From: an uncultured Lachnospiraceae bacterium | GTDB lineage: Bacteria > Bacillota > Clostridia > Lachnospirales > Lachnospiraceae | DNA: 64,000 bases | Assembly: GCA_944380185.1 (NCBI GenBank) | Contig: CALWGV010000038.1 | Location: 144,589 to 208,588, forward strand | Direction of reading: 5' to 3' | In this document: one piece after another, positions 1 through 64,000 of the stretch | Numbering within the stretch: the stretch's first letter is position 1 | How the letters are laid out: every line of letters begins with the position of its first letter | The notes under the pieces: model-generated | Databases searched by the model: none | What the model saw: the letters and a program-made list of their open reading frames with translations, nothing else | Told to the model about the DNA's origin: nothing | Translations under genes and position numbers: made by a program

Positions 1-999
1 CAAACCGGGATCGGCATAGCTCACCGTCATCGAATGGGGATAACGGCTGATCACCTCAAACTCCGCCTTCAGCACCGCATTGTACACCGTAGTGGAAATC
101 TGGCAGATGCCGCCGCCAATGGAGTCCACATAGCCGCCGTCCGCATAGGCGATGGCGCTGCGGTATCCATTTTCCACCGTGCAGGGGTAGAGATAGTCGT
201 GGAGGGACATCTCCTCGCCGGGCAGCATCACCACGCCGTTGATGAAGCCGGTGCCGTTGATCAGATTCTGAGAACGGTCCGTCTCTGCCGCATTATAACG
301 GGTGGAATGTTCGCCCAGGAGATCGTGAATGCTCTCCACAATCTCCGTGGTAAGTCTGGGCTCCAGCACCTCCACCACGGCGTCGACCTCCAGATCGCCG
401 CCATTCCATTCTCCCGCCACAGCTTCCTTGATGGCCTTGACGGTGGAAGCGATGTCTACGGTGAGACCATCCTGGGATTCCGTCGTCTCAAAGGGATTGG
501 ACGCAGAACTGGTACGGGTGATCGTCGCCTCCACCGCCTCCGTCTCCATCTCGTCAGCCTGCTCCTGCAGGTAGGATTCCAGTGCATCGTCATCCCATGA
601 ATACGCAAGCTCCAGCACGACGCTTTCATTTTTCAGATTGGAAAGAGCCTTGTAGCGTTCCAGAATGTTGCCGCTGTTGCCAAGGGCGACAGCCTCGTCT
701 ACCACATCGGGATTGTCCCAGGAAAATCCCAGTTCCGAAAAGCTGACCCGGCTCTCCTGTCCGTTAAAGGAAAGCACCAATTCGCTGTCTTTTAGAGAAT
801 CCACATAATTCTCCACAGCAGTCTCGGCCTCCTGGCTCGTCATCCCGCTTACGTCCACCTGACCGATAAACACACCATCAGCGATCACCGGTTCTGTCTG
901 CCCGGACGTCGCCGACGCCCCGTAGGCTCTTCCGACTATCGCCAATACGGCGCAGGCCAGACACGCGGTCACAAGCTTTACGCCTCTACGAATTTTCAT
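1..999 (-). CDS. VanW family protein (YoaR-like), C-terminus cut by window edge
   Basis: The reading frame is open from ATG at 999 to the window edge (333 codons seen), preceded by a good ribosome site (AGAGGAG). Residues 1-28 form a signal peptide/membrane anchor. A region with repeated acidic alpha/beta segments (about 40-230) resembles the peptidoglycan-binding domain found in YoaR-type proteins. The VanW domain follows, with the family motif GGGICQISTTVYN near residues 291-305. Such proteins are secreted and cell-wall linked; VanW has no established reaction. A promoter lies just upstream. The C-terminus is missing only because the window ends. Confidence 0.85.
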   Translation of the reverse strand, partial: MKIRRGVKLVTACLACAVLAIVGRAYGASATSGQTEPVIADGVFIGQVDVSGMTSQEAETAVENYVDSLKDSELVLSFNGQESRVSFSELGFSWDNPDVVDEAVALGNSGNILERYKALSNLKNESVVLELAYSWDDDALESYLQEQADEMETEAVEATITRTSSASNPFETTESQDGLTVDIASTVKAIKEAVAGEWNGGDLEVDAVVEVLEPRLTTEIVESIHDLLGEHSTRYNAAETDRSQNLINGTGFINGVVMLPGEEMSLHDYLYPCTVENGYRSAIAYADGGYVDSIGGGICQISTTVYNAVLKAEFEVISRYPHSMTVSYADPGL

Positions 1000-1046
1000 A
1001 AGTAAAAACTCCTCTTTTTAAAAAACATGCTCAGTTACACAGTACC

Positions 1047-1074
1047 ATTTTAACCGAAATCTTCGATTTTTCAA
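1047..1074 (-). promoter_or_regulatory. sigma-A-type promoter for the VanW-family gene
   Basis: On the minus strand, -35 TTGAAA (1069-1074) and -10 TAAAAT (1047-1052) are separated by 16 nt, about 50 nt upstream of the start codon. Confidence 0.55.
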
Positions 1075-1133
1075 GCGTCTGCGAAAAATGTAATACTCTT
1101 GTCATAAAATCGTATTCAATTAGACATATCCGG

Positions 1134-1241
1134 CTACATCAGATAGCTGAGAACCATCGGAAGCACCATGGTGATGATCAGGACGGCAATGATTACGCCA
1201 GTGATAACCCTCCTGGTCTTCTTGTTCTGCATATTCATCAT
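1134..1241 (-). CDS. 35-residue single-span membrane peptide
   Basis: A short ORF starts 4 nt after the stop of the radical SAM gene. It has a ribosome site (AGAGG) 8-9 nt before tandem ATG codons. The peptide has a basic N-terminus (MNMQNKKTRR) followed by one hydrophobic helix of about 20 residues, rich in Ile/Val/Leu. It would be inserted in the membrane with the N-terminus inside. Its position makes it the last gene of the MalY/radical SAM transcript. Short proteins of this shape are common in Clostridia, but I do not recognise a named family. The initiation signals argue that it is translated; the function is unknown. Confidence 0.55.
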   Translation of the reverse strand: MMNMQNKKTRRVITGVIIAVLIITMVLPMVLSYLM

Positions 1242-1245
1242 GATT

Positions 1246-3084
1246 TTATACCTCTTCTCCTTTCTGTCCGGAGGATTCCTCCTCTGTCTTCGGCAGGACA
1301 AAGCCCGGGACCTCGCGGACCGAGGCGTTGCCGGTAAGTGGATTACGCCTATTGTAGTCAAATAATACCAGTCTTTTTTGTCCATTCTGTGAAAAGCCCT
1401 CGGAAATAATCTCGGCATGGGTCATATGGAGAATCTGACGATAGCTCATCCCCTCATAGCCGGCGAATTCCCTTCCCTCAGCCACAGCCTGCGCATACCA
1501 ATCGGTCACCGCCTGGCGGCAGCCATCCATATCCGGCGCGAAGCCGGGCCTCACCTTGGCATTTTCCCGCAGGTAATAATCATATACTAAAATTTCACGC
1601 CATGCAACCTCCGACATCTGGAATTTCTGCGGATCCTGCAAGATAAATTCCCACAGCGCCGCAAAGCGCTGCCCCCGGCTGAGCTGCCGCTCAAACAATC
1701 CTTTTCTCTCATAATAATCTGCCGCCGCTTCATAGAAGGCAAAAGGCGAGGAGAAGTATCCCGCAAGTCTCTCCACGGCCGTCGGAAATTGACCGCTGTT
1801 GTAATAAATGTCAAGCACCTTCTCGATCCGTTTCAGACGACAGATCTCCTCGTAGGAGAGCCAGGAAGTCTGCAGGACCTCATAGGGAGGCTCGCTGCTG
1901 TAGACAAGACCATATTCCTCCGCCTGCCGGTGCATGGCGGACCCTGCCAGCACCTTCAGAAATCCCAGCTGCAGCTTCTGCGGCCGCTGGCTGTACACCC
2001 AGTCGAAGGAACGCCCAAAGCTTGCATAGTCTTCCCACGGAAGGCCCGCGATCAGGTCCAGGTGAATATGGACATTGTTCTCCGCAGAAATCCGCCGCAC
2101 ATTGGCTGCCAATTTTTCCAGATCTGTCTTTCGCCGAATAGCACGCAGTGTGTCTGCATTGACCGACTGAACGCCGATTTCCAGCTGAACCAGGCCCGGC
2201 CGCATTTCCCTCAGGATAGAAAGCTCCTCCTCATCCAGCAGATCGGCGGACACCTCGAAATGGAAATTGGTGACGCCGTTGTCGCGGGCAGCCAGATACC
2301 TCCAGATTCTCTTGGTATGAGCATGGGCAGCGTTGAAGGTCCGGTCCACAAACTTCACCTGAGGGACGCGGCGCTCCAGGAAAACAGCCAGCTCCTGCTT
2401 CACCAGTTCCCAGTCTCTGAACCGCAGCCTTTTTTCCAGGGAGGAAAGACAGTAGCTGCAGGAAAAAGGACAGCCTCTGCTGCTCTCATAATACAGTATT
2501 TTATGCTCCTCCCCTTCCTCTTCATGCTCATAAACAAAGGGAAGAGACGACATTTCCAGGCAGGGCCGTTCCTTCGTCCGATGCAGCTTTTCACTCTGCC
2601 CATCTTCCGAGATGCCTCTGTACAAAAGTCCGGGAATGGCCTCCAGCTCCTGCCAGAACTGAGGAACCAGCTCTCGCTCGGCGCTTTCCCATCTTATGCA
2701 GCAGGCGAGCAGCTGGGCAAAGGTCTCTTCTCCCTCGCCGATCATGACGCCCCGCACAAAGGGAAGGGCCCCAAGAAGCCCTTCCCCGTCATAGGAGGCC
2801 TCCGGACCGCCAAGCCACAGCTCTGTACCGGGCAGCAGCCGGTGAAGGTCCGCCGCCAGCGCCCTCACCATGCTGATATTCCAGATATAGCAGGAAAAAC
2901 CCACCGCATCCGGACGGCGTCTGTATATGTCCGCCAGAATGTCTCCTCTGTTTTGATTGATCGTATATTCTGCCGCTTCCACCCAGTCGCTCATGCCCTT
3001 TGCCCGGGCATAAGCCATAAGGCTTCTGACAGCCAGATTGCTGTGGATATATTTGCTCCCCACAGCTACCAGCAAAAACTTCAT
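1246..3084 (-). CDS. B12-binding domain radical SAM protein (DUF4080 type)
   Basis: The product has 612 residues. The ATG at 3084 overlaps the TGA of the upstream aminotransferase gene (ATGA), so the two are translationally coupled; a longer frame reading into the upstream gene is not used. Residues 1-130 form a Rossmann-like cobalamin-binding domain (LVAVGSKYIHSNLA start). The radical SAM cluster motif CxxxCxxC is C205, C209 and C212, followed by a TIM-barrel core. The C-terminal 150 residues match the layout of the DUF4080 extension. The family is expected to cleave S-adenosylmethionine with a 4Fe-4S cluster, possibly with cobalamin. The substrate is unknown. Cytoplasmic. Confidence 0.85.
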   Translation of the reverse strand: MKFLLVAVGSKYIHSNLAVRSLMAYARAKGMSDWVEAAEYTINQNRGDILADIYRRRPDAVGFSCYIWNISMVRALAADLHRLLPGTELWLGGPEASYDGEGLLGALPFVRGVMIGEGEETFAQLLACCIRWESAERELVPQFWQELEAIPGLLYRGISEDGQSEKLHRTKERPCLEMSSLPFVYEHEEEGEEHKILYYESSRGCPFSCSYCLSSLEKRLRFRDWELVKQELAVFLERRVPQVKFVDRTFNAAHAHTKRIWRYLAARDNGVTNFHFEVSADLLDEEELSILREMRPGLVQLEIGVQSVNADTLRAIRRKTDLEKLAANVRRISAENNVHIHLDLIAGLPWEDYASFGRSFDWVYSQRPQKLQLGFLKVLAGSAMHRQAEEYGLVYSSEPPYEVLQTSWLSYEEICRLKRIEKVLDIYYNSGQFPTAVERLAGYFSSPFAFYEAAADYYERKGLFERQLSRGQRFAALWEFILQDPQKFQMSEVAWREILVYDYYLRENAKVRPGFAPDMDGCRQAVTDWYAQAVAEGREFAGYEGMSYRQILHMTHAEIISEGFSQNGQKRLVLFDYNRRNPLTGNASVREVPGFVLPKTEEESSGQKGEEV

Positions 3085-4280
3085 TGATTCTGCCCCTGCT
3101 TCCCTTCGTAGGCTTTGACTGCGGCGCACAATTTTTCTGCCGCCAGTTTTATATTCTCCCTGCCGGTGGCCAGATTGATCCGAATAAAAGGAGCATAGGC
3201 ACTCCCCCCAAACCACTCGCCGTAGTCCACTGCCAGGCCGGCCATATCCTGCACCACCAGCTTCATATCCTCCGGCTTCACGTAGGAGGACAGATTTACC
3301 CAGGCCAGATAGGTCCCCTCAAGAGGAGACATCACTGCCTCCGGCAGCTCGTCCGCCAGGACTCCCCGCAGGCAGGCAGCATTATCCCTAATTATGGAAA
3401 GAATGGCATCCAGCCACTCCCGTCCACCCTCATAGGCCGCTCTCACCGCCACATACCCCATCATGCCGCCGTCGCCCACATGAAGGCGCCCGGTGAAAGC
3501 ATCCCATTTTTCGCGAACCTGCTCATCGGGGATAATCACGATGGAATTCTTCATTCCGGCCAGATTGAAGGTCTTGCTGGCCGCCGTCATGGTCACCAGC
3601 ATATGCGTATAGTCTCCCACGGTTGCCGCCGCTGTCTGCTTCTTGTCCCCGACAATCAGATCGTGGTGGATCTCATCGGCCAGCACGAAAATCCCGTGGG
3701 CTTTGCAGCAGTCCAGCAGGGCTCCCAGCTCCTCACGGCTCCAGACCCTCCCCACCGGATTATGGGGCGAACACAGGATGAAAAGCTTCATCTTCCCCTC
3801 CTCCGCCAGTCTCTCAAAATGTTCCATATCCATGTGGTAGCAGCCTCCCTCTTCCCTAAGAGGACAGTCCACCAAGGTACGGCCATTGTCCTTCACCGCA
3901 TTCATAAAGGGATAGTACACCGGCGTCATCACACCTATGCCATCGCCAGGCTCCGTCAGAATCTGCACCAGCCAGTTGATGGCAGGCACCACACCCGGAG
4001 AATAGCGCAGCCACTGTTTTTCCACCTCATAGCCGTGGTATTTCTTCTCCCAGGTCATAAATGCCTCATAATACCCCTCCGGCACCCGGTAGTATCCGTA
4101 GAGCCCTTCCTTCGCGCAGGTCTCAAGAGCCTCCCGCACGCAGGCAGGCGCCTCAAAATCCATATCTGCCACCCACAGGGGCATCAGATCCGCCTTGCCA
4201 AAACGCTCCTCCAGAGAATCCCATTTGTTGCAGTCCGTCCCTCTCCTGTCGCGATATATGATTTCTTCTGTCTTGTTCAT
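3081..4280 (-). CDS. MalY/PatB family PLP-dependent aminotransferase or cystathionine beta-lyase
   Basis: The product has 399 residues, the normal length for the fold-type I MalY/PatB group. Recognisable parts are the N-terminal LMPLWVADMDFEAP segment, the SPHNPVGRVW motif (about 171-180), LADEIHHDL (about 200-208) and the Schiff-base lysine K236 in ASKTFNL. These enzymes cleave C-S bonds of cystathionine/cysteine conjugates, giving pyruvate, ammonia and a thiol; some also bind regulators. The gene is first in a short operon with the radical SAM gene, preceded by a strong promoter. MalY and PatB cannot be told apart here. Confidence 0.88.
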   Translation of the reverse strand: MNKTEEIIYRDRRGTDCNKWDSLEERFGKADLMPLWVADMDFEAPACVREALETCAKEGLYGYYRVPEGYYEAFMTWEKKYHGYEVEKQWLRYSPGVVPAINWLVQILTEPGDGIGVMTPVYYPFMNAVKDNGRTLVDCPLREEGGCYHMDMEHFERLAEEGKMKLFILCSPHNPVGRVWSREELGALLDCCKAHGIFVLADEIHHDLIVGDKKQTAAATVGDYTHMLVTMTAASKTFNLAGMKNSIVIIPDEQVREKWDAFTGRLHVGDGGMMGYVAVRAAYEGGREWLDAILSIIRDNAACLRGVLADELPEAVMSPLEGTYLAWVNLSSYVKPEDMKLVVQDMAGLAVDYGEWFGGSAYAPFIRINLATGRENIKLAAEKLCAAVKAYEGKQGQNQ

Positions 4281-4380
4281 GATGCTTTCCTCCTTAATAT
4301 AGGTCAGCTGTTTTTTCTCCGGCGGGTTTGCACGCCATGTGTAATGTATTATTCTCTGCAGCTTCCAGATTTCTGATTTG

Positions 4381-4410
4381 ATTATATGTCAGAAAAACCC
4401 TGCAAGTCAA
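4381..4410 (-). promoter_or_regulatory. promoter for the malY-like operon
   Basis: On the minus strand, -35 TTGACT (4405-4410) and -10 TATAAT (4381-4386) are separated by 18 nt. They lie about 100 nt upstream of the malY-like start. Confidence 0.6.
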
Positions 4411-4429
4411 TGGGAACAGAGCAAAATAC

Positions 4430-4463
4430 GGGCCCGCCGGATTTTTCTCATCCCGGCGGACCC
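4430..4463 (-). terminator. hairpin downstream of the HPr-like gene
   Basis: An 11-bp GC stem with one mismatch (arms 4430-4440 and 4453-4463) and a 12-nt loop lies 30 nt after the HPr-like stop codon. The following T-run is weak (ATTTTG), so termination may be partial. Confidence 0.5.
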
Positions 4464-4493
4464 GCCATTAGATCTTCCTGTCCAAGCGATTCT

Positions 4494-4757
4494 CTAGCCG
4501 ATCTGCTGCAGCACCGGCGAGGTCGGCTTGAGAGCAAACTTAGATAATCTATCCATCACCCATGGATACTCCTCATCTGCATACACGACCAGTGTCAGCA
4601 CCTTGGAGAAATCCAGGGATAAAACGCCCAGCATCGATTTGGCATCGATATCATTTTTTCCCTCCACCAGATCATACTCCCCCGGCAGCTCCTGCACACA
4701 GTCAATAAAATTTAGTACCTGTTCGCTCGAAGTAAATTTGATACGCATCTCTTTCAT
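4494..4757 (-). CDS. HPr-fold protein lacking the active-site histidine
   Basis: The product has 87 residues, the size of HPr/Crh. The central helix motif AKSMLGVLSL matches the Ser46 region of HPr, so S41 is a candidate site for HPr kinase. The GLHARPA segment containing the phosphocarrier His15 is absent; the equivalent stretch reads EQVLNFIDC. The protein therefore cannot pass phosphate along the PTS chain in the normal way. By analogy with Bacillus Crh, which has Gln at that site, it may be a regulatory partner of CcpA or of metabolic enzymes. It is monocistronic, with its own promoter and a structured leader. Ribosome site GGGGGAG precedes ATG. Confidence 0.8.
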   Translation of the reverse strand: MKEMRIKFTSSEQVLNFIDCVQELPGEYDLVEGKNDIDAKSMLGVLSLDFSKVLTLVVYADEEYPWVMDRLSKFALKPTSPVLQQIG

Positions 4758-4850
4758 TATTTCTCCCCCTTACCTTGGGTGGAACATGCCCGCAGTGTGA
4801 TCTGCCACGGGTATTAGATTGACAGGTTTTATGACAACCCTGTGGTGCAA

Positions 4851-4880
4851 AAGAGGCAAGGAGAACCATCCTTGCCTCTT
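4851..4880 (-). other. perfect 11-bp hairpin at the predicted 5' end of the HPr-like mRNA
   Basis: Arms AAGAGGCAAGG and CCTTGCCTCTT enclose an 8-nt loop. The outer edge (4880) coincides with the start site predicted from the promoter at 4887-4915. It could protect the 5' end or act as an early attenuator (TTTTG follows the stem on the minus strand). Confidence 0.6.
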
Positions 4881-4886
4881 GTCTAC

Positions 4887-4915
4887 ATTCTAACAGTCGC
4901 CCGAAAAAATGTCAA
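4887..4915 (-). promoter_or_regulatory. promoter of the HPr-like gene
   Basis: On the minus strand, consensus -35 TTGACA (4910-4915), a 17-nt spacer and -10 TAGAAT (4887-4892). The leader from here to the start codon is about 123 nt. Confidence 0.7.
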
Positions 4916-4963
4916 TATTTTTTCGGCATTTTTCTCATTTTTTTACGACTTTTTAATGCTATT

Positions 4964-6376
4964 CTAACGTTTTTTATATTCGTTTTCCCGCATTCGAAAA
5001 TGATATCTAACACAGCTTCCCTCCCCTGCGTCATCCGCCTCCTCCGTCGGCCGGACGGAAAACAGCCCGTCAAACATCTCCTCATCTGGAATCTGCAGCT
5101 CTCCCTGCGCCATCCGCCGGTAGTCACCGAGTCCATTTTCACCCAGTTCTTCCTCCAGAAGCCGCAGATACACTTTTTCCGTCTGCCGTTCTGCGGGAAC
5201 AGCACACATGGCCAGTACCAGATTGTCCAGACTTCTCTTCCCCTGGGACGCCCGGCGTATCTGTCCGTCCGTCTGCACCAGGTAGAAGAAGCCTCTCGCA
5301 CCAAACATCTGCCGGGCTGCGCTGTCCCTCCAATACAGCCTTCCCGCTTCCTGATTGGTTAAAGTCCGGTAAGGATTCCCAAAATAAAGTGCCGCTCTCC
5401 TCTCCAATGCCTGCCGCACATATTCTGCGGTGACCAGTCCGGCTCTCAGCGGCAGGACAAGGCTGTAGTATGCCGCACAGCCGTCCACATACCAGCGTCC
5501 CGCTGCTGCCGTTTCGTCCTTCATCGCAATCCAGCTGTGCGTCATCCCGCAAGATAAAAGATCTGTCAGGCTGTCGGCCGCAGGCATCGCCCTCCCGCTG
5601 CAGTCCACAAGGAGAGACCTGTATCCTGCCGTTTCCTTTTCACGGTCTGCAAAAGGATCCCGGCGCACAAAAATGCGATAGGACAGCCCTTCCCTCTCCC
5701 CGAAAAACTTCCTTATGCAGTCAAAGAGCTGCTTCAGCCTTCCACTCGTCTCCTGCACATCGAAAGGACTGGAGCCAAACCAGTATACGCCCAGGTCTCC
5801 TTCGGTCTTCCTGCGAAGCATACCGCAGGCAAAGCCGGCAAACCACAGTTCATCCCGGCTGCACCGAATCTCTCCCTCCCCCTCGAAAAAGGCGCAGACC
5901 CCATGGCTGCCGTCAGGCATCCGCCCGAGATTCCAGCGAACAGCCACCTGCTCTTTCTCAAATTCCGGCAGGGCCAGGAAAGCAACGCCAAAACCACTTG
6001 CTCCCCCTTCCTCAGCCCGAAAAGCAAAGGGAGGGGCGCAGCCGTCCCCTTCCTGCGCCCGGCGGGGCAGAACACTGTAGCGATAGCAATAAGCCCCCTC
6101 CACCGGCCGCTCGGCAATAAAACGAATGGTGTGAAGCTCTGGCCTTGTCTCCTGATGGGTGACGGAGAATATCACCGGCCTATCCGCTTCATCCGACGCA
6201 AAAACAAGATCACGAATTTCACAGCAGTCAGCCGCAGCGACAGATTCCCCGATCTCCGCCAGGATTCCGCCCTCCGGCACGCCGTAGCCGTCCACCCTTA
6301 CACAGATGTCCAGCCGGGAAAGTCCTTCCCCCTCCTTCTCCATAAAAGGACTCAGTTCAATTCTGATTTCTGCCAA
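4964..6376 (-). CDS. M61 glycyl-aminopeptidase-like protein with lost catalytic residues
   Basis: The product has about 470 residues from a TTG start at 6376, chosen because AAGGAG (6386-6391) sits 9 nt before it; an ATG at 6385 abuts the same site. The N-terminal half is beta-rich. The second half follows the M61 order: a helix carrying SCGMTHSW (about 275-282) where active enzymes have HEYFHTWN, then RWYVDGCAAYY (about 294-304) where they have LWFxEGxTxYY. First His becomes Cys, Glu becomes Gly, and the third-ligand Glu becomes Asp. It is probably a non-catalytic paralogue. No signal peptide is seen. The family call rests on motif spacing, so it is moderate. Confidence 0.55.
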   Translation of the reverse strand: MAEIRIELSPFMEKEGEGLSRLDICVRVDGYGVPEGGILAEIGESVAAADCCEIRDLVFASDEADRPVIFSVTHQETRPELHTIRFIAERPVEGAYCYRYSVLPRRAQEGDGCAPPFAFRAEEGGASGFGVAFLALPEFEKEQVAVRWNLGRMPDGSHGVCAFFEGEGEIRCSRDELWFAGFACGMLRRKTEGDLGVYWFGSSPFDVQETSGRLKQLFDCIRKFFGEREGLSYRIFVRRDPFADREKETAGYRSLLVDCSGRAMPAADSLTDLLSCGMTHSWIAMKDETAAAGRWYVDGCAAYYSLVLPLRAGLVTAEYVRQALERRAALYFGNPYRTLTNQEAGRLYWRDSAARQMFGARGFFYLVQTDGQIRRASQGKRSLDNLVLAMCAVPAERQTEKVYLRLLEEELGENGLGDYRRMAQGELQIPDEEMFDGLFSVRPTEEADDAGEGSCVRYHFRMRENEYKKR

Positions 6377-6419
6377 TTCTATCATCTCCTTCTGTCCTTT
6401 AGCTTTGGCATTTAACAGT

Positions 6420-6448
6420 AGAATACTCCTAAGCCGCAGTTTTGTCAA
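6420..6448 (-). promoter_or_regulatory. promoter of the M61-like gene
   Basis: On the minus strand, -35 TTGACA (6443-6448), a 17-nt spacer and -10 TATTCT (6420-6425). It is back to back with the DUF2812 promoter, the two -35 boxes being 11 nt apart. Confidence 0.6.
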
Positions 6449-6459
6449 AGAAATCCTTC

Positions 6460-6488
6460 TTGACAATCTCGAATATCGAGATTATACT
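6460..6488 (+). promoter_or_regulatory. promoter of the DUF2812-padR unit
   Basis: -35 TTGACA (6460-6465), a 17-nt spacer and -10 TATACT (6483-6488). The spacer holds a palindromic operator candidate, so binding there would block RNA polymerase. Confidence 0.7.
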
Positions 6489-6513
6489 GAAATCAGAAAC
6501 CTCGATATTCGAT
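6467..6513. promoter_or_regulatory. two copies of a TCGAATATCGA operator, probable PadR sites
   Basis: Site 1 (6469-6479, TCGAATATCGA, flanked by an extra TC/GA pair) lies in the promoter spacer. Site 2 (6502-6512, TCGATATTCGA) is its exact reverse complement and lies between the -10 and the ribosome site. The pair brackets the start of transcription of an operon that ends with a padR gene, which suggests autorepression. Confidence 0.6.
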
Positions 6514-6532
6514 ATTCAGAGGGGGATACACA

Positions 6533-7419
6533 ATGAAAGACCGAAAATATCAGCTGCATATCTTCTCCAATTTCTCTTTATTCGACTCTGTCTCCATCCG
6601 AAATCACGCTGAAAAAATGGCCGCCCAGGGCTGGCTTGTGGATGAAATCGGACCTTTTTTGTGGCGCTATCGACGCATTGCGCCCCAAAAACTTCATTTT
6701 GCCGCCGTATACCTTCCCGGCTACTCAGACTGCACCCCGCAAAACGATGAGGAGAGACTTGATTTTCTGGAATACTGCGGCCTGGACGGCTGGCATCTGG
6801 CAGGCTGCCGTCAGTCCATGCACCTATTCTATAATGAAAGAGAGGACCCCGTCCCTATTGAGACCGATCCCCTGACCCAATACCGGGAAGTCAAAAGCGC
6901 CATGCTGTGGGGGCGATCCTCCCCCAAGCTTTCATCCTGCTCCTGGAGTTTTTTATTGTCCGCCGCTTTCTACGCCGAATCAGCCTTCTGCCGGCGGAGA
7001 ACCTGTCAAGACCGGATGTGCTCTTATCTCTGCTGCTCGCTGTCATCTGCCTTCTCCTCTGTCTGGGTGAGCTTCTCTCTTATCTTCTGTGGATGCGGCG
7101 GGCGAAAAAAGCCGCCTGCCGGGGCGTCTTTCTCGAGCCCGGCAGGACGGTTCATGCGTATTTTCTTCTTTTGGTCGTCAGCCTTCTGATTCTGCTTCTT
7201 CTGAGCAGCCTCGGTGAGAGGACTTTCGGTGAAAAGGCTGTCACCTTTGCGATACTTTTGTCCGGGCATGCGCTGATCGTCACTGCGCTTGTATGGTTCC
7301 AGAGACATATGCGCAGAAAGGGCGTTTCCCGCGGGCAGAACTTTCGCCGGACCCTGGGTGCTGGTCTTCTCCTGTTCCTTCTCTTTTACGGCATGATCCT
7401 CCCTCTGCTTTTTCTATGA
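6533..7419 (+). pseudogene. DUF2812 membrane protein gene, interrupted by a frameshift
   Basis: From ATG at 6533 (ribosome site AGAGGGGG) the first 120 codons encode a DUF2812 domain, starting MKDRKYQLHIFSNF and ending near QYREVKSAMLWG. The frame then goes out of register at a run of five G (6909-6913). The continuation is in the -1 frame from about 6907 to 7419 and encodes four hydrophobic helices (start GAILPQAFILLL), as expected for the family's C-terminus. One added G would restore a single protein of about 295 residues. In the zero frame the tail is Ser/Cys-rich nonsense. It could be a real mutation, a sequencing error or homopolymer slippage. DUF2812 genes commonly accompany padR; the role is unknown. 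Confidence 0.7.
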
Positions 7420-7477
7420 GCTCTGCCGTGACCCGCAGACTGGGCGGCCAATCGAAAAACCAAGAAAGGGGAAAATT

Positions 7478-7921
7478 ATGCCGAGAGAAAAATTTCAGAC
7501 TCTGACCGAGCAGATGTTCTATATCCTCCTCTGCCTGCAGAATGAATGCTGCGGCATCGACATGCTGGAACAGATTCCCGCCATGACCGGCGGCCGAGTC
7601 CACGTGGGTTCCGGCACCCTGTACAATCTGCTGGAGCAGTTTGTCACCGCGGGTTTTATCCGGGAGACCCGGGTGGAGGGCCGGCGGCGCAGCTATCTGC
7701 TGACCGATGAGGGGCGGCAGATCCTCCGGCAGGAGTATGAACGGCTGCAGGCCCAGGTGCAGGACTATGAACGCTGCTTGAAAGCATCAGGCGCTGCGCT
7801 TATTTTCCCTCCTGGCCAAGAGCCCAATCGAGGAAAATCCTTCTCTCCGCCATCGTGCGATAGTGATCCTCCCCTGTCCCCGTATCGTGACTGCCATGGG
7901 GAAGAACCCGCAGCAGAATAG
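7478..7921 (+). CDS. PadR family transcriptional regulator
   Basis: The product has 147 residues, with AAAGGGG before ATG. Residues 1-75 form the PadR winged helix (TEQMFYILLCLQNECCG, then GTLYNLLEQFVTAGFIRE and GRRRSYLLTDEGR), followed by a short helix to about residue 108. The last 40 residues (PPGQEPNRGKSF onwards) are Pro/Ser-rich and lie wholly in the antisense of the convergent peptidase gene, so the ancestral stop has probably been lost. PadR proteins are dimeric repressors; the likely target is the paired operator upstream of the DUF2812 gene in the same unit. Confidence 0.85.
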   Translation: MPREKFQTLTEQMFYILLCLQNECCGIDMLEQIPAMTGGRVHVGSGTLYNLLEQFVTAGFIRETRVEGRRRSYLLTDEGRQILRQEYERLQAQVQDYERCLKASGAALIFPPGQEPNRGKSFSPPSCDSDPPLSPYRDCHGEEPAAE

Positions 7922-9881
7922 GCATATCGCCGCCCTGGCATTCCTGAAGCCTTGCCGCCATCTTTTTGCCGTGATAGGGCGGCACGTTATTGTCATTTTC
8001 TCCGGTCTGGATATATACAGCCGGATAATGAACGCCCTCATGGACATTGTGATAAGGGGAGTAACTCTTCATGTAGCGATACATTTCCTCATCGGAAGGA
8101 TCCCCATATTCCGTCACATACATAGGGCCTCTGTCATCCTTGGCAAAATGAAGCATATCGGTGTGAGGCACCGACGCGATCACAGCCTGATACAGATCCG
8201 GCCGCCTGGTCAGAAGAGCCGTCACCAAAAGGCCGCCGTTGCTGCCGCCGATCAGCGCAATCCTGGAAGGATTCGTATAGCCCTCACGGATCAGCATTTC
8301 CGTAATGGCAATGAAGTCATCATACCCTTTTGTTTTATTCATCCGGTATCCGGCCTCATGCCATTTGGCGCCGTATTCCCCGCCTCCGCGGATAGTGCAG
8401 AGCACATAGAGGTTTCCCCGGCGTACCCAGTCGGCGATATCACCGTAATAATAGCACTGATAGGAGGGGAGCTCGCTGGCATTATATCCACCGTAGCCGT
8501 ACATCAATGTCCTGGTGTCTCCGGCAAATTTCATCCCCTTTTGATAGACCAGATAAGCTGCGGCCCGGTTGCCGTCGGGGGCCGTCACAAACTTCTGCAC
8601 CACCTCTATGTCGGAGATCTCTTCATCCCCTTCCCGGTACACGGCAGTGAGCGTTTCTCCGGCCATGTCCAGACAGACAACAGAGGGCGGCACGGTGAAG
8701 GACTGGTAGCTCAGATAGACTCTCCCCTTCTCCCGCCACACGCTCTCGATCCGGCCCATGCTGTAAGCGCCGAAATCCCCGTAGCGGCACGGCGTCTCCG
8801 GCCGGCTCAAGAAGTTGCCGTCGGCATCGTAGATGGAAAGCACCGCATTCACATCTTCCAGGGCGACCACCGCAAGCTTGCCTCCGGCCACGACAGCGGT
8901 CTTCAGAATCTGACGGCTCTCCGGGATAATCACCCGTCCATTCTCCATATCATCCGATGTCTTCTCCACCGCAATAATCCGGCCAAAGGGAGCCTCTTCA
9001 TCGGTGAGAAAATAGTGGCAGTCTCCCTCCGTCCCGATATAATGACAGTCCGCCGCTCCATCATGCCGGTAGATATGTACACCACCGCTCCCAGTCTCGA
9101 TACGCACGAGCTCCTTGTCATGATAGTCTACCCAGACCTGAGCAAACAGCTCCTCGCCTGTATCCGAAAGAGTCAGCATAATCAGCACCGACGGCTCTGT
9201 GTACTCATAGAGGACTGTACTCTCTCCCGTCCTCATGTCCAGGGCACAGACGCGATTGCGCGCAATCTGCCTGCGGCGGTCCACACAGGCATCCGAATAA
9301 TACAGGATACTCCCATCCCTGTTCCAGGCATGGCTGAAAATTCCGTCGAGCCTAAAGAGGATTTCTTTCGTCTCCCAGTTGCAGACCACGCTGGAAGGCC
9401 TGTCTGCTCCGGGATAAAGCACCTCAAATGCACCGACATGCGGATCCGAAGGATTGAAAGCCATCTCATAGATATGGGCCGCCGGATCGAAGTCCTCCGC
9501 CGTCATGATCGTCCTCTGCTCGGTAAAATTTTCATCCAGCATGACGAAGCTTTCTTTCCCCGCGTCATCCCGTTTGAGAGCCGCAAAGTTTTCCCCGGAC
9601 ATGGCAAAGCTGCGGTAGGAGGGTTTCTTCTTTTCCTGGCGCAGCCTGTCCATCTCCTTTTCCAGCTCATCGCCAAAGCTGGCAAAGAAGGCATCTGTAC
9701 ACTCGTGCTCCCGCCTGACCCAGTCGAGAACCTCCGGATCCTTTCCTTTTTCAAGCCATGCGTAAGGGTCTATCACGGTCTCTCCGTGATAGACCTCGCT
9801 GTATTCTTTCTTTTGTGTCTCAGGATAATTCCATCTGCTCAATCTGCGCACCTTCCCTTCTGTCGCTGTCGTTTTCTTCAT
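7800..9881 (-). CDS. prolyl oligopeptidase family serine peptidase (S9A)
   Basis: The product has up to 693 residues. The N-terminal signature YPETQKKEYSEVYHGETVIDPYAWLE and seven-bladed propeller region are followed by an alpha/beta hydrolase domain. The catalytic triad is visible: Ser in GGSNGGLL (about 546), Asp in GENDNNVPP (about 628) and His in GSHDTGTGED (about 663). There is no signal peptide, so it cuts short proline-containing peptides in the cytoplasm. ATG at 9881 has no ribosome site; a TTG 39 nt inside (9842) has GGGAAGG 8 nt before it and may be the true start. It is the last gene of the beta-glucoside operon, 34 nt after the GH1 gene, an unusual partner. Confidence 0.9.
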   Translation of the reverse strand: MKKTTATEGKVRRLSRWNYPETQKKEYSEVYHGETVIDPYAWLEKGKDPEVLDWVRREHECTDAFFASFGDELEKEMDRLRQEKKKPSYRSFAMSGENFAALKRDDAGKESFVMLDENFTEQRTIMTAEDFDPAAHIYEMAFNPSDPHVGAFEVLYPGADRPSSVVCNWETKEILFRLDGIFSHAWNRDGSILYYSDACVDRRRQIARNRVCALDMRTGESTVLYEYTEPSVLIMLTLSDTGEELFAQVWVDYHDKELVRIETGSGGVHIYRHDGAADCHYIGTEGDCHYFLTDEEAPFGRIIAVEKTSDDMENGRVIIPESRQILKTAVVAGGKLAVVALEDVNAVLSIYDADGNFLSRPETPCRYGDFGAYSMGRIESVWREKGRVYLSYQSFTVPPSVVCLDMAGETLTAVYREGDEEISDIEVVQKFVTAPDGNRAAAYLVYQKGMKFAGDTRTLMYGYGGYNASELPSYQCYYYGDIADWVRRGNLYVLCTIRGGGEYGAKWHEAGYRMNKTKGYDDFIAITEMLIREGYTNPSRIALIGGSNGGLLVTALLTRRPDLYQAVIASVPHTDMLHFAKDDRGPMYVTEYGDPSDEEMYRYMKSYSPYHNVHEGVHYPAVYIQTGENDNNVPPYHGKKMAARLQECQGGDMPILLRVLPHGSHDTGTGEDHYRTMAERRIFLDWALGQEGK

Positions 9882-9915
9882 TATAAGCTATTCTGCGCAA
9901 ATTGCAAATCGTTCC

Positions 9916-12707
<2,792 letters not shown>

Positions 12708-12794
12708 GACTTATCTCCTTTACTCTTACTGTATATTGTTTTATGTTTCTACCCGACGCGCGGCACTGCCGCGTCATCCTGTCTTTACCCTGCT

Positions 12795-13463
12795 TTATGG
12801 ATGAGTCATCTGCCAGTCAGGACTCATCTCATCCGGGAATTTTTCCCAGGTGTCGTCCTCCGGTGGCCAAGGTACCGCACAGCGCACCTGGTCCGTCTGA
12901 TAGGCATATCGTCCAAAACCTGCCCGATCTTGCTCCTGGGTCAGGGGCGGACGGGTGTTGGTCGGGATCATACTCCGCGTCCAGCCGGCATGATATTCAT
13001 TTTTGGTCGTCCTCTGCCAGGCTCCCCACAAAATCTTCCACTGACCATCCTCTATCACATGCACCCCCGGCACCATGCCGATGGAAACGATTGCCGTGGG
13101 CGTTTCCCGGTATCGGGACAACCCTTCTATTCCCAGGGACCACCAAACCGCCCTCGCTCTTGTGTTGGTTTCGTCCACCACAATGACCGGCGTGGTCAGC
13201 GGATGGATCAGCGTATTTCCCTCCAAAGAGTCTACCACTGGCTTGAGACGCTGCTCCCGCATAGATTTTACATCCACACCAGGATGCTTTACGGCATTCA
13301 GCTCCCTGCGCTGCTCACCGATATGCTGATCGTCGTGGAAAATCGCCGCATTTCCTCTCAGGTTCTGTATCTGCCACAGAGACATAAGCCGGGCTGCTCT
13401 CTTCTCTAACTTTTCAAATTCCTCATCATCCAACAGCTCCAAATCTTCCATTGTCCAGATCAT
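12795..13463 (-). CDS. SnoaL-like (NTF2-fold) protein, paralogue 1
   Basis: The product has 222 residues, with GGGGAGG 7 nt before ATG. A helical N-terminus (LDDEEFEKLEKRAARLMSLW) is followed by a cone-shaped NTF2/SnoaL-like core: VKHPGVDV, HPLTTPVIVVDE, ARAVWWSLG, GQWKILWGAW. It shares this layout and several motifs (LTTPxIxV, VWW, WK-W) with the next gene, so the two arose by duplication. NTF2-fold members include cyclases, dehydratases, isomerases and lyases acting on small aromatic or steroid-like molecules. The enzyme activity and substrate here are unknown; placement with the PTS and GH1 genes suggests action on an aglycone. Confidence 0.7.
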   Translation of the reverse strand: MIWTMEDLELLDDEEFEKLEKRAARLMSLWQIQNLRGNAAIFHDDQHIGEQRRELNAVKHPGVDVKSMREQRLKPVVDSLEGNTLIHPLTTPVIVVDETNTRARAVWWSLGIEGLSRYRETPTAIVSIGMVPGVHVIEDGQWKILWGAWQRTTKNEYHAGWTRSMIPTNTRPPLTQEQDRAGFGRYAYQTDQVRCAVPWPPEDDTWEKFPDEMSPDWQMTHP

Positions 13464-13486
13464 CTCATCACCTCCCCTTTTCCGGC

Positions 13487-14155
13487 TCAGCGCTTATCGC
13501 GATTCAGCTCCCAATACCGATCCGCTGCGGTATAAGTCTCATAGGGCATGGGCATACAGGGGACACCGTCCCGAATACTCAAAGGGGAATAGGGGTTGTG
13601 ATAAGTCGTGGGCAGGGACATGGGGTGCATCGGCGTATTGGCGCGATTAATCATACTTAAGTCTTCCACCCAGCCTTTTTCATAGGAACAGCGGATAAAG
13701 CGGAAATAATGCAAATGCCACACCTTCCATGTCTCATCGATGCAGATAAAGTCCGCCGCTATCTGTCCCCAAAGCCACAGCGCATGAGCGCCCTCCTCAT
13801 CTGTCACCGCCCCTGCTCCTGGACACCACCAAACGCATTTGGCTGTCTGCCCATCTCCTGCCACCTCAATCATGGGCGTAGTCAGCTGCATATCCGTCAT
13901 CTCACCCGGTTTTGCCTCTCCGCCAATCAGCTGATCCACAATAGCCCGTACAGCTTCAGGACCCTCAAATCTCCCCTCATCCGCATACTCCAGTGATACG
14001 TCCTCCTTCTCCAGCGCAAAATGAGATAAGACCTGATCTCTATCATGGAAATTAAAGGCTGCGGTCAGCCGCCCCATCTCATTTTGAATCTGATGATAGG
14101 CTTCCAGTTTATTCAGCGCCAAAAGCAGCTCCTTTTTCCTCTCCTGCGTGATCAT
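13487..14155 (-). CDS. SnoaL-like (NTF2-fold) protein, paralogue 2
   Basis: The product has 222 residues. Its ATG overlaps the TGA of the upstream metallo-hydrolase gene (ATGA) and AAAGGAG precedes it. The fold is as in the neighbouring paralogue: helices (KELLLALNKLEAYHQIQNEMGRL), then FHDRDQVLSHFA, VSLEYADEGRFEGPEAVRAIV, MQLTTPMIEV, CVWWCPGAG, TWKVWHLHYFRFIR. The first of these segments is typical of SnoaL proteins. The C-terminal 50 residues hold a Pro/Tyr-rich tail ending TYTAADRYWELNRDKR. The two paralogues may form a heterodimer. The reaction is unknown. Confidence 0.7.
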   Translation of the reverse strand: MITQERKKELLLALNKLEAYHQIQNEMGRLTAAFNFHDRDQVLSHFALEKEDVSLEYADEGRFEGPEAVRAIVDQLIGGEAKPGEMTDMQLTTPMIEVAGDGQTAKCVWWCPGAGAVTDEEGAHALWLWGQIAADFICIDETWKVWHLHYFRFIRCSYEKGWVEDLSMINRANTPMHPMSLPTTYHNPYSPLSIRDGVPCMPMPYETYTAADRYWELNRDKR

Positions 14156-14862
14156 CTTGCTCCTTTCTCGGCTTTCTCAATGGCCATGCCAAAAAGCCGG
14201 GCGGCATTTTCCCCGCCATAAAAATAATAGTGTCCGGGCAGCAGCAAATCAAAATTCTCTTTTTCCAGCCGCTTCAGCGAATGCAGAAACGATTCCATAC
14301 TGAAATCCCGGCTGCCCATATAGCCCAGTTCCACATCCACCGCATCCAGGGGCGCCCTAGGCGTCACAAAGAACATATCTCCCGTGCACAGCGCTGTTTT
14401 TCCATCCACCTGAATCCGATAAGTGAGAGAACCGCTGCTGTGCCCCGGTGTTTCCAGCACATCCAGCTTCACGCCGCCCGGGAAAGAAAACCGTTCTCCC
14501 TCCCGCAGCAGCACATCCACCTTTCCGCATGTCCAGGGAGCGCCAAAGAGCTCTTCCATCTCCGGATTGCCATTTTCCACCCGATCCGCATCCACAGGAC
14601 TGGCATGGACTTTTGCTCCCAGTTCATTGATTCTCCATACATTTCCTGCATGGTCAAAATGGGAATGCGTCAGAAATACATGGGTGATCTCACCAGGGTC
14701 CATCCCCCATTCTTTCATCTGCGCAGTCATTCTCTCCCACTGTTCTGTGCGATATCCGCAGTCAATCAAAATCACTCCCCCGTCATACTGAATGGCATAG
14801 ATATTCGAATTTGTTTCATATTGCACGCCGCTTAACTGAAGCAGGTGCTCTGTGATCTTCAT
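14152..14862 (-). CDS. metallo-beta-lactamase fold hydrolase
   Basis: The product has 236 residues from ATG at 14862, preceded by GGGGAG; an ATG 12 nt further out (14874) has AGGAGG only 2 nt away. The metal motif THSHFDHAG gives HxHxDH, and later ligands are ETPGHSSGS, CTGDMFF and LPGHYYF. Zn- or Fe-dependent hydrolases of this type cut thioesters, lactones or phosphodiesters. It is the first gene of the six-gene beta-glucoside operon, divergent from an AraC activator, and is coupled to the SnoaL-like gene. A lactone or ester aglycone substrate is possible but unproven. Confidence 0.8.
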   Translation of the reverse strand: MKITEHLLQLSGVQYETNSNIYAIQYDGGVILIDCGYRTEQWERMTAQMKEWGMDPGEITHVFLTHSHFDHAGNVWRINELGAKVHASPVDADRVENGNPEMEELFGAPWTCGKVDVLLREGERFSFPGGVKLDVLETPGHSSGSLTYRIQVDGKTALCTGDMFFVTPRAPLDAVDVELGYMGSRDFSMESFLHSLKRLEKENFDLLLPGHYYFYGGENAARLFGMAIEKAEKGAR

Positions 14863-14947
14863 CCTTCTCCCCATCTCCTCCTTCTATTTCTTGTCTTTAT
14901 CATATCTTTTTCCGATTGCTTTTTCGATTACATATTGTGTGAGTTTT

Positions 14948-14989
14948 TGTCAAAAAAAGTTACCTATTCCACTGGATTTGTATTATAAT
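14948..14989. promoter_or_regulatory. divergent promoter region, MBL operon and araC-type gene
   Basis: A plus-strand -10 TATAAT lies at 14984-14989 with no good -35 box; start of transcription would be about 14996. A minus-strand TTGACA lies at 14948-14953 with only a weak -10. Both look activator-dependent, fitting control by the AraC protein. Confidence 0.45.
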
Positions 14990-15027
14990 ATGAATTAATG
15001 ATGCCAAAGGCAAAAAGGGGGAAATAC

Positions 15028-16119
15028 ATGGGATCTGAACGAAGCAACAAGATGATGCTGGTCGATGAGTTGTACCGGATTCCTGTGGCACCGGAACATC
15101 ATCTGAAAATGACATATGCTGAACTAAATGCCTGTGATCTGGATTTTGATTTTACTTCCGTGATCCGCAATGGAAGAGATTTTCATCAGATCAAGAGAGA
15201 CATCTGTCTGTCCTACCAAAAATTTCATAACGGACATTTGACCAATCTTTTTTTCTCTCACCTGACTCCGATTCACTTAGAGCTGGATGACGCAGAACTT
15301 GTCAGCTACTATTCTGACTACATCGAACTGCGCTATATCCTCTTTGGCCAGTTGGAAGTGGAAATAGAGGGGGAAATTGCGCATTTTGCAGAAAATGAGA
15401 TTTGTTTTATTAATTCCATGGCCTATCACCGGGAATCCATAAAAAATTCTGAATGCCTGTTAATTAATATTTCCATTGCACGAGATGTCCTGGGAGAAGC
15501 GTTTCTCGGAAATGTCAGCATCACTCCACTCCAGCAGTTTCTCCGCAAAAACATCATGAAGTACAGCGACCTGCAGCACTACCTGAAATTTACCCCCGAG
15601 GGGAAGGAGAAAATCGAACTGATTCAAAACTATCTCTTTCATATTACCGCCGAGGCGCGCAGCAAACAGCCCGGATACCTGGAAATCTGCCGGGGATACA
15701 TTATCCGGCTGATGGACGAGCTCGCCTTCGGTTACCGCTATAATTTTTCTCCTCAGGAGAGTGTTCTGTATGCAGAAAAAATGTTTGAATCTGTGACAGA
15801 ATATATGAAGAACAATCTGTCTTCAATACGTATGGAGTCCCTCACCCAAAATTTTCATTTTCAACCCAATTATTTTAATAATCTGATCAAAAAACACACC
15901 GGGATGACCTACTCCCAGTACCTGATCTATCTGCGAATCGAGCGGTCTAAGCTTTTACTGGAGTCCTCCAGTCTGAGCATTGAGGAGATCATGTGGATGA
16001 TCGGATATCACAATAAAGGGTTTTTCTACCGGAAATTCATAGAAAGTACGGGAATGAGTCCTTTTCGGTACCGGACAAGAAAAAAGGATTTGGATCAGGA
16101 CAAAAGCAAACAGCGCTGA
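15028..16119 (+). CDS. AraC family regulator, probable activator of the beta-glucoside operon
   Basis: The product has 363 residues. ATG at 15028 has AAGGGGG 6 nt before it; an upstream in-frame ATG at 14998 would lie at the very start of the transcript and is rejected. Residues 40-170 form a cupin-like sensor (ELRYILFGQLEVEIEGEIAH). The C-terminal 100 residues carry the double helix-turn-helix, with FHFQPNYFNNLIKKHTGMTY and IEEIMWMIGYHNKGFFYRKF followed by SPFRYR. The gene is divergent from the MBL-SnoaL-PTS-GH1 operon, whose promoter is weak, so it likely activates it on sensing the imported glycoside. Confidence 0.88.
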   Translation: MGSERSNKMMLVDELYRIPVAPEHHLKMTYAELNACDLDFDFTSVIRNGRDFHQIKRDICLSYQKFHNGHLTNLFFSHLTPIHLELDDAELVSYYSDYIELRYILFGQLEVEIEGEIAHFAENEICFINSMAYHRESIKNSECLLINISIARDVLGEAFLGNVSITPLQQFLRKNIMKYSDLQHYLKFTPEGKEKIELIQNYLFHITAEARSKQPGYLEICRGYIIRLMDELAFGYRYNFSPQESVLYAEKMFESVTEYMKNNLSSIRMESLTQNFHFQPNYFNNLIKKHTGMTYSQYLIYLRIERSKLLLESSSLSIEEIMWMIGYHNKGFFYRKFIESTGMSPFRYRTRKKDLDQDKSKQR

Positions 16120-16160
16120 CCCTTTCAAAAGAGCAGCGCTGCTGATTGACTATCCATATA

Positions 16161-18146
16161 TCATTCTGTTTTTTCCCCCAGTACAATGGCCGACTGGCCG
16201 ATCATCGTGATCTCCAGCACGCCTCCTGCCGCGGAAAATTCATCGGGAATCTGATCAAAGCCCAGAGGGGAGGTCTTCAGGAGATTTTCAAAGCGGCCGT
16301 CCGGGCTTGCCCCCGTCTTCCAGATCGGAACCGACACCCGGCGGGATTCATCGGCCACATTGACAATGACCACCACCCGGTCATCCCCCAGGCTGCGCCC
16401 ATAGGCGATCACCGGCCCGTCTGCCAGCAGCTCATGGAGAGAACCGGCCCGCAGGCTGCGGCGTCCCTTATGGAGAGCAATGGCCTCCCGGTGAAAAGAG
16501 ATAAGTCCTCTGTTCTCATATCCCCAGGGATAAGGTCTGCGGCTGTCCGGATCTGTCCATCCGCACAGTCCGGCCTCATCTCCATAGTAGAGCGTGGGCG
16601 CACCGGGCCAGGTCATCTGGATCACCACCGCCTGGTACATGGAGCTGTAGCGCACGCCTTCCGCCGCCCGGTCACCGCCCGCCGTGGCCAGTCTGCCCAC
16701 AGTGCGGTTGGTTCGGGTCAGGAAACGGGAGTGATCATGGTTGGACAGCTGATTCATGGCAATCCGGAGGCCTCGGCCCAGCCTCGGCATATTTTCGCGC
16801 ATGGCGTTCCAGAAAGCCTCGCTGTTTCCCAGAAGATCTTCGCGGAAACTATCGCTGTGCTTCTCCATCCCCGTCAGATACCAGGTCACCGGCTCCATAA
16901 AAGCGCCGTAATTCATCACCGTGTCCCACTCGTCACCGCTTATCCAGGGATAGGGATCGCTGTAATGTTCCGCCAGCACCACAGCCTCGGGATTGGCTTT
17001 TCGCACCTCGGCGCGAAACTCCTTCCAGAAGCGGTGATTGGTCTCCTGGCTGTGTCCCAGATCCGCCGCCACGTCCAGACGCCAGCCATCCACATTGTAA
17101 GGGGCGGAGACCCATTTGCGCCCGATGCGAAGCACCTCCTGCCACAGCTCCCTGCTGCCTTCATAATTGAGTTTGGGCAGCGTCTCAAACCCCCACCATC
17201 CCTCGTAGCTGTCGTTGTCCGGCCACTCGTCCCGCGCAAAGCTGAAATAGCTGCGATAGGGACTGGAAGCCGACTCATAGGCTCCGGCGGGATAGCCCTC
17301 CTGACGGCGATATATTTTCTCCCGATTCATCCACTTGTGGAAGGAACCGCAGTGATTCAGAACACCGTCGATAATCAGCCGCATACCTCTGCGGTGTATC
17401 TCCTTCACAAATGTGGCAAAGAAAGCATTGGAGGCTTCCAGATTGGCCGGGTCCGTCACACGGGTCGTATAATCTCCCTCTTTGGCGATCAGTGTGAAAT
17501 GGGGATCTACCGCGTCATAATCCTGACAGTCATACTTGTGATTAGAAGGTGAAACAAAGATGGGATTCAGATATAAGACCTCCACCCCCAGCTTGCTCAG
17601 ATAATCCAGCTTATCGAGAATACCCTGAAGATCGCCGCCGTAGAACCGATGCACGTCGAAAGACTCCGGCATATCATACCACTCCTCCACGGCCTCAGCC
17701 TCTCGCCCCACATAGCGGTATTCCCCGTCGCGCACATTATTGTAGCGGTCGCCGTCGCAGAAGCGATCCACAAAAATCTGATACATGACGGCGCCCTCCG
17801 CCCAGGAAGGCGTCTTTCTGCCGGGATTTACATGGAAAAGGGATGACTCATCCCTGCGCCCGCGAAAGCCCAGCCGGTTGTATTCCGCGCTCTCGCCGCC
17901 GTCCTCGATGACAAACCAATAGCAGAAAGCTTCCTCGCCCACAGGAAAGGACGTCTCATAATAGTCAAATATTCCTGCGCTCTCAGCCAGCCGCAGCTCA
18001 TGTTCACCGGCAGCCGTCACCAGGCGCACCCTGAGATTTTCTCCTCTGGCTGCCCGCAGCCGGAATCTGACTACCTCCCCGGGCATCGGTTCCAGCGGAA
18101 TCCGGTAGTCTTCCGTTTCATCACAAAAGATAGCTTCCCTGTTCAT
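16161..18146 (-). CDS. GH13 alpha-glycosidase (neopullulanase/cyclomaltodextrinase type)
   Basis: The product has 661 residues from ATG at 18146, preceded by AGGAGAG. An N-terminal beta domain (1-110) precedes the TIM barrel. The GH13 conserved regions are present: IIDGVLNHCG, DGWRLDVAADLGH with the nucleophile Asp (about 357), VVLAEHYSD with the acid/base Glu (about 390) and LSNHDHSRF with the transition-state Asp (about 469). MYQIFVDRFCDGD is typical of the neopullulanase/cyclomaltodextrinase group. It should degrade maltodextrins inside the cell, since no signal peptide is seen. It is monocistronic, with an extended -10 promoter and a leader hairpin. Confidence 0.92.
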   Translation of the reverse strand: MNREAIFCDETEDYRIPLEPMPGEVVRFRLRAARGENLRVRLVTAAGEHELRLAESAGIFDYYETSFPVGEEAFCYWFVIEDGGESAEYNRLGFRGRRDESSLFHVNPGRKTPSWAEGAVMYQIFVDRFCDGDRYNNVRDGEYRYVGREAEAVEEWYDMPESFDVHRFYGGDLQGILDKLDYLSKLGVEVLYLNPIFVSPSNHKYDCQDYDAVDPHFTLIAKEGDYTTRVTDPANLEASNAFFATFVKEIHRRGMRLIIDGVLNHCGSFHKWMNREKIYRRQEGYPAGAYESASSPYRSYFSFARDEWPDNDSYEGWWGFETLPKLNYEGSRELWQEVLRIGRKWVSAPYNVDGWRLDVAADLGHSQETNHRFWKEFRAEVRKANPEAVVLAEHYSDPYPWISGDEWDTVMNYGAFMEPVTWYLTGMEKHSDSFREDLLGNSEAFWNAMRENMPRLGRGLRIAMNQLSNHDHSRFLTRTNRTVGRLATAGGDRAAEGVRYSSMYQAVVIQMTWPGAPTLYYGDEAGLCGWTDPDSRRPYPWGYENRGLISFHREAIALHKGRRSLRAGSLHELLADGPVIAYGRSLGDDRVVVIVNVADESRRVSVPIWKTGASPDGRFENLLKTSPLGFDQIPDEFSAAGGVLEITMIGQSAIVLGEKTE

Positions 18147-18173
18147 TACAATCTCTCCTACAGATAGTAAAAG

Positions 18174-18197
18174 GGACAGCAATATGGATTGCTGTCC
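18174..18197 (-). other. perfect 10-bp hairpin in the GH13 leader
   Basis: Arms GGACAGCAAT and ATTGCTGTCC with a 4-nt loop, followed on the minus strand by CTTTTACT and then the ribosome site. It may be an attenuator or mRNA stabiliser. Confidence 0.5.
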
Positions 18198-18270
18198 GAT
18201 TTAGGAGAAGGTATTTCATTTTATGGGGTTTGTAAAACTAATGTATTGGGGGGGTTGTTTTACGTTATTT

Positions 18271-18279
18271 AGTATAGCA
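18271..18279 (-). promoter_or_regulatory. extended -10 promoter for the GH13 gene
   Basis: TGCTATACT on the minus strand fits TGnTATAAT; no convincing -35 is seen at 16-18 nt. The leader would be about 120 nt. Confidence 0.4.
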
Positions 18280-18339
18280 TTATTCCCCAAATAAGTGTGC
18301 ACAAACTTTACAAAAATTGCATTTTTGTTTTGTGCAGTT

Positions 18340-20169
18340 TTACTTTCCTCCCTGGTCTGCAGTAGTAAATAATGCTGCAAACTCTTCTCGTCCTACCTTC
18401 TCTTTTTGCAACAGAAGCTCCGCGCCCTTTTCCAGCACATCTTTGTGCTGTTCCAGAATTTTCTTTGCCTCTGTGTAGCACTCGTCTACAATCCGCTTTA
18501 CTTCAGCGTCGATCTCCGTGGCGATAGCCTCGCCGTAGTCTCTGGTATGTCCCAGCTCGTTGCCCAGCACAAATTCATTGTTGTTGCCGTAATGTACCAG
18601 TCCCAGTCTCTTGGACATGCCGTACTCCATCACCATCGAGCGGGCTATCTCCGTGGCCTGCCGAATATCCTGGGAAGCTCCGGTAGTGATATCGTCAAAC
18701 ACCAGCTCTTCGGCAATCCTTCCCCCCAGCGCCACCATGATATGATGAAGCATCTTCTTTCTGCTGTTGAACATCTCATCCTTGCCCGGCAGCGGCATGG
18801 TATAGCCGGCTGCACTGCCTCCGGTAGGGATGATCGAAATCGTATGCACAGGTCCCACATCCGGCAGGCACTCAAACAATATGGCATGCCCCACCTCGTG
18901 ATAAGCCGTAATCTTTTTCTCCTCCTCGGAGACCAGACGGCTGCGTTTTTCGGTGCCGATTCCCACCTTTACAAAGGCCTTTTCGATATCCGCCTGGCAG
19001 ATAAAGCGTCTGCCGGCCTGCACGGCCACAATAGCCGCCTCGTTTAAAAGATTGGACAGATCCGCTCCGGTAAATCCCGCCGTGGTCCGGGCGATCTTCT
19101 CCAGATCCACATCGTCCCCCAGAGGCTTGTTGGCGGCATGAACCTTCAGGATTTCCTCCCGGCCCCTGACATCGGGCCGGCCCACCACAATCTTCCGGTC
19201 AAAACGTCCGGGACGCAGGATTGCCGGATCCAAAATGTCCACCCGGTTAGTCGCCGCCATCACGATGATTCCCTCGTTGACGGCAAAACCGTCCATCTCT
19301 ACCAGCAGCTGGTTCAGCGTCTGCTCTCTCTCGTCATGGCCGCCGCCCAGCCCGCTGCCGCGCCTTCTGGCCACGGCGTCGATCTCATCGATAAAAATGA
19401 TGCAGGGAGCGTTTCTCTTGGCCTCCTCAAACAGATCGCGGACACGGGACGCGCCGACGCCGACGAACATCTCCACAAAGTCTGAACCGGAAATACTGAA
19501 GAAGGGAACTCCCGCTTCACCGGCGATGGCTTTGGCGAGCAGTGTTTTTCCTGTGCCCGGAGGGCCCACCAGCAGAATTCCCTTGGGTATCCTGGCTCCC
19601 ATCTGCGTAAATTTCTGAGGATCTTTCAGAAAGTCGATGACTTCCCGCACCTCCTCCTTTTCTTCCTGCAGGCCCGCCACCTTGCTCAAGTCCGTTTCTC
19701 CGGCATCCTTGGCCAGTCTTGCCCGGCTTTTGCCAAAATTCATCATTTTGCTGTTGGAGCTGGCTCCCATCATCCGGCTGATGACCAAAATCATGCCGAT
19801 GACAATCAGCAGCACGCCCAGCAGAATCGGCAGCACCACCGTCATGCCCAGATCCTGCTCGGGCACCGGCTCCACCGTCACCGGGACATTGTAGGAGGCA
19901 AGAGTCTCCTGCGCTGTATTTACGTTCGACACCGCCAGCTCTGCGACGCTGCCGTCATTCAGGACAATGACGAGGGTGCCTGTGGGCACTGTGGCGGACT
20001 GCTCCACCGTCACCGAGCTCACCTCCTCCTGCTCCAGGGCCTGCTCAAACTGCTGGTTTGTGTAGGCAGGCACCTGATTCATCGCGTCCCGCATGAAAAA
20101 CATTACCAATACCATGATGATAAGCAGGGGAACCCAAAAGCTCCCCATGCCCCTCGTTTGTCTTTCCAA
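18340..20169 (-). CDS. ftsH: ATP-dependent zinc metalloprotease FtsH
   Basis: The product has 609 residues with a TTG start preceded by AAGGAG at 8 nt. Two membrane helices (about 11-26 and 108-132) flank an extracytoplasmic domain. The AAA module has Walker A GPPGTGKT (202-209), Walker B FIDEIDAV and the SRH region [20 protein letters not shown]. The zinc motif HEVGH is at about 424-428. It degrades membrane and regulatory proteins as a hexamer in the cytoplasmic membrane. It follows hpt by 27 nt, the same order as in Bacillus (tilS-hprT-ftsH). Confidence 0.97.
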
Positions 20170-20196
20170 ATAAGTATCTCCTTCCGATGCTAAAAC

Positions 20197-20721
20197 TTAT
20201 TCGACACCTTCCACCACGCCAATATAGGGAAGGTTTCTGTATTTCTGTGCGTAATCCAGTCCATATCCCACTACGAATTCGTCCGGGATGGAAAAACAGG
20301 TGTAATCCACCTTCACCGCTTTCACCCTGCGGGAAGGTTTGTCCAGAAGCGTGCAGATTTTAATGCTCTTTGGCCCTCTGTCCCCCAGCATATCCACCAG
20401 ATAGGACAGGGTGCGGCCGGAATCCACAATATCCTCCACGATCAGGACTTCCTTATCCTTCAGCGATTCATCCAGATCCTTCACAATGCGGACCACTCCG
20501 CTGGACTTGGTGTCATCGCCGTAGCTGGAAACCGACATAAAGTCCAGAGAGACCGGCACCGTGATTCTCTTGGCCAGCTCACAGGTAAAAAACACGCCGC
20601 CCTTCAGCACGCAGATCAGATGCACTTCCTTTCCGGCGTAATCCTTGCTGATCTGTGCCCCGATCTCACTGATCTTCTTGTCCACCTCTGCCTCCGGGAT
20701 CAGTACGCGAATCTTTTCCAT
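20197..20721 (-). CDS. hpt: hypoxanthine phosphoribosyltransferase
   Basis: The product has 174 residues, the usual length. The PRPP-binding motif VEDIVDSGRTL lies at 95-105. The N-terminal CVLKGGVFF segment and C-terminal PDEFVVGYGLDYAQKYRNLPYIG are family hallmarks. It salvages hypoxanthine and guanine to IMP and GMP. Its start lies 55 nt inside the 3' end of tilS, so the two overlap and are probably translationally linked. Confidence 0.97.
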   Translation of the reverse strand: MEKIRVLIPEAEVDKKISEIGAQISKDYAGKEVHLICVLKGGVFFTCELAKRITVPVSLDFMSVSSYGDDTKSSGVVRIVKDLDESLKDKEVLIVEDIVDSGRTLSYLVDMLGDRGPKSIKICTLLDKPSRRVKAVKVDYTCFSIPDEFVVGYGLDYAQKYRNLPYIGVVEGVE

Positions 20722-22192
20722 TCTCTTCTTTTCCTCCGTATATTTTTATTTGCAATATGACCTTGGTATTCTCCGTCACTTTTACCTGTTCATCCAGGCG
20801 CCGGCCTTCGATCCACATCACGTGGCTGCCGCAGGCTGCCACGGCTATCTCGTCTCTCTCCCCTGCCGGAATCTTTTCGTCGATCATGTACGACTTCACC
20901 GTCTTCTTCCCGCCGCCGGCCAGCAAGAAGTAATCTCCCTGTCTTCGGCTGCGAAAAACAAACGGTCTTTCTATTTTATCATAATCCAGCCATTTCGTAC
21001 ACCGGTTTGTTGGGATTTTCTGCAATTTATCATAGGAAAATACGCTGAGTTCACAGCGCCTTTCTCCCAAAAAGATGACCGCCGGATATTTCTGCGGTTC
21101 TGGAATAGTCCAGCCTTCCGGCAGACGCTCCTTACTCCCGCAATCTTCATTGCTCCCGCGTTTCTCCTCTTCGCTGCGCTCGAAAATCAGACTGTCGTAA
21201 GCCCTTTTGACACGGATCCGACCAGCCAGCATCACCCTGCGGACAGCTCCTGCTCCCGGCCGGTCGGCAAGAAGGGACTGCACCGACTCCACATGCCTCG
21301 CCGAGATATCCGTGAGCCCGCCTGTTTTTTCGCAGGCCAGACGAATGATATACTCCTGCAGAATATCCTCTTCATCTGCCAGAGCCTTCGCCTTCACGCA
21401 GACCATGTGAGTTTTTTCCCTCGCCGGCCCCGGCTCTCTTCTGCTCTCCAGCCATTTTTCTGCCCGGGACCGCAGATAGCGATCCGCGCGTCCTGCTACA
21501 TCGGCAGCCCGGCAGACGTGAGCCACTGCCCCCTCATTGAGCTCCTGCTCTACATAGGGGAGCACCTTGAGCCGAAGCCGATTGCGTATGCAGCCTTCCT
21601 GCTCATTAGTGGAGTCCAGCCGCCAGGGAATCTCTTTCTGCTCCATATACCCATGGATGCTCTCCTTATCCACATCCAGAAAAGGGCGAATTACACGCCC
21701 GCTTTTCGGTTCCATCCCTGCCATCCCGCGAAGACCCGCTCCCCGAAACATATTCCACAGAACGGTCTCCGCCTGGTCCTGACGGTGATGAGCCACGGCA
21801 ATGCTGCTCGCCCCTTTTTTCTGGCGGCATTCTTCCAGAACGCGGTAGCGTTCCTCCCTGGCCGCCTCCTCCAGAGATTGTTTTCTCCCGGCGGCAGCTC
21901 CCAGTGCATCCACCCGAACCGCCTCAAAGGGAACCTGCCACTGTGCGCACAGTTTCCGGCAGAATTCCATATCCGCGTCAGCCTCTGCGCCCCGTATGCC
22001 ATGATGTACATGGACCGCAGCAAGACCGAACCCCATAACCGGCGAGAGGGCCAAAAGTACAGACAGCAAACAGACCGAGTCTTCGCCGCCGGACAATCCC
22101 ACGACGACCAAATCCCCAGTCTGTATCAACCCACGCTCTTCGATATATTTGCGGACCTGTCCCGTCATCTTCTCTGTCATCTCAATCGCCAT
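20666..22192 (-). CDS. tilS: tRNA(Ile)-lysidine synthase TilS
   Basis: The product has about 508 residues from ATG at 22192 (GGGGTGGAGG just before); the frame is open further to a TTG at 22225. The PP-loop motif SGGEDS lies at about 34-39, followed by VHVHHGIRGAEADAD, VAHHRQDQAETVLWNMFRGAGLRGMAGM and the TilS substrate-binding domains. It modifies C34 of tRNA-Ile(CAU) to lysidine with ATP, giving AUA decoding. The 3' end overlaps hpt by 56 nt. The C-terminus is Arg/Gly/Glu-rich and unusual (ENGKDSRTDPGGRGGQEDQ), being the shifted reading of the hpt start. Confidence 0.95.
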   Translation of the reverse strand: MAIEMTEKMTGQVRKYIEERGLIQTGDLVVVGLSGGEDSVCLLSVLLALSPVMGFGLAAVHVHHGIRGAEADADMEFCRKLCAQWQVPFEAVRVDALGAAAGRKQSLEEAAREERYRVLEECRQKKGASSIAVAHHRQDQAETVLWNMFRGAGLRGMAGMEPKSGRVIRPFLDVDKESIHGYMEQKEIPWRLDSTNEQEGCIRNRLRLKVLPYVEQELNEGAVAHVCRAADVAGRADRYLRSRAEKWLESRREPGPAREKTHMVCVKAKALADEEDILQEYIIRLACEKTGGLTDISARHVESVQSLLADRPGAGAVRRVMLAGRIRVKRAYDSLIFERSEEEKRGSNEDCGSKERLPEGWTIPEPQKYPAVIFLGERRCELSVFSYDKLQKIPTNRCTKWLDYDKIERPFVFRSRRQGDYFLLAGGGKKTVKSYMIDEKIPAGERDEIAVAACGSHVMWIEGRRLDEQVKVTENTKVILQIKIYGGKEENGKDSRTDPGGRGGQEDQ

Positions 22193-22270
22193 GCCTCCAC
22201 CCCTGGGAGTTTTCTCTGGCCTCAATGTCTTATCTCTACTATAACCACTTTTGCCTAAAAAATCAACCGC

Positions 22271-24082
22271 TCACTTTTTCCACACCCCCGCGGTCAGCAC
22301 GGTCATATCATCTCTTGCCTCCCCGTCCTCCGACCAGCCGGCCCGCAGCACCTGCTCTGCCAGCTCTCTGGCATTGAGAGTGGTGCTCTCCGCAAGGAGA
22401 CGGCGCATGGCGCCCTCCTTATCCTCCTCTTTTATCGCGTCCAGCACACCGTCAGTGACCATGACAATCATATCTCCATCCCTCAGCTGACCGTGGGCGG
22501 ACACCGGATCCGCCTCACAGTCCATCCCCATCGGAAGGGAACCAGGCTCGATCTCGATCACTTCTGCGCCCCGGCGGATAAAAGTGCTGACAGCCCCCTG
22601 TTTGAAGAAGCGGGCACGCCCCGTATAGAGATCCACCAGGGTCAGATCCAGAGTAGCCGGTCTCTGCTCTTCCTCACGCACCAGAAGCAGTGCATTCAGC
22701 ATATAGATAGCTCGCTCCGGTGAAAAGCCGGCTTCCAGAAGCTCCTCCAAGAGCTCCGTCAGAAGCTTGCTCTCCATGAAAGCCCTCCGTCCCGAACCCA
22801 TGCCGTCCGAGAGGCAGAGCATCATCCGGCCATCGGGGAGCAGATGCGCCGAAAAGCTGTCGCCGGAAATCTCCTCATCGTCCTTGCAGATCCTGGCCAC
22901 ACCGGACAGCAGGCGAAAGGATGTGTCTTCTACCAGCCGGATCGTACAGGGCTCCTTGCCCACCACAGTCCGGCTGCCCTGTGCTGCCCGCATACTTTTT
23001 TCCATGGTTTTTCCCACCGTCTCGCACAGCTCTTTTACGGTGACACAGCCGTCCGCGCCTGCGCTTACCGTCACATAGGCCTCCTGCCTGGCCCCGCCTC
23101 CCTCCAAAACCAACAGATCATAGAGCTTTAAGTGAATTCGGCGCAGGGTGCGCCTCAGTTTTTTTTCCACGTTCTCTGTCACGTTTATCTCCTGCCCCAT
23201 CTGATCGGCCATCTCCCGGAGCATTCTCTCCATCTCTCGGAACTGCAGAGACGCCGCCTCCCTGCTCTCAAAAAATCTGCTCTTCCAGCCCTCATCATAA
23301 TCAAAGCCGGTCAAGCAATCCCCCAGCGTCTCCAGATACATCTCCCTGCGGCGGCATTCCTCCCGAAAATCCGCAGGCAGATCCGCTGCATCCACCCGCC
23401 CCGTCTCCTTAAAGCGGCTGCACAAAGCCGAAAGCTCGGGGATATCGCCCTTTCCCAGACCGCACTGCCGGCATCCTCCGCAGACCATGTCCGATGTCCT
23501 CTGCACCGCCTCGGCCGCCTGCCCTGTCGTTATCCTCCTCTGATCCGTACTGATGCCGACCAGGGATCTGGCCAGCTTGCCATAGGAGTCCGATGCCTCC
23601 AGCAGCCGAAATCTCTGCAGTTTTTCCATGCCGTCAAGTTGGCCGGGGTTAGCCGAGGGCTGCAGCAGTTCCGCCGGCGTAAGCAGAAAAAGAACCGCCG
23701 CCGTCACCATCTCCGGCACCGATCCCGTCATATATTCCAGCGCATAGAGCGAACCGATCCCCAGCGCACCGCAGAAGAAAGCGATGACCGACGGCACCCG
23801 CCCCAGACGACGAAAAGCGCCCGCCAGCACGCCCATCAGGCAGAAGAGGCCCAGAGGGGCCATATCCTCCTGGCGCAGCGTCTCTGCGACGCCGCAGGCA
23901 GCCCCCGCAAAAGCACCGCTTCCCGCGCCCATGCGGAAGCTGAAAAACAGCACGCCGTAATACATAGCCGACTGCACCGCCGATAAGACCGACTGGCTCT
24001 CTGTCATCAGGCCTGCCAGGGCAATTCCCAGAAATACAATCACCACCAGCTTGGCAAACCACAGATTTTTTGTTTTTCTCAT
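22271..24082 (-). CDS. spoIIE: stage II sporulation protein E, short form (PP2C phosphatase)
   Basis: The product has 603 residues from ATG at 24082, preceded by GAGGGTGG. Bacillus SpoIIE is about 820 residues with ten membrane helices; here the membrane part is shorter (about 130 residues, four to five helices). The central regulatory domain contains a Cys cluster (MVCGGCRQCGLGKGDI). The C-terminal phosphatase domain has GDSF (about 406) and LSDGMGSG (about 425), with metal-binding Asp residues, and MVTDGVLD near the end. It dephosphorylates SpoIIAA at the polar septum and so activates sigma-F. Its promoter carries a Spo0A box. Confidence 0.95.
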   Translation of the reverse strand: MRKTKNLWFAKLVVIVFLGIALAGLMTESQSVLSAVQSAMYYGVLFFSFRMGAGSGAFAGAACGVAETLRQEDMAPLGLFCLMGVLAGAFRRLGRVPSVIAFFCGALGIGSLYALEYMTGSVPEMVTAAVLFLLTPAELLQPSANPGQLDGMEKLQRFRLLEASDSYGKLARSLVGISTDQRRITTGQAAEAVQRTSDMVCGGCRQCGLGKGDIPELSALCSRFKETGRVDAADLPADFREECRRREMYLETLGDCLTGFDYDEGWKSRFFESREAASLQFREMERMLREMADQMGQEINVTENVEKKLRRTLRRIHLKLYDLLVLEGGGARQEAYVTVSAGADGCVTVKELCETVGKTMEKSMRAAQGSRTVVGKEPCTIRLVEDTSFRLLSGVARICKDDEEISGDSFSAHLLPDGRMMLCLSDGMGSGRRAFMESKLLTELLEELLEAGFSPERAIYMLNALLLVREEEQRPATLDLTLVDLYTGRARFFKQGAVSTFIRRGAEVIEIEPGSLPMGMDCEADPVSAHGQLRDGDMIVMVTDGVLDAIKEEDKEGAMRRLLAESTTLNARELAEQVLRAGWSEDGEARDDMTVLTAGVWKK

Positions 24083-24129
24083 AGCTTGTCCACCCTCTTC
24101 TACTATTTGTCCACATCCACTGGACATCT

Positions 24130-24163
24130 ATTATAATGAAAGTGAACGGCATATTTTGTCGAA
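24130..24163 (-). promoter_or_regulatory. Spo0A-controlled promoter of spoIIE
   Basis: On the minus strand, -10 TATAAT (24130-24135). The sequence TTTGTCGAA on the plus strand (24155-24163) matches the 0A-box core TGTCGAA and overlaps the position expected for the -35 box. This is the arrangement known for sigma-A promoters switched on by phosphorylated Spo0A. Confidence 0.75.
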
Positions 24164-24320
24164 GGACAGGCCGCATGATACAAATTGTGCCGCAAAATCC
24201 GCCTTGTCTTCGGTCTGTCCCCGCCATTTTGCAGACATCCTTCACGATAAAGGTATGGTCAACAGCACAGAAATATGATAGACTAGCAATAAATCTGCAG
24301 AATGCAAAGGGGCGTCTATT

Positions 24321-24941
24321 ATGGCAAAGAATCCGGATTTGTTGATCGAAAAACGACGGGATGAAATTCTCGAGGTATTTCTGCGCTTATATGAGAAAAA
24401 AAGGCTGAGCGAGATCAATATAAAAGCCTTGGCGGAGGAGACCCGTTTCACCCGGGCCACCATCTACAATTACTTTAAAAATATCGACGAGATCTTTATC
24501 TGCGCCTATCAAAAAGAATATCTGCTCTGGGCCGACGATCTGAAGCAGGTACTGACCGGCAGCGACAGCCTCACCGCAGCCGAATTTGCCGACGCCATCG
24601 CCCAAACCCTGGTCAGGCGCGAACGCATGCTCCGCTTTTCTGTGGCAGATTTTCATGAGAGAGAGGCCAACTGCCGCCGAGAGTTCGTCTTCTCCCACAA
24701 GCGGGCCTTCACCCAGGCGATCAATCTGATGCACGACTGCTTTGCTAAATTTTTCCCCGGCAAAAGCGAGGGCGATATCACCAAAATGCTCTATATCTTC
24801 TTTCCCTTTATGCACGGGATGTACCGCTATGTGGATCTGTCGGATATACAGATCGAAGCTCGCCTGGCCGCCGACATGCCGCTCAAGGAGACGTCCATCT
24901 ATGAGCTGGCCTGCAATATGATTTTGCAGATTCTGAAATAA
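24321..24941 (+). CDS. TetR family transcriptional regulator
   Basis: The product has 206 residues; AAAGGGG precedes ATG by about 9 nt. The N-terminal helix-turn-helix covers about 20-65 (INIKALAEETRFTRATIYNYFKNIDEIF). The C-terminal ligand domain shows VRRERMLRFSVADFHERE and a long amphipathic tail, related to TetR members with the C-terminal domain found in Clostridia. It is convergent with the flavin lipoprotein reductase gene, with a shared terminator. That gene's promoter contains a perfect palindrome in its spacer, a likely binding site for this repressor. The ligand is unknown. Confidence 0.85.
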   Translation: MAKNPDLLIEKRRDEILEVFLRLYEKKRLSEINIKALAEETRFTRATIYNYFKNIDEIFICAYQKEYLLWADDLKQVLTGSDSLTAAEFADAIAQTLVRRERMLRFSVADFHEREANCRREFVFSHKRAFTQAINLMHDCFAKFFPGKSEGDITKMLYIFFPFMHGMYRYVDLSDIQIEARLAADMPLKETSIYELACNMILQILK

Positions 24942-25001
24942 ATTTTTTTTGCGGTCTGGGGCTTCTGCTTCCCATTCTGCTCTCACGAAAAAGCTTATCG
25001 C

Positions 25002-25040
25002 AAAAGGGACATCCCTCGCTCAGAGATGTCCCTTTTATTA
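25002..25040. terminator. bidirectional terminator between tetR and the flavoprotein gene
   Basis: A 12-bp stem with arms 25002-25013 (AAAAGGGACATC) and 25025-25036 (GATGTCCCTTTT) is followed by TTATTATTTG on the plus strand; on the minus strand TTTTG follows. It serves two convergent genes. Confidence 0.8.
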
Positions 25041-25084
25041 TTTGTCCGCCCTTTTCTTCCCCCGGCGCTAAATCCCGGGAGGGA

Positions 25085-27313
25085 TTATTCGCCCAGAATC
25101 GCCTCTCTGGCCATGCTGCCGGCATATACGCCCGAGGTCATGCAGCCCACGACATGGGAGCCCAGACCGATGTTGAGCAGGGTAAAGCAGTTGCCGGAGC
25201 CGGCGCCGCCGCAGGCATAGAGGTTTTCTATAGGTTCTCCGCCGTTGGTAAGCGTTACATTCAGATTTTCATCGGTGTAAACGGCAATGTCGATACCGCC
25301 GGTGGAAATGGCATTTACCTGAACAGCGTAATAAGGCCCGGTAAGGACAGGAGACATATTTTCCGCAGCGGTCCCAAAGACCGTATCCCCGCCGTTTTCG
25401 TAATCCGTATTATACTGTTCCACTGTGGCAGTCAGATTTTCCGCCGGAACGCCGATCTGTTCCGCCAGCTCCTCCAGCGTATCGGCAGACCATGCCAGGC
25501 CGTTGGACGCCAAGAAATCGTAGAAGCGTACCCCCTCATGGGTGCTGTCAAATATCATATAGCATTTGCCGCCCAGCCCGGCGATGGTCATCGCCATGCC
25601 GGCGCCGCGATCCGTCTCATCAGCGAAACGCTGACCCTCCGTATTCACAAACATCCCCGGCATACTGCTGTAGAGCAGATGCTCTTCCCCGTAGTGTGCC
25701 AGCGTACTGTTGTATCCCAAAACAATGTGTCCGTCGCTGATGGCCTCATGGACATCGTTGACCTCTCCGCCCAGTCCCGTGATCTGTTTCTGGGCAAAGC
25801 TTTGGTTGGCCGCTGTCTCGGCGCCGATCACATTCCCGTATACCTCAGGCAGATACATGGAGATGGTCTCGTCATCAAAGCCCGCGTAACCCGTCGCCAG
25901 AATAATCTTATCCGCATAGATATTGTAGCTGTGCTCATGGTCCTGCACGGCAACACCGGTGCAGGTATTGCCATCCATAATCAGGCTGGTAGCCGTGGTC
26001 TCATAGCGGATCTCCACCCCTGCATCATTGAGAATATCCGTCATCGTCTGGCCAAAGAAGGCTCCGCCCCCATAGATGTCATAGCCATTATCACCGGATC
26101 TCTCGCCGGTCTGCGGGTCCGCAATCACGCTGCTGGAAGTATAGGGGGCTGCTTCCCCTGCCACCAGACGCGACGAGCTGGCCAGATAGGCGTCAGAACC
26201 GGTCAGATAAAAGCCGCGGTTCATCAGACCGTTCAGCGTGTCATCCGTCAATTCCGCCAGATTCCGCATCAGATTGTCATTGATCACCTCACTGTATTGG
26301 GGATACAAATCCTCCAGGGAATCCACCAGCGTGTCCGCCGTCCAGGAATGCCCTGTCTCCTCGTTGAGGGAAGTGCCGAAATAGCTGGCGATATAGCCGC
26401 CGCAGATAGCCATGTTGCCGCCGATATATCCATTGGCCTCGACGATCATCACGTCCAGACCGCTGTCCGTGTCAGACAGAGATGAGTCCGTCTTGGCAGC
26501 CAGGGCCGCCGTAGAACCGGAGGTGCCTCCGCCCACCACCAGCACATCCACGGTCACATCCTCTCCCTGGGTCACCGAGGTCTCTTTGGACCAGTCGCCG
26601 AGGTTTGCGCCGGCCTGAACCAGGCAGTCGCTGACCGCGCTCAGTATAGCTGAGCTGGTCATCGTCGCGCCCGTCACCGCATCGACGGCCACAGACTGAT
26701 TGTCGATAATCCGCTGAGGCAGAATACCGATGGCTGCTTCGCTGACATAGGGTGAATCGTCGGACTCCACGACATTGACCGACTCAATAGCATTTTCCGA
26801 CACCGTCACCTCCACTGTCAAATCATGCTTGGCCCCATGGGCTGTGGCCCTGTAGGTTCCCGCCGTCATCTGTCCGTCTCCTCCGTTTCCCGCCGCCTGA
26901 TTCAGCGCATCCTCCACGGCTGCCATGACGCCATTGGACGTAACTGTAGCACCGGACACCCCATCGATATCCGCCGACTGTGCTTCCATAATCTGAGAAG
27001 CCAGCGTCTGCGCCGCACTTTCACCTACTCTGTCTGCGTCCTCCCCGGACACGTCAAGCTCCACATTGGTGATGGAATTCTCATCCACAGTGATGGTAGC
27101 CGTTACCGTGCCATGCATACCGGTGCCGCTTCCCGTGTATGTGCCAGGCATATAGCCTCCCTGGACTTCTCCCGTTTCAGTCCCGCTTGTCTCAGAAGAC
27201 TCGGGTATGCCCGGAGCACTCGTTCCCTCTGTCTGCGCAGAACATCCCGCCAGCAGTCCCACTGTCATCCCTGCCGCGCAGAGCACAGAGAGCACTCTTC
27301 TCATTGTTCTCAT
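25085..27313 (-). CDS. flavinylated FAD/FMN-dependent reductase lipoprotein (fumarate/urocanate-reductase-like)
   Basis: The product has 742 residues from ATG at 27313, preceded by AAGGAGG at 8 nt. A lipoprotein signal ends at C24 (LLAGC). Two FMN_bind domains follow: residues 55-140 with SGATVTS (candidate covalent-FMN Thr123) and 150-230 with TGATMTS (Thr217), both fitting ApbE-type flavinylation sites. The FAD_binding_2 domain starts at about 255 with VLVVGGGTSGSTAAL and ends with GLGSHVVGCMTSGVYAGSMA. The protein should sit outside the membrane and take electrons through bound FMN to reduce a small acceptor in anaerobic respiration. The acceptor is unknown. It sits alone between divIC and spoIIE. 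Confidence 0.9.
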   Translation of the reverse strand: MRTMRRVLSVLCAAGMTVGLLAGCSAQTEGTSAPGIPESSETSGTETGEVQGGYMPGTYTGSGTGMHGTVTATITVDENSITNVELDVSGEDADRVGESAAQTLASQIMEAQSADIDGVSGATVTSNGVMAAVEDALNQAAGNGGDGQMTAGTYRATAHGAKHDLTVEVTVSENAIESVNVVESDDSPYVSEAAIGILPQRIIDNQSVAVDAVTGATMTSSAILSAVSDCLVQAGANLGDWSKETSVTQGEDVTVDVLVVGGGTSGSTAALAAKTDSSLSDTDSGLDVMIVEANGYIGGNMAICGGYIASYFGTSLNEETGHSWTADTLVDSLEDLYPQYSEVINDNLMRNLAELTDDTLNGLMNRGFYLTGSDAYLASSSRLVAGEAAPYTSSSVIADPQTGERSGDNGYDIYGGGAFFGQTMTDILNDAGVEIRYETTATSLIMDGNTCTGVAVQDHEHSYNIYADKIILATGYAGFDDETISMYLPEVYGNVIGAETAANQSFAQKQITGLGGEVNDVHEAISDGHIVLGYNSTLAHYGEEHLLYSSMPGMFVNTEGQRFADETDRGAGMAMTIAGLGGKCYMIFDSTHEGVRFYDFLASNGLAWSADTLEELAEQIGVPAENLTATVEQYNTDYENGGDTVFGTAAENMSPVLTGPYYAVQVNAISTGGIDIAVYTDENLNVTLTNGGEPIENLYACGGAGSGNCFTLLNIGLGSHVVGCMTSGVYAGSMAREAILGE

Positions 27314-27367
27314 TTTGCTTTCCTCCTTGTTTGAACACATTGTTAAGACATTGTGTTAACATACATC

Positions 27368-27396
27368 ATAATAGCAGTAAAATGACACAGTGTCAA
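27368..27396 (-). promoter_or_regulatory. promoter and TetR-type operator of the flavoprotein gene
   Basis: On the minus strand, -35 TTGACA (27391-27396), a 17-nt spacer and -10 TATTAT (27368-27373). A perfect 13-nt palindrome TGACACAGTGTCA (27383-27395) overlaps the -35 box and spacer. A second dyad (AACACA, 12 nt, TGTGTT) lies between the -10 and the ribosome site. Confidence 0.65.
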
Positions 27397-27496
27397 TACT
27401 TTATGTATAATTTTGTGCTGTTCTTCCTCGTGCTCTCCCTATAGAGCTTTCCGCACCTTATCCGCCCCTGCTGCCAATCATCCTGCCAAAAAGGGC

Positions 27497-27528
27497 AAAA
27501 AAACAGAGAGCTGCTTTCAGCTCCCTGT
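27497..27528 (-). terminator. terminator of the divIC transcript
   Basis: On the minus strand an 11-bp stem (one G-T pair allowed) with loop AAAG is followed directly by a run of seven T. It lies 28 nt after the divIC stop. Confidence 0.85.
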
Positions 27529-27555
27529 CCGGCTTCTCTGCTTAGTTATTCTCTG

Positions 27556-27861
27556 TCAATCCTCAGGCTTCAGTATAATCTCATTGGGATTGACCAGCCC
27601 CAGTTTTTCCTTGGCCTCCTGCTCGATGTACTGCTTGCTCTGGGTGTAGACCTTTTCTTCCTCCAGTTCCTGGGTCCTGGCTTTCTCGGCCTCCAGTTCC
27701 TGCTGTACTGCCTCCAGTCTTGCGCTGTACTCGTCGCTGCGCTTCTGCAGCTGCACGGTCTGATAGCCCAGCACGGCGAGGAGGGCGCACACCACCAGGA
27801 TGATGCCCAGCATGGCCGTCCTGTTTTGTCTCTTTTTCTTCTTTTTCGCGTATCCGGCCAT
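27556..27861 (-). CDS. divIC: septum formation initiator DivIC/FtsB-like
   Basis: The product has 101 residues with GGAGG before ATG. A Lys-rich cytoplasmic N-terminus (KKKKKRQNR) is followed by one membrane helix (about 15-36), then a coiled coil (LQKRSDEYSARLEAVQQELE) and the family C-terminus EQEAKEKLGLVNPNE. It acts in the divisome with FtsL at midcell and at the spore septum. The location after yabP-yabQ is the classical one. The yabQ reading frame continues through almost the whole gene. Confidence 0.9.
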   Translation of the reverse strand: MAGYAKKKKKRQNRTAMLGIILVVCALLAVLGYQTVQLQKRSDEYSARLEAVQQELEAEKARTQELEEEKVYTQSKQYIEQEAKEKLGLVNPNEIILKPED

Positions 27862-28282
27862 CCTGCACCTCCGTTTCCTGTTCGCCGCATTTTTTCTTAA
27901 ATTTTTCTTTTATTTTAGCGGATTTTTTCTTACTTTTCAACCGGTTTCGGCAGGAATTTCGTATCTTTTTCATCCCCCGCCATACCGGCGCCAGCAAAAA
28001 TATCAGCAGCCGATGAATCAGCAGCTGATAGACGCCTGCACCCACGCCAAAGCCAGCAAGAGTATACCAGCGGATTGTCCCGTCGTTGGTTCGCAGAATC
28101 ATCCCAAAAATTGCCACCGCGCAGACTGTCCAGAACACCAGGTCCTCTATTCCTGTCCACAGGCGCCCATGAGGAAACAGCAGCCTCCACAGGCGCGGCA
28201 GCTCATAGACCGCTGCTATTCCCATGCCGAACAAGGCGCAGGCCGCCAGCAGGCGCAGCTCTTCCGTGATCACTGCGCTCAT
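27581..28282 (-). CDS. yabQ: spore cortex biosynthesis protein YabQ, with unusually long overlapping tail
   Basis: Residues 1-110 hold four hydrophobic helices (MSAVITEELRLLAACALFGMG, LVFWTVCAVAIFGMIL, RWYTLAGFGVGAGVYQLLI and a further one), as in YabQ, a membrane protein needed for cortex formation. A basic stretch (KKIRNSCRNRLKSKKKSAKIKEKFKKK) follows, where YabQ homologues normally end. Here the frame stays open for a further 93 codons in the +1 frame of divIC, giving 233 residues. The tail (from about residue 140) is Gly/Arg/Glu-rich and unlikely to be a conserved domain. The start lies 3 nt after yabP. Confidence 0.75.
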   Translation of the reverse strand: MSAVITEELRLLAACALFGMGIAAVYELPRLWRLLFPHGRLWTGIEDLVFWTVCAVAIFGMILRTNDGTIRWYTLAGFGVGAGVYQLLIHRLLIFLLAPVWRGMKKIRNSCRNRLKSKKKSAKIKEKFKKKCGEQETEVQDGRIREKEEKETKQDGHAGHHPGGVRPPRRAGLSDRAAAEAQRRVQRKTGGSTAGTGGRESQDPGTGGRKGLHPEQAVHRAGGQGKTGAGQSQ

Positions 28283-28285
28283 AGG

Positions 28286-28594
28286 CTAGCGGAAAAGCCG
28301 TCCCAATAGGGATTCTCCCTGTTTTTTATAGGTTCCCACATCGGAATAGGTCAGACTGTCGATCTTTCCGCTTACATCCACCTCGCCCTTCTCTAACGTC
28401 AGGCGATTGACATGCAGGTCACTGCCCCGAATGCTGAGCATGCCGCCTCCGGTCTCCAAAAGAACCTCCGTCACATCGAAGGCCAGCACATCCTTGACCC
28501 CGGTGATGGCGGCGTTCTCCCTGTTGATCAGATTTACCCGATGAGCCTGATTCTGTCCTCTGGCTGCAGGACTGCTCTTTTCTTCCAATGCCAT
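28286..28594 (-). CDS. yabP: sporulation protein YabP
   Basis: The product has 102 residues from ATG at 28594, preceded by GGGAGG at 8 nt; upstream in-frame ATGs lack such a site. The family core HRVNLINRENAAITGVKDVLAFDVTEVLLET and LTLEKGEVDVSGKIDSLTYSD is clear. YabP is made in the mother cell and needed for spore coat/cortex assembly with YabQ, which follows after 3 nt. The gene is 99 nt from the rqcP stop. Confidence 0.92.
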   Translation of the reverse strand: MALEEKSSPAARGQNQAHRVNLINRENAAITGVKDVLAFDVTEVLLETGGGMLSIRGSDLHVNRLTLEKGEVDVSGKIDSLTYSDVGTYKKQGESLLGRLFR

Positions 28595-28693
28595 AGTCGC
28601 ATCCTCCCGGCTGCAGGTCACAGACCTGCCTCTTTCCACCATTATATGCCGGAGGGGACAAAACCAGAACAAAAAGGCCGCGGATCTTTGTCT

Positions 28694-28933
28694 CTACAGA
28701 TATTTAAACAATTCTCCTGCCTCCTCCTTCTTTGTAGTCTCCTGGATATTCAGCACCTGAATTTTCACCGGACGGCTGCCAAACTGCACCTCGATGATAT
28801 CTCCCACCTTTACCTCCGCCGAGGCCTTGGCCGGCCTGTCGTTGATCTTCACCCGCCCTGCATCGCAGGCTTCATTGGCCACCGTGCGTCTTTTGATCAC
28901 TCGTGAAACCTTTAAAAACTTATCCAATCTCAT
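28694..28933 (-). CDS. rqcP: S4-domain RNA-binding protein RqcP (YabO)
   Basis: The product has 79 residues, matching the S4 domain of the YabO/RqcP family: MRLDKFLKVSRVIKRRTVANEACDAGRV, VKVGDIIEVQFG. In Bacillus it works in ribosome-associated quality control, helping RqcH add alanine tails to stalled chains on the 50S subunit. It lies between hupA and yabP, as in other Firmicutes. Confidence 0.93.
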   Translation of the reverse strand: MRLDKFLKVSRVIKRRTVANEACDAGRVKINDRPAKASAEVKVGDIIEVQFGSRPVKIQVLNIQETTKKEEAGELFKYL

Positions 28934-28984
28934 TGCTTCTCTCCTTTTCCGGCATATTCGTCTTTGCCCAAACCCTTCATATGG

Positions 28985-29010
28985 AAAAAGGGCGGCCGCA
29001 GCCGCCCTTT
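28985..29010 (-). terminator. terminator of hupA
   Basis: On the minus strand a perfect 10-bp GC stem (AAAGGGCGGC/GCCGCCCTTT) with a 4-nt loop is followed by more T, 17 nt after the HU stop. Confidence 0.8.
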
Positions 29011-29026
29011 CTATGCTCGTCCTCGT

Positions 29027-29302
29027 TTACGCGTTGACCTGATCCTTCAGAGCCTTTCCCGCCTTGAACTTGGGAACTCTGGAAGCTGCAATGGTCATCG
29101 TCTCGCCGCTTCGAGGGTTTCTGCCCTCTCTGGCAGGTCTGTCAACCACTTCGAAGGTACCAAAGCCTACCAGCTGCACCTTGCCGCCATTAACCAGCTC
29201 CTCGGTCACAACATCAGCATAAGCCTTGACAGCCTTCTCGGCATCTTTCTTGGATAAACCGGCCTTCTCTGCGACGGCTGCGATAAACTCAGTCTTATTC
29301 AT
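29027..29302 (-). CDS. hup: DNA-binding protein HU
   Basis: The product has 91 residues, the usual length. MNKTEFIAAVAEKAGLSKKDAEKAV, GFGTFEVVDRPAREGRNPRSGE and the C-terminal VPKFKAGKALKDQVN are diagnostic. A strong promoter lies upstream, a strong terminator downstream, and AGGAGG precedes ATG, all fitting an abundant nucleoid protein. It is transcribed alone inside the mazG-rqcP cluster. Confidence 0.98.
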   Translation of the reverse strand: MNKTEFIAAVAEKAGLSKKDAEKAVKAYADVVTEELVNGGKVQLVGFGTFEVVDRPAREGRNPRSGETMTIAASRVPKFKAGKALKDQVNA

Positions 29303-29350
29303 AATTTCCTCCTAAAACAAAAATGATTTCTATGTGTTATCTGCTATCTA

Positions 29351-29379
29351 TTTATACTCGTTACCGCTATGTTTGTCAA
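29351..29379 (-). promoter_or_regulatory. promoter of hup
   Basis: On the minus strand, -35 TTGACA (29374-29379), a 17-nt spacer and -10 TATAAA (29351-29356). Confidence 0.75.
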
Positions 29380-29473
29380 GGCCTTTTTCACCCTCCGATG
29401 CCCAGAAAATATATGATTTCAGGGCCTTTGCGCCTTCTTCTCCTCTCGAGGCTTCTTTTTTTGTAAACCTCTG

Positions 29474-29878
29474 TCAGATTTTGTTCTTCCGGTCCCGTTC
29501 CTCCGCCTTGACCTGTTCCCACAGCTGCAGGCACTCCTCCGGTGTGCGCGCCACTGCATCGCCAAATACATGAGGATGACGGCGAATCATCTTGCGGCTT
29601 ACCGTATCGATCACATCCTCCAGTGTAAATTCCCCCAGTTCCCGGGCTATCTGGCTGTGCATAAGCACCTGCAGCAGGACGTCGCCCAGCTCCTCGCACA
29701 GATTCTCCAGATCCCCCTTCTGAATGGCTTCCACCACTTCTTGTGCTTCATTCGTCATACAGGGAATCAGGGACTCATGCGTCTGCTCCCGATCCCAGGG
29801 ACAGCCGTCCTCCGCCCGCAGCCTGGCAACGATTTCTTTCAGCTCGTCGAATGTATATTTCTCTTTCTTTGTCTCCAT
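29474..29878 (-). CDS. mazG: MazG family nucleoside triphosphate pyrophosphohydrolase
   Basis: The product has 134 residues from ATG at 29878, preceded by GGGGAGG at 4 nt; the frame is open upstream but without initiation signals. The MazG core is complete: FDELKEIVARLRAEDGCPWDREQTHESL, NEAQEVVEAI (metal-binding Glu44, 47 and 50) and CEELGDVLLQVLMHSQIA (Glu62, Glu63, Asp66). It hydrolyses non-canonical or excess NTPs to NMPs. Bacillus YabN is fused to a methyltransferase domain; here only one MazG domain is present. Confidence 0.92.
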   Translation of the reverse strand: METKKEKYTFDELKEIVARLRAEDGCPWDREQTHESLIPCMTNEAQEVVEAIQKGDLENLCEELGDVLLQVLMHSQIARELGEFTLEDVIDTVSRKMIRRHPHVFGDAVARTPEECLQLWEQVKAEERDRKNKI

Positions 29879-30080
29879 AAAGCCTCCCCGCCGGTTCGGG
29901 CGTTTTCTTTCCTTTTGTTTTCCTTCAGTATAGCACGGTTTTGCAGAAGAAGGAACACAAAAATGATTGACAAACTCCTCCCGCCACTGCACAATGAAAG
30001 CAAACAGGAAATACCCTCCGGGCATACCTGATGCCCAAAAAGCCTGGGCAATAACAAGGACAAGGAAAGGAGATTTTGCC

Positions 30081-30440
30081 ATGGAAAACCATAACGAGCT
30101 GATATCGGTATTGCAGGAGATAAAGGAAGAAAATAAGCGGCAGCAGACCCTTCTCGAAAGGCAGTGCCGGCTGACCCGAAATCTGGGGCTGCTGTTTTTA
30201 TGTCTGGTAGCTGCAGTGGTCATTTCGCTGGCCACTTTGCTCCCCCGCGCCGTTTCTACCTTGAACGAGCTGAACGTGGTCGTCTCCAACACCCAGGAAA
30301 TCACGCAGCAGCTCAAAGACGCCAACCTTGAGGGCACAATCAATAATTTGGAGGCCATAGACATTGAGACACTGAACAGAGCCATCAACGACCTCTATCA
30401 GGTGATCAATCCCCTGGCCTCCCTCTTCTCACGGGATTAG
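30081..30440 (+). CDS. small single-span membrane protein with coiled coils
   Basis: The product has 119 residues; AAAGGAG precedes ATG by 8 nt. Residues 1-36 are a charged helix (LISVLQEIKEENKRQQTLLE), 44-67 a membrane span (LGLLFLCLVAAVVISLATLL), and 70-119 a second amphipathic helix (LNELNVVVSNTQEITQQLKDANLEGTINNLEAID). This resembles a sensor or MCP-like stub with a coiled coil on each side of the membrane, but there is no signalling domain. It is the only plus-strand gene in the yab/spo block, between mazG and spoVT. I do not recognise a family. Confidence 0.65.
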   Translation: MENHNELISVLQEIKEENKRQQTLLERQCRLTRNLGLLFLCLVAAVVISLATLLPRAVSTLNELNVVVSNTQEITQQLKDANLEGTINNLEAIDIETLNRAINDLYQVINPLASLFSRD

Positions 30441-30487
30441 CCCGCCTTCCGATTTTGAGGCGTCACGGGGCAGCGAAACCGCCCCCT

Positions 30488-31033
30488 TCACGCCTCCATC
30501 TGGCGGCCCAGGAAGCTGGCCGCCGTAGCAGCCAGCTTCTGCTCCGTATCGCCCATTTTGGCTCTGGCCTCCCTGGACAGCAGAATCACCGCACCGATGG
30601 CATCTCCCTCCGAGAGGATGACCTGTATGGTCTGCGCCGTGTACTCATCCTTATCTCCCTCTGCCACCTGCACAAACTTCCTGTCTTCCTTCACCGCCGT
30701 ATTGTTCTCCCGGTTCAGAATCATCTGTTCTAATCCCTTGCTGATAGACTTCTGCAGCAGATCTTTTTTGCCTCCGGCCACGGCGATAACCTGATCCCGG
30801 TCCGTGATGCACACCGCAAGCCCCGTAGTCTGATTGAGCGCCTCCGCATACTGCTTGGCAAAGGCCCCCATCTCTGCCATGGGAGAATACTTTTTCAGGA
30901 TAATCTCCCCCTCCCGGTCAGTAAAAATCTCTAGGGGAGTGCCCTCCCGAAGCCGCAGGGTACGCCGAATCTCCTTGGGCACCACGACGCGGCCCAGGTC
31001 GTCTATTCTTCGCACGATTCCAGTTGCTTTCAT
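30488..31033 (-). CDS. spoVT: stage V sporulation protein T
   Basis: The product has 181 residues. The AbrB-type swapped-hairpin DNA-binding domain is at 1-50 (MKATGIVRRIDDLGRVVVPKEIRRTL), followed by a GAF-like domain. It modulates sigma-G dependent genes in the forespore. The ribosome site GGAGG (31044-31048) lies in one arm of a 17-bp perfect inverted repeat, and a run of eight T separates it from ATG. Transcription comes from the direction of the traX-like gene. Confidence 0.95.
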   Translation of the reverse strand: MKATGIVRRIDDLGRVVVPKEIRRTLRLREGTPLEIFTDREGEIILKKYSPMAEMGAFAKQYAEALNQTTGLAVCITDRDQVIAVAGGKKDLLQKSISKGLEQMILNRENNTAVKEDRKFVQVAEGDKDEYTAQTIQVILSEGDAIGAVILLSREARAKMGDTEQKLAATAASFLGRQMEA

Positions 31034-31038
31034 AAAAA

Positions 31039-31115
31039 AAATTCCTCCATTTTACGTTCTGACATTTATCTTCCACGTTGTCGATAGATGTATTATCTGT
31101 AAAATGGAGGAATTT
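31039..31115 (-). promoter_or_regulatory. 17-bp perfect inverted repeat that masks the spoVT ribosome site
   Basis: Arms at 31039-31055 and 31099-31115 (AAATTCCTCCATTTTAC and its exact complement) enclose 43 nt. In RNA read through from upstream, the arm nearer the gene contains GGAGG and is followed by eight U, so the hairpin can hide the ribosome site or terminate. It starts 11 nt after the traX-like stop. Confidence 0.75.
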
Positions 31116-31125
31116 ATACTTGACT

Positions 31126-31842
31126 TCAAGCAATCTGTTGAATCAGATAAATGATCCACAGGTGCACCGGATAGAACCAGTAAAAAGTCCATTTGATCAG
31201 GCGGCTCTTTCGCCCCCGCCTGCCGCGATAGCACAAAAGCAGCGGGATAACCAGGAAAACGCCGAACCGTCTGGCATAGGATGTGGTGGCCATACCATAG
31301 ATAAACGGCTGAAGCAGATACAGGCAGGCCACCGCCACAAAAGAAACCATCTGCAGGCGCACATTTCCGTAGAAAACGCCAAACCCCAGAATCCACAGCA
31401 CGGCGATATAATTCCAGTTGGCCGAATAGGCCAAAAGACAGCAGCCTGCCACAATGCACAGCCGCAGCCACAGCGGCAGCTCCTTTTTCTCAAAGGCAGC
31501 CAGCGCTGCCAGCCCCGCAAACAGCGCCACCATCACATCGGTGGCCTCCCAAAAACGCCAGACGTCATATCCAAAGCACAGATTATAAGGAAAATGGGCG
31601 ATAATTGCCATCAGAAGGAGACGACCCATATATTTTTTCAGATTTGAAGTGTGATGATAGCCTTCCGCAATCAAATAGCACATGATTGGAGCCGCCATTC
31701 GGCCGATCAGCCGCAGAAGCCAGCGTCCTGCCATATCCTGCGGCATAAAGACCGCCACACAGTGATCCAGCGTCATCGCTGCAATGGCAATAATTTTTAA
31801 TTGATTTCCCGTTAATTCTAAGCCGTGCTTTTTTTCATCCAT
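31126..31842 (-). CDS. TraX family membrane protein
   Basis: The product has 238 residues. It has about eight hydrophobic helices and the TraX signature at the N-terminus: LTGNQLKIIAIAAMTLDHCVAVF, then LRLIGRMAAPIMCYLIAEGYHHTSN and YMGRLLLMAIIAHFPYNLC. The C-terminus YWFYPVHLWIIYLIQ is typical. TraX of F plasmid acetylates pilin; chromosomal Firmicutes homologues have unknown roles, probably membrane acyl transfer. It is upstream of spoVT, with the masking hairpin between them. Confidence 0.88.
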   Translation of the reverse strand: MDEKKHGLELTGNQLKIIAIAAMTLDHCVAVFMPQDMAGRWLLRLIGRMAAPIMCYLIAEGYHHTSNLKKYMGRLLLMAIIAHFPYNLCFGYDVWRFWEATDVMVALFAGLAALAAFEKKELPLWLRLCIVAGCCLLAYSANWNYIAVLWILGFGVFYGNVRLQMVSFVAVACLYLLQPFIYGMATTSYARRFGVFLVIPLLLCYRGRRGRKSRLIKWTFYWFYPVHLWIIYLIQQIA

Positions 31843-31862
31843 CTTTTGTGCCTTGCCGAAAC

Positions 31863-31893
31863 AACGGCAGCCGGAACAGTTCCAACTGCCGTT
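31863..31893 (-). other. palindrome in the traX-like leader
   Basis: An 8-bp stem (AACGGCAG/CTGCCGTT) surrounds an inner palindrome GGAACAGTTCC, 21 nt upstream of the traX-like start. It may be a hairpin or a protein-binding site. The remainder of 31894-32065 is AT-rich with no gene seen. Confidence 0.45.
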
Positions 31894-32065
31894 AATTTAT
31901 TATTTGTTTTGAAAACCGGTTGAATATAAATGCTTTGGGAACAAAATACATTTTGTCCTCTATGTTGCATTATATAGGCATTGCAGCCCGCTGTCTAATA
32001 CCTATGGTGAATATTTTGTGAAAAAACTTTGAATTATTTTTGTCTTCAAAGTATCAAAGCAAATA

Positions 32066-33442
32066 TCACCTCTGCGGCGGCCGGCTCAGTCCTCCGTCTA
32101 TCACGAAATCGCCGACACTCAGCCAGCTGCCGGCCAGGCTCCTGGCCTCAAAATCATTAAAATGCCACCACTCCGAGACCAGCGGCGACATACCTGCACC
32201 GATAAAATAAGAACGCAGAGCTATTGCAGGCTCATTCATCCCCGCAGCCAGCTCAGTGCTGCCCGGGCGCGTGGCCGATGCCGCCGCCATACTCAGCTCG
32301 TGCATCTGGGTCGGCATACGGTACTCTTCATAGGATGTCACCTGCAGATATTCGATTCCTCCCGTCGTATGCACCTGGGTACCCGACACCTTCACCAGAC
32401 TCACATCCACCGCTATTCCTCTCTGATGATTAGAGTAGTCGGTGGCGATAAAATATCCCATATGCCAGGGCGGCGTATTTACTCCCGCTGCCACCTCCGG
32501 ATCTGTCTCCACCAGAGCGCTAAGTCCCTGGATCACCGCCTGCTGCACCGAGTAAGGCCGGTACGCTTCATAGATTTTCAGGCTGTTTCCCTGAGCTAAC
32601 GCCGCCTGCTGAGCAGCGCAGACCTTCTTGGCAGCCGCATAGAGCATGGGCATGTAATATTCATCACGGTCAAGCCGCAGATTGTACGCCTTTCCCGGGT
32701 ACAGAGCTTCCCCTGTCACTCCGGGGATCTCCCTGCCGGAGCTTCTGTAGAGGGAGTTGTATGAATTGGTGGCATCATACACGATAGAGGGAATCACATC
32801 GGGCAAATTGATCATGCAGCAGCGATGCCAGACCCAGCCGGTCCCCTGTTCCGTCTCCACCTGCCACCAATCCCCCACTTCCCCCAGGATCACAAAGGCT
32901 GTTCCCGGGGCGAGCTGGGCTGCCGCCTGGGCGGAGGCATTCCCGTCCGGGATCTCATTCCACAGTGTCATGGTTACGGAAGCGTAACCGGTGGCTCCGT
33001 TTATCGGAAGCTCAAGGCCTGACTCGGTCAGTGTCGGCAGCTCCCTGTCCAGCCGATGGTTTTCATCCCACACCGCCGGAACGTCTTCTCCGCCGGCCGC
33101 CGCTTCAGCCGCTTCTTTCGTCGTTTCTTCTGTCACTTCACCTGCCGTCTCATCTGTTTCTTTTTCATCCGCGATCGTTTCCGATATGGCCGGTTCCGAG
33201 ACATCCGTTTCCGATTCGGCCAGCTGTGGAGCAGACGCCGTTTCTTTGGGCGGCTCCGTCGTATCAGCGGCCGCAGCCGGCGATTCTGCATCATACTGCA
33301 CGCTGATCTCCGTCCGGGCCAGCCCCACCGACGCGGCCAGACCTGCCAGCAGGAAAAAGTCCATACATACAAGGGCCACGCACAGTCTCCGCCAGCCGCG
33401 GCGGGACCTGCGTTTTCTTCTATGCGATAATATGGTTCTCAC
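32066..33442 (-). CDS. VanX/VanY-like D-Ala-D-Ala peptidase with SH3-like domain
   Basis: The product has 458 residues from a GTG start 10 nt after the DUF362 stop. A basic N-terminus and membrane anchor (18-42) lead to a Glu/Thr-rich linker (55-120), an SH3-like wall-binding domain (about 150-212) and an M15 zinc peptidase domain. Metal and catalytic motifs are HQRGIAVD (H339, D346) and EWWHF (E424, H427). It would trim peptidoglycan stem peptides outside the cell. This is a housekeeping-like architecture, without vanHA or vanS/R nearby, so it is not evidence for vancomycin resistance. Confidence 0.88.
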   Translation of the reverse strand: MRTILSHRRKRRSRRGWRRLCVALVCMDFFLLAGLAASVGLARTEISVQYDAESPAAAADTTEPPKETASAPQLAESETDVSEPAISETIADEKETDETAGEVTEETTKEAAEAAAGGEDVPAVWDENHRLDRELPTLTESGLELPINGATGYASVTMTLWNEIPDGNASAQAAAQLAPGTAFVILGEVGDWWQVETEQGTGWVWHRCCMINLPDVIPSIVYDATNSYNSLYRSSGREIPGVTGEALYPGKAYNLRLDRDEYYMPMLYAAAKKVCAAQQAALAQGNSLKIYEAYRPYSVQQAVIQGLSALVETDPEVAAGVNTPPWHMGYFIATDYSNHQRGIAVDVSLVKVSGTQVHTTGGIEYLQVTSYEEYRMPTQMHELSMAAASATRPGSTELAAGMNEPAIALRSYFIGAGMSPLVSEWWHFNDFEARSLAGSWLSVGDFVIDGGLSRPPQR

Positions 33443-33452
33443 CGCCCCTCAG

Positions 33453-34337
33453 TCAGTCCAGGGATACGATTTCATACTCCCTGCTGCCCAGTCCCAGCTC
33501 AGCAGCAGCCTCCACTGTATGAATTCCGTGGCGCGAATCCATTCTCTCGATCAGGGCAGCCTTTCCAGGGTCGGAAGAATTGACCACAGCGTCATAGCAG
33601 GCCTGATCCACAGCTACCGGATCCAGAGATGCGAAGATGCCCAGATCTGCCATCTCCGGTTCTGCCGGATGAGAATCGCAGTCGCAGTCCACGCTCAACC
33701 GGTTGGCCACATTGATGTAGAGCATGTTCTCCGCTCCCTTGTAGGAGATAACCGCCTTGCAGGCGTCTGCCATGGATTCCAGGAAATGATCCTGCGCAGG
33801 CAGATTGTCAAAAAGCTTGGCCGCCTCGGTGGTGACACCGGCAGTATGAATATTGGTCTTTCCATGGGTGGAGGCAATGCCAATGCTGATGTTCTTCAGC
33901 GCGCCGCCAAAACCTCCCATGGCATGGCCTTTAAAATGGGACAGTACCAGCACGGAATCATAGTTGGCAAAGTGCTCACCAACGATGTCCTTCTTCAGAT
34001 GGAAGCCCCCTTCCACCGGGATATCCATCTCTCCGAATTCATCCATGATATCGCAGGGCGCCATGGCCTTGAATCCATGATCTTTGATGGCTTTCCAATG
34101 CTTCTTGGGATCCTGACGCTGTCCGCCGTAGGCCGTGCAGCACTCGATGATCGTGCCGTTCAGCTGATGCACCAGATCACCGATCAGCTCCGGATGCAGA
34201 TAGTTATGCCCTCCGGGTTCGCCGGTAGAAATCTTGACGCCTACCTTTCCCTTCAGTTCTCTCCCCAAAGCCTTATAGATACGCACAAGGCTCTCAGGTG
34301 TAATCTCTTTTGTAAAATAAACCTTTGCCTTCGCCAT
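33453..34337 (-). CDS. DUF362 domain protein
   Basis: The product has 294 residues from ATG at 34337, preceded by AAAGAAGG at 7 nt. Features typical of the DUF362 family are MAKAKVYFTKEIT, GVKISTGEPGGHNYLHPELIG, SHFKGHAMGGFGGALKNISIGIAS and ASLDPVAVDQACYD. It lacks the C-terminal ferredoxin module that some relatives carry; only scattered Cys (CDCDSHPAEPEM) remain. DUF362 proteins are linked to anaerobic metabolism, but no reaction is established. Cotranscribed with the peptidase gene. Confidence 0.88.
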   Translation of the reverse strand: MAKAKVYFTKEITPESLVRIYKALGRELKGKVGVKISTGEPGGHNYLHPELIGDLVHQLNGTIIECCTAYGGQRQDPKKHWKAIKDHGFKAMAPCDIMDEFGEMDIPVEGGFHLKKDIVGEHFANYDSVLVLSHFKGHAMGGFGGALKNISIGIASTHGKTNIHTAGVTTEAAKLFDNLPAQDHFLESMADACKAVISYKGAENMLYINVANRLSVDCDCDSHPAEPEMADLGIFASLDPVAVDQACYDAVVNSSDPGKAALIERMDSRHGIHTVEAAAELGLGSREYEIVSLD

Positions 34338-34652
34338 TGCTTTACCTTCTTTCTTTAATTTGGCATATCCGGTATATCTGTTTTGATATATCCACACCAT
34401 TTACAAGAACAGTTTATATCATCTAACCCAAAATTTAAAATTACTTTTTTGTATGAAACTAACGAAAAGCCTTGCATTGCCAATGGTTCCATTAAAGGCG
34501 GCGCATCGGAACCGAGGCAAAATGACTCTTGACTTTTACATGCGGTTGACACATACTCTCTTGTGTAAAAGCAAACCGGAAGCATAAACATTAAAAGGCA
34601 AATGCACAAGAAAAAGGCCGCTGCCTACAGCGGCAGAAGGGAGAATATCACC
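34338..34652. other. AT-rich intergenic stretch, no convincing gene
   Basis: This stretch of 315 nt separates divergent genes. A short minus-strand reading frame (34355-34609, 84 codons) has no ribosome site and a composition rich in Cys/Ser/Lys unlike its neighbours. ACACA, 8 nt, TGTGT forms a short dyad near 34547-34564. The right end holds the leader hairpin of the next gene. The segment from about 34400 to 34600 is more AT-rich than either flank and may be a remnant of inserted DNA. Confidence 0.4.
34617..34634 (+). other. leader hairpin, copy 1
   Basis: GCCGCTG, CCTA, CAGCGGC: a 7-bp stem with a 4-nt loop, followed by AGAAGGGAGAATATCACCATG. The same hairpin and ribosome site precede the paralogous gene at 40325. 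Confidence 0.6.
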
Positions 34653-35945
34653 ATGAATCAAACCCCTATTACCGTAGCCATCTGCGGATTTGGCAGCCGC
34701 GGCGGAGATGCCTACGCATCCTACGCCCATTATTTTCCGGAACAGATCAAGATCGTCGCTATGGCGGACCCGGATCCAGAGAAGAGAGAGATCGCCCGCA
34801 GGCAGTATGGCATCGCCCCGGAATACTGCTTTGAAAGCGGAGATCAGCTGCTGGCTGCTCCGCGGCTGGCCGATGTGATGATCATCGCCACCATGGATAC
34901 ACAGCATATCTGCTACGCCCTGCCTGCTCTGCGCAAAGGCTACCATCTGCTGTTGGAAAAACCCATCTCCCCCAATCTGCAGGAATGCCTGCAGCTCAGG
35001 GAAGAAGCTCACCGCCAGAATCGGATCGTCGTCGTCTGTCATGTGCTGCGCTATACCCCCTTTTATCAGAAGATCCACGAGCTGCTGGCGCAAAATGCCA
35101 TCGGACGGCTGCAGACTCTGGAAGCCAGTGAAAACGTGGCCTACTGGCACTTTGCCCACAGTTTTGTCCGCGGCAACTGGCGGCGCAGTGACGAGAGCAG
35201 TCCTTTAATTCTCCAGAAATCCTGTCACGACATGGATATCTTGCGCTGGCTGGCCGGCGTGCGCTGTCTGCGTCTGTCCTCCTATGGAAGTCTGGACTGG
35301 TTTAAGGCGGAAAATACCCCTGATCCCACGGCCCGCCGCTGTCTCGACGGCTGTTCCGCCAAGGGATCCTGCCCCTATGACTGCGAGAAGATCTATATCA
35401 CCAACCAAAAAACCGGCATACGGGCCGGTCACGACGGCTGGCCCTGCAATGTGGTAACCAATTATCCCACGGAGGAAAATCTATACAGGGCCCTGCGTAC
35501 CGGTCCTTATGGCCGCTGCGTCTACCGCTGCGACAACGATGTGGCCGACCATCAGACCGTCCAGATGGAGTTTGAGGGAGGAATCACCGCATCCTTTACT
35601 CTGTCCGCCTTTACGGAAAACTGCTACCGCACGCTCCGCGCTACCGGAAGTGCCGGGGAGCTGGAAGGAAACATGGCGGAAAATACCATCCATCTGCGCC
35701 TCTTCGGTCAGCCGGAGCAGATCATAAAGCTGGACGCCCTGGACGATCGTTTCGCCGGACACGGCGGCGGCGACTTCCGCATGATGGACTCCCTGTATCA
35801 TCTCCTGCGGGACAGCGACAGCCAGGCTCTGACCTCCATCGACGCATCGGTGGAGAGCCACGTGATGGCCATGGCTGCCGAGTATTCCCGCCTCCACAGA
35901 GGAGAGAGCGTAGAGCTCGATGATTTTGTCCGGCAGGTACAGTGA
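34653..35945 (+). CDS. Gfo/Idh/MocA oxidoreductase with Cys cluster, paralogue A
   Basis: The product has 430 residues from ATG at 34653 (GGGAG at about 10 nt). The Rossmann motif CGFGSRGGDAYASYAH is at 11-26, EKP at 102-104, and the catalytic region has KSCHDMDIL (189-197). A Cys-rich insertion, CLDGCSAKGSCPYDCEKIYI (230-249), supplies four Cys at 230, 234, 240 and 244 that could bind metal. Such enzymes oxidise or reduce sugar hydroxyls with NAD(P). It is about 80% identical by eye to the gene at 40325. It is the first plus-strand gene of the glycan region and is followed by a terminator. Confidence 0.88.
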   Translation: MNQTPITVAICGFGSRGGDAYASYAHYFPEQIKIVAMADPDPEKREIARRQYGIAPEYCFESGDQLLAAPRLADVMIIATMDTQHICYALPALRKGYHLLLEKPISPNLQECLQLREEAHRQNRIVVVCHVLRYTPFYQKIHELLAQNAIGRLQTLEASENVAYWHFAHSFVRGNWRRSDESSPLILQKSCHDMDILRWLAGVRCLRLSSYGSLDWFKAENTPDPTARRCLDGCSAKGSCPYDCEKIYITNQKTGIRAGHDGWPCNVVTNYPTEENLYRALRTGPYGRCVYRCDNDVADHQTVQMEFEGGITASFTLSAFTENCYRTLRATGSAGELEGNMAENTIHLRLFGQPEQIIKLDALDDRFAGHGGGDFRMMDSLYHLLRDSDSQALTSIDASVESHVMAMAAEYSRLHRGESVELDDFVRQVQ

Positions 35946-36046
35946 AGCAGAACCAGAAGTATTCGCATTCCCAACTGTCACATTAAAATGTGATATGTCA
36001 TAAAAACAAATGGAAAAAATGTAAAGTATTGCAGTCGGAAACCTTC

Positions 36047-36104
36047 TATAATTAAGGAAAGGGGCCTGGCCGGAGCGTCCTTCGCCCGCGGCCGGGTCCT
36101 TTTT
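36047..36104 (+). terminator. terminator, possibly an attenuator, before the next Gfo/Idh gene
   Basis: An 11-bp GC stem with two G-T pairs (36062-36072 with 36089-36099) and five T (36100-36104). A -10-like TATAAT lies just upstream at 36047-36052, without a clear -35. The hairpin may therefore end the preceding gene or sit at the front of the following transcript. Confidence 0.65.
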
Positions 36105-36141
36105 ATCACAGCAAGGTCTTAAATGAAGGAGGATTTCTGTT

Positions 36142-37083
36142 ATGATTCGTGTCGGTGCGGTAAACATTGATACTTCTCATCCTATGGGGTTTGGCGAAGT
36201 AATGGAGAAGGGGGACAGGGCGCGCTATGTAGGCGTATACAATGACTCCTTCCGGGATGACCGGGAGGTCGAGGGCTTTATCCGTCGATTCGGGCTGGAA
36301 AAGCGCTGCAGCAGCCTGGAGGAGTTGGCTCAGATGAGTGATATCGGTTTTATTCACGGCTGCAACTGGGACGATCATCTGCGCTGCGCTCTCCCCTTTA
36401 TCCAGATGGGCAAGCCTGTCTTTATCGACAAGCCCATCGTCGGCAATCTGACCGACTGCGAAAAGCTCCTGGCCCTCGCGCAGGATGGCGCGGTTATTCT
36501 CGGCGCCTCCAGTGCCCGTTATGCCTATGAAATTCAGCAGTTCCTGGCGGTACCGGAAGAAGAGCGCGGGAAAATCGTTCAGGTCTTCGGGACAGCCGGC
36601 GTGGACGAATTTAATTACGGGGTACATATCGCCGAGGCTCTGGCCGGAATTCTGGGAAGCGGCTTCACGTCCGTGCGCTTTATGGGCCGAGGTCAGGCCG
36701 GAGGAAAATACGCCGAAACCTATTATCTCCAGCATGCAAGCGGCGCCAGCGCAGCCTTCAACACCTTTACCGGCACCTGGCAGCCTTTCGTCATCACCAT
36801 CATGACGACCAAGACCACCTTCCATTTTCAGATTGACTCCTCCCGGCTCTATGCCGCCTTAGTAGAGCAGATCTGCAACTTCATGGAAGGCAAGCCTCAC
36901 CTCCTGGTCAGCTGCGGGGATCTCGTGGAATCCATACGTGTCATGCTGGCGGCAGCAGCTTCCCGAGCCGCAGATGGGGCTGCGGTGTCTCTGGATGAGC
37001 TTCGTCCGGATGGCCCTTCCTACGATGGCTCTGCCTTCTGGGCCGAATACAAGGCGGCATCCGGCCCCATGTATGCCCAGTGA
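36142..37083 (+). CDS. Gfo/Idh/MocA oxidoreductase, short form
   Basis: The product has 313 residues; AAGGAGG precedes ATG. The N-terminus MIRVGAVNIDTSHPMGFGEVM departs from the usual GxGxxG and belongs to a subgroup with a short dinucleotide motif. FIDKPIVGN (about 94-102) is the EKP-equivalent, with Asp in place of Glu. The C-terminal sheet domain has FNYGVHIAEALAGILG and FMGRGQAGGKYAETYYLQHASG. A sugar-modifying dehydrogenase is expected. It starts an operon-like run: the next gene begins 50 nt after its stop. Confidence 0.82.
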   Translation: MIRVGAVNIDTSHPMGFGEVMEKGDRARYVGVYNDSFRDDREVEGFIRRFGLEKRCSSLEELAQMSDIGFIHGCNWDDHLRCALPFIQMGKPVFIDKPIVGNLTDCEKLLALAQDGAVILGASSARYAYEIQQFLAVPEEERGKIVQVFGTAGVDEFNYGVHIAEALAGILGSGFTSVRFMGRGQAGGKYAETYYLQHASGASAAFNTFTGTWQPFVITIMTTKTTFHFQIDSSRLYAALVEQICNFMEGKPHLLVSCGDLVESIRVMLAAAASRAADGAAVSLDELRPDGPSYDGSAFWAEYKAASGPMYAQ

Positions 37084-37133
37084 ATAAAAGGCAATATTTG
37101 TGCGGCGCGATGCAAAACCAAGGAGGAGAATCT

Positions 37134-38267
37134 ATGAATTTTCAGCCGCTGACTGAATATCTGAATTCGCTGAACCAGACGGAAAAGGTTCCCTGTCTGA
37201 GCTTTGTCCTCTGCCAGGATCACCGGGTCCTCTACCGGCATCTGACAGGAAATGCTGACCATACGGGGCAACCTCTCACCGACCGCCATGTATTCTGGGT
37301 CTATTCCGGGACCAAGCTGCTCACGGCCGTGGCTATCCTGCAGCTGTGGGAACGCGGCAAGCTCGCTCTGGACGATCCGGTATCCCGCTACCTGCCGGCC
37401 TATGCCGCTCTGTCCAATTCCCTGCAGATCAAGCATCTGCTGACCATGACCGGCGGCCTCTCCTATGATATTCACTCTCCGTCCCTCAATGCTCTGCTCA
37501 GGGAAAATCCGGAATGTACCACACGCCAGGTGGCAGAAGCGATTGCCGGCGACCCTTTGCGCTTTTCTCCCGGCTCGCACTTTCTCTACAGCCTGTCTGC
37601 CGATGTGCTGGGTGCAGTCTGTGAGGCAGCCGGCGATATGGAGTTTGCCGATTATCTGGACCAGAATATCTTAATTCCCCTGGGCATGGCAGACTCCTCC
37701 ATGCGTCCCGGAGAAACCTGGTTTTCACGCATGGCTCAGCAATATGTCTATGACCCGGATACCGATGCCGTCCGGGAAAATCCCGAGGGCCTGCGCAACC
37801 ACCTGATTCTGAGCTCTCGCTTCGTCTCAGGAGGAGCCGGGCTTATCTCCAATCCCGGCGATTATATCCGGCTGGCCGATGCCCTGGCCTGTGGAGGTAT
37901 TTCCCGCGAGGGATATCGTCTGTTAGGGGCGCCGGCTCTGGAGCTGCTCTCCCGAAATCATCTGAGCGGACAGGCTCTTGCGGACTACCAGACTTCCCGC
38001 CAGACCCCGGAATATGGCTATGGCTTCTGCGTGCGCACCCGCCTTCGCGAGGGAGCAGACGGCATACCGGCCGGAGAATTCGGCTGGGACGGTGTGGCCG
38101 GTTTCTATACCGCAGTGGACCCTGTGCATCATATTTCGGCAGCTTACGCTCAGCATATTATCGGACACACTCCGGCTGTCAGACGCATCCATCCCACTCT
38201 GCTGCGCCTCGTCTATCAATGTATGGGGCTCAGCCATTCATCCGGCGGCAGCGAAAACCAGACCTAA
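37134..38267 (+). CDS. beta-lactamase-fold serine hydrolase (esterase/class C-like)
   Basis: The product has 377 residues from ATG at 37134 (AAGGAGG at about 7 nt). The SxxK nucleophile motif is S58-G-T-K61 in VYSGTKLLTAVAILQLWERG. The Tyr motif is in FLYSLSADVLGAVCE (about 147-161), and a third motif reads GWDGVAGFYTAVDP. There is no signal peptide, so a cytoplasmic esterase or amidase is more likely than a drug-resistance beta-lactamase. Position between Gfo/Idh and hexosaminidase genes suggests removal of acyl groups from imported sugars. Confidence 0.85.
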   Translation: MNFQPLTEYLNSLNQTEKVPCLSFVLCQDHRVLYRHLTGNADHTGQPLTDRHVFWVYSGTKLLTAVAILQLWERGKLALDDPVSRYLPAYAALSNSLQIKHLLTMTGGLSYDIHSPSLNALLRENPECTTRQVAEAIAGDPLRFSPGSHFLYSLSADVLGAVCEAAGDMEFADYLDQNILIPLGMADSSMRPGETWFSRMAQQYVYDPDTDAVRENPEGLRNHLILSSRFVSGGAGLISNPGDYIRLADALACGGISREGYRLLGAPALELLSRNHLSGQALADYQTSRQTPEYGYGFCVRTRLREGADGIPAGEFGWDGVAGFYTAVDPVHHISAAYAQHIIGHTPAVRRIHPTLLRLVYQCMGLSHSSGGSENQT

Positions 38268-38320
38268 AATAAAGCCAAAGAGAAACATTGACCATACAAA
38301 AATCAGGAAAGAGGTATCCT

Positions 38321-40240
38321 ATGAATCACGCACAATGCAAAACTTTAAAATTTAGCGGCGATATCCCTCCCCTTTTTGACCAGGCCATCCATGAACTGAA
38401 AGAAGATCTGTCCATCTGCCTGCCGGACGCAGGATCAGAGGGCTATCCCGTCTCTTTTCAGGCCGGCGCCTGTCTGGCCGTACAGGCCGGGCAGGACGGA
38501 GCCGTTATCACCTACAGCCGCCGCGTAGAATGCTACCGCGGCCTGTCTCTGCTGTGCGCTCATTTAGACCAGCTGCCTTTTGCGATCAGGCAGCCCCGCT
38601 GCTTTTCCACGCTGGGCATTATGCTCGACGTCTCCCGCAACGCAGTGCTGAGGCCGGAAACCCTGCGTCTCTACCTTCGCAAGATGGCCCTGATGGGTTT
38701 TGATCTGGCCATGTTATACACGGAAGACACGTTTGAGCTGCCGGGCTATCCCTATTTTGGCTATCTGAGAGGCCGCTACAGCCAGGAGGAGCTGCGAAGT
38801 CTCGACGATTACGCCTTTGCCCTGGGCATTGAACTCTGCCCCTCCATCCAGACCCTGGCCCATTTAAACCGTGCCCTGCACTGGCCGGCCATGGAGCATC
38901 TGAAAGACACGGAGGAAGTTCTTATGGTCGGCGATGAAAAGGTCTACGACTTTATCGAGGCCATGCTGCGCGAGGGTTCCCGCCCCTACCGTTCCCGACG
39001 CGTCCATATCGGCATGGATGAGGCCCATTTTCTGGGACTGGGCAATTATCTGCGCCGCAACGGATACAAAAATCCTTTTTCCATTATGCAGTCCCACCTG
39101 ACAAGGGTGAACGAAATCCTGCAGCGGCTCGGTCTGGAAGCCATGATGTCCAGCGATATGTATTTCCGGCTGGGAAGTCCTACCGGTGGTTACTATGACT
39201 GCCCCGGCATAGACCCTGACGTAGCCGCAAATGCGCCGAAAAATATTTCACTGGTATACTGGGACTACTATCACGAAGATGAGGCTGACTATGACCGGAT
39301 GCTCGAGATGCACCGCCGCCTGGATGCCCCTGTCATCTACTCCGGAGGAATATGGACCTGGACGGGCCCCGCTCCCCATTATGGCAAAACTATCGCCTCC
39401 GGCATTTCCGGTCTGCGCTCAGCCAAACGGGCCGGGGTAGACTTTGTCCTGGCTACTATGTGGGGCGACAACGGCGCGGAGGCCAATCTGTTCACCGGTC
39501 TGTATGGGCTGCAGCTCTGGGCTGAGTTTAACTACGGCGGCGACTACCAGGAGGAAGTTGTCCGCCGAAGATTTCAGGACGTCACCGGCATAGACCCCGA
39601 CTTCTTTCTTCATCTGACAGATTTCAACCAGCTGCCCGGTGTGAAGGACTGGTCCGTGCGTCCGGTCAACGCCTCCAAATTCCTGCTGTATCAGGATCCT
39701 CTGGTTCCGCTTTTTGAGGCAGATCTAAAGGATGTGGACGCAGCCTCTCATTATAACGAGCTGGCCGAACTGTACCAGGACTACCGGCAATCCGCTTCTT
39801 CTGCAGGTCCCCTCTCAGCTCTCACCGGTCTGATGCTGGATTTTTACCGGCAGCTGGCACACACACTCTCTCTAAAATGTCGCTGGCACCAGGAAGCGGG
39901 AACCGCAGTACGGCAGGGCCGCCGCGAGCAGGCTCCGCCTCTGGCAGCTCTGGCCAGGGAAACCGCCGGCCAGCTCACCGCCCTGCGGGATATCTGGTGT
40001 GCCTTCTGGAACGCCGCCAACAAGCCCTATGGTTTTGAAATCCTGGATCTGCGCGTCAGCGGCATGGCAGGGCGCATGGAGACTGCCGCCCGCGCCATGG
40101 ATGAGTGGGGCGCCGGCCATATCGAGACCATAGCGCCGCTGGCCGAGACGCCTCTCCCCTATACCGTCATGGCCGACGGCTCTCTGAAGGGAAGCTACGC
40201 CTGGGGGGAAATCGCCTCCTCCTGTAAGCTGGATCTCTAG
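38321..40240 (+). CDS. GH20-type beta-N-acetylhexosaminidase (HexD-like)
   Basis: The product has 639 residues from ATG at 38321 (AAAGAGG). The N-terminal region (1-95) is an alpha/beta domain as in GH20 enzymes. The TIM barrel starts near STLGIMLDVSRNAV. The catalytic Asp-Glu pair is D233-E234 in HIGMDEAHFLG, and Trp-rich YSGGIWTWTGPAP and LATMWGDNGAEANLF form the +/- subsite walls. It resembles the intracellular GH20 subgroup, having no signal peptide. It would release terminal N-acetylhexosamine, or a related amino sugar, by substrate-assisted catalysis. Its neighbours are sugar oxidoreductases. Confidence 0.8.
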   Translation: MNHAQCKTLKFSGDIPPLFDQAIHELKEDLSICLPDAGSEGYPVSFQAGACLAVQAGQDGAVITYSRRVECYRGLSLLCAHLDQLPFAIRQPRCFSTLGIMLDVSRNAVLRPETLRLYLRKMALMGFDLAMLYTEDTFELPGYPYFGYLRGRYSQEELRSLDDYAFALGIELCPSIQTLAHLNRALHWPAMEHLKDTEEVLMVGDEKVYDFIEAMLREGSRPYRSRRVHIGMDEAHFLGLGNYLRRNGYKNPFSIMQSHLTRVNEILQRLGLEAMMSSDMYFRLGSPTGGYYDCPGIDPDVAANAPKNISLVYWDYYHEDEADYDRMLEMHRRLDAPVIYSGGIWTWTGPAPHYGKTIASGISGLRSAKRAGVDFVLATMWGDNGAEANLFTGLYGLQLWAEFNYGGDYQEEVVRRRFQDVTGIDPDFFLHLTDFNQLPGVKDWSVRPVNASKFLLYQDPLVPLFEADLKDVDAASHYNELAELYQDYRQSASSAGPLSALTGLMLDFYRQLAHTLSLKCRWHQEAGTAVRQGRREQAPPLAALARETAGQLTALRDIWCAFWNAANKPYGFEILDLRVSGMAGRMETAARAMDEWGAGHIETIAPLAETPLPYTVMADGSLKGSYAWGEIASSCKLDL

Positions 40241-40289
40241 CTGGAGCGTTGAACCGGCTGCCTGCTCGATGATAAAAAGTAAAACAAAA

Positions 40290-40307
40290 GCCGCTGCCTG
40301 CAGCGGC
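40290..40307 (+). other. leader hairpin, copy 2
   Basis: GCCGCTG, CCTG, CAGCGGC followed by AGAAGGGAGATATCACCATG. It differs from copy 1 at one loop base, so leader and gene were duplicated together. Confidence 0.6.
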
Positions 40308-40324
40308 AGAAGGGAGATATCACC

Positions 40325-41626
40325 ATGAACCAAACACCTATTACTGTAGCCGTCTGCGGCTTTGGCAGTCGTGGAAAAGATGCCTATGCGTCCTACGCTC
40401 ATTTTTTTCCGGATCAGATGAAGGTCGTCGCCGTAGCGGATCCGGACCCGGAGAAGAGGAAAGCAGCCCAGAATGAATACGGTGTTTCCCCGGACCATTG
40501 CTTTCAAAGCGGAGAAGAGCTGTTGGCTTGTCCCCGGCTCGCAGACGTAATGATCATTGCCACCCAGGATGCGCAGCATATCTGCTATGCCATCCCGGCC
40601 CTCCGCATGGGGTATCATCTGCTGCTGGAAAAACCCATCTCCCCCAGTCTCGCCGAGTGCCTGCAGCTCAGGGAAGAAGCCCACCGTCAGGGACGCATTG
40701 TGATGGTCTGTCATGTCCTGCGCTACACGCAGTTCTATCAGAAGGTCCACGATCTGCTGCGTCAGAATGCCATCGGACGGCTGCAGACTCTGGAGGCCAG
40801 TGAGAATGTGGCGTACTGGCACTTTGCTCACAGCTACGTCCGCGGCAACTGGCGCCGCAGCGATGAGAGCAGTCCACTGATCCTGGCCAAATCCTGTCAC
40901 GACATGGATATCCTGCGCTGGCTGGCCGGGGTCCCCTGTCTGCGTCTCTCCTCATACGGGAGCCTGGATTGGTTTCGGCCGGAAAATGCTCCCGATCCCA
41001 CAGCCATGCGCTGTCTGGATGGATGCAGCTGCAAGGAATCCTGCCCTTACGACTGCGAAAAGATATATATCTACAATCAAAAGAGCGGCATACGCACCGG
41101 TCACAGTGACTGGCCCTGCAATGTGCTGACCAACAATCCCACAGAGGAAAGCCTCTATGAAGCCATGAAAAGCGGTCCTTACGGCCGCTGTGTCTACCGC
41201 TGCGATAATGATGTGGCCGACCATCAGACGGTGCAGATGGAATTTGAAGGCGGGATCACCGCTTCCTTCGTCCTCTCCGCCTTCACGGAAAATTGCTACC
41301 GCACCATACGCGCCACCGGCAGCTTTGGCGAACTGGAAGGCAATCTGGAAGAAAACAAAATTTATCTGCGCCTCTTCGGTCAGTCGGAAAAAGTCATAAC
41401 CCTCGACCCCGTTGACGACCGTTTTGCCGGACATGGCGGCGGCGATTCCCGTATGGTAGCCGCTCTCTGCCAGCTTCTAAGAGAAGGAGGCCAGCAGGCT
41501 CTAACCTCCGTCGACGAGTCCGTAGAAAGTCATGTGATGGCAATGGCCGCCGAATATTCCCGCCTTCACCGCGGTGAAAGCGTGGAACTCGCAGATTTTG
41601 CCGGCAAGGAGAGTGCCTCCCGCTGA
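40325..41626 (+). CDS. Gfo/Idh/MocA oxidoreductase with Cys cluster, paralogue B
   Basis: The product has 433 residues. It has the same domain order as paralogue A: CGFGSRGKDAYASYAH at 11-26, LEKPISP at 101-107, KSCHDMDIL, and CLDGCSCKESCPYDCEKIYI at 230-249, now with five Cys (230, 234, 236, 240, 244). Differences are conservative and scattered along the whole length, so both copies appear functional. It lies 84 nt downstream of the hexosaminidase gene and is followed by a strong terminator, ending the plus-strand run. Confidence 0.88.
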   Translation: MNQTPITVAVCGFGSRGKDAYASYAHFFPDQMKVVAVADPDPEKRKAAQNEYGVSPDHCFQSGEELLACPRLADVMIIATQDAQHICYAIPALRMGYHLLLEKPISPSLAECLQLREEAHRQGRIVMVCHVLRYTQFYQKVHDLLRQNAIGRLQTLEASENVAYWHFAHSYVRGNWRRSDESSPLILAKSCHDMDILRWLAGVPCLRLSSYGSLDWFRPENAPDPTAMRCLDGCSCKESCPYDCEKIYIYNQKSGIRTGHSDWPCNVLTNNPTEESLYEAMKSGPYGRCVYRCDNDVADHQTVQMEFEGGITASFVLSAFTENCYRTIRATGSFGELEGNLEENKIYLRLFGQSEKVITLDPVDDRFAGHGGGDSRMVAALCQLLREGGQQALTSVDESVESHVMAMAAEYSRLHRGESVELADFAGKESASR

Positions 41627-41669
41627 AATAGTAAGGCAGGTGTTCAGGGAAGCATAAAAGCAAAATATA

Positions 41670-41730
41670 ATGAGCTGAGCAACAAATGAATTCCTTATTC
41701 GCGTTTCATTTGTTGCTCGGCTCATCTATT
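41670..41730 (+). terminator. long-stem terminator after the Gfo/Idh-hexosaminidase run
   Basis: A 21-bp stem (41670-41690 with 41704-41724, one G-T pair) with a 13-nt loop, followed by CTATTCTT. It could work in both directions. Confidence 0.75.
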
Positions 41731-41880
41731 CTTCCCCGTGACCTCAATCTATATCTTCCTTTATATTTGCTGTCCTGTCCTCTGCCGCTCGCCTCACGAG
41801 TTCTGTGACCATATCATTTTGTCAGCTTTCCGATTCCCATTACATATGAATAATACATATTGTCCTCCAAATCATAAATC

Positions 41881-41940
41881 AATCCCATAGAAAATCTAGA
41901 TCTTGAAAAAATGCTAATCAAATCAGATTTCTATGGGATT
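41881..41940 (-). terminator. inverted repeat downstream of the surface-protein gene
   Basis: AATCCCATAGAAA (41881-41893) and TTTCTATGGGATT (41928-41940) pair perfectly across 34 nt. It lies 26 nt after the surface-protein stop and may be its terminator, although the loop is long. Confidence 0.45.
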
Positions 41941-41965
41941 GTCATTTCCTACTTTATTTTAATTT

Positions 41966-44900
41966 CTATTCCAGTCTTTTCTTCTTTCCCATCAGTACAG
42001 TCAGCATGAGAAGGGCTGCACCCATAAACGCCAGAATCATCCAGGTCGCCGGGCTTTCTGTCTCACCGGTAGGCGTCTGAGACCCGCCGGCAGGCGCTTG
42101 TTCTGCGCCGGAGGAGGAAGAGGATCCGCCGGCAGGCGGCTGCTGAGACTCGGTGCTGCCCTCGGAAGAGCCCTCCGTTGATTCTTCTGGGGGTTCTTCC
42201 GGAGCCGTTCCGACAGCCGGTACATACTGATCCCGATAGGAATAGCCGCATCGGCTGCAGAGATGGAGAGTATACCCCTGTTCCGTCTCCGTCGGCGCTA
42301 CAACTGTCTCCTCATAGGTGTGTTCATGAGCTGTTCCAGCCGCCTGAATTTCGTCAAACATCACAAATGCATATGTTCCGTTTTCATCTCTGTCCGCCAG
42401 AGCAAATTCCCATCGGATGTAGCGGGCGACCACTGGAGCGTCATCCATGTTGATCACATAATAGTTCTTGGTCTGTCCGGATGCGGTTCCGGCGGCTTTC
42501 ACCAGAGCGTCCTGGGCTGCTGCCGTCCCGGCCATGGTCCAGCTCTCCCCGTCAGTCGAAACCCAGAATGTCACCATTTCCGGAGGCATAACGGAGGCTG
42601 ACTCATAGCTGAGAAAATCAATCGCGATTCCCGAAAGCTCATACAGCGCGCCCAGATCTGCACTCAGCCGGTATCCCTCGTTTTCCCAGCCGGAATTCCA
42701 GGCTGCAGGATCATAAGAGCCTGTCCAGCCATAGTTAAATCCTACATAGGGGCTGTTGTCGGGATTGTTATAGGTCCCCGGATAGCTGCTGCCAAAAATA
42801 TTGTCCGTCAGAAGATACAGCAGAGAGTTCACCGTCTCCAGTCCTGCTTCTCCATTGACATTGGGTGTGCCAATGAAGGCAGCTTCCATGTTTTCGGCGT
42901 CCATATCCAGCAGATTTTCGGTCAGCTGTTCGGCGTCGGTTCCTTCATTGGCGCTCCTGCCGGACACCATCACTTCACCCGGAGCGATCCAGTTGTTTCG
43001 TCCATTCTGCAGATACAGATTTTCACTGCGGGCAAAATTGAAGCGCACATAGCGCAGAAGCATTTCGTCTGAAAGTTCCAGGATAAAGGCTGCGTCCGTC
43101 CCGTCACTAGTATTTCCTGCCGTCACCACATAGTCCTTCACTGTGCCCAGATAAGTCCAGCTCGTCCCGTCGGCAGAGCCATAGATATTTACACTCTCCG
43201 GGAGTCCCACGCCGGCCGACATCCATTCATACAGGCTCAGACCAGCGGCATTTACATAAAACTCCTCGCCCAGATCCACCGTCAGGTCAAAGGGATCTTC
43301 ATAGGCGGTGCTGCTCCAGCAGTAATATCCTCCGTTCCATGCGCCGCCCTGCTCGCCGTCGATCAGCACCGACAGCTCATTCGTGTTGGACGGTACGACC
43401 GGCGTCCCCGCCGAATCCGTCAGGGTCAGCTGTACATTTTCATTCTGTGTCAGCAGATTTTCTTCGATCTGCGGAATATCCGTCTGTCTGGTGGTAGGAG
43501 AACCGGAAATGACGAATTCCTCCACGCCTATCCACGCCTTCAGCGTACTGTTTTCTGCATAGTTGATGATCCGTGCCATCACATAGTCCGCTGCCAGGCC
43601 GTCAGGCACTGTCAGTTTATAGTCGTCCTCTCCCTTTGCCGTTCCGATCAGCTGCCAGTCCTCCCCGTCCGCCGATACAAAATACTGTACGACATAAGGT
43701 TCATACACCCCGGCGCTCTGCCAGTCGTAGAAATACAGCTGAAGCGAGGTGACCGCCGAAGTCTCGGCAAGCTTAGCCACGATCTCCGTGGGTGCCTGGA
43801 AGCTGTTGTTGTTGATCTGAAGGACATTGGTACTCCAGACTGCTTCATCTCCATACACTCCGTCATAGAGAAGATAGAGTTTGCTGTCCAGCGCCGAAGT
43901 ATCCGCTGCATTTCGGAATTTCAGAGAAACCTGAGCGGTCTGCAGCAGATTATCTGAATATACGGCATTGCCGCTTATATACTGATAAGTCAGGTCATAA
44001 ATATAGCGGTAATCGGCATAGGAGCCCTCTCCCCTGCACAGCTGAGCAAGATCCCATGTACCCCAGTACCATGCCTGCACACCTTCCTGATAGCCCTTGG
44101 CTGCCCCCGTGGTCAGGTACTGGATGAAGGTATCGACGTAACCGGGCGTGTTCATTCCCATCCATTCCATTTCCACACCCAGACCATAGAAATATGAGAA
44201 ATCGGCCGCCGTATCCAGCCGCGCCTGTCCATAGCCGTAGGCATTGGGCTGCATGATGGCATAGTCAAAGCCGTAGTCTTCCCAGTTTTTGTATCCTGTT
44301 GCCGTGTAATAGGGAATCCAGTAGGAGTAGAGCTTCTCATATCCCTTTTCCTGGGCGATGTAGTCCACCAGCATATTGTAAAGCTTGACACTGTCCTCCG
44401 CCAGGGAATCTTCCACAGGATAGAGAATCTCATTATAGAAATAGAAACCGCTCAGTGCAATGTTCTGATAATCTTTTTCGGCGAACATTTCCGCCGCCTT
44501 CTTCATATACCAGTAATAAGCGCTGGCTCTGGCCGTCAGCGTCTGATCTACATCTCCGCCGTTCCCCGCCAGAGTAAAGTCACAGTCCATAGGCTCCTGG
44601 GTTATGCCTGTGATGGACAGTGTCCCGTCTTCAGCCTTGGTCACATGGACGGTCTCATCCGTCGTTCCCCAGTCGGAGAAGGAATGAATCGTCGGATACA
44701 CCGCAATCTTCACCGGCACCACATAGCTGTCGGCCTCCTCGCGGGTGAGAATTCCCTCCGCAACCATGGCTTCCTTGACCTCGGCCACCGCCTGTTCCAG
44801 TGCATCCATGTTCGCGGCCTGGCCATCCTGGGTCCGGTAATTGTAGATATGATTCAGCCAGGCATCCCAGTCCGCCTTGTCTGCGTAGTCGGTATTGCTG

Positions 44901-46204
44901 CCGGAGATCACAAACAGACCTCCGTCGCTGGTGTAGGCATGGCCTAACACGGTAATGCCGTCGTAGAGCCAGTCTTGGGGCTGCCCATCTTCATCCAGGT
45001 AGGCCACTGCCGCCTTATATTCATCCACCGTCTTGTAGGTCTCCGTCAGCTCGCTGTTGACTGTACCCCACCCCTGATAAGCCAGGTATTCATGGTGTAC
45101 CCCGCCGGACTGGGAGGGTGTAGCATAGCTCTCCCGGGAAACCTCCTCCTCCAGCAAGTCATCCGGGTTGAAGGGATCCGCATTTTCGGAGGGCGCGGTA
45201 CTTCCGCCCGCCAGAAGCTCATCGGCAAACACCCATGTTCCCACGGTGAACCGTACTCGCAAATATCTGGCATTGTAATTGAGCCCGGTCAGCCGATAGT
45301 ACAGATGACTCGGCTCCGTCTCCGTCAAATCCGTCGGATCCGCCTCATCAGCCTCAGCCTGCTCCTGGGTCACTGTCCCCACATGATAGTAATCCGTTCC
45401 ATTTTCGGAGAGATAAAATTCCACCTCCGTCAGAGGATTGATGCCATATCCGCCGCAGACGCCGATATGCAGAGCAGCTTCCGTCACATGAGAAATCTGT
45501 CCCAGGTCTATGGTGATATCGCGGCTGTCTCCCCGATACATATTTACATACAGGGACCGCAATCCTTGCGGGTCATCCCAGCTTCCGGACACCCAGTCAT
45601 CCTCAGCCTTCCGACCGGCAGCCATCACCCCGTCGATCAGCCGGTCCCAGGATGCCTCCTCGATATCCTTGATATTTCCCTTACTGGCATCGTTGTTGTA
45701 ATACGGCGTTTCATCACCAATTATATAGGAAGATACTGCCGCATTTTCCGTCAGGCTCTGAGCCTGCGCATCGGAAAAACTGCTCTGTCGCGCGGCAGAA
45801 CCGTTCTCAGCCAGCTCATTTACCTGCACAGGAGTCGTCGCCGCAGGACTGCTCTCCTCCGTCCCGGATTCCCATTCCGTTTCCGGCTCCGGCTCCCCCT
45901 CTGATTCCACTTCGGACTCTGCCGGAGATTCTTCTTCGGATTCCGCTTCGGACTCTGCCTCAGACGCTTCTTCGGATTCTGCTTCGGACTCTGCCGCAGA
46001 TTCTTCTTCAAATTCCGCTTCGGATTCTTTCTCCGGCTCTGTTTCCCCGTCTGTTGCCGTCTCCTGCGTTTCTTCCATCGTTTCTTCCACGCTGCTTCCC
46101 ACAGGACTGGTCTCGTCGGCAAACGCCGTCGTCATTGTCCCCAATAACATACACAATGCCAGCAGCAGCGCCAGCCAGCGCCTTCGCGGCCTTTTTCTCA
46201 TCAT
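41966..46204 (-). CDS. large surface protein, DUF4855-like domain with discoidin-like modules
   Basis: The product has 1,412 residues from ATG at 46204 (GGAGGG at 7 nt). A signal peptide (about 1-30, ending TTAFA) precedes a Glu/Ser-rich linker (about 32-120) made of ESE repeats. A discoidin-like module follows (about 165-325), then a TIM-barrel-like domain (about 350-760) with the layout of DUF4855: YKTVDEYKAAVAYLD, NYRTQDGQAANMDALEQAV, SGFYFYNE, WIPYYTATGYKNWEDYGFDYAIMQPNAY. At least three more discoidin-like modules follow. The end has PTGETES, a hydrophobic helix and KKKRLE, resembling a non-standard sortase signal. Likely wall-anchored glycan-binding or glycan-cutting protein; the reaction is unknown. 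Confidence 0.75.
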   Translation of the reverse strand: MMRKRPRRRWLALLLALCMLLGTMTTAFADETSPVGSSVEETMEETQETATDGETEPEKESEAEFEEESAAESEAESEEASEAESEAESEEESPAESEVESEGEPEPETEWESGTEESSPAATTPVQVNELAENGSAARQSSFSDAQAQSLTENAAVSSYIIGDETPYYNNDASKGNIKDIEEASWDRLIDGVMAAGRKAEDDWVSGSWDDPQGLRSLYVNMYRGDSRDITIDLGQISHVTEAALHIGVCGGYGINPLTEVEFYLSENGTDYYHVGTVTQEQAEADEADPTDLTETEPSHLYYRLTGLNYNARYLRVRFTVGTWVFADELLAGGSTAPSENADPFNPDDLLEEEVSRESYATPSQSGGVHHEYLAYQGWGTVNSELTETYKTVDEYKAAVAYLDEDGQPQDWLYDGITVLGHAYTSDGGLFVISGSNTDYADKADWDAWLNHIYNYRTQDGQAANMDALEQAVAEVKEAMVAEGILTREEADSYVVPVKIAVYPTIHSFSDWGTTDETVHVTKAEDGTLSITGITQEPMDCDFTLAGNGGDVDQTLTARASAYYWYMKKAAEMFAEKDYQNIALSGFYFYNEILYPVEDSLAEDSVKLYNMLVDYIAQEKGYEKLYSYWIPYYTATGYKNWEDYGFDYAIMQPNAYGYGQARLDTAADFSYFYGLGVEMEWMGMNTPGYVDTFIQYLTTGAAKGYQEGVQAWYWGTWDLAQLCRGEGSYADYRYIYDLTYQYISGNAVYSDNLLQTAQVSLKFRNAADTSALDSKLYLLYDGVYGDEAVWSTNVLQINNNSFQAPTEIVAKLAETSAVTSLQLYFYDWQSAGVYEPYVVQYFVSADGEDWQLIGTAKGEDDYKLTVPDGLAADYVMARIINYAENSTLKAWIGVEEFVISGSPTTRQTDIPQIEENLLTQNENVQLTLTDSAGTPVVPSNTNELSVLIDGEQGGAWNGGYYCWSSTAYEDPFDLTVDLGEEFYVNAAGLSLYEWMSAGVGLPESVNIYGSADGTSWTYLGTVKDYVVTAGNTSDGTDAAFILELSDEMLLRYVRFNFARSENLYLQNGRNNWIAPGEVMVSGRSANEGTDAEQLTENLLDMDAENMEAAFIGTPNVNGEAGLETVNSLLYLLTDNIFGSSYPGTYNNPDNSPYVGFNYGWTGSYDPAAWNSGWENEGYRLSADLGALYELSGIAIDFLSYESASVMPPEMVTFWVSTDGESWTMAGTAAAQDALVKAAGTASGQTKNYYVINMDDAPVVARYIRWEFALADRDENGTYAFVMFDEIQAAGTAHEHTYEETVVAPTETEQGYTLHLCSRCGYSYRDQYVPAVGTAPEEPPEESTEGSSEGSTESQQPPAGGSSSSSGAEQAPAGGSQTPTGETESPATWMILAFMGAALLMLTVLMGKKKRLE
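45850..46055 (-). repeat. tandem Glu/Ser codon repeats in the surface-protein gene
   Basis: Imperfect copies of a 12-36-nt unit encode ESEAESEEES-type repeats, forming an acidic spacer between signal peptide and folded domains. Such tracts change length easily by slippage. Confidence 0.75.
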
Positions 46205-46270
46205 AAAACAACCCTCCACAATTACTTTCATCTTAGAAACTTTTGTCTTAGAGCTTTTAGAACTTTTGTC

Positions 46271-46909
46271 TTACAAGACTTCCCAGGTCCTTAAAATATG
46301 TACGGCAAGCAGTGCCTGTCCTTTTTCGGTGGGATGGACACCGTCGTACAGCAGGCTGCTCTCCTTGCAGTGTGTGCGAATTACCTCCTCCGTCAAAATT
46401 CCCTGCATGGGCAGATACCAATCCGCATATTTTTGTGCCAGACGGCACACCGCCAGGCGCTTCGGATCCAGATCCTCATGCCATTGCCAGCGGTCGGCCG
46501 GCTCATGGAGCAAAAAAGGCTCCACCATCAAAATACGGCAGCCCGGAAGATCCCAGCGTATATTCTGGAGAAGCTGACGGTAGCGCTCCTCAAAGACGTC
46601 AGCTGGCGTCGGATCATTGCGGTCATATCTGCGCCAGGTATCATTGACTCCGATCAGGATGCTGACCACATCCGGTCTCAGCGCCAACACATCTTCTTCA
46701 TAGCGGGTCAGAAGATCTCCCACCCGATTTCCCGAGACACCCCGGTTGATAAAGCGGACTTCCTGACCAAACAGAGCATGATAAGCACCGGCCACCCTGG
46801 CCACATAGCCCTGTCCCAAATCCCGGGGATCCTCTTTGTTGCGAAACCAGTCCGTGATGCTATCCCCATAAAACAGTACCTTGCTGCCTGGTGCAAATGG
46901 TTCTTTCAT
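46271..46909 (-). CDS. SGNH/GDSL hydrolase
   Basis: The product has 212 residues. Block I FYGDSITDWFRN gives the nucleophile Ser (about 17), block III GVNDTW the Asn, and block V DGVHPTEKG the Asp-His pair. The Gly of block II is in NRGVSGNR. There is no signal peptide. It is a carbohydrate- or lipid-esterase candidate; in the operon with sugar permeases and a surface glycan protein, deacetylation of imported sugars is the best guess. It starts 22 nt after the permease stop. Confidence 0.9.
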   Translation of the reverse strand: MKEPFAPGSKVLFYGDSITDWFRNKEDPRDLGQGYVARVAGAYHALFGQEVRFINRGVSGNRVGDLLTRYEEDVLALRPDVVSILIGVNDTWRRYDRNDPTPADVFEERYRQLLQNIRWDLPGCRILMVEPFLLHEPADRWQWHEDLDPKRLAVCRLAQKYADWYLPMQGILTEEVIRTHCKESSLLYDGVHPTEKGQALLAVHILRTWEVL

Positions 46910-46931
46910 AGACCTTCACCTCGCTCTCTCG

Positions 46932-47804
46932 TCACTTCAGTCCCGACGTCGTCTGAATACCGTTTAGAAACGCGTTCTGACACAGGAAGAAAATCACAAT
47001 CAGGGGAAGGGTAAAAATCGTGCTGGCCGCCATCAGAAGCGTCCACTCCGGATTAGCCGCCTGTCTGAACATCTGCAGGCCGATGGACAAGGTATATTTG
47101 GAACTGGACTGCAGGTACAAAAGAGGACCGTTCAGATCGTTCCACCCGGCGATGAATACCAGTACAGCGATGGTCGTCAGGATCGATTTGCACATCGGAT
47201 ATACGATGTAGTACAGGATCTTGATATCGCTGGCTCCGTCTATGCGGGCGGCCTCCATAATACTGCTGGGCAGAGATTTCATAAACTGGCGAATCAGATA
47301 GATATAGTAGGCGCTTCCAAAGAAGCTGGGAAGGATCAGGGGCACGAAGGTATCCACTAACCCCAGTCTGGACCAGATCGTATACATGGGAATCTGGGTC
47401 ACCTGCCAGGGAATCATCATCGTCGCCAGAATCACGGGAAAGATATATTTCGGTCCCTTCCACGGAATCTTTGTCAGCGAATATGCCACCATAGGGCATG
47501 AGAACAGGACGCCGATCACCGGACAGATGGACAAAATCAGGGTATTCTTGATATATTTCAGCAGGTCCATCCTCTGGAACACTCGGACAAAGTTATTCCA
47601 TACCACCGGGTTAGGTATCCACTGCGGCGGGACGGAAAACACATAGGCCTCGGATTTCAGCGCCGTGCAGACCATCCAGTACAGGGGGAGCAGAAAGATA
47701 AAGCTGCAGAAGATCAGCATGACGATTCCAAATCCATGGGAGATGCGCCCGCGAATTCTGCGCCGCCTGTAATAACTCTTTTTTACCGTAGCTGCTTTGC
47801 TCAT
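46932..47804 (-). CDS. ABC sugar transporter permease, MalG/LacG type
   Basis: The product has 290 residues with six predicted membrane helices. The EAA loop reads MEAARIDGASDIKILYYIVYP, and the C-terminal segment FFLCQNAFLNGIQTTSGLK is usual for the CUT1 family. It pairs with the upstream permease, which ends 12 nt before it. No ATPase gene is nearby, so the system probably shares a common MsmK-type ATPase, as CUT1 importers of Firmicutes often do. Confidence 0.93.
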   Translation of the reverse strand: MSKAATVKKSYYRRRRIRGRISHGFGIVMLIFCSFIFLLPLYWMVCTALKSEAYVFSVPPQWIPNPVVWNNFVRVFQRMDLLKYIKNTLILSICPVIGVLFSCPMVAYSLTKIPWKGPKYIFPVILATMMIPWQVTQIPMYTIWSRLGLVDTFVPLILPSFFGSAYYIYLIRQFMKSLPSSIMEAARIDGASDIKILYYIVYPMCKSILTTIAVLVFIAGWNDLNGPLLYLQSSSKYTLSIGLQMFRQAANPEWTLLMAASTIFTLPLIVIFFLCQNAFLNGIQTTSGLK

Positions 47805-47816
47805 CTCTCCACCTCC

Positions 47817-48782
47817 CTATTCCACATCGTAGTTGACCATGCGCTTGGATACCCGCAGCGTCAGAGCCGTGGCCAGCATAATGATGACAAAGAGCAAGAT
47901 GGCCATAGCGCAGGCGTATCCCATCTTATAGAACAGGAACGACTGCCGATACAGGTACAGACAGTAGAACAACATGGAATTGCCGGGACCGCCGCCTATG
48001 GAGCCTGCCGTGTCCGTAAGGCTGGCAAACACATAGGCCTGACTGAAATACTGGAACCGTGAGATCATTCCCATCAGAAGGTTGAACTCCACCGTGGGCG
48101 ATATATAAGGCAGGGTAATGCGAAAGAATCGGGTAATGCCGCCTGCACCATCCATCTCCGCGGCCTCATACAGTGAGGCAGGTACCGACCGCAGCGCTGC
48201 CAGGAAAATGATCATGGCGCTGCCGCAGCGCCAGGTATCCATAATGATCAGAGATACCTTCGTCCATTTCGGATCATTGAGCCAATACGGTCCATCTATT
48301 CCAAACAGATTGAGGATCTGATTGATCAGACCGTAATTGCCGTTCAGCACCCACATAAACAGCATGGCGCTGGCCACCACCGGCACCAGAGTCGGCAGAT
48401 AAAAAATAGTACGGAATACCGGCAGGCCAAATACCTTTCTCTGATTCAGCAAAAGAGCCAGACAGAGAGCCACAATCAGCTCTGCGGGCGTGCCGATAAG
48501 CACCATAAAAAGGGTGTTTTTCAGAGAGAGACCCACATAGGGATCATGAAACATATCGATATAGTTTTTCAGCCCTACCCATGTCGGTGAAGTAAACAGA
48601 TTGTAGTCGGTGAAGCTGTAATAAAATGCCAGCAAAATCGGTACAATGGTAAAACAGATAAAACCGATCAGCCAGGGGGATGCAAAGAGCAGCCCTGTAC
48701 GGAAAAATCTCCGTTCCCTCTTGGTCGCAGAAATTGTTTTTGCAGATTTTACAATAGCCTTTTCTTTCTTGTTATGCCTCAT
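47817..48782 (-). CDS. ABC sugar transporter permease, MalF/UgpA type
   Basis: The product has 321 residues from ATG at 48782 (GGAAGGG at 5 nt). Six helices follow a basic N-terminus (KRERRFFRTGLLFASPWLIGF). The EAA loop reads YEAAEMDGAGGITRFFRITLP. It forms the membrane channel with the MalG-type partner. A hairpin (48809-48839) separates it from the binding-protein gene upstream, which would give more binding protein than permease. Confidence 0.93.
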   Translation of the reverse strand: MRHNKKEKAIVKSAKTISATKRERRFFRTGLLFASPWLIGFICFTIVPILLAFYYSFTDYNLFTSPTWVGLKNYIDMFHDPYVGLSLKNTLFMVLIGTPAELIVALCLALLLNQRKVFGLPVFRTIFYLPTLVPVVASAMLFMWVLNGNYGLINQILNLFGIDGPYWLNDPKWTKVSLIIMDTWRCGSAMIIFLAALRSVPASLYEAAEMDGAGGITRFFRITLPYISPTVEFNLLMGMISRFQYFSQAYVFASLTDTAGSIGGGPGNSMLFYCLYLYRQSFLFYKMGYACAMAILLFVIIMLATALTLRVSKRMVNYDVE

Positions 48783-48808
48783 ATTTTCCCTTCCATCTAC
48801 AAAAAGTA

Positions 48809-48839
48809 CAGGGAGAACCACGAAAGGCAGCTCTCCCTG
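48809..48839 (-). other. hairpin between binding-protein and permease genes
   Basis: An 8-bp stem (CAGGGAGA/TCTCCCTG) with inner pairing, followed on the minus strand by TACTTTTTG. It is likely a partial terminator or mRNA processing signal that sets the gene ratio. Confidence 0.6.
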
Positions 48840-48865
48840 CAGAGCGAAATATCACATACGAACGA

Positions 48866-50224
48866 TTACTGTATAGCCGCTTCTACCTCAGCCTGTACAT
48901 TGGCTACTGCCGTATCCAAATCCAGTGTACCCGACAGATACTGAGACATATGGGTGGAGATAGCCGCCAGATACTCGGAAACATAGCCGCTCATCGGGAA
49001 GGACTGAAGCTCAGCCTCCATCAGCATGGTAGCGGCATCCTTGACCACCTCAGGCACATCCATCTGGGTCAGAGCTTCCAGAGAGCTGTAGCGAGGCATA
49101 TAGAAGCCATTGTTGCCCGTGCCTTCAGCCAGATAAGCCATGGACTCAGCAGAGCTCAGATAGGAGAGAACTTCCCAGGCTGCATCGGCGTGAGCCGTCT
49201 TGGCATTGATCTCGTAGACGCCGGCGGTCAGCATGGAGTTGCCGGGAACTGCGGCAAACGCCCAGTCGGTGCCGTACTCATATCCGGCCTCTGCGCCGTT
49301 GGCCAGCAGATCGCCCAGACCGCTGTCTGCCTGGAATCTCATTGCGCACACACCGGACAGAACGGGATCAGTAGCCGTGGCACGAGTGGAATACCAGTCG
49401 GAGCCCCACGCGGAAACTGCCGTATATCCGCCCTGATAATCGATCAGCTCCTTCTGAATGGAGTAAGCCTCGCGGATTCCGTCATTGTCAAAGTCAGGGT
49501 TGCCGTCTGCATCTTCCCACTGAGCCTCCACCATGGCCGGCCACAGCACATCGTCCTGCCAAGGGAAGATCGGAGAAAGACCCATCTGCGTGGTCCCACC
49601 CACATCATAGCAGTCCTTGGCGCACTGAATCAGATCCTCCACTGTAGTGGGGAATTCGGACCAGCCGGCAGCTTCCAGCACGGAAGGGTTATACAGAACA
49701 TAAGTCGTGGAAGCGGACAGCGGGATGGAATAAATGCTGTCGCCTACCATGCACAGATCCCATACGGCATCCAGAATATCATCCTTGTCAAAGCTCTCAT
49801 CATTGTCCACATAGGAGGTCAGATCAAGGATCGCTCCATTGGCCGCCAGAGGAGCTGCATACTGCCAGTACATCTGGAAGATATCCGGCGTTCCCTCGGA
49901 AGCGATAGCCGTCACGATATTGTCATAGGTCTTGCCCAGAGTAACCTGGATCTGAATATCGTCATGAGTGGCATTAAATTCCTCTGCCAGCTTCAGCAGA
50001 CGAGGTCCCTGCGTCGTCTCATCCTCATCCTCGGCATACATAGACCAGACAGTCACGGTAGTCACCTCGCCGGTACCTCCCTCGGTCTGTTCTTCACCGC
50101 CGGCCTCCTGGGTTGCCGCTGCGGTTTCGCCGGCTGCCGGCGTCGTCTCCGTATTTCCGCCGCTGCATCCGGCTAACGCCAATACCATGGCCATAGCCAT
50201 AATCAATGCTACTAGTTTCCTCAT
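48866..50224 (-). CDS. ABC sugar-binding lipoprotein
   Basis: The product has 452 residues, with AGGAGG before ATG. The lipobox is LALAGCSGG (Cys about 20), followed by a Thr/Glu-rich linker. The mature part is a type-1 solute-binding fold (VTTVTVWSMYAEDEDETTQGPRLLKLAEEFNATHDDIQIQV). It captures a sugar or oligosaccharide outside the membrane for the two downstream permeases. It is the first gene of the five-gene operon ending with the surface protein. Ligand unknown. Confidence 0.93.
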   Translation of the reverse strand: MRKLVALIMAMAMVLALAGCSGGNTETTPAAGETAAATQEAGGEEQTEGGTGEVTTVTVWSMYAEDEDETTQGPRLLKLAEEFNATHDDIQIQVTLGKTYDNIVTAIASEGTPDIFQMYWQYAAPLAANGAILDLTSYVDNDESFDKDDILDAVWDLCMVGDSIYSIPLSASTTYVLYNPSVLEAAGWSEFPTTVEDLIQCAKDCYDVGGTTQMGLSPIFPWQDDVLWPAMVEAQWEDADGNPDFDNDGIREAYSIQKELIDYQGGYTAVSAWGSDWYSTRATATDPVLSGVCAMRFQADSGLGDLLANGAEAGYEYGTDWAFAAVPGNSMLTAGVYEINAKTAHADAAWEVLSYLSSAESMAYLAEGTGNNGFYMPRYSSLEALTQMDVPEVVKDAATMLMEAELQSFPMSGYVSEYLAAISTHMSQYLSGTLDLDTAVANVQAEVEAAIQ

Positions 50225-50531
50225 TTCTTATCCTCCTTTTTTTCTTTGTTTCCTATGTGCATCCACCATCGTTATGCACATATTTATCAGCTCTGTGCCC
50301 TTATTTTACCCTTTTTTATTTATTAATTCTTTACATATTGTACAGAATCTTTTGTCTTTTTTTCCGTTTCTTTGTGAAAAACACCTCAAGACCTATTATC
50401 TGTCCTGTATGTATATGTGTTAAATCAATAACATACAGTGTTTTTACTTTTCTCTTGCCTTTGTTCCACAAATATGATATCGTGGATGAAAAATCCCAGA
50501 TATCCACCCCTTCAGGAAGGAGATTCTTGAA
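50225..50531. other. divergent AT-rich promoter region
   Basis: These 307 nt lie between the binding-protein gene (minus) and the yesL-like gene (plus). Long T-runs occur, with -10-like TACAAT on the minus strand (50337-50342) and TATGAT on the plus strand (50474-50479), but no good -35 boxes, suggesting activator control. No gene is seen. Confidence 0.4.
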
Positions 50532-51326
50532 ATGAAAAAAAATAATTACAGCCAGCTCAACTACGAACAGGAACTCGCCAGAAAGGAAAGGGCAGAAAAA
50601 AAAGCGGCAAAAGCAGAAGGAAGGAAAGCATCATCAAGAGAACCTTCCCATGGCTTTATGGGCAGCGTTCTCCTTCCGAATCTTCCCAATCTTCTCTTAA
50701 ACAATCTGTGGTTTGTCCTGTTCAGCCTCCCTGCCCTGCTCTGCATCGGAGCCTTCCTGATGGTGGGGGGATTGATTTTTATCCCCGCAATTCTCCTCTG
50801 CTCCACGCTTATGGGCGCAGCCATGGCCTCCCTGTATCACCGCTGCTATGAGTACACGCGCCATATTCCCCGTCTGGTCCGCGAGCCCTTCCTCTCCTTT
50901 TTCCGGCGGGAATTCGGTCAGGGCGCCGTCTGCGGTCTGATCTTGGGCATTCTCTGGGTACTCCTCGGCTTTTACAGTCTGGTCGGTCAGAGCCAGACAG
51001 AAGCTCAGCCGGCAGTTTACTACACAGTTGTTTTCCTATGCCTCTTTCTCGTCAGCTATTATACCATAACTGTCATGGCACAGGTATCACAATTTGATCT
51101 TCCCACCAAAGCCATTCTGAAAAACGGCGTGATCCTGCTGGCCGCCTGCGGCTGGCGCGGCGTCGTTCCCGCCCTTCTGCAGACCGTATATATTCTCATC
51201 GCCGTCCAGTGGCCCTCCGCCGGTCTGCTTCTCTTTTTTCTCGCCGTCCCCGGCATAATCTTCACCATAGCCACCTCCCTTTTGTGGCCCAGACTCAGTC
51301 AGATTCTTCTCACCTCGCAGGACTGA
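50532..51326 (+). CDS. YesL-like DUF624 membrane protein
   Basis: The product has 264 residues with AAGGAG before ATG. A charged N-terminus (ELARKERAEKKAAKAEGRK) is longer than in most relatives. Five hydrophobic helices follow in two groups; NNLWFVLFSLPAL and FFRREFGQGAVCGLILG are typical of DUF624. Members are found beside CUT1 sugar transporters and glycosidases, as here. The function is unknown; a role in transporter assembly or folding is possible. Confidence 0.82.
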   Translation: MKKNNYSQLNYEQELARKERAEKKAAKAEGRKASSREPSHGFMGSVLLPNLPNLLLNNLWFVLFSLPALLCIGAFLMVGGLIFIPAILLCSTLMGAAMASLYHRCYEYTRHIPRLVREPFLSFFRREFGQGAVCGLILGILWVLLGFYSLVGQSQTEAQPAVYYTVVFLCLFLVSYYTITVMAQVSQFDLPTKAILKNGVILLAACGWRGVVPALLQTVYILIAVQWPSAGLLLFFLAVPGIIFTIATSLLWPRLSQILLTSQD

Positions 51327-51410
51327 AATCTCCGCGATTCTTTTCCCCGCTTTCTTTGTGCAAATTACAAAATGTTTTGAAAATATGCCAAAGAAGTCAT
51401 GAGAAGGCCG

Positions 51411-51419
51411 TGTTATACT
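51411..51419 (+). promoter_or_regulatory. extended -10 promoter before the hydroxyacid dehydrogenase gene
   Basis: TGTTATACT fits TGnTATAAT in the 166-nt gap after the yesL-like gene; no clear -35 is seen. Confidence 0.4.
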
Positions 51420-51492
51420 ACTTTAAAAGCGACAGGCAAAGACACGCAGCTCGTTAATAACACGCAAGTTTAAGGGAAAGGATCGTGAATTT

Positions 51493-52476
51493 ATGAAAAT
51501 TGCCATGCTTTTGGATCAACAGATTCGTCCGCAGGTGATGGATGAAGAAACCTGCCGTCTGTTTCAGTCTGCCGGTACGGTAGTCTGGAATCAGACCACC
51601 GAAAATGAACCGGAAAACGCGCGCAGACTCCTCGAAGGGGCAGACATTGCCGTGACCAGCTGGGGCAGTCCTGCTCTCACCGCCGATCTGCTGGATGCCG
51701 CTCCCCATCTCAGACTGGTGCTGCACGCAGCCGGCAGTGTAAAATCCGTGGCCACCGATGAAATGTATCGCCGGGGGATACAGATCGTCTCCTCCGCCTG
51801 TGTTCTCAGCAGCGGCGTATCGGAGACTGCCCTGGGGCTGACCATCGCCGCCTGCAAAAACTTCTTCGCCCTCAACCAGGAAATCCGGCAGGGCGGATGG
51901 TCCCACGACAATATAACGGATCTCTACAACATCACCGTCGGCATTGTCAGCATGGGAATAGCCGGAAGCCATTTTGCAGAGCTTCTGCAGAATTTTTCCG
52001 TCCATGTCATCGCCTATGATCCCTATGTTTCCCGCGAACAGATGGCCGCCCTGGGTGTTAAGAAAGTGACCTTCGACGAACTTCTCGAACAAAGTGATGT
52101 CATCAGTCTGCATGCTCCCACCGGCGACGCCACCTACCACATGATCAACCGAAAGACCCTGAGCCAGATGAAGGACGGCGCCATTTTGATCAACACGGCC
52201 CGCGGCTCCCTCATCGATGAACCGGCCCTGATCGAAGCTCTGGAAAAGAAAAAACTTAAGGTCGCCTGTCTGGACGTCACGGATCCTGAACCGCCCGCCC
52301 CGGACAGCCCCTTGCGCTCCCTGCCCAACTGCATACTGACTCCCCACCTGGCCGGGCAAGCCGGCAATGGCCTGTGCAAGATCGGCATGCACTGCTACGA
52401 GCAGATGCAGCATTTTTTGGCCGGAAAGCCTATGACAGGTGAGGTCAGCCAGGAGATGCTCAGCCGAATCGCATAA
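51493..52476 (+). CDS. D-isomer-specific 2-hydroxyacid dehydrogenase family protein
   Basis: The product has 327 residues. The catalytic set is present: Arg in INTARGSLIDEPAL, Glu in DVTDPEPPAPDSPL and His in LTPHLAG. The nucleotide motif reads GIVSMGIAGSHFAELL, so the first Gly of GxGxxG is Ser, and Ala replaces Ile/Ile-like residues. The acidic residue after the second strand is retained (AYDPY), suggesting NAD use. It should reduce or oxidise a 2-keto/2-hydroxy acid from sugar breakdown. The next gene starts 14 nt after its stop. Confidence 0.85.
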   Translation: MKIAMLLDQQIRPQVMDEETCRLFQSAGTVVWNQTTENEPENARRLLEGADIAVTSWGSPALTADLLDAAPHLRLVLHAAGSVKSVATDEMYRRGIQIVSSACVLSSGVSETALGLTIAACKNFFALNQEIRQGGWSHDNITDLYNITVGIVSMGIAGSHFAELLQNFSVHVIAYDPYVSREQMAALGVKKVTFDELLEQSDVISLHAPTGDATYHMINRKTLSQMKDGAILINTARGSLIDEPALIEALEKKKLKVACLDVTDPEPPAPDSPLRSLPNCILTPHLAGQAGNGLCKIGMHCYEQMQHFLAGKPMTGEVSQEMLSRIA

Positions 52477-52490
52477 AAGGAGAGGGGAAC

Positions 52491-53777
52491 ATGAGCCGAA
52501 TTATTTTTACGCAAAGTGCTCTCCGAAGGGAGCCCTTAAAACGCCCCTTTGGCTTTAAGGGAGGCTCTCTCAGCGAGCTGTGGCAGATTGTCTGCCTCGT
52601 GGAAGACGACGAGGGAGCGAAAGGTCTGGGGCTGGGCGTACAGAGTGTGCTGTGGAGCGATGCCGCCCTGTCTGCGGCCCTCGGCCAGGAAAAAGGCAAT
52701 CAGCTGATGCTCTCCCTGACCCGCCACGCCCTCTCCCTCCTGGAGGGAAAGGAACTGCTGCGCCCCGATCTCATGACACAGCAGCTGATCCCGGCCGTTT
52801 GGGAATACGGGAAAAGCAAAGGATTTCCCGCCATGCGTCTGACCTTCGTTCTCAATGCGCTGACACCGGTGGACTGGGCCTTATGGCGGCTTTATGCCGG
52901 CAAAACCGGCTCTCCCTGCTTTGCGTCTCTGGTGGCTCCTCTCACCCAAAGTCTGTGTGCAAAGCAAAAGCTTCTGGGAAATATTCCGCTGATCTCTTAT
53001 GACACGACTGAGGAAGATATTCTCGCCCTGGCGGACCAGGGGACCTTTTTGTACAAAATAAAAATCGGCTCCGCTCCGGCGGGGCCGGGCGATCTGGATG
53101 CCATGCTCCAGTGGGATATCGCCAGACTAAGACAGATACACCGACTGGTGGGCGAGCGAGAGACGCCCTGCACCTTCTGTGGTCACCCTCTTTATTACCT
53201 GGATGCCAACGGCCGGTACGATACCACGGATCGGGTGATGGCTCTGTTGGACGCGCTGGATCGCCATGGAATCCTGGAGCGCGTCCTTCTTCTCGAGGAA
53301 CCTATGCCGGAGGATCATCTGCAGGATGTCTCCCGTCTTCCGGTGCGCGTGGCCGGCGATGAGAGCGCTCACAGCGATGAGGATGCCATCCGGCTGATGG
53401 ATGACTACGGTTACCGTGCCATCGCCCTCAAGCCCATCGCCAAGACGCTATCCGTGACTCTTCGGATCTGCGAGGAGGCCGCCAAAAGACAAATCCCCTG
53501 TTTCTGTGCCGATCTCACCGTAAATCCGGCCATGGTCGAATACAACAAAAACGTAGCCGCCCGTCTTCTCCCTCTGCCCGGCCTGAAGGTCGGCGTGCTG
53601 GAGAGCAACGGAGAGCAGAATTATCAAAACTGGGATGAGATGAAGAAATTAAATCCGGCCCAGGGTTATCCCTGGGCCGAAGCCTGCAACAGTCTGTATC
53701 ATTTAAACGACGACTACTATGCCTGTGACGGCGGCATCTGGCTGCCCTGCACAGAATATGAGCGTTGGCTGAACTAA
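52491..53777 (+). CDS. enolase-superfamily (mandelate racemase/muconate lactonizing-like) enzyme
   Basis: The product has 428 residues with GGAGAGGGG before ATG. The KxK acid/base motif is K189-I-K191, and metal ligands are Asp238 (LYYLDANG), Glu270 (LLLEEP) and Glu291 (AGDES). K314 (ALKPIAK) is on the opposite side of the barrel. This fits the superfamily and suggests proton abstraction alpha to a carboxylate, as in sugar-acid dehydratases. The substrate is unknown; pairing with the 2-hydroxyacid dehydrogenase suggests a short sugar-acid pathway. It is convergent with nagB, 5 nt apart. Confidence 0.83.
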   Translation: MSRIIFTQSALRREPLKRPFGFKGGSLSELWQIVCLVEDDEGAKGLGLGVQSVLWSDAALSAALGQEKGNQLMLSLTRHALSLLEGKELLRPDLMTQQLIPAVWEYGKSKGFPAMRLTFVLNALTPVDWALWRLYAGKTGSPCFASLVAPLTQSLCAKQKLLGNIPLISYDTTEEDILALADQGTFLYKIKIGSAPAGPGDLDAMLQWDIARLRQIHRLVGERETPCTFCGHPLYYLDANGRYDTTDRVMALLDALDRHGILERVLLLEEPMPEDHLQDVSRLPVRVAGDESAHSDEDAIRLMDDYGYRAIALKPIAKTLSVTLRICEEAAKRQIPCFCADLTVNPAMVEYNKNVAARLLPLPGLKVGVLESNGEQNYQNWDEMKKLNPAQGYPWAEACNSLYHLNDDYYACDGGIWLPCTEYERWLN

Positions 53778-53782
53778 TTCGG

Positions 53783-54544
53783 CTATTCCAGCAGAGAGGA
53801 ACTGTCCGGATCCAGATACAGCGCGGCTCCCGGATGACGGCGCAGAACGGAGGCCGGACAGCTCTCTTCCACGGGCCCGGTGCAGGCTGCTCTGACTGCC
53901 CGGGCCTTGGTTGCGGCCGGAACGACGCAGAACATGTATCTGGCCGCGCACAGAGCCGGTATCGTCAGCGTCACGGCACAGACCGGCACCTGATCGATGC
54001 TCGCAAAGCATCCGTCGTGGACCTGCTGCATGCGGCATACCTCGTCAAGCTTTACCAGCTTCACCAGCTCTGCGTCCTTAAAATCCGCCACCGGCGGATC
54101 ATTGAAGGCAATATGCCCATTTTCGCCGATTCCCAGGCAGACGATATCCACAGGATACTGCCGGAGCAGATCGCTGTAGTTTCTGCAGATCTCCTCCGGT
54201 GTTTTTCCTGCCTCCCGAAGATAATATCTCGCCCGCATGTTTACCTGCATAAACAAGGTGCGGTCCAGAAAATTGCCGAAGCACTGACTGGCCTTGGGAT
54301 CCAGGCCGCAGTATTCATCCATATGGAAAGCACGCACCCGTTCCCAGGGAATGTTCCTGTTTTCTCTGAGCGCCTCCAGCATTTCATTCTGCGAGGGAGC
54401 TGCCGCAAAAATCATATTGCACTCTTCTTTTTCCGCCAGAATCTGTCCGATGGCCGCAGCCACGTCCGCAGCCGCAGCCTGTCCCATCTCCCTGCGGCTG
54501 CCATAAACCTTGACCTTCAGCTGATCATATTTCTCCTCTCTCAT
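53783..54544 (-). CDS. nagB: glucosamine-6-phosphate deaminase-like protein
   Basis: The product has 253 residues. Hallmarks are FHMDEYCGLDP (about 93-103), the catalytic FGNFLDRTLF segment, and LGIGENGHIAFNDPP (about 155-169). It converts glucosamine-6-phosphate to fructose-6-phosphate and ammonia. Compared with typical NagB, the segment after GENGHIAFNDPP is more diverged and the C-terminus shorter, so a related deaminase/isomerase is possible. Its start lies 20 nt inside nagA; GGAGG precedes ATG. Confidence 0.85.
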   Translation of the reverse strand: MREEKYDQLKVKVYGSRREMGQAAAADVAAAIGQILAEKEECNMIFAAAPSQNEMLEALRENRNIPWERVRAFHMDEYCGLDPKASQCFGNFLDRTLFMQVNMRARYYLREAGKTPEEICRNYSDLLRQYPVDIVCLGIGENGHIAFNDPPVADFKDAELVKLVKLDEVCRMQQVHDGCFASIDQVPVCAVTLTIPALCAARYMFCVVPAATKARAVRAACTGPVEESCPASVLRRHPGAALYLDPDSSSLLE

Positions 54545-55745
54545 TTCTCCTCCTGTCCCGGTATTCTTTGTTTTCCCAGCGCACTCTGCCGTCCGTAAGC
54601 ACCATGCAGATATTTATATTTTCGTCAAAAAGAACCAGGTCCGCCGCCCGACCGCTCTCTACTCGTCCGGTGACGTCTTCCAGTCCCATGATGCGGGCCG
54701 GCGTCTCCGTCAGCATCTTCACCGTGTCCATAAGGGTAGCCCCAGCCAGCCGCATCATCGTGCGGGCCAGCCGATCCGTGGTGCAGACGCTTCCCGCAAA
54801 GGCTTTTCGGTCCGGCATTTTGGCCACTCCATCCTCTATGATGACTCTCTGTCCCTTGGAGAGGCTCCCCAGAATGCTCTCTCCCTCCGTCTGCCCGGCC
54901 GCACGCATGGCGTCCGTCACAAGAGCCAGCCGGTCCGGGCCGATAAAGCGATAGGCCATCTGCAAAAGCTCAGCCGGAAGGTGGCATCCATCCGCGATGA
55001 CCTCGCTGGTAAGCTCCGGCAGCACATAGGCGCTCTCCACAACGCCGCCGCGGCGGAAGCCCCCTTGTCTGGTCACCGTGGACATGGCTGAATACAGGTG
55101 CGTGACATGGGTAAAGCCGTGGGCCATCGCTTCTTTTACCTGGGCATAAGTGGCATCGCTGTGCCCGATGGAGCTTCTCACTCCATGTTTTTTCAGATAG
55201 TCGCCCATGGCAAAAGCTCCCTCCAGCTCAGGCGCCACGGTCCAGCGCCGGATATCCGGACACAGCTCGACCAATTTTTCGTACTCCTGCGGTATCGGTC
55301 CGCGGATAAAGGCCGGATCCTGGGCTCCGCTCTGGGCCGGCGCCAGATAGGGGCCCTCCATATGCAGCCCCAGCAGTCTGGCCCCGTCCCCCAGCTCATC
55401 CCTGCACGCATTGTACATCCTGGCCGCAGCAGTCATCTCCTCCATCGTGGCCGCCAGCGTCGTCGCCACGATTCCTGTGGTTCCGTGCTGCAGATGGAGA
55501 CGGCGCACTCCATCCCAGGCCTCCCGGGTGCCGTCCATGAAATCATAACCGCCGCCCCCATGGACATGGATATCGATAAATCCATGGGACAGATAAAAGC
55601 CGTCGGCATCAATCTCCTCCTCCGCGCCCCACCCCTTGCCCGGCGGAAGCACATTGGTAATTTTTCCATCCTGAATATACAGATCGCAGCGGGTAATCCT
55701 GCCATCCTGCACCAGCTTTGCATTACGTATAACGGTATTCATCAT
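54525..55745 (-). CDS. nagA: N-acetylglucosamine-6-phosphate deacetylase
   Basis: The product has 406 residues. The amidohydrolase HxH motif is in GFIDIHVHGGGGYDF, the metal Glu in LGLHMEGPYLAPA, with IGHSDATYAQV, FTHVTHLYSAM, IADGCHLP and the catalytic Asp in LALVTDAM. It removes the acetyl group from GlcNAc-6-phosphate, feeding the next gene (NagB). ATG overlaps the TGA of the TIM-barrel gene (ATGA), indicating coupling. Confidence 0.94.
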   Translation of the reverse strand: MMNTVIRNAKLVQDGRITRCDLYIQDGKITNVLPPGKGWGAEEEIDADGFYLSHGFIDIHVHGGGGYDFMDGTREAWDGVRRLHLQHGTTGIVATTLAATMEEMTAAARMYNACRDELGDGARLLGLHMEGPYLAPAQSGAQDPAFIRGPIPQEYEKLVELCPDIRRWTVAPELEGAFAMGDYLKKHGVRSSIGHSDATYAQVKEAMAHGFTHVTHLYSAMSTVTRQGGFRRGGVVESAYVLPELTSEVIADGCHLPAELLQMAYRFIGPDRLALVTDAMRAAGQTEGESILGSLSKGQRVIIEDGVAKMPDRKAFAGSVCTTDRLARTMMRLAGATLMDTVKMLTETPARIMGLEDVTGRVESGRAADLVLFDENINICMVLTDGRVRWENKEYRDRRRNERGEI

Positions 55746-56605
55746 CTCTCCATAACCTGTCTGATCAGTTCCTTCAGCGCTGCGGCGCTTTCAGCCGTCG
55801 CCTCCCAGCCTCCGGCGGTAAATCCCGCTCCCTGGGGGCGGCGCAGCTGTTCCTCCGACAGCGCAGCATTTTTGCGGTAATGTGTTTCCAGGGACAGCCA
55901 CCCATCGTACCCGTCGGCCGTCAGTCTGGCGAGAAGCGCCGGATAATCCACCAGTCCTGTCCCGATCTTTACGCACTCCGGCCCGTTTTCCCCCAGCACA
56001 GCATCCTTGATATGGATATGACCGATATATGGGGCTATTGCCTCATAACCGTCAGGGTAAGGTATCTCTCCCTCCGGATCATAGATATCGTTTCCCGGAT
56101 CGTAGATCGCGCCAAATATCTCACTGTCCAGTCTGCTCAGCAGACCGGCCAATGCTCTGTGATTGGTCGTATTCACGCTGGGATCGGCCTCCAGCAGAAG
56201 CTTCTTTCCCCATTCGCGCAGAATGCGGGCCGGCTCCTCATAAAAGGGAAGCAGCTCCCCCACCGAAGCACATCCTCCCTCCTGCCAGAAGGAGAATCCC
56301 CGCAGCACCGGGCAGTCCAAAATCTCTGCCGCGGCACACAGCCGTTTTAGCTTCTCCCATTCCGCCTGTACGGCCCTCGCATCCAGCCGGCTGCACTTGT
56401 AAAATGAACCGGCTATACTGCACACAGCCAGCCCTTTCGCATCAAGCTGCCGTTTGCATTCAAGCAGCGTCTCCTTTCCCAGCTGGTCCACAGGCAGATC
56501 ATTCACACTGCGCAGCTCCAGCCCCTGCAGCCCATATTGCTCGGCAAAAACCAGGGCCTCGTCAAAACTCTGGGTAGCTTCATCGGTTATAAAACTCAAT
56601 TTCAT
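55742..56605 (-). CDS. sugar phosphate isomerase/epimerase-like TIM barrel (AP endonuclease 2 family)
   Basis: The product has 287 residues. Typical strands are MKLSFITDEATQSFDEAL, GLQGLELRSVN, LLLEADPSVNTTN (metal Glu), GAIYDPGNDIYDPEG (metal Asp/His region) and IGHIHIKDAVLG, with the last Glu in LSLETHY. The family includes sugar isomerases/epimerases and the lyases that split 3-keto-glycosides by beta-elimination. It lies between a Gfo/Idh gene (49 nt upstream) and nagA (overlapping). Which reaction it carries out cannot be read from the sequence. Confidence 0.85.
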   Translation of the reverse strand: MKLSFITDEATQSFDEALVFAEQYGLQGLELRSVNDLPVDQLGKETLLECKRQLDAKGLAVCSIAGSFYKCSRLDARAVQAEWEKLKRLCAAAEILDCPVLRGFSFWQEGGCASVGELLPFYEEPARILREWGKKLLLEADPSVNTTNHRALAGLLSRLDSEIFGAIYDPGNDIYDPEGEIPYPDGYEAIAPYIGHIHIKDAVLGENGPECVKIGTGLVDYPALLARLTADGYDGWLSLETHYRKNAALSEEQLRRPQGAGFTAGGWEATAESAAALKELIRQVMER

Positions 56606-56654
56606 TTACAATCCCGTCCTGTCCGGCTCCTGTCCTATATTTTATGGCTGATGG

Positions 56655-57686
56655 TCACGCAAATTTGATAATCTGTCCCGTGCGGGTGGATTCATAGATG
56701 GAACAGATCACCTGCACGGCCTTGTCCGCCTTCCACGGCGGAATCAGCGGCTCTCTGTCCTCTCTTACGGCCTCGGCGATATCGCGCAGAAGGCAGATAT
56801 GGCCATAAATCCCGATATCCACCGCACTCTTCGCCCCGCCCACTCTCTCGCCTGTCTCCGGCCTGGGCGGTGCATCCTGCTCGTCGATAAAGCTCCACTG
56901 GCGGATTCCCTCATCGTCAAAGACGATGCTCCCCTTCTCTCCATATACCGCAAAGGTTGTCGAAAATCCGGGATAGGCGGTGGTGGCTCCTTCGATTACA
57001 CACAAAGTCCCCTTCTTCATCCGCAGAACGGCCGCCGCCGTATCCTCCACAGGAATCCTGCGGCAGAGCGTATCGGCCCTTCCGTACAGGGTGTCAATCT
57101 CATCGTCCAGCATCCAGAGGATCAGATCCACTCCGTGAACCCCCTGATTCATCAGTGCGCCGCCGCCGTCCAGCTCCCAGGTGCCCCGCCAGCCGGCACT
57201 GTCATAATAGGCCTGGTCCCGGTAATACTTTAGCTGGGCCTCCGCCAGACAGATCTTCCCCAGTCTGCCCGAGGCGATAATATCGCGCACGGCAATGGCT
57301 ACCGGCATCATCCGTCTCTGAAAAATGCACTGCATCTTTGTATGGTTCTTCTTTACCGTCTCGATAATTGCCGCAATTTTCTCCGGCGTGATCTCCATAG
57401 GCTTTTCGCAGACGATGGCCTTTCCCGCTTCCGATGCGGCGATACAGATTTCCCCGTGGATTCCGCTGGGCACGCAGACGCATACGATATCCACCTGCGG
57501 ATCGGCAAGCACCTCATGATAGTCGTAGTAGACCTTCGGCACTGCATGATCCCTGGCATACTGATCCGCCTTCTCCTTAATGATGTCGCAGCAGGCATAA
57601 AGCCGGCAGTCCTCGTTTGCCAGCGCTTTCAGCGCTTTTGCGTGAGTAAAGGCAATTACTCCGCAGCCAATCACCGCAAAATTCAT
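56655..57686 (-). CDS. Gfo/Idh/MocA oxidoreductase
   Basis: The product has 343 residues. The Rossmann motif is VIGCGVIAFTHAKAL (5-19), the EKP motif is in IVCEKPMEI, and the catalytic region reads GGGALMNQGVHGVDLILW (usual Lys/Asp/His pattern). Very similar to the protein encoded at 59663-60757 (GVHGVDL, WRGTWELDGGGALMNQG). It should oxidise a sugar hydroxyl with NAD(P). It lies between an AraC gene (29 nt upstream) and the TIM-barrel gene. Confidence 0.92.
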   Translation of the reverse strand: MNFAVIGCGVIAFTHAKALKALANEDCRLYACCDIIKEKADQYARDHAVPKVYYDYHEVLADPQVDIVCVCVPSGIHGEICIAASEAGKAIVCEKPMEITPEKIAAIIETVKKNHTKMQCIFQRRMMPVAIAVRDIIASGRLGKICLAEAQLKYYRDQAYYDSAGWRGTWELDGGGALMNQGVHGVDLILWMLDDEIDTLYGRADTLCRRIPVEDTAAAVLRMKKGTLCVIEGATTAYPGFSTTFAVYGEKGSIVFDDEGIRQWSFIDEQDAPPRPETGERVGGAKSAVDIGIYGHICLLRDIAEAVREDREPLIPPWKADKAVQVICSIYESTRTGQIIKFA

Positions 57687-57715
57687 TTCTCGTCCTCCTG
57701 TAAAAAAATTACTTT

Positions 57716-58552
57716 TTAAAAAGTGTAAAACCGGTTCCCCGCATTGCGCATTCGGTATTCCAGCGGAGAACAGTGTTCCTTCTCTTTGAAAAAGCGGCTG
57801 AAGTAGTGAATAGTCTGAAAACCCACCAGCTCCGATATCTCGGAGATGCTGATGTTGGTCTCCACCAGCAGTTCCTTCGCCTTCTTTAACCGCAGCTGTA
57901 TGATATAGCGCAGCGGCGTTGTCCCGTATACTTCCTTAAATGCCTGCGTCAGAGACGTCTTATTGCTGCGGGCCACCTGTGAAAGGGTATCCAGCGTGAT
58001 GTTATGGATGTAGTTTTCCTGTATGTAGCGCTCCACTCCTGCGATATCGATATTTCTCTGGCGCACCGGCACGCTTCCCTCCGGCTCCGGCAGGGCAGAC
58101 AGAGCCTCCTGCTCCTCCTGCGTCTGCGGGCGCAGAAGCATTAACAGAATCATCCACAGATAGCAGGAGATAGTTCGCATGTAAAAGGGCGGTTTTTTCT
58201 CACTCTCCGCCATGATCCGGTTGAAATAGTATTTGACCGTCTGCACATCATCCAGGTGTCTGAGAACAGGCAGCTCCCAGAGCTTTTGGAACAGCCCGGC
58301 CTCATTGACGTCAAATTTCACATCGTAGAGGCGCAGCGTTCCCCGCTTCTCCTCCCGGGGGCTGATTCCGTGAAGGGTCTGCGGACGAAACAGGAGCACA
58401 TCGCCGGCCCTCGCCTCCAGCATCTGATCGTCGGCCTGAACCTGTGCGTCCCCCTCCGACACCACGACCATCTGAAAGAACGTGTGCTCATGAAGCTTAT
58501 TTTCCCAGTCCTGAGAATACTTTCCGCACCACAAGATATCGTATCCGTTCAC
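57716..58552 (-). CDS. AraC family regulator of the Gfo/Idh-TIM-nagA-nagB operon
   Basis: The product has about 278 residues from a GTG at 58552, chosen because AAGGAG lies 8 nt before it; an ATG at 58603 has no such site. Residues 10-120 form a cupin sensor (LHEHTFFQMVVVSEGDAQVQ, GDVLLFRPQTLHGISP). The C-terminal AraC domain has VERYIQENYIHNITLDTLSQVARSNKTSL, ISISEISELVGFQTIHYFSRFFKE and SPLEYR. As first gene of the operon it probably controls its own transcript in response to a sugar. Confidence 0.88.
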   Translation of the reverse strand: MNGYDILWCGKYSQDWENKLHEHTFFQMVVVSEGDAQVQADDQMLEARAGDVLLFRPQTLHGISPREEKRGTLRLYDVKFDVNEAGLFQKLWELPVLRHLDDVQTVKYYFNRIMAESEKKPPFYMRTISCYLWMILLMLLRPQTQEEQEALSALPEPEGSVPVRQRNIDIAGVERYIQENYIHNITLDTLSQVARSNKTSLTQAFKEVYGTTPLRYIIQLRLKKAKELLVETNISISEISELVGFQTIHYFSRFFKEKEHCSPLEYRMRNAGNRFYTF

Positions 58553-58748
58553 CCACAACACTCCTTTTTGCTTTCGTGAAACCCTGCTAGTCGGGACTTT
58601 CATACATATCTGCAGCCTACATCTGTATTATGGGACATAAAAGCAGATAAAAAAAGGAATATCGTCCACAAAACCTGTCATTTATGCTAAAATAACTTTA
58701 TCACATGCAGTTAACAGAAAAAAACCAACGACAGCAGGAGGAACAGAA

Positions 58749-59717
58749 ATGGATTACGAACAGACTCCTATGCTTATGGAAAAAGCACAGATGTTTGATA
58801 AAGTAAAGTTCTGCAAGATATTCGAGGCCTCTGATGAACACCCCACCGGGAACATTCCTCATTATCACGATTATACGCAGATCTGGTATGTGCGCCGGGG
58901 CTGCTGCGAACACTGGCTGGAAGGGAAAAAATACGAGATGGCCAGAGGAAATGTGTTTGTCCTCCCTCCTCTGCTGACCCACATGACCCGGTTTCAGAAA
59001 AACTCAGCTATCATCAGCTGTGAATTTGATCTGAACCAGCTTTTCGGCGGCCAAAACGGAGAAAAGGCGGACTCCATCTCTCTTCCGCTGCAGTCCGCCC
59101 TGAATATTATCTCCTTCAATCTTCTGTTTTCACAGAACGACAAGGTAAAATCCAACTTTGTCCTCTCTCCTGTGGCAGAGCAGGAGGTGGGAGCCCGAAT
59201 GAAAACTCTCCTGCGCGAATATGAGGAAGAGCAGGTATATTACCAGGAATTTCTGCAGGTGGAGATCCAGGGCCTTCTGCTCTTACTGGCCAGGGAGTTT
59301 CATCAGTCCCCCGTCCACGACGCCTCAGTGGAAATCTACAATCAGAATAAAGCCATCATGGAAAAGGCCATAGAATATATCGACGAACACTATGCAGAAC
59401 CATTAACTCTGGAACAGGTCTGCCGCCTGTCCACCCTGTCAAAGACCTACTTCTGCTATCTGTTCAAGCTGATGACCCAGCAGACCTTCGTGGAATATAT
59501 GCTGAATCTGCGCATTCGCCATGCCGCGGCGCTTTTGGAGAACAGTTCTCTGCCCATCACCGCCATCGGAGGTATGGTGGGCTTCAACGATTCCACCCAT
59601 TTTTCCCGCACGTTTCACCGTCTGGTGGGCATGTCTCCCCGCAGCTATCGCTCCTTAAAGCGTCAGCCCTCCGCAAAGGGAAACTCCGTGGGAAGGCCTG
59701 AGGAGGCGGAGCGGTAG
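58749..59717 (+). CDS. AraC family regulator, probable control of the uronate or nag operon
   Basis: The product has 322 residues; AGGAGGAAC precedes ATG. Cupin region: IPHYHDYTQIWYVRRGCCEHWLEGKKYEMARGNVFVLPPLLTH in sense (split by typical His/Gly positions). HTH: LEQVCRLSTLSKTYFCYLFK and ITAIGGMVGFNDSTHFSRTFHRLVGMSPRSYR. It is divergent from the other araC-type gene, with 196 nt between the starts. Its 3' end overlaps the convergent Gfo/Idh gene by 55 nt. The target is uncertain. Confidence 0.9.
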   Translation: MDYEQTPMLMEKAQMFDKVKFCKIFEASDEHPTGNIPHYHDYTQIWYVRRGCCEHWLEGKKYEMARGNVFVLPPLLTHMTRFQKNSAIISCEFDLNQLFGGQNGEKADSISLPLQSALNIISFNLLFSQNDKVKSNFVLSPVAEQEVGARMKTLLREYEEEQVYYQEFLQVEIQGLLLLLAREFHQSPVHDASVEIYNQNKAIMEKAIEYIDEHYAEPLTLEQVCRLSTLSKTYFCYLFKLMTQQTFVEYMLNLRIRHAAALLENSSLPITAIGGMVGFNDSTHFSRTFHRLVGMSPRSYRSLKRQPSAKGNSVGRPEEAER

Positions 59718-60757
59718 GCCCCCAATACCAGCTCCACCGCCTTTCTGCCCTCCCTGCCGTCCACCAACAGAGGCGTGCCGTCGAGGACGGCAGAGACCAG
59801 ATCCGCCACTTGACAGATATGTCCTTTGGCATCGATGTCCGCAGCGTTTCTGTGGGAGGCAGCGGTCTTTTGCCTCTCCGGAATTCTCCCGGGGATCCTC
59901 TCCTCCCTTTCCTCCTGCGCCTTCATATCCGCAGCATCCTTCGTCAGCTCTGCAGCAGGATTATCCCGCTCCAGTCTGACAATCTTATCCTCCTCCAGGA
60001 TTAATGTTCCCGCGTCGCCGCACAGCTCAATCCGTCTGGGATAGCCGGGATATACGCTGGTAGCCGCCTCGATCACCCCCAAGGCCCCGTTTTTAAACTG
60101 CATAACAGCGCTCAGCGTATCCTCCGTCTCAATCTTGCGGCTCAGGGTGCCGGCACAGGCAAATATTCTGGAGACCGGGCCGACAATATACTGAATCAAA
60201 TCAACCCCGTGTATGCCCTGATTCATCAGGGCCCCTCCTCCGTCCATATCCCAGGTTCCGCGCCAGGGACTGCCGTCATAGTATTCCTGGCTTCGGTAAT
60301 ATTTCATATACAGCCCCACGCTGACCAGACGTCCCAGCGCACCCTCTCTGACCATCTGTCTGGCCCTGGCCACGTCAGGAGAAAAGCGCAGCTGACTGAC
60401 CACGCAGACCAATCTGTCGTTCTTTACCCCCGCCTCAATGAGACGATCGCAGTCGGACAAGGTAAGTGCCATAGGCTTTTCGATCAGCACATGCTTCCCA
60501 TGCTCCAGTGCTTCCAGGGCGATCATGGCATGAAGACCGCTGGGAACACAGATCGACACAGCTGCTACCTGTGCATCCTTCCAGATTTCCTCCCGGGAGG
60601 CGTAGCGCTTCACTCCATTCTGCGCAGCCATGCGCTCGGCGGAATCCTGATCTTCGCCATAGACGCCGATCAGCTCTGCCCTCTCCACAGCCGCAATGGC
60701 CGCCGCGTGATAACGGGAAATCATCCCGCAGCCAATGATTGCAAATCCAACGTTCAT
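59663..60757 (-). CDS. Gfo/Idh/MocA oxidoreductase in the uronate operon
   Basis: The product has 364 residues. Motifs are IIGCGMISRYHAAAI (7-21), VLIEKPMAL and WRGTWDMDGGGALMNQGIHGVDL. It is a paralogue of the protein encoded at 56655-57686 but carries an extra charged segment (about 275-320, ERDNPAAELTKDAADMKAQE and following). It is the last gene of the uronate operon, 24 nt after kdgK, so oxidation of a uronate-containing sugar is likely. Its 3' end overlaps the convergent araC-type gene. Confidence 0.9.
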   Translation of the reverse strand: MNVGFAIIGCGMISRYHAAAIAAVERAELIGVYGEDQDSAERMAAQNGVKRYASREEIWKDAQVAAVSICVPSGLHAMIALEALEHGKHVLIEKPMALTLSDCDRLIEAGVKNDRLVCVVSQLRFSPDVARARQMVREGALGRLVSVGLYMKYYRSQEYYDGSPWRGTWDMDGGGALMNQGIHGVDLIQYIVGPVSRIFACAGTLSRKIETEDTLSAVMQFKNGALGVIEAATSVYPGYPRRIELCGDAGTLILEEDKIVRLERDNPAAELTKDAADMKAQEEREERIPGRIPERQKTAASHRNAADIDAKGHICQVADLVSAVLDGTPLLVDGREGRKAVELVLGAYRSASSGLPTEFPFAEG

Positions 60758-60781
60758 CTGCGCTTCACCTTCCCTTTCCGC

Positions 60782-61807
60782 TTATCGCTGCACCCGGCCG
60801 GAGGCGTCTCCCCCAGCCAGGGCGCGCACCTCCGCCTCCGATGCCATGTTGAAGTCTCCTTCGACGGAATGCTTCAGGCAGGAGGCCGCCACGGCAAACT
60901 CCAGCGCCGCCTGAGGACTCTCCCCGTTTAACAGAGCGGCAATCAGACCGGCGGCAAAGCTGTCTCCCCCGCCCACGCGGTCGACGATATGCACGCCGTA
61001 TTTCTTGCTGAAACAGCTCTCCTTCCCGCTGCGAAGCATGGCCGACCAGTTGTTGTCGCTGGCCGACAGAGATTCCCGCAGAGTGATCGCCACCTGGCGA
61101 AATCCAAAGCGTTCCTCCAGCTGTCTGGCCACATCCTCATAACCGGCGCGGCTCACCGTCCCTGCCGTCACATCCGTGCCGGCTGCCCGGATGCCAAAGA
61201 CATCCGCCGCATCCTCCTCATTGGCAATGCAGACGTCCACATACCGGCACAGTTCTCCCATGACCTGCCCCGCCTTTTCACGGCTCCACAGCTTCCTGCG
61301 GTAATTGAGGTCACAGGAAACGGTGATTCCCATCTCCTTCGCCGTCCGGCAGGCTTCCAGGCAGATCTCTGCCAGCCCGTCCCCCAGCGCCGGCGTGATA
61401 CCGGTGAAATGAAACCAGTCCGCCCCTTTCAGGATTTCCTTCCAGTCATAGTCCTGCGGCGAGGTCTCTGCAAAGGAAGAGCCCGCTCTGTCATAGATGA
61501 CTTTGGAGGGGCGCTGGGAGGCTCCCTTTTCCAGATAATAAATCCCCAGCCGGTTTCCGCCCCGCGCGATATAAGAAGTGTCCACCCCGAAGCGGCGCAG
61601 AGAGTTGAGGGCCGCCTGACCGATCTCATGGGCAGGGAGCTTTGTCACAAAAGCGGCGTCCAGGCCAAAATTGGCCAGGGATACGGCCACATTGGCCTCC
61701 CCGCCTCCATAGGTTGCCCCCAGACGGTCCGCCTGTACAAAGCGGTAATATCCTTCCGGCGCCAGCCGCAGCATAATCTCGCCAAACGTCACGACTCTTC
61801 CCTTCAT
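60782..61807 (-). CDS. kdgK: 2-keto-3-deoxygluconate kinase (PfkB family)
   Basis: The product has 341 residues from ATG at 61807, which overlaps the TGA of eda (ATGA) and has AAAGGAG. The N-terminal FGEIMLRLAPEGYYRF and GGGEANVAVSLANFG are KdgK-like, and the catalytic anion-hole motif VGGGDSFAAGLIAAL is near the C-terminus (about 278-292). It phosphorylates 2-keto-3-deoxygluconate to KDPG, the substrate of the neighbouring aldolase. Confidence 0.92.
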   Translation of the reverse strand: MKGRVVTFGEIMLRLAPEGYYRFVQADRLGATYGGGEANVAVSLANFGLDAAFVTKLPAHEIGQAALNSLRRFGVDTSYIARGGNRLGIYYLEKGASQRPSKVIYDRAGSSFAETSPQDYDWKEILKGADWFHFTGITPALGDGLAEICLEACRTAKEMGITVSCDLNYRRKLWSREKAGQVMGELCRYVDVCIANEEDAADVFGIRAAGTDVTAGTVSRAGYEDVARQLEERFGFRQVAITLRESLSASDNNWSAMLRSGKESCFSKKYGVHIVDRVGGGDSFAAGLIAALLNGESPQAALEFAVAASCLKHSVEGDFNMASEAEVRALAGGDASGRVQR

Positions 61808-62475
61808 CCTGCACTCCTTTCTGCTCCCGTTCCCCGGCACCTTGCCACAAGCTGCACGGCCTCCCGGGTCAACTGGCGAATCCTGTCAAAATCGCCTGCC
61901 GCAATTAAATCTCCTTTTACCATCCAGCTGCCGCCGCAGGCCAGTACCCGGTCAAAGGCCAGATACTCCTCCACGTTGCCCGCATGGATTCCGCCGGTGG
62001 GCATAAAGCGCACATCCCGGTACGGGGCGGCCAGAGCCCGGATAAAACGGATTCCGCCGGCAGCCTCCGCCGGGAAAAACTTCACTGTCCGAAGCCCCCG
62101 CTCCATGGCCTGCTCGATCTCCCCCGGCGTCATGCAGCCCGGAATCATGGGATAATTCTGTCCCAGGCAGTAATCCAGCAGCTTTACATTGAGACCGGGG
62201 CTCACCAGAAAGGCCGCCCCCGCCTCCATGGCCTGGTCCGCCTGCCGGGGCGTGAGGACGGTTCCGGCTCCCACCAGCATATGTGGAAACTCCCTTTTCA
62301 GGACAGCGATCGCCTCCGCCGCAGCCTCCGTGCGAAAGGTCACCTCCGCACAGGGCAGGCCGCCATCGCAGAGAGCCTCTCCCAGCCGGGGAGCGTCCTC
62401 TGCCCGGTCGATCACCACCACCGGTACAATCCCGATTGTTCCAATTTTATCCAAAATCTCATTCATGGCATCCAT
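61804..62475 (-). CDS. eda: KDPG/KHG aldolase
   Basis: The product has 223 residues from ATG at 62475 (GGGAG at 7 nt); the frame is open upstream into uxaC. Class I aldolase motifs are visible: PCAEVTFRTEAA (Glu), GAGTVLT, and the Schiff-base Lys in VKFFPAEAAGG (Lys about 128). GGIHAGNVEEYLAF follows. It splits KDPG to pyruvate and glyceraldehyde-3-phosphate. Its start overlaps the 3' end of uxaC by 17 nt. Confidence 0.94.
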   Translation of the reverse strand: MDAMNEILDKIGTIGIVPVVVIDRAEDAPRLGEALCDGGLPCAEVTFRTEAAAEAIAVLKREFPHMLVGAGTVLTPRQADQAMEAGAAFLVSPGLNVKLLDYCLGQNYPMIPGCMTPGEIEQAMERGLRTVKFFPAEAAGGIRFIRALAAPYRDVRFMPTGGIHAGNVEEYLAFDRVLACGGSWMVKGDLIAAGDFDRIRQLTREAVQLVARCRGTGAERSAG

Positions 62476-63901
62476 GTACATTCTCCCTTCCCCCTGCCGT
62501 CTCCTCCAGAGCAAACCCGAAATATCGAACGGCATTGTTATAACAGATATCCTGCACCAGTCCGCCCAGATACGCCTCATCTCCCGGACACTCGCCCGCT
62601 TCGGCCCACTGACCGATCAGGCCGCAGAGCAGCCTGCGGAAATACTCATGGCGCACGTAGGAGAGAAAGCTGCGGGAATCCGTCAGCATTCCGATGAAGT
62701 TCCCCAAAAGTCCCTGGCTGGCCAGTCCGGTCAGATGATCCCTTATACCCCGGATATGATCGTTAAACCACCAGGCGCTTCCATGCTGGATGGAGGCCTT
62801 CCCCTGAAAGCTGCCGATCACGCTGTCAATCCCGGCATTCTCTCCGGGCAGCAGGCTGTACAGCACCAGCTTGCCAAGGGTGCCTGCCTGGCTGAGCCGA
62901 TCCAGAAGCTGCGCCAGCTCATGACTCTGCGTCCCCGCTCCCATACAGTCAAAGCCCGTATCCGCGCCCAAAAGACGGCTCCGTCTGCTGTCCGCCCCCC
63001 GCAGACAGCCGTAATGCAGCTGCATAACCCAGCCTCTGCGGGCGCAGATATCGCTCAAAAGCAGGATAAAGGCCGACTGAATCTTTTCCCGATCACCGGG
63101 CAATAGCCCTCCTCCGGCCGATACCCGGGCAAATATTTTTTCCAGCTCCTCCTCGCCGGCCGGGGTAAAGCAGGCGCGGTCTACACTCAGGTCGGCCGTG
63201 CGGCAGCCGGCCCGGTCAAAATAGTCCGCCCGCTTCTCCAAGGCCCTTTTCAGGGCGGCGAAACTGTCGATCTTACTCTCGGCCGCCTCGCCCAGACGCA
63301 GCAGATAAGAGGCAAAGTCTTCCTTCTCCCAGCTCATGGCGGCATCGGGCCGAAAGGCCGGCAGCACCTGTACCGAAAAGCTCTCGTCCTCCCGGATCAG
63401 CCTGTGCCAGCGCAGATCGTCCGCCGGATCGTCCGTGGTACATAACAGGGTAACGCCAGAGCGGCTTATCAGGCTTCGGGCGCTGATCTGCTGCTGTTCC
63501 AGCTTTTCGCTGCACAGCCGCCAAACCTCTCCGGCAGTACGGCGGTTCAATATTCCGTCATAGCCAAAATACCGGCGCAGCTCCAGATGGCTCCAGTGAT
63601 AGAGCGGATTGCCCACCGCCCGCTCCAGCGTCCCGGCCCACTGCGCAAACTTTTCCTCTCCCGGCGCGTCTCCCGTAATAAAACGCTCGTCCACTCCGGC
63701 CGCCCGCATCAGCCGCCATTTGTAGTGGTCTCCCGACAGCCACAGTTCGGCCATATCGGTAAAGCGGCGGTCCTGGGCAATCTCCTGGACGCTCAGATGG
63801 CAGTGATAGTCCACGATCGGCATAGACTGCGCATAACGATGATAAAGCCTGCGGGCCATGTCCGTATCCAGCAAAAAATCGTCGCCTAAAAATTCCTTCA
63901 T
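62459..63901 (-). CDS. uxaC: uronate isomerase
   Basis: The product has 480 residues, a normal length. Motifs are VDYHCHLSVQEIAQD (metal His pair), SHLELRRYFGYDG, LLCTTDDPADDLRWH and LTDSRSFLSYVRHEYFRRLLC. It converts D-glucuronate to D-fructuronate, or D-galacturonate to D-tagaturonate. Its ATG overlaps the TGA of the preceding partial gene (ATGA), so it is inside an operon that starts beyond the window. Confidence 0.95.
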   Translation of the reverse strand: MKEFLGDDFLLDTDMARRLYHRYAQSMPIVDYHCHLSVQEIAQDRRFTDMAELWLSGDHYKWRLMRAAGVDERFITGDAPGEEKFAQWAGTLERAVGNPLYHWSHLELRRYFGYDGILNRRTAGEVWRLCSEKLEQQQISARSLISRSGVTLLCTTDDPADDLRWHRLIREDESFSVQVLPAFRPDAAMSWEKEDFASYLLRLGEAAESKIDSFAALKRALEKRADYFDRAGCRTADLSVDRACFTPAGEEELEKIFARVSAGGGLLPGDREKIQSAFILLLSDICARRGWVMQLHYGCLRGADSRRSRLLGADTGFDCMGAGTQSHELAQLLDRLSQAGTLGKLVLYSLLPGENAGIDSVIGSFQGKASIQHGSAWWFNDHIRGIRDHLTGLASQGLLGNFIGMLTDSRSFLSYVRHEYFRRLLCGLIGQWAEAGECPGDEAYLGGLVQDICYNNAVRYFGFALEETAGGRENVHGCHE

Positions 63902-64000
63902 TTCTCCGCCTCCGCTTTCACTCCCGTATATTTTTCCAGAGTACGGCGCACCGCTCCCGGGCCTGCCTTCAGCTCGGACAGATAGCCGCAGACCTTCTGC
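63898..64000 (-). CDS. 3' end of a gene upstream of uxaC, cut by window edge
   Basis: Only the last 33 codons are visible, in frame to TGA at 63898: QKVCGYLSELKAGPG, then AVRRTLEKYTG and a Lys/Glu-rich end. The helix pattern fits the C-terminus of the mannitol-dehydrogenase family, which includes tagaturonate and fructuronate reductases. That step follows uronate isomerase in the pathway, so context agrees, but the fragment is too short for a firm name. Confidence 0.4.
   Translation of the reverse strand, partial: QKVCGYLSELKAGPGAVRRTLEKYTGVKAEAEK

Follow-up and report, generated by a model that had tools for sequence, protein, structure and literature searches.

Several described systems couple a sugar C3 dehydrogenase to an eliminase: DgpA with DgpB-C, AtOGE/AtHYD with a Gfo/Idh protein, and LgdA-B1-B2-C all proceed by oxidation, elimination, hydration and reduction. 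In the A. tumefaciens operon the eliminase (catalytic His134) and the hydratase are separate proteins, according to the accessible part of one report (PMC10628242), and the accessible part of another names LgdB1 and LgdB2 in levoglucosan use (PMC7676230). The operon described here differs from these systems in having one TIM barrel protein and no catalytic His in it. E. coli YcjQ-YcjR-YcjS comprises guloside/glucoside 3-dehydrogenases and a 3-keto 4-epimerase, and it resembles our locus in that dehydrogenases surround one TIM barrel, together with an ABC transporter (PMC11543891, accessible part). Unlike our operon, however, the YcjQRS stretch has no amino-sugar genes, and YcjR lacks the ITDE motif, R32, K70, R102, D141 and H242 of the TIM subfamily found here. 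WlbA, a biosynthetic and nucleotide-sugar dependent enzyme, shares a YYD/WRG/DGG/MNQ/H motif with the dehydrogenase GfoA of our operon, which, unlike the WlbA pathway, looks catabolic. Compared with the NagA/NagB pathway for GlcNAc-6-P, the catalytic residues are kept, whereas the loop and R172 of the NagB-like protein and N219 of NagA are altered.

The gene set is conserved yet uncharacterised: no published description of a Gfo/TIM/NagA/NagB operon was recognised in a literature search of partly accessible sources, which leaves its absence from the literature unproven. Amino sugars are major constituents of host mucins and glycosaminoglycans, and the operon links them to the expanding set of 3-keto-sugar systems. 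It also provides a cassette open to testing in Firmicutes that have received little study, and draws attention to a NagB-like family that lacks the usual phosphate loop in the 25 rows aligned.

Gene order and conservation

The locus lies in a stretch of 64,000 nucleotides (the window) from an uncultured Lachnospiraceae bacterium, probably of gut origin. It was compared with 69 loci carrying a relative of its TIM barrel gene, 36 of which are close loci. The counts come from tblastn and a codon-weighted gene caller, chosen because earlier gene calls had picked antisense frames in GC-rich loci. The window contains the following features:

36142..37083, plus strand: GfoD, a short Gfo/Idh protein (11/69 loci)
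38288..40240, plus strand: GH20C-type hexosaminidase with a GMDEAH motif; signal peptide not seen by eye
40325..41626, plus strand: GfoE, a Cys-rich Gfo/Idh protein adjoining GH20 (10/69 loci)
46932..50224, minus strand: ABC sugar transporter, two permeases and a binding protein, named from sequence
51493..52476, plus strand: D-2-hydroxyacid dehydrogenase family protein (domain scan; 17/69 loci)
52491..53777, plus strand: enolase-superfamily protein (MR_MLE_C) with KxK ... D, E, E ... K
53783..54544, minus strand: NagB-like protein (PF01182), FAAAPSQNE replacing the TGSTP-type loop (domain scan, alignment)
54525..55745, minus strand: NagA-like amidohydrolase (deacetylase) with an altered substrate loop (domain scan, alignment)
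55742..56605, minus strand: TIM barrel protein, PF01261, ITDE-type subfamily (Pfam, alignment, AF2 model, Foldseek, profile)
56655..57686, minus strand: GfoA, a WlbA/DgpA-like Gfo/Idh dehydrogenase, probable sugar C3 dehydrogenase (Pfam, profile, invariant residues)
57716..58603, minus strand: AraC-type regulator directly upstream of GfoA, family named from sequence without a domain scan
59663..60757, minus strand: GfoB, a second Gfo/Idh protein, 35% identical to GfoA
60782-63901: UxaC, KdgK and Eda (domain scan)

The GfoA, TIM, NagA-like and NagB-like genes follow one another with gaps of 49, -4 and -20 bp and are therefore likely to form one operon, in which no kinase or PTS gene was seen. 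An earlier note on this DNA had read the run as Gfo/Idh, TIM barrel, nagA and nagB; Pfam and NCBIfam confirm the families, and the order is conserved. NagA directly follows TIM, within 300 bp, in 25 of the 36 close loci, and NagB comes next in 22 of the 36. At least one Gfo match (tblastn) is present in 25 of 27 NagA-bearing loci, that of L037 being 27% identical, and the remaining two loci are contigs shorter than 6 kb. The NagA-like and NagB-like genes also occur together without a TIM match in 22 of 34 regions of other genomes, these regions being a selection of matches, several of them ended by contig edges. In Armatimonadota the TIM relatives are located away from sugar genes, and no relative was found in viral contigs. 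The AraC-type regulator has a homologue in 15/69 loci (tblastn).

A GH20 hexosaminidase is part of the wider cluster. It is the sole PF00728 match in the bacterium's own genome (84% complete), and a GH20 gene is near the TIM gene in 13/69 loci, all of them among the 36 close loci (tblastn). The earlier statement that a classical glycosidase is missing is thus true of the four-gene run only. Among the other dehydrogenases, GfoC (34602-35945) is 81% identical to GfoE, GfoD adjoins GfoA/TIM in several relatives and gave no NCBIfam match, and GfoB has a best match in 23/69 loci, in eight of these at only 26-35% identity. The enolase-superfamily protein was found in 18/69 loci, with its invariant residues present in 18/18 rows, and each ABC permease has homologues in 12/69 loci.

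Sequence and structural features of the four proteins

GfoA contains the domains PF01408, PF22725 and PF02894 (Pfam). It has the Rossmann fold of Gfo proteins, and with it the EKP lysine and the N-Q-x-x-H motif that mark C3 dehydrogenases of the WlbA/DgpA group. K95, Y160, Y161, W166-R167-G168, D173-G-G-G, M179-N-Q, H184 and D187 are invariant in all 15 rows of its alignment (the window and 14 of 21 GfoA-bearing loci, matches below 40% identity or covering under half of the query being left out). The solved structures closest to the resulting profile are 3q2k and 3q2i (222 and 212 bits), which we take to be WlbA, a UDP-GlcNAcA 3-dehydrogenase with a 2-acetamido sugar substrate. DgpA is the next-best solved relative (143 bits), and glucose-fructose oxidoreductase, a C1 oxidant, and the glucuronide-3-dehydrogenase 8tdi score 129 and 126 bits, respectively. 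The placement of the Gfo protein in the group that contains C3 dehydrogenases, already proposed, is therefore supported, and with the WlbA structures as nearest solved relatives a 3-keto amino sugar is a plausible product.

The TIM barrel protein matches PF01261 with 93.2 bits, and its AF2 model has a mean pLDDT of 95.7. It resembles eliminases in its barrel and metal ligands: E139, D169, H196 or H198, and E240 are invariant in 59/59 rows of the alignment, out of a possible 70 (the window and 69 loci, from which 11 partial or further distant ones were omitted). E139 and E240 are also present in YcjR, Hyi, FrlC, YgbM and UlaE, and in 3-epimerases of the PF01261-type superfamily the two metal glutamates are the acid/base pair. 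In CGE/OGE enzymes the catalytic His (His134 in AtOGE, His143 in PuCGE; accessible part of PMC10628242) follows the strand-5 ligand by two residues. At this position, which was assigned by sequence and predicted strand without superposition, the TIM protein has an acid in 59/59 rows, namely D141 in 32/32 close rows and E (23) or D (4) in the 27 distant rows. The same position is hydrophobic in YcjR, Hyi, FrlC, YgbM and UlaE, so the protein does not look like an ordinary epimerase either. Four cationic residues, R32, K70, R102 and K200, show no variation and would suit an anionic substrate.

Among the best 60 of 68 matches of the TIM profile, Art22 (80.7 bits) and the dehydratase AsbF (68.8 bits; His at the D141 position) come first. 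UlaE (50.1), IolI (48.3), IolE (43.0) and tagatose 3-epimerase all rank above AtHYD (33.7), 6wn6 (30.3), DgpC1 (21.9) and 7bvs/7exb (13.7). These matches include 8qvc and 8qrz, whose titles give no more than "sugar phosphate isomerase" or "TIM barrel", and no entry could be recognised as AtOGE from its name. The best 50 of 1802 Foldseek matches are mostly isomerases/epimerases (query TM 0.65-0.78, 13-19% identity); none of these 50 is an eliminase by title, and AtHYD has rank 42. The comparison of YcjR with the TIM profile by hhalign gave 96.4% (E 1.4e-9). Within the DNA covered, a 12-seed model found a single TIM in the window and in 34/36 close loci, and in the window no second TIM that could be an accompanying hydratase was found beside the TIM gene. 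The bacterium's own genome (84% complete) has four PF01261 matches, the other three being, by eye, Nfo, a UlaE-like protein and UxuA. The eliminase role suggested for the TIM protein in the earlier note is not borne out by these results. That note had named grouping with plain epimerases/isomerases such as inosose isomerases as the contrary outcome; judged by profile scores, in which Art22 and the dehydratase AsbF stand above IolI, the results agree with this outcome largely, but not strictly.

The NagA-like protein passes the nagA cut-off (TIGR00221, 248.2 bits against 225.65), as a second protein of the genome, L091, barely does (226.2). It keeps E131, H195, H216, H251 and D273, presumably the metal site and catalytic Asp of NagA, in 28/28 rows. 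In what we take to be the phosphate-side loop (N219 and R227 of NagA), N219 is replaced by Ser in 27/28 rows, and an Arg is aligned at position 227 in 28/28, behind a four-residue insertion in all rows but L046. The nagB label is a loose one, since the NagB-like protein fails the nagB cut-off (105.3 bits against 236.9). D72 and H143, presumably functional residues of NagB, are kept; FAAAP stands in place of the GSTP/GGTP phosphate loop in 25/25 rows (the L026 row is cut and gapped at the loop) and R172 is changed in 25/25. A canonical NagB is encoded elsewhere in the genome (290 bits, cut-off 236.9), and of 398 genomes sampled from the phylum 31 gave a match to the NagB-like family.

Possible pathways

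The explanation we prefer, with somewhat less than even confidence, is an amino-sugar catabolic operon in which an oxidation-isomerisation module, one TIM barrel between NAD-dependent Gfo dehydrogenases, feeds a specialised deacetylase/deaminase pair. From the observed genes, conserved order, family placements and residue changes we infer the following reactions and substrates. An N-acetylhexosamine, either free from GH20 or still in a glycoside, would be oxidised at C3 by GfoA. The TIM protein, on its bound metal, would take a proton next to the ketone and return it, leaving a changed C2 or C4 configuration or a shifted ketone, and a second Gfo, GfoD or GfoB, would reduce the product. Deacetylation by the NagA-like enzyme would follow, and the NagB-like enzyme would remove ammonia by aldose-ketose isomerisation from a substrate that is probably other than plain glucosamine-6-phosphate. 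The mode of action would parallel that of E. coli YcjQRS, which turns a guloside into a glucoside, or that of IolG/IolI.

This explanation is favoured by the motif that GfoA shares with its nearest structures, those of WlbA, by TIM profile scores that put isomerases/epimerases well above DgpC1 and 7bvs/7exb, by the prevalence of isomerases/epimerases among the best 50 Foldseek matches, and by the invariance of E139 and E240. The single TIM, the near-constant presence of Gfo genes in NagA-bearing loci, the GH20 in the cluster, and a NagB-like loop and R172 that changed while a canonical NagB sits elsewhere in the genome point the same way. Against it stand the acid after E139, the invariant cationic residues, AsbF as second match and the GfoA score on glucose-fructose oxidoreductase. 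So do the Armatimonadota TIMs away from sugar genes, the NagA-like/NagB-like pairs without TIM, and the nagA cut-off passed by both the NagA-like protein and L091. Moreover, the operon has no kinase, and the model leaves the fate of the product unexplained.

Non-hydrolytic cleavage of sugar bonds is possible, though not favoured. In the route of the earlier note, which we consider unlikely, GfoA would yield a 3-keto-HexNAc glycoside, the TIM protein would eliminate the aglycone, water would add, a second Gfo would reduce, and GlcNAc would pass to NagA/NagB. Elimination is not favoured because the profile prefers isomerases, epimerases and a dehydratase to DgpC1 and 7bvs/7exb, the catalytic His is replaced by an acid, and there is a single TIM in the window; GH20 also argues against this route. 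Nevertheless, the acid conserved at the base position leaves elimination open, with D141 serving as base instead of His, and AsbF, with His there, is a dehydratase. Several Gfo genes are present, and additional PF01261 barrels and Gfo genes occur in L175 and L186, both of which have NagA/NagB relatives. The lack of a second TIM would not matter for a bifunctional enzyme such as LgdB2, suggested in the accessible part of PMC7676230 to carry out elimination and hydration alone. A related pathway, to which we would give an equally small chance, has a 3-keto-N-acetylhexosamine or 3-keto-uronide glycoside, formed by GfoA, broken or rearranged by a new ITDE-type TIM via Asp/Glu instead of His, with a dedicated NagA/NagB pair of altered phosphate site acting on the unphosphorylated product.

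Less probable again is a TIM protein that simply epimerises or isomerises a phosphorylated amino sugar (e.g. GalNAc- or ManNAc-6-P) to feed NagA/NagB, with the Gfo genes serving other steps. No part of the cluster is tighter than TIM-NagA-NagB, the cationic residues of the TIM suit a phosphate, and in L053, from Murimonas intestini, TIM-NagA has GH4 and a BadF-type ATPase as neighbours. However, neither the usual phosphate loop nor R172 remains in the NagB-like protein, and Gfo matches accompany nearly every NagA. Of the window proteins the kinase KdgK was matched in just 4/69 loci, and no other recurring kinase was recognised among those recurring genes that were annotated. None of the three ROK matches scanned, of five in the genome, is above a kinase cut-off, which leaves room for a GlcNAc kinase in the genome.

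We are still more doubtful about a glycosaminoglycan-type use, in which Gfo and TIM would take the uronic acid part (3-keto-uronide) and GH20 with NagA/NagB the hexosamine part. The UxaC, KdgK and Eda genes, the 8tdi score of GfoA, the invariant R32, K70, R102 and K200 of the TIM, and the enolase-superfamily protein, whose relatives act on carboxylates, would suit it. In addition, sulfatase and heparinase II/III genes lie next to the operon in L040, and their cluster-mates occur in L027 and in L030, a locus of Anaerofilum sp. An201. Yet UxaC was matched in just 1/69 loci, and the genome (84% complete) has no heparinase II/III match and, by eye, a UxuA of its own. As this UxuA appears to be present, the enolase-superfamily protein is unlikely to be a mannonate dehydratase.

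Least probable of the four is that at least one of the Gfo proteins GfoC/E and GfoB is itself an NAD-dependent glycosidase of the GH109/NanOx type, the TIM protein acting in a later step. The Cys-rich GfoE adjoins GH20, 5 of the 34 other regions have a GfoC/E-type match close to a NagA- or NagB-like gene, and RgNanOx is described as carrying out all four steps as a single enzyme (accessible part of PMC7676230). The NCBIfam matches of GfoB, on the other hand, are IolG, UDP-GlcNAc and levoglucosan dehydrogenases, all below cut-off.

GlcN-inositol and aspartylglucosamine were set aside as substrates, the hints coming from single loci. Peptidoglycan/MurNAc recycling was dropped, as C3 of MurNAc bears the ether and a peptidase cluster is found in only 4/36 loci. 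The hints behind the MurNAc idea were an M55 peptidase in L013, the D-2-hydroxyacid dehydrogenase, and the KxK-K enolase, which we take to be like L-Ala-D/L-Glu epimerase.

The operon and its surroundings

The earlier note had read a Gfo/Idh oxidoreductase, a TIM barrel, NagA and NagB as one operon, and the gene and domain calls of the window confirm these genes at the stated coordinates, in what is probably one operon. The intergenic gaps from the AraC-type regulator to the NagB-like gene are 29, 49, -4 and -20 bp.

Features of the operon and the hexosaminidase of the window
57716-58603 (-), AraC-type regulator
56655-57686 (-), GfoA, Gfo/Idh oxidoreductase
55742-56605 (-), TIM barrel, PF01261
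54525-55745 (-), NagA-like amidohydrolase
53783-54544 (-), NagB-like protein
38288-40240 (+), GH20C hexosaminidase, within the run GfoC-GfoD-beta-lactamase-GH20-GfoE

The claim that no classical glycosidase is present holds for the AraC-GfoA-TIM-NagA-NagB run only and fails for the window, where GH20C is the sole PF00728 match of the genome assembly (2.9 Mb, 84% complete). GfoB, a further Gfo/Idh protein, is encoded upstream of the operon with KdgK, Eda and UxaC, while genes for an enolase-superfamily protein and a 2-hydroxyacid dehydrogenase lie just downstream on the opposite strand. The enolase-superfamily protein (52491-53777 (+)) keeps the KxK...K motif in 18/18 rows and found two very weak matches only among solved structures.

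There are a few other points in the window. The Cys-rich Gfo/Idh proteins GfoC and GfoE share 81% identity and stand on either side of GfoD, a serine beta-lactamase-type protein and GH20C (34602-41626 (+)), an arrangement that is probably a duplication around the hexosaminidase. A large protein that has DUF4855 and F5/8-type C domains and appears to be secreted (41966-46231 (-)) adjoins the sugar transporter, and two tandem 222-aa proteins stand beside a metallo-beta-lactamase-like protein, as judged by eye (12795-14874 (-)).

Conservation of the cluster

A five-row TIM alignment, scanned against the GTDB species genomes, matched 69 loci, in which neighbours were counted by tblastn with the window proteins. 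NagA was matched in 27/69, NagB in 25/69, GfoB in 23/69 (with no more than 26-35% identity in eight), GfoA in 21/69, enolase in 18/69, 2-hydroxyacid dehydrogenase in 17/69, GH20 in 13/69, GfoD in 11/69 and GfoE in 10/69. Every NagA, NagB and GH20 match is confined to the 36 closer loci (L018-L053), the nearest of which, L018, is by title from an uncultured Lachnospiraceae bacterium. Going by the record titles, most of the 36 are Firmicutes and most are genomes from gut metagenomes; for six (L036, L041, L044, L046, L048 and L051) the titles indicate a source other than the lower gut, and two (L050 and L052) are Armatimonadetes, both without NagA. TIM is directly followed by NagA in 25 of the 36 and NagA by NagB in 22, and the full ten-gene divergent cluster, [GfoE GH20 GfoB enolase 2HADH]/[AraC GfoA TIM NagA NagB], is found in L025, L026, L029, L031, L035, L042 and L043. 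Within the window's own family, Lachnospiraceae, TIM is rare (7/299 genomes at E<=1e-20, with identity of only 29-30% in two).

The distant relatives in Armatimonadota often stand beside SurA-type PPIase genes, apart from sugar genes (by Pfam for L057, by gene lists for the rest), and therefore the TIM fold family is not tied to the Gfo/NagA/NagB pathway. The loci L055-L086, mostly Armatimonadota by title, encode an ITDE-type TIM barrel that keeps the invariant residues in the aligned rows.

The TIM barrel, GfoA and the putative reaction

The structure model of the TIM barrel is confident (mean pLDDT 95.7) and matches the Art22 isomerase, ketose 3-epimerases, IolE, UlaE and AsbF (query TM 0.65-0.78, 13-19% identity). 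The hydratase AtHYD is at rank 42, and none of the best 50 of 1802 structural matches is an eliminase by title. The order of relatives is similar in the sequence profile: Art22 80.7, AsbF 68.8, UlaE 50.1, IolI 48.3, IolE 43.0, AtHYD 33.7, the 3-keto-D-glucoside 4-epimerase 6wn6 30.3, the eliminase DgpC1 21.9 and 7bvs/7exb 13.7 bits; 8qvc and 8qrz, which score 22-23 bits, may also be 3-keto enzymes of a related kind.

All 59 rows of the TIM alignment agree at twenty positions, including ITDE 6-9, R32, K70, R102, E139, D169, H196, H198, K200, D201, E240 and H242. Two residues past the strand-5 metal ligand, the eliminases AtOGE and PuCGE use a histidine (His134 and His143, respectively; PMC10628242), and activity of PuCGE H143A is down to 10.4% (PMC8563793). 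At this position AsbF also has His in the profile alignment, and five E. coli superfamily enzymes have Leu, Ile or Met. In the TIM family the residue is Asp in all 32 close rows; among the 27 distant rows it is Glu in 23 and Asp in 4. Judged by this residue, the TIM barrel fits the standard pattern of neither eliminases nor epimerases, and the conserved acid could act as a base.

GfoA was placed by scoring a 15-row profile against solved structures. The best scores belong to 3q2k (222 bits) and 3q2i (212), named only as oxidoreductase and dehydrogenase, which we take to be WlbA, oxidising C3 of UDP-GlcNAcA. Two DgpA proteins follow (143 and 142), then the unnamed dehydrogenase 3ezy (141), glucose-fructose oxidoreductase (129), the glucuronide-3-dehydrogenase 8tdi (126) and inositol dehydrogenases (117-120). 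The motif YYD-x-A-x-WRG-x-WE-x-DGG-x-MNQ-x-x-H is common to GfoA and 3q2k and slightly altered in 3q2i, and among NCBIfam models no equivalog scored above its cut-off. On this homology, our best guess is that GfoA oxidises a 2-acetamido sugar at C3; C1 oxidation is a conceivable alternative.

The reading that we judge most likely, and hold tentatively, is a module in which an N-acetylhexosamine would be oxidised, isomerised and reduced, its product passing to a deacetylase and a deaminase that would be specialised for it. The components are individually familiar, and YcjQRS, IolG/IolI and 3-keto lyase operons follow a similar logic; the open-licence literature searched held no pairing of such a module with an altered-loop NagA/NagB-like pair.

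Oxidation-elimination, as the earlier note proposed, ranks second and is unlikely. In A. tumefaciens the operon encodes separate eliminase and hydratase proteins (PMC10628242), whereas a purpose-built 12-seed model counts a single TIM barrel in the window and in 34/36 close loci, with a second match in L018 (27 bits) and L051. Levoglucosan use involves LgdB1 and LgdB2, of which LgdB2 by itself may run both elimination and hydration (PMC7676230). Beyond the close loci, a second PF01261 gene adjoins TIM in L054 and L175, and L186 has three other PF01261 genes plus NagA- and NagB-like genes.

A phosphate-sugar epimerase role is slightly less probable again: the kinase KdgK of the window was matched in 4/69 TIM loci and no other recurring kinase was recognised there, with annotation covering part of the recurring genes. 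Elsewhere in the genome there are five ROK and five BadF-family matches, two of the latter below the cut-off. A uronide or glycosaminoglycan role is doubtful, and that the Gfo proteins are self-sufficient glycosidases is the least credible reading.

As to the substrate, a sulfatase and a heparinase II/III gene lie near TIM in L040, GH20, GH123 (L027) and GH125 (L037) genes do so in other relatives, as do GH38, GH4 and a BadF-type ATPase in L053. Together these neighbours suggest host-type glycans that contain amino sugars, no single substrate being named.

The NagA-like and NagB-like proteins

The NagA-like protein is above the nagA cut-off and keeps E131, H195, H216, H251 and D273 in 28/28 rows; N219 is replaced by Ser in 27/28, and four residues are inserted before R227. 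Another protein of the same genome (L091) is barely above that cut-off (226.2 vs 225.65) and is without H251. The NagB-like protein is below the nagB cut-off (105.3 vs 236.9), which a second NagB of the genome exceeds (290). Of the E. coli NagB residues it retains D72, H143 and K208 (the last in 26/26 rows), while FAAAP replaces the TGGTP/TGSTP loop, R172 becomes Gln and E148 becomes Asp in 25/25 rows covering these sites.

NagB-like matches occur in 31/398 genomes of the phylum (E<=1e-45) and NagA-like matches in 22/392 of the order (E<=1e-90). Among 34 regions fetched from such genomes, 22 have NagA and NagB matches and no TIM match; TIM is matched in three, once at 29% identity, and a Gfo of the window type in 11. 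In some regions the neighbours include SIS-domain genes (Pfam-checked in one case), an AGE epimerase, or transporters of the TRAP or TTT type. Since the pair also occurs without TIM and with other neighbours, it is probably fed by several modules, of which Gfo/TIM would be one. Pairs without TIM near SIS-domain proteins are found in L169 (by Pfam) and in L164, L165, L167 and L192 (by eye), some of them accompanied by an AGE epimerase or by transporters of the TRAP type.
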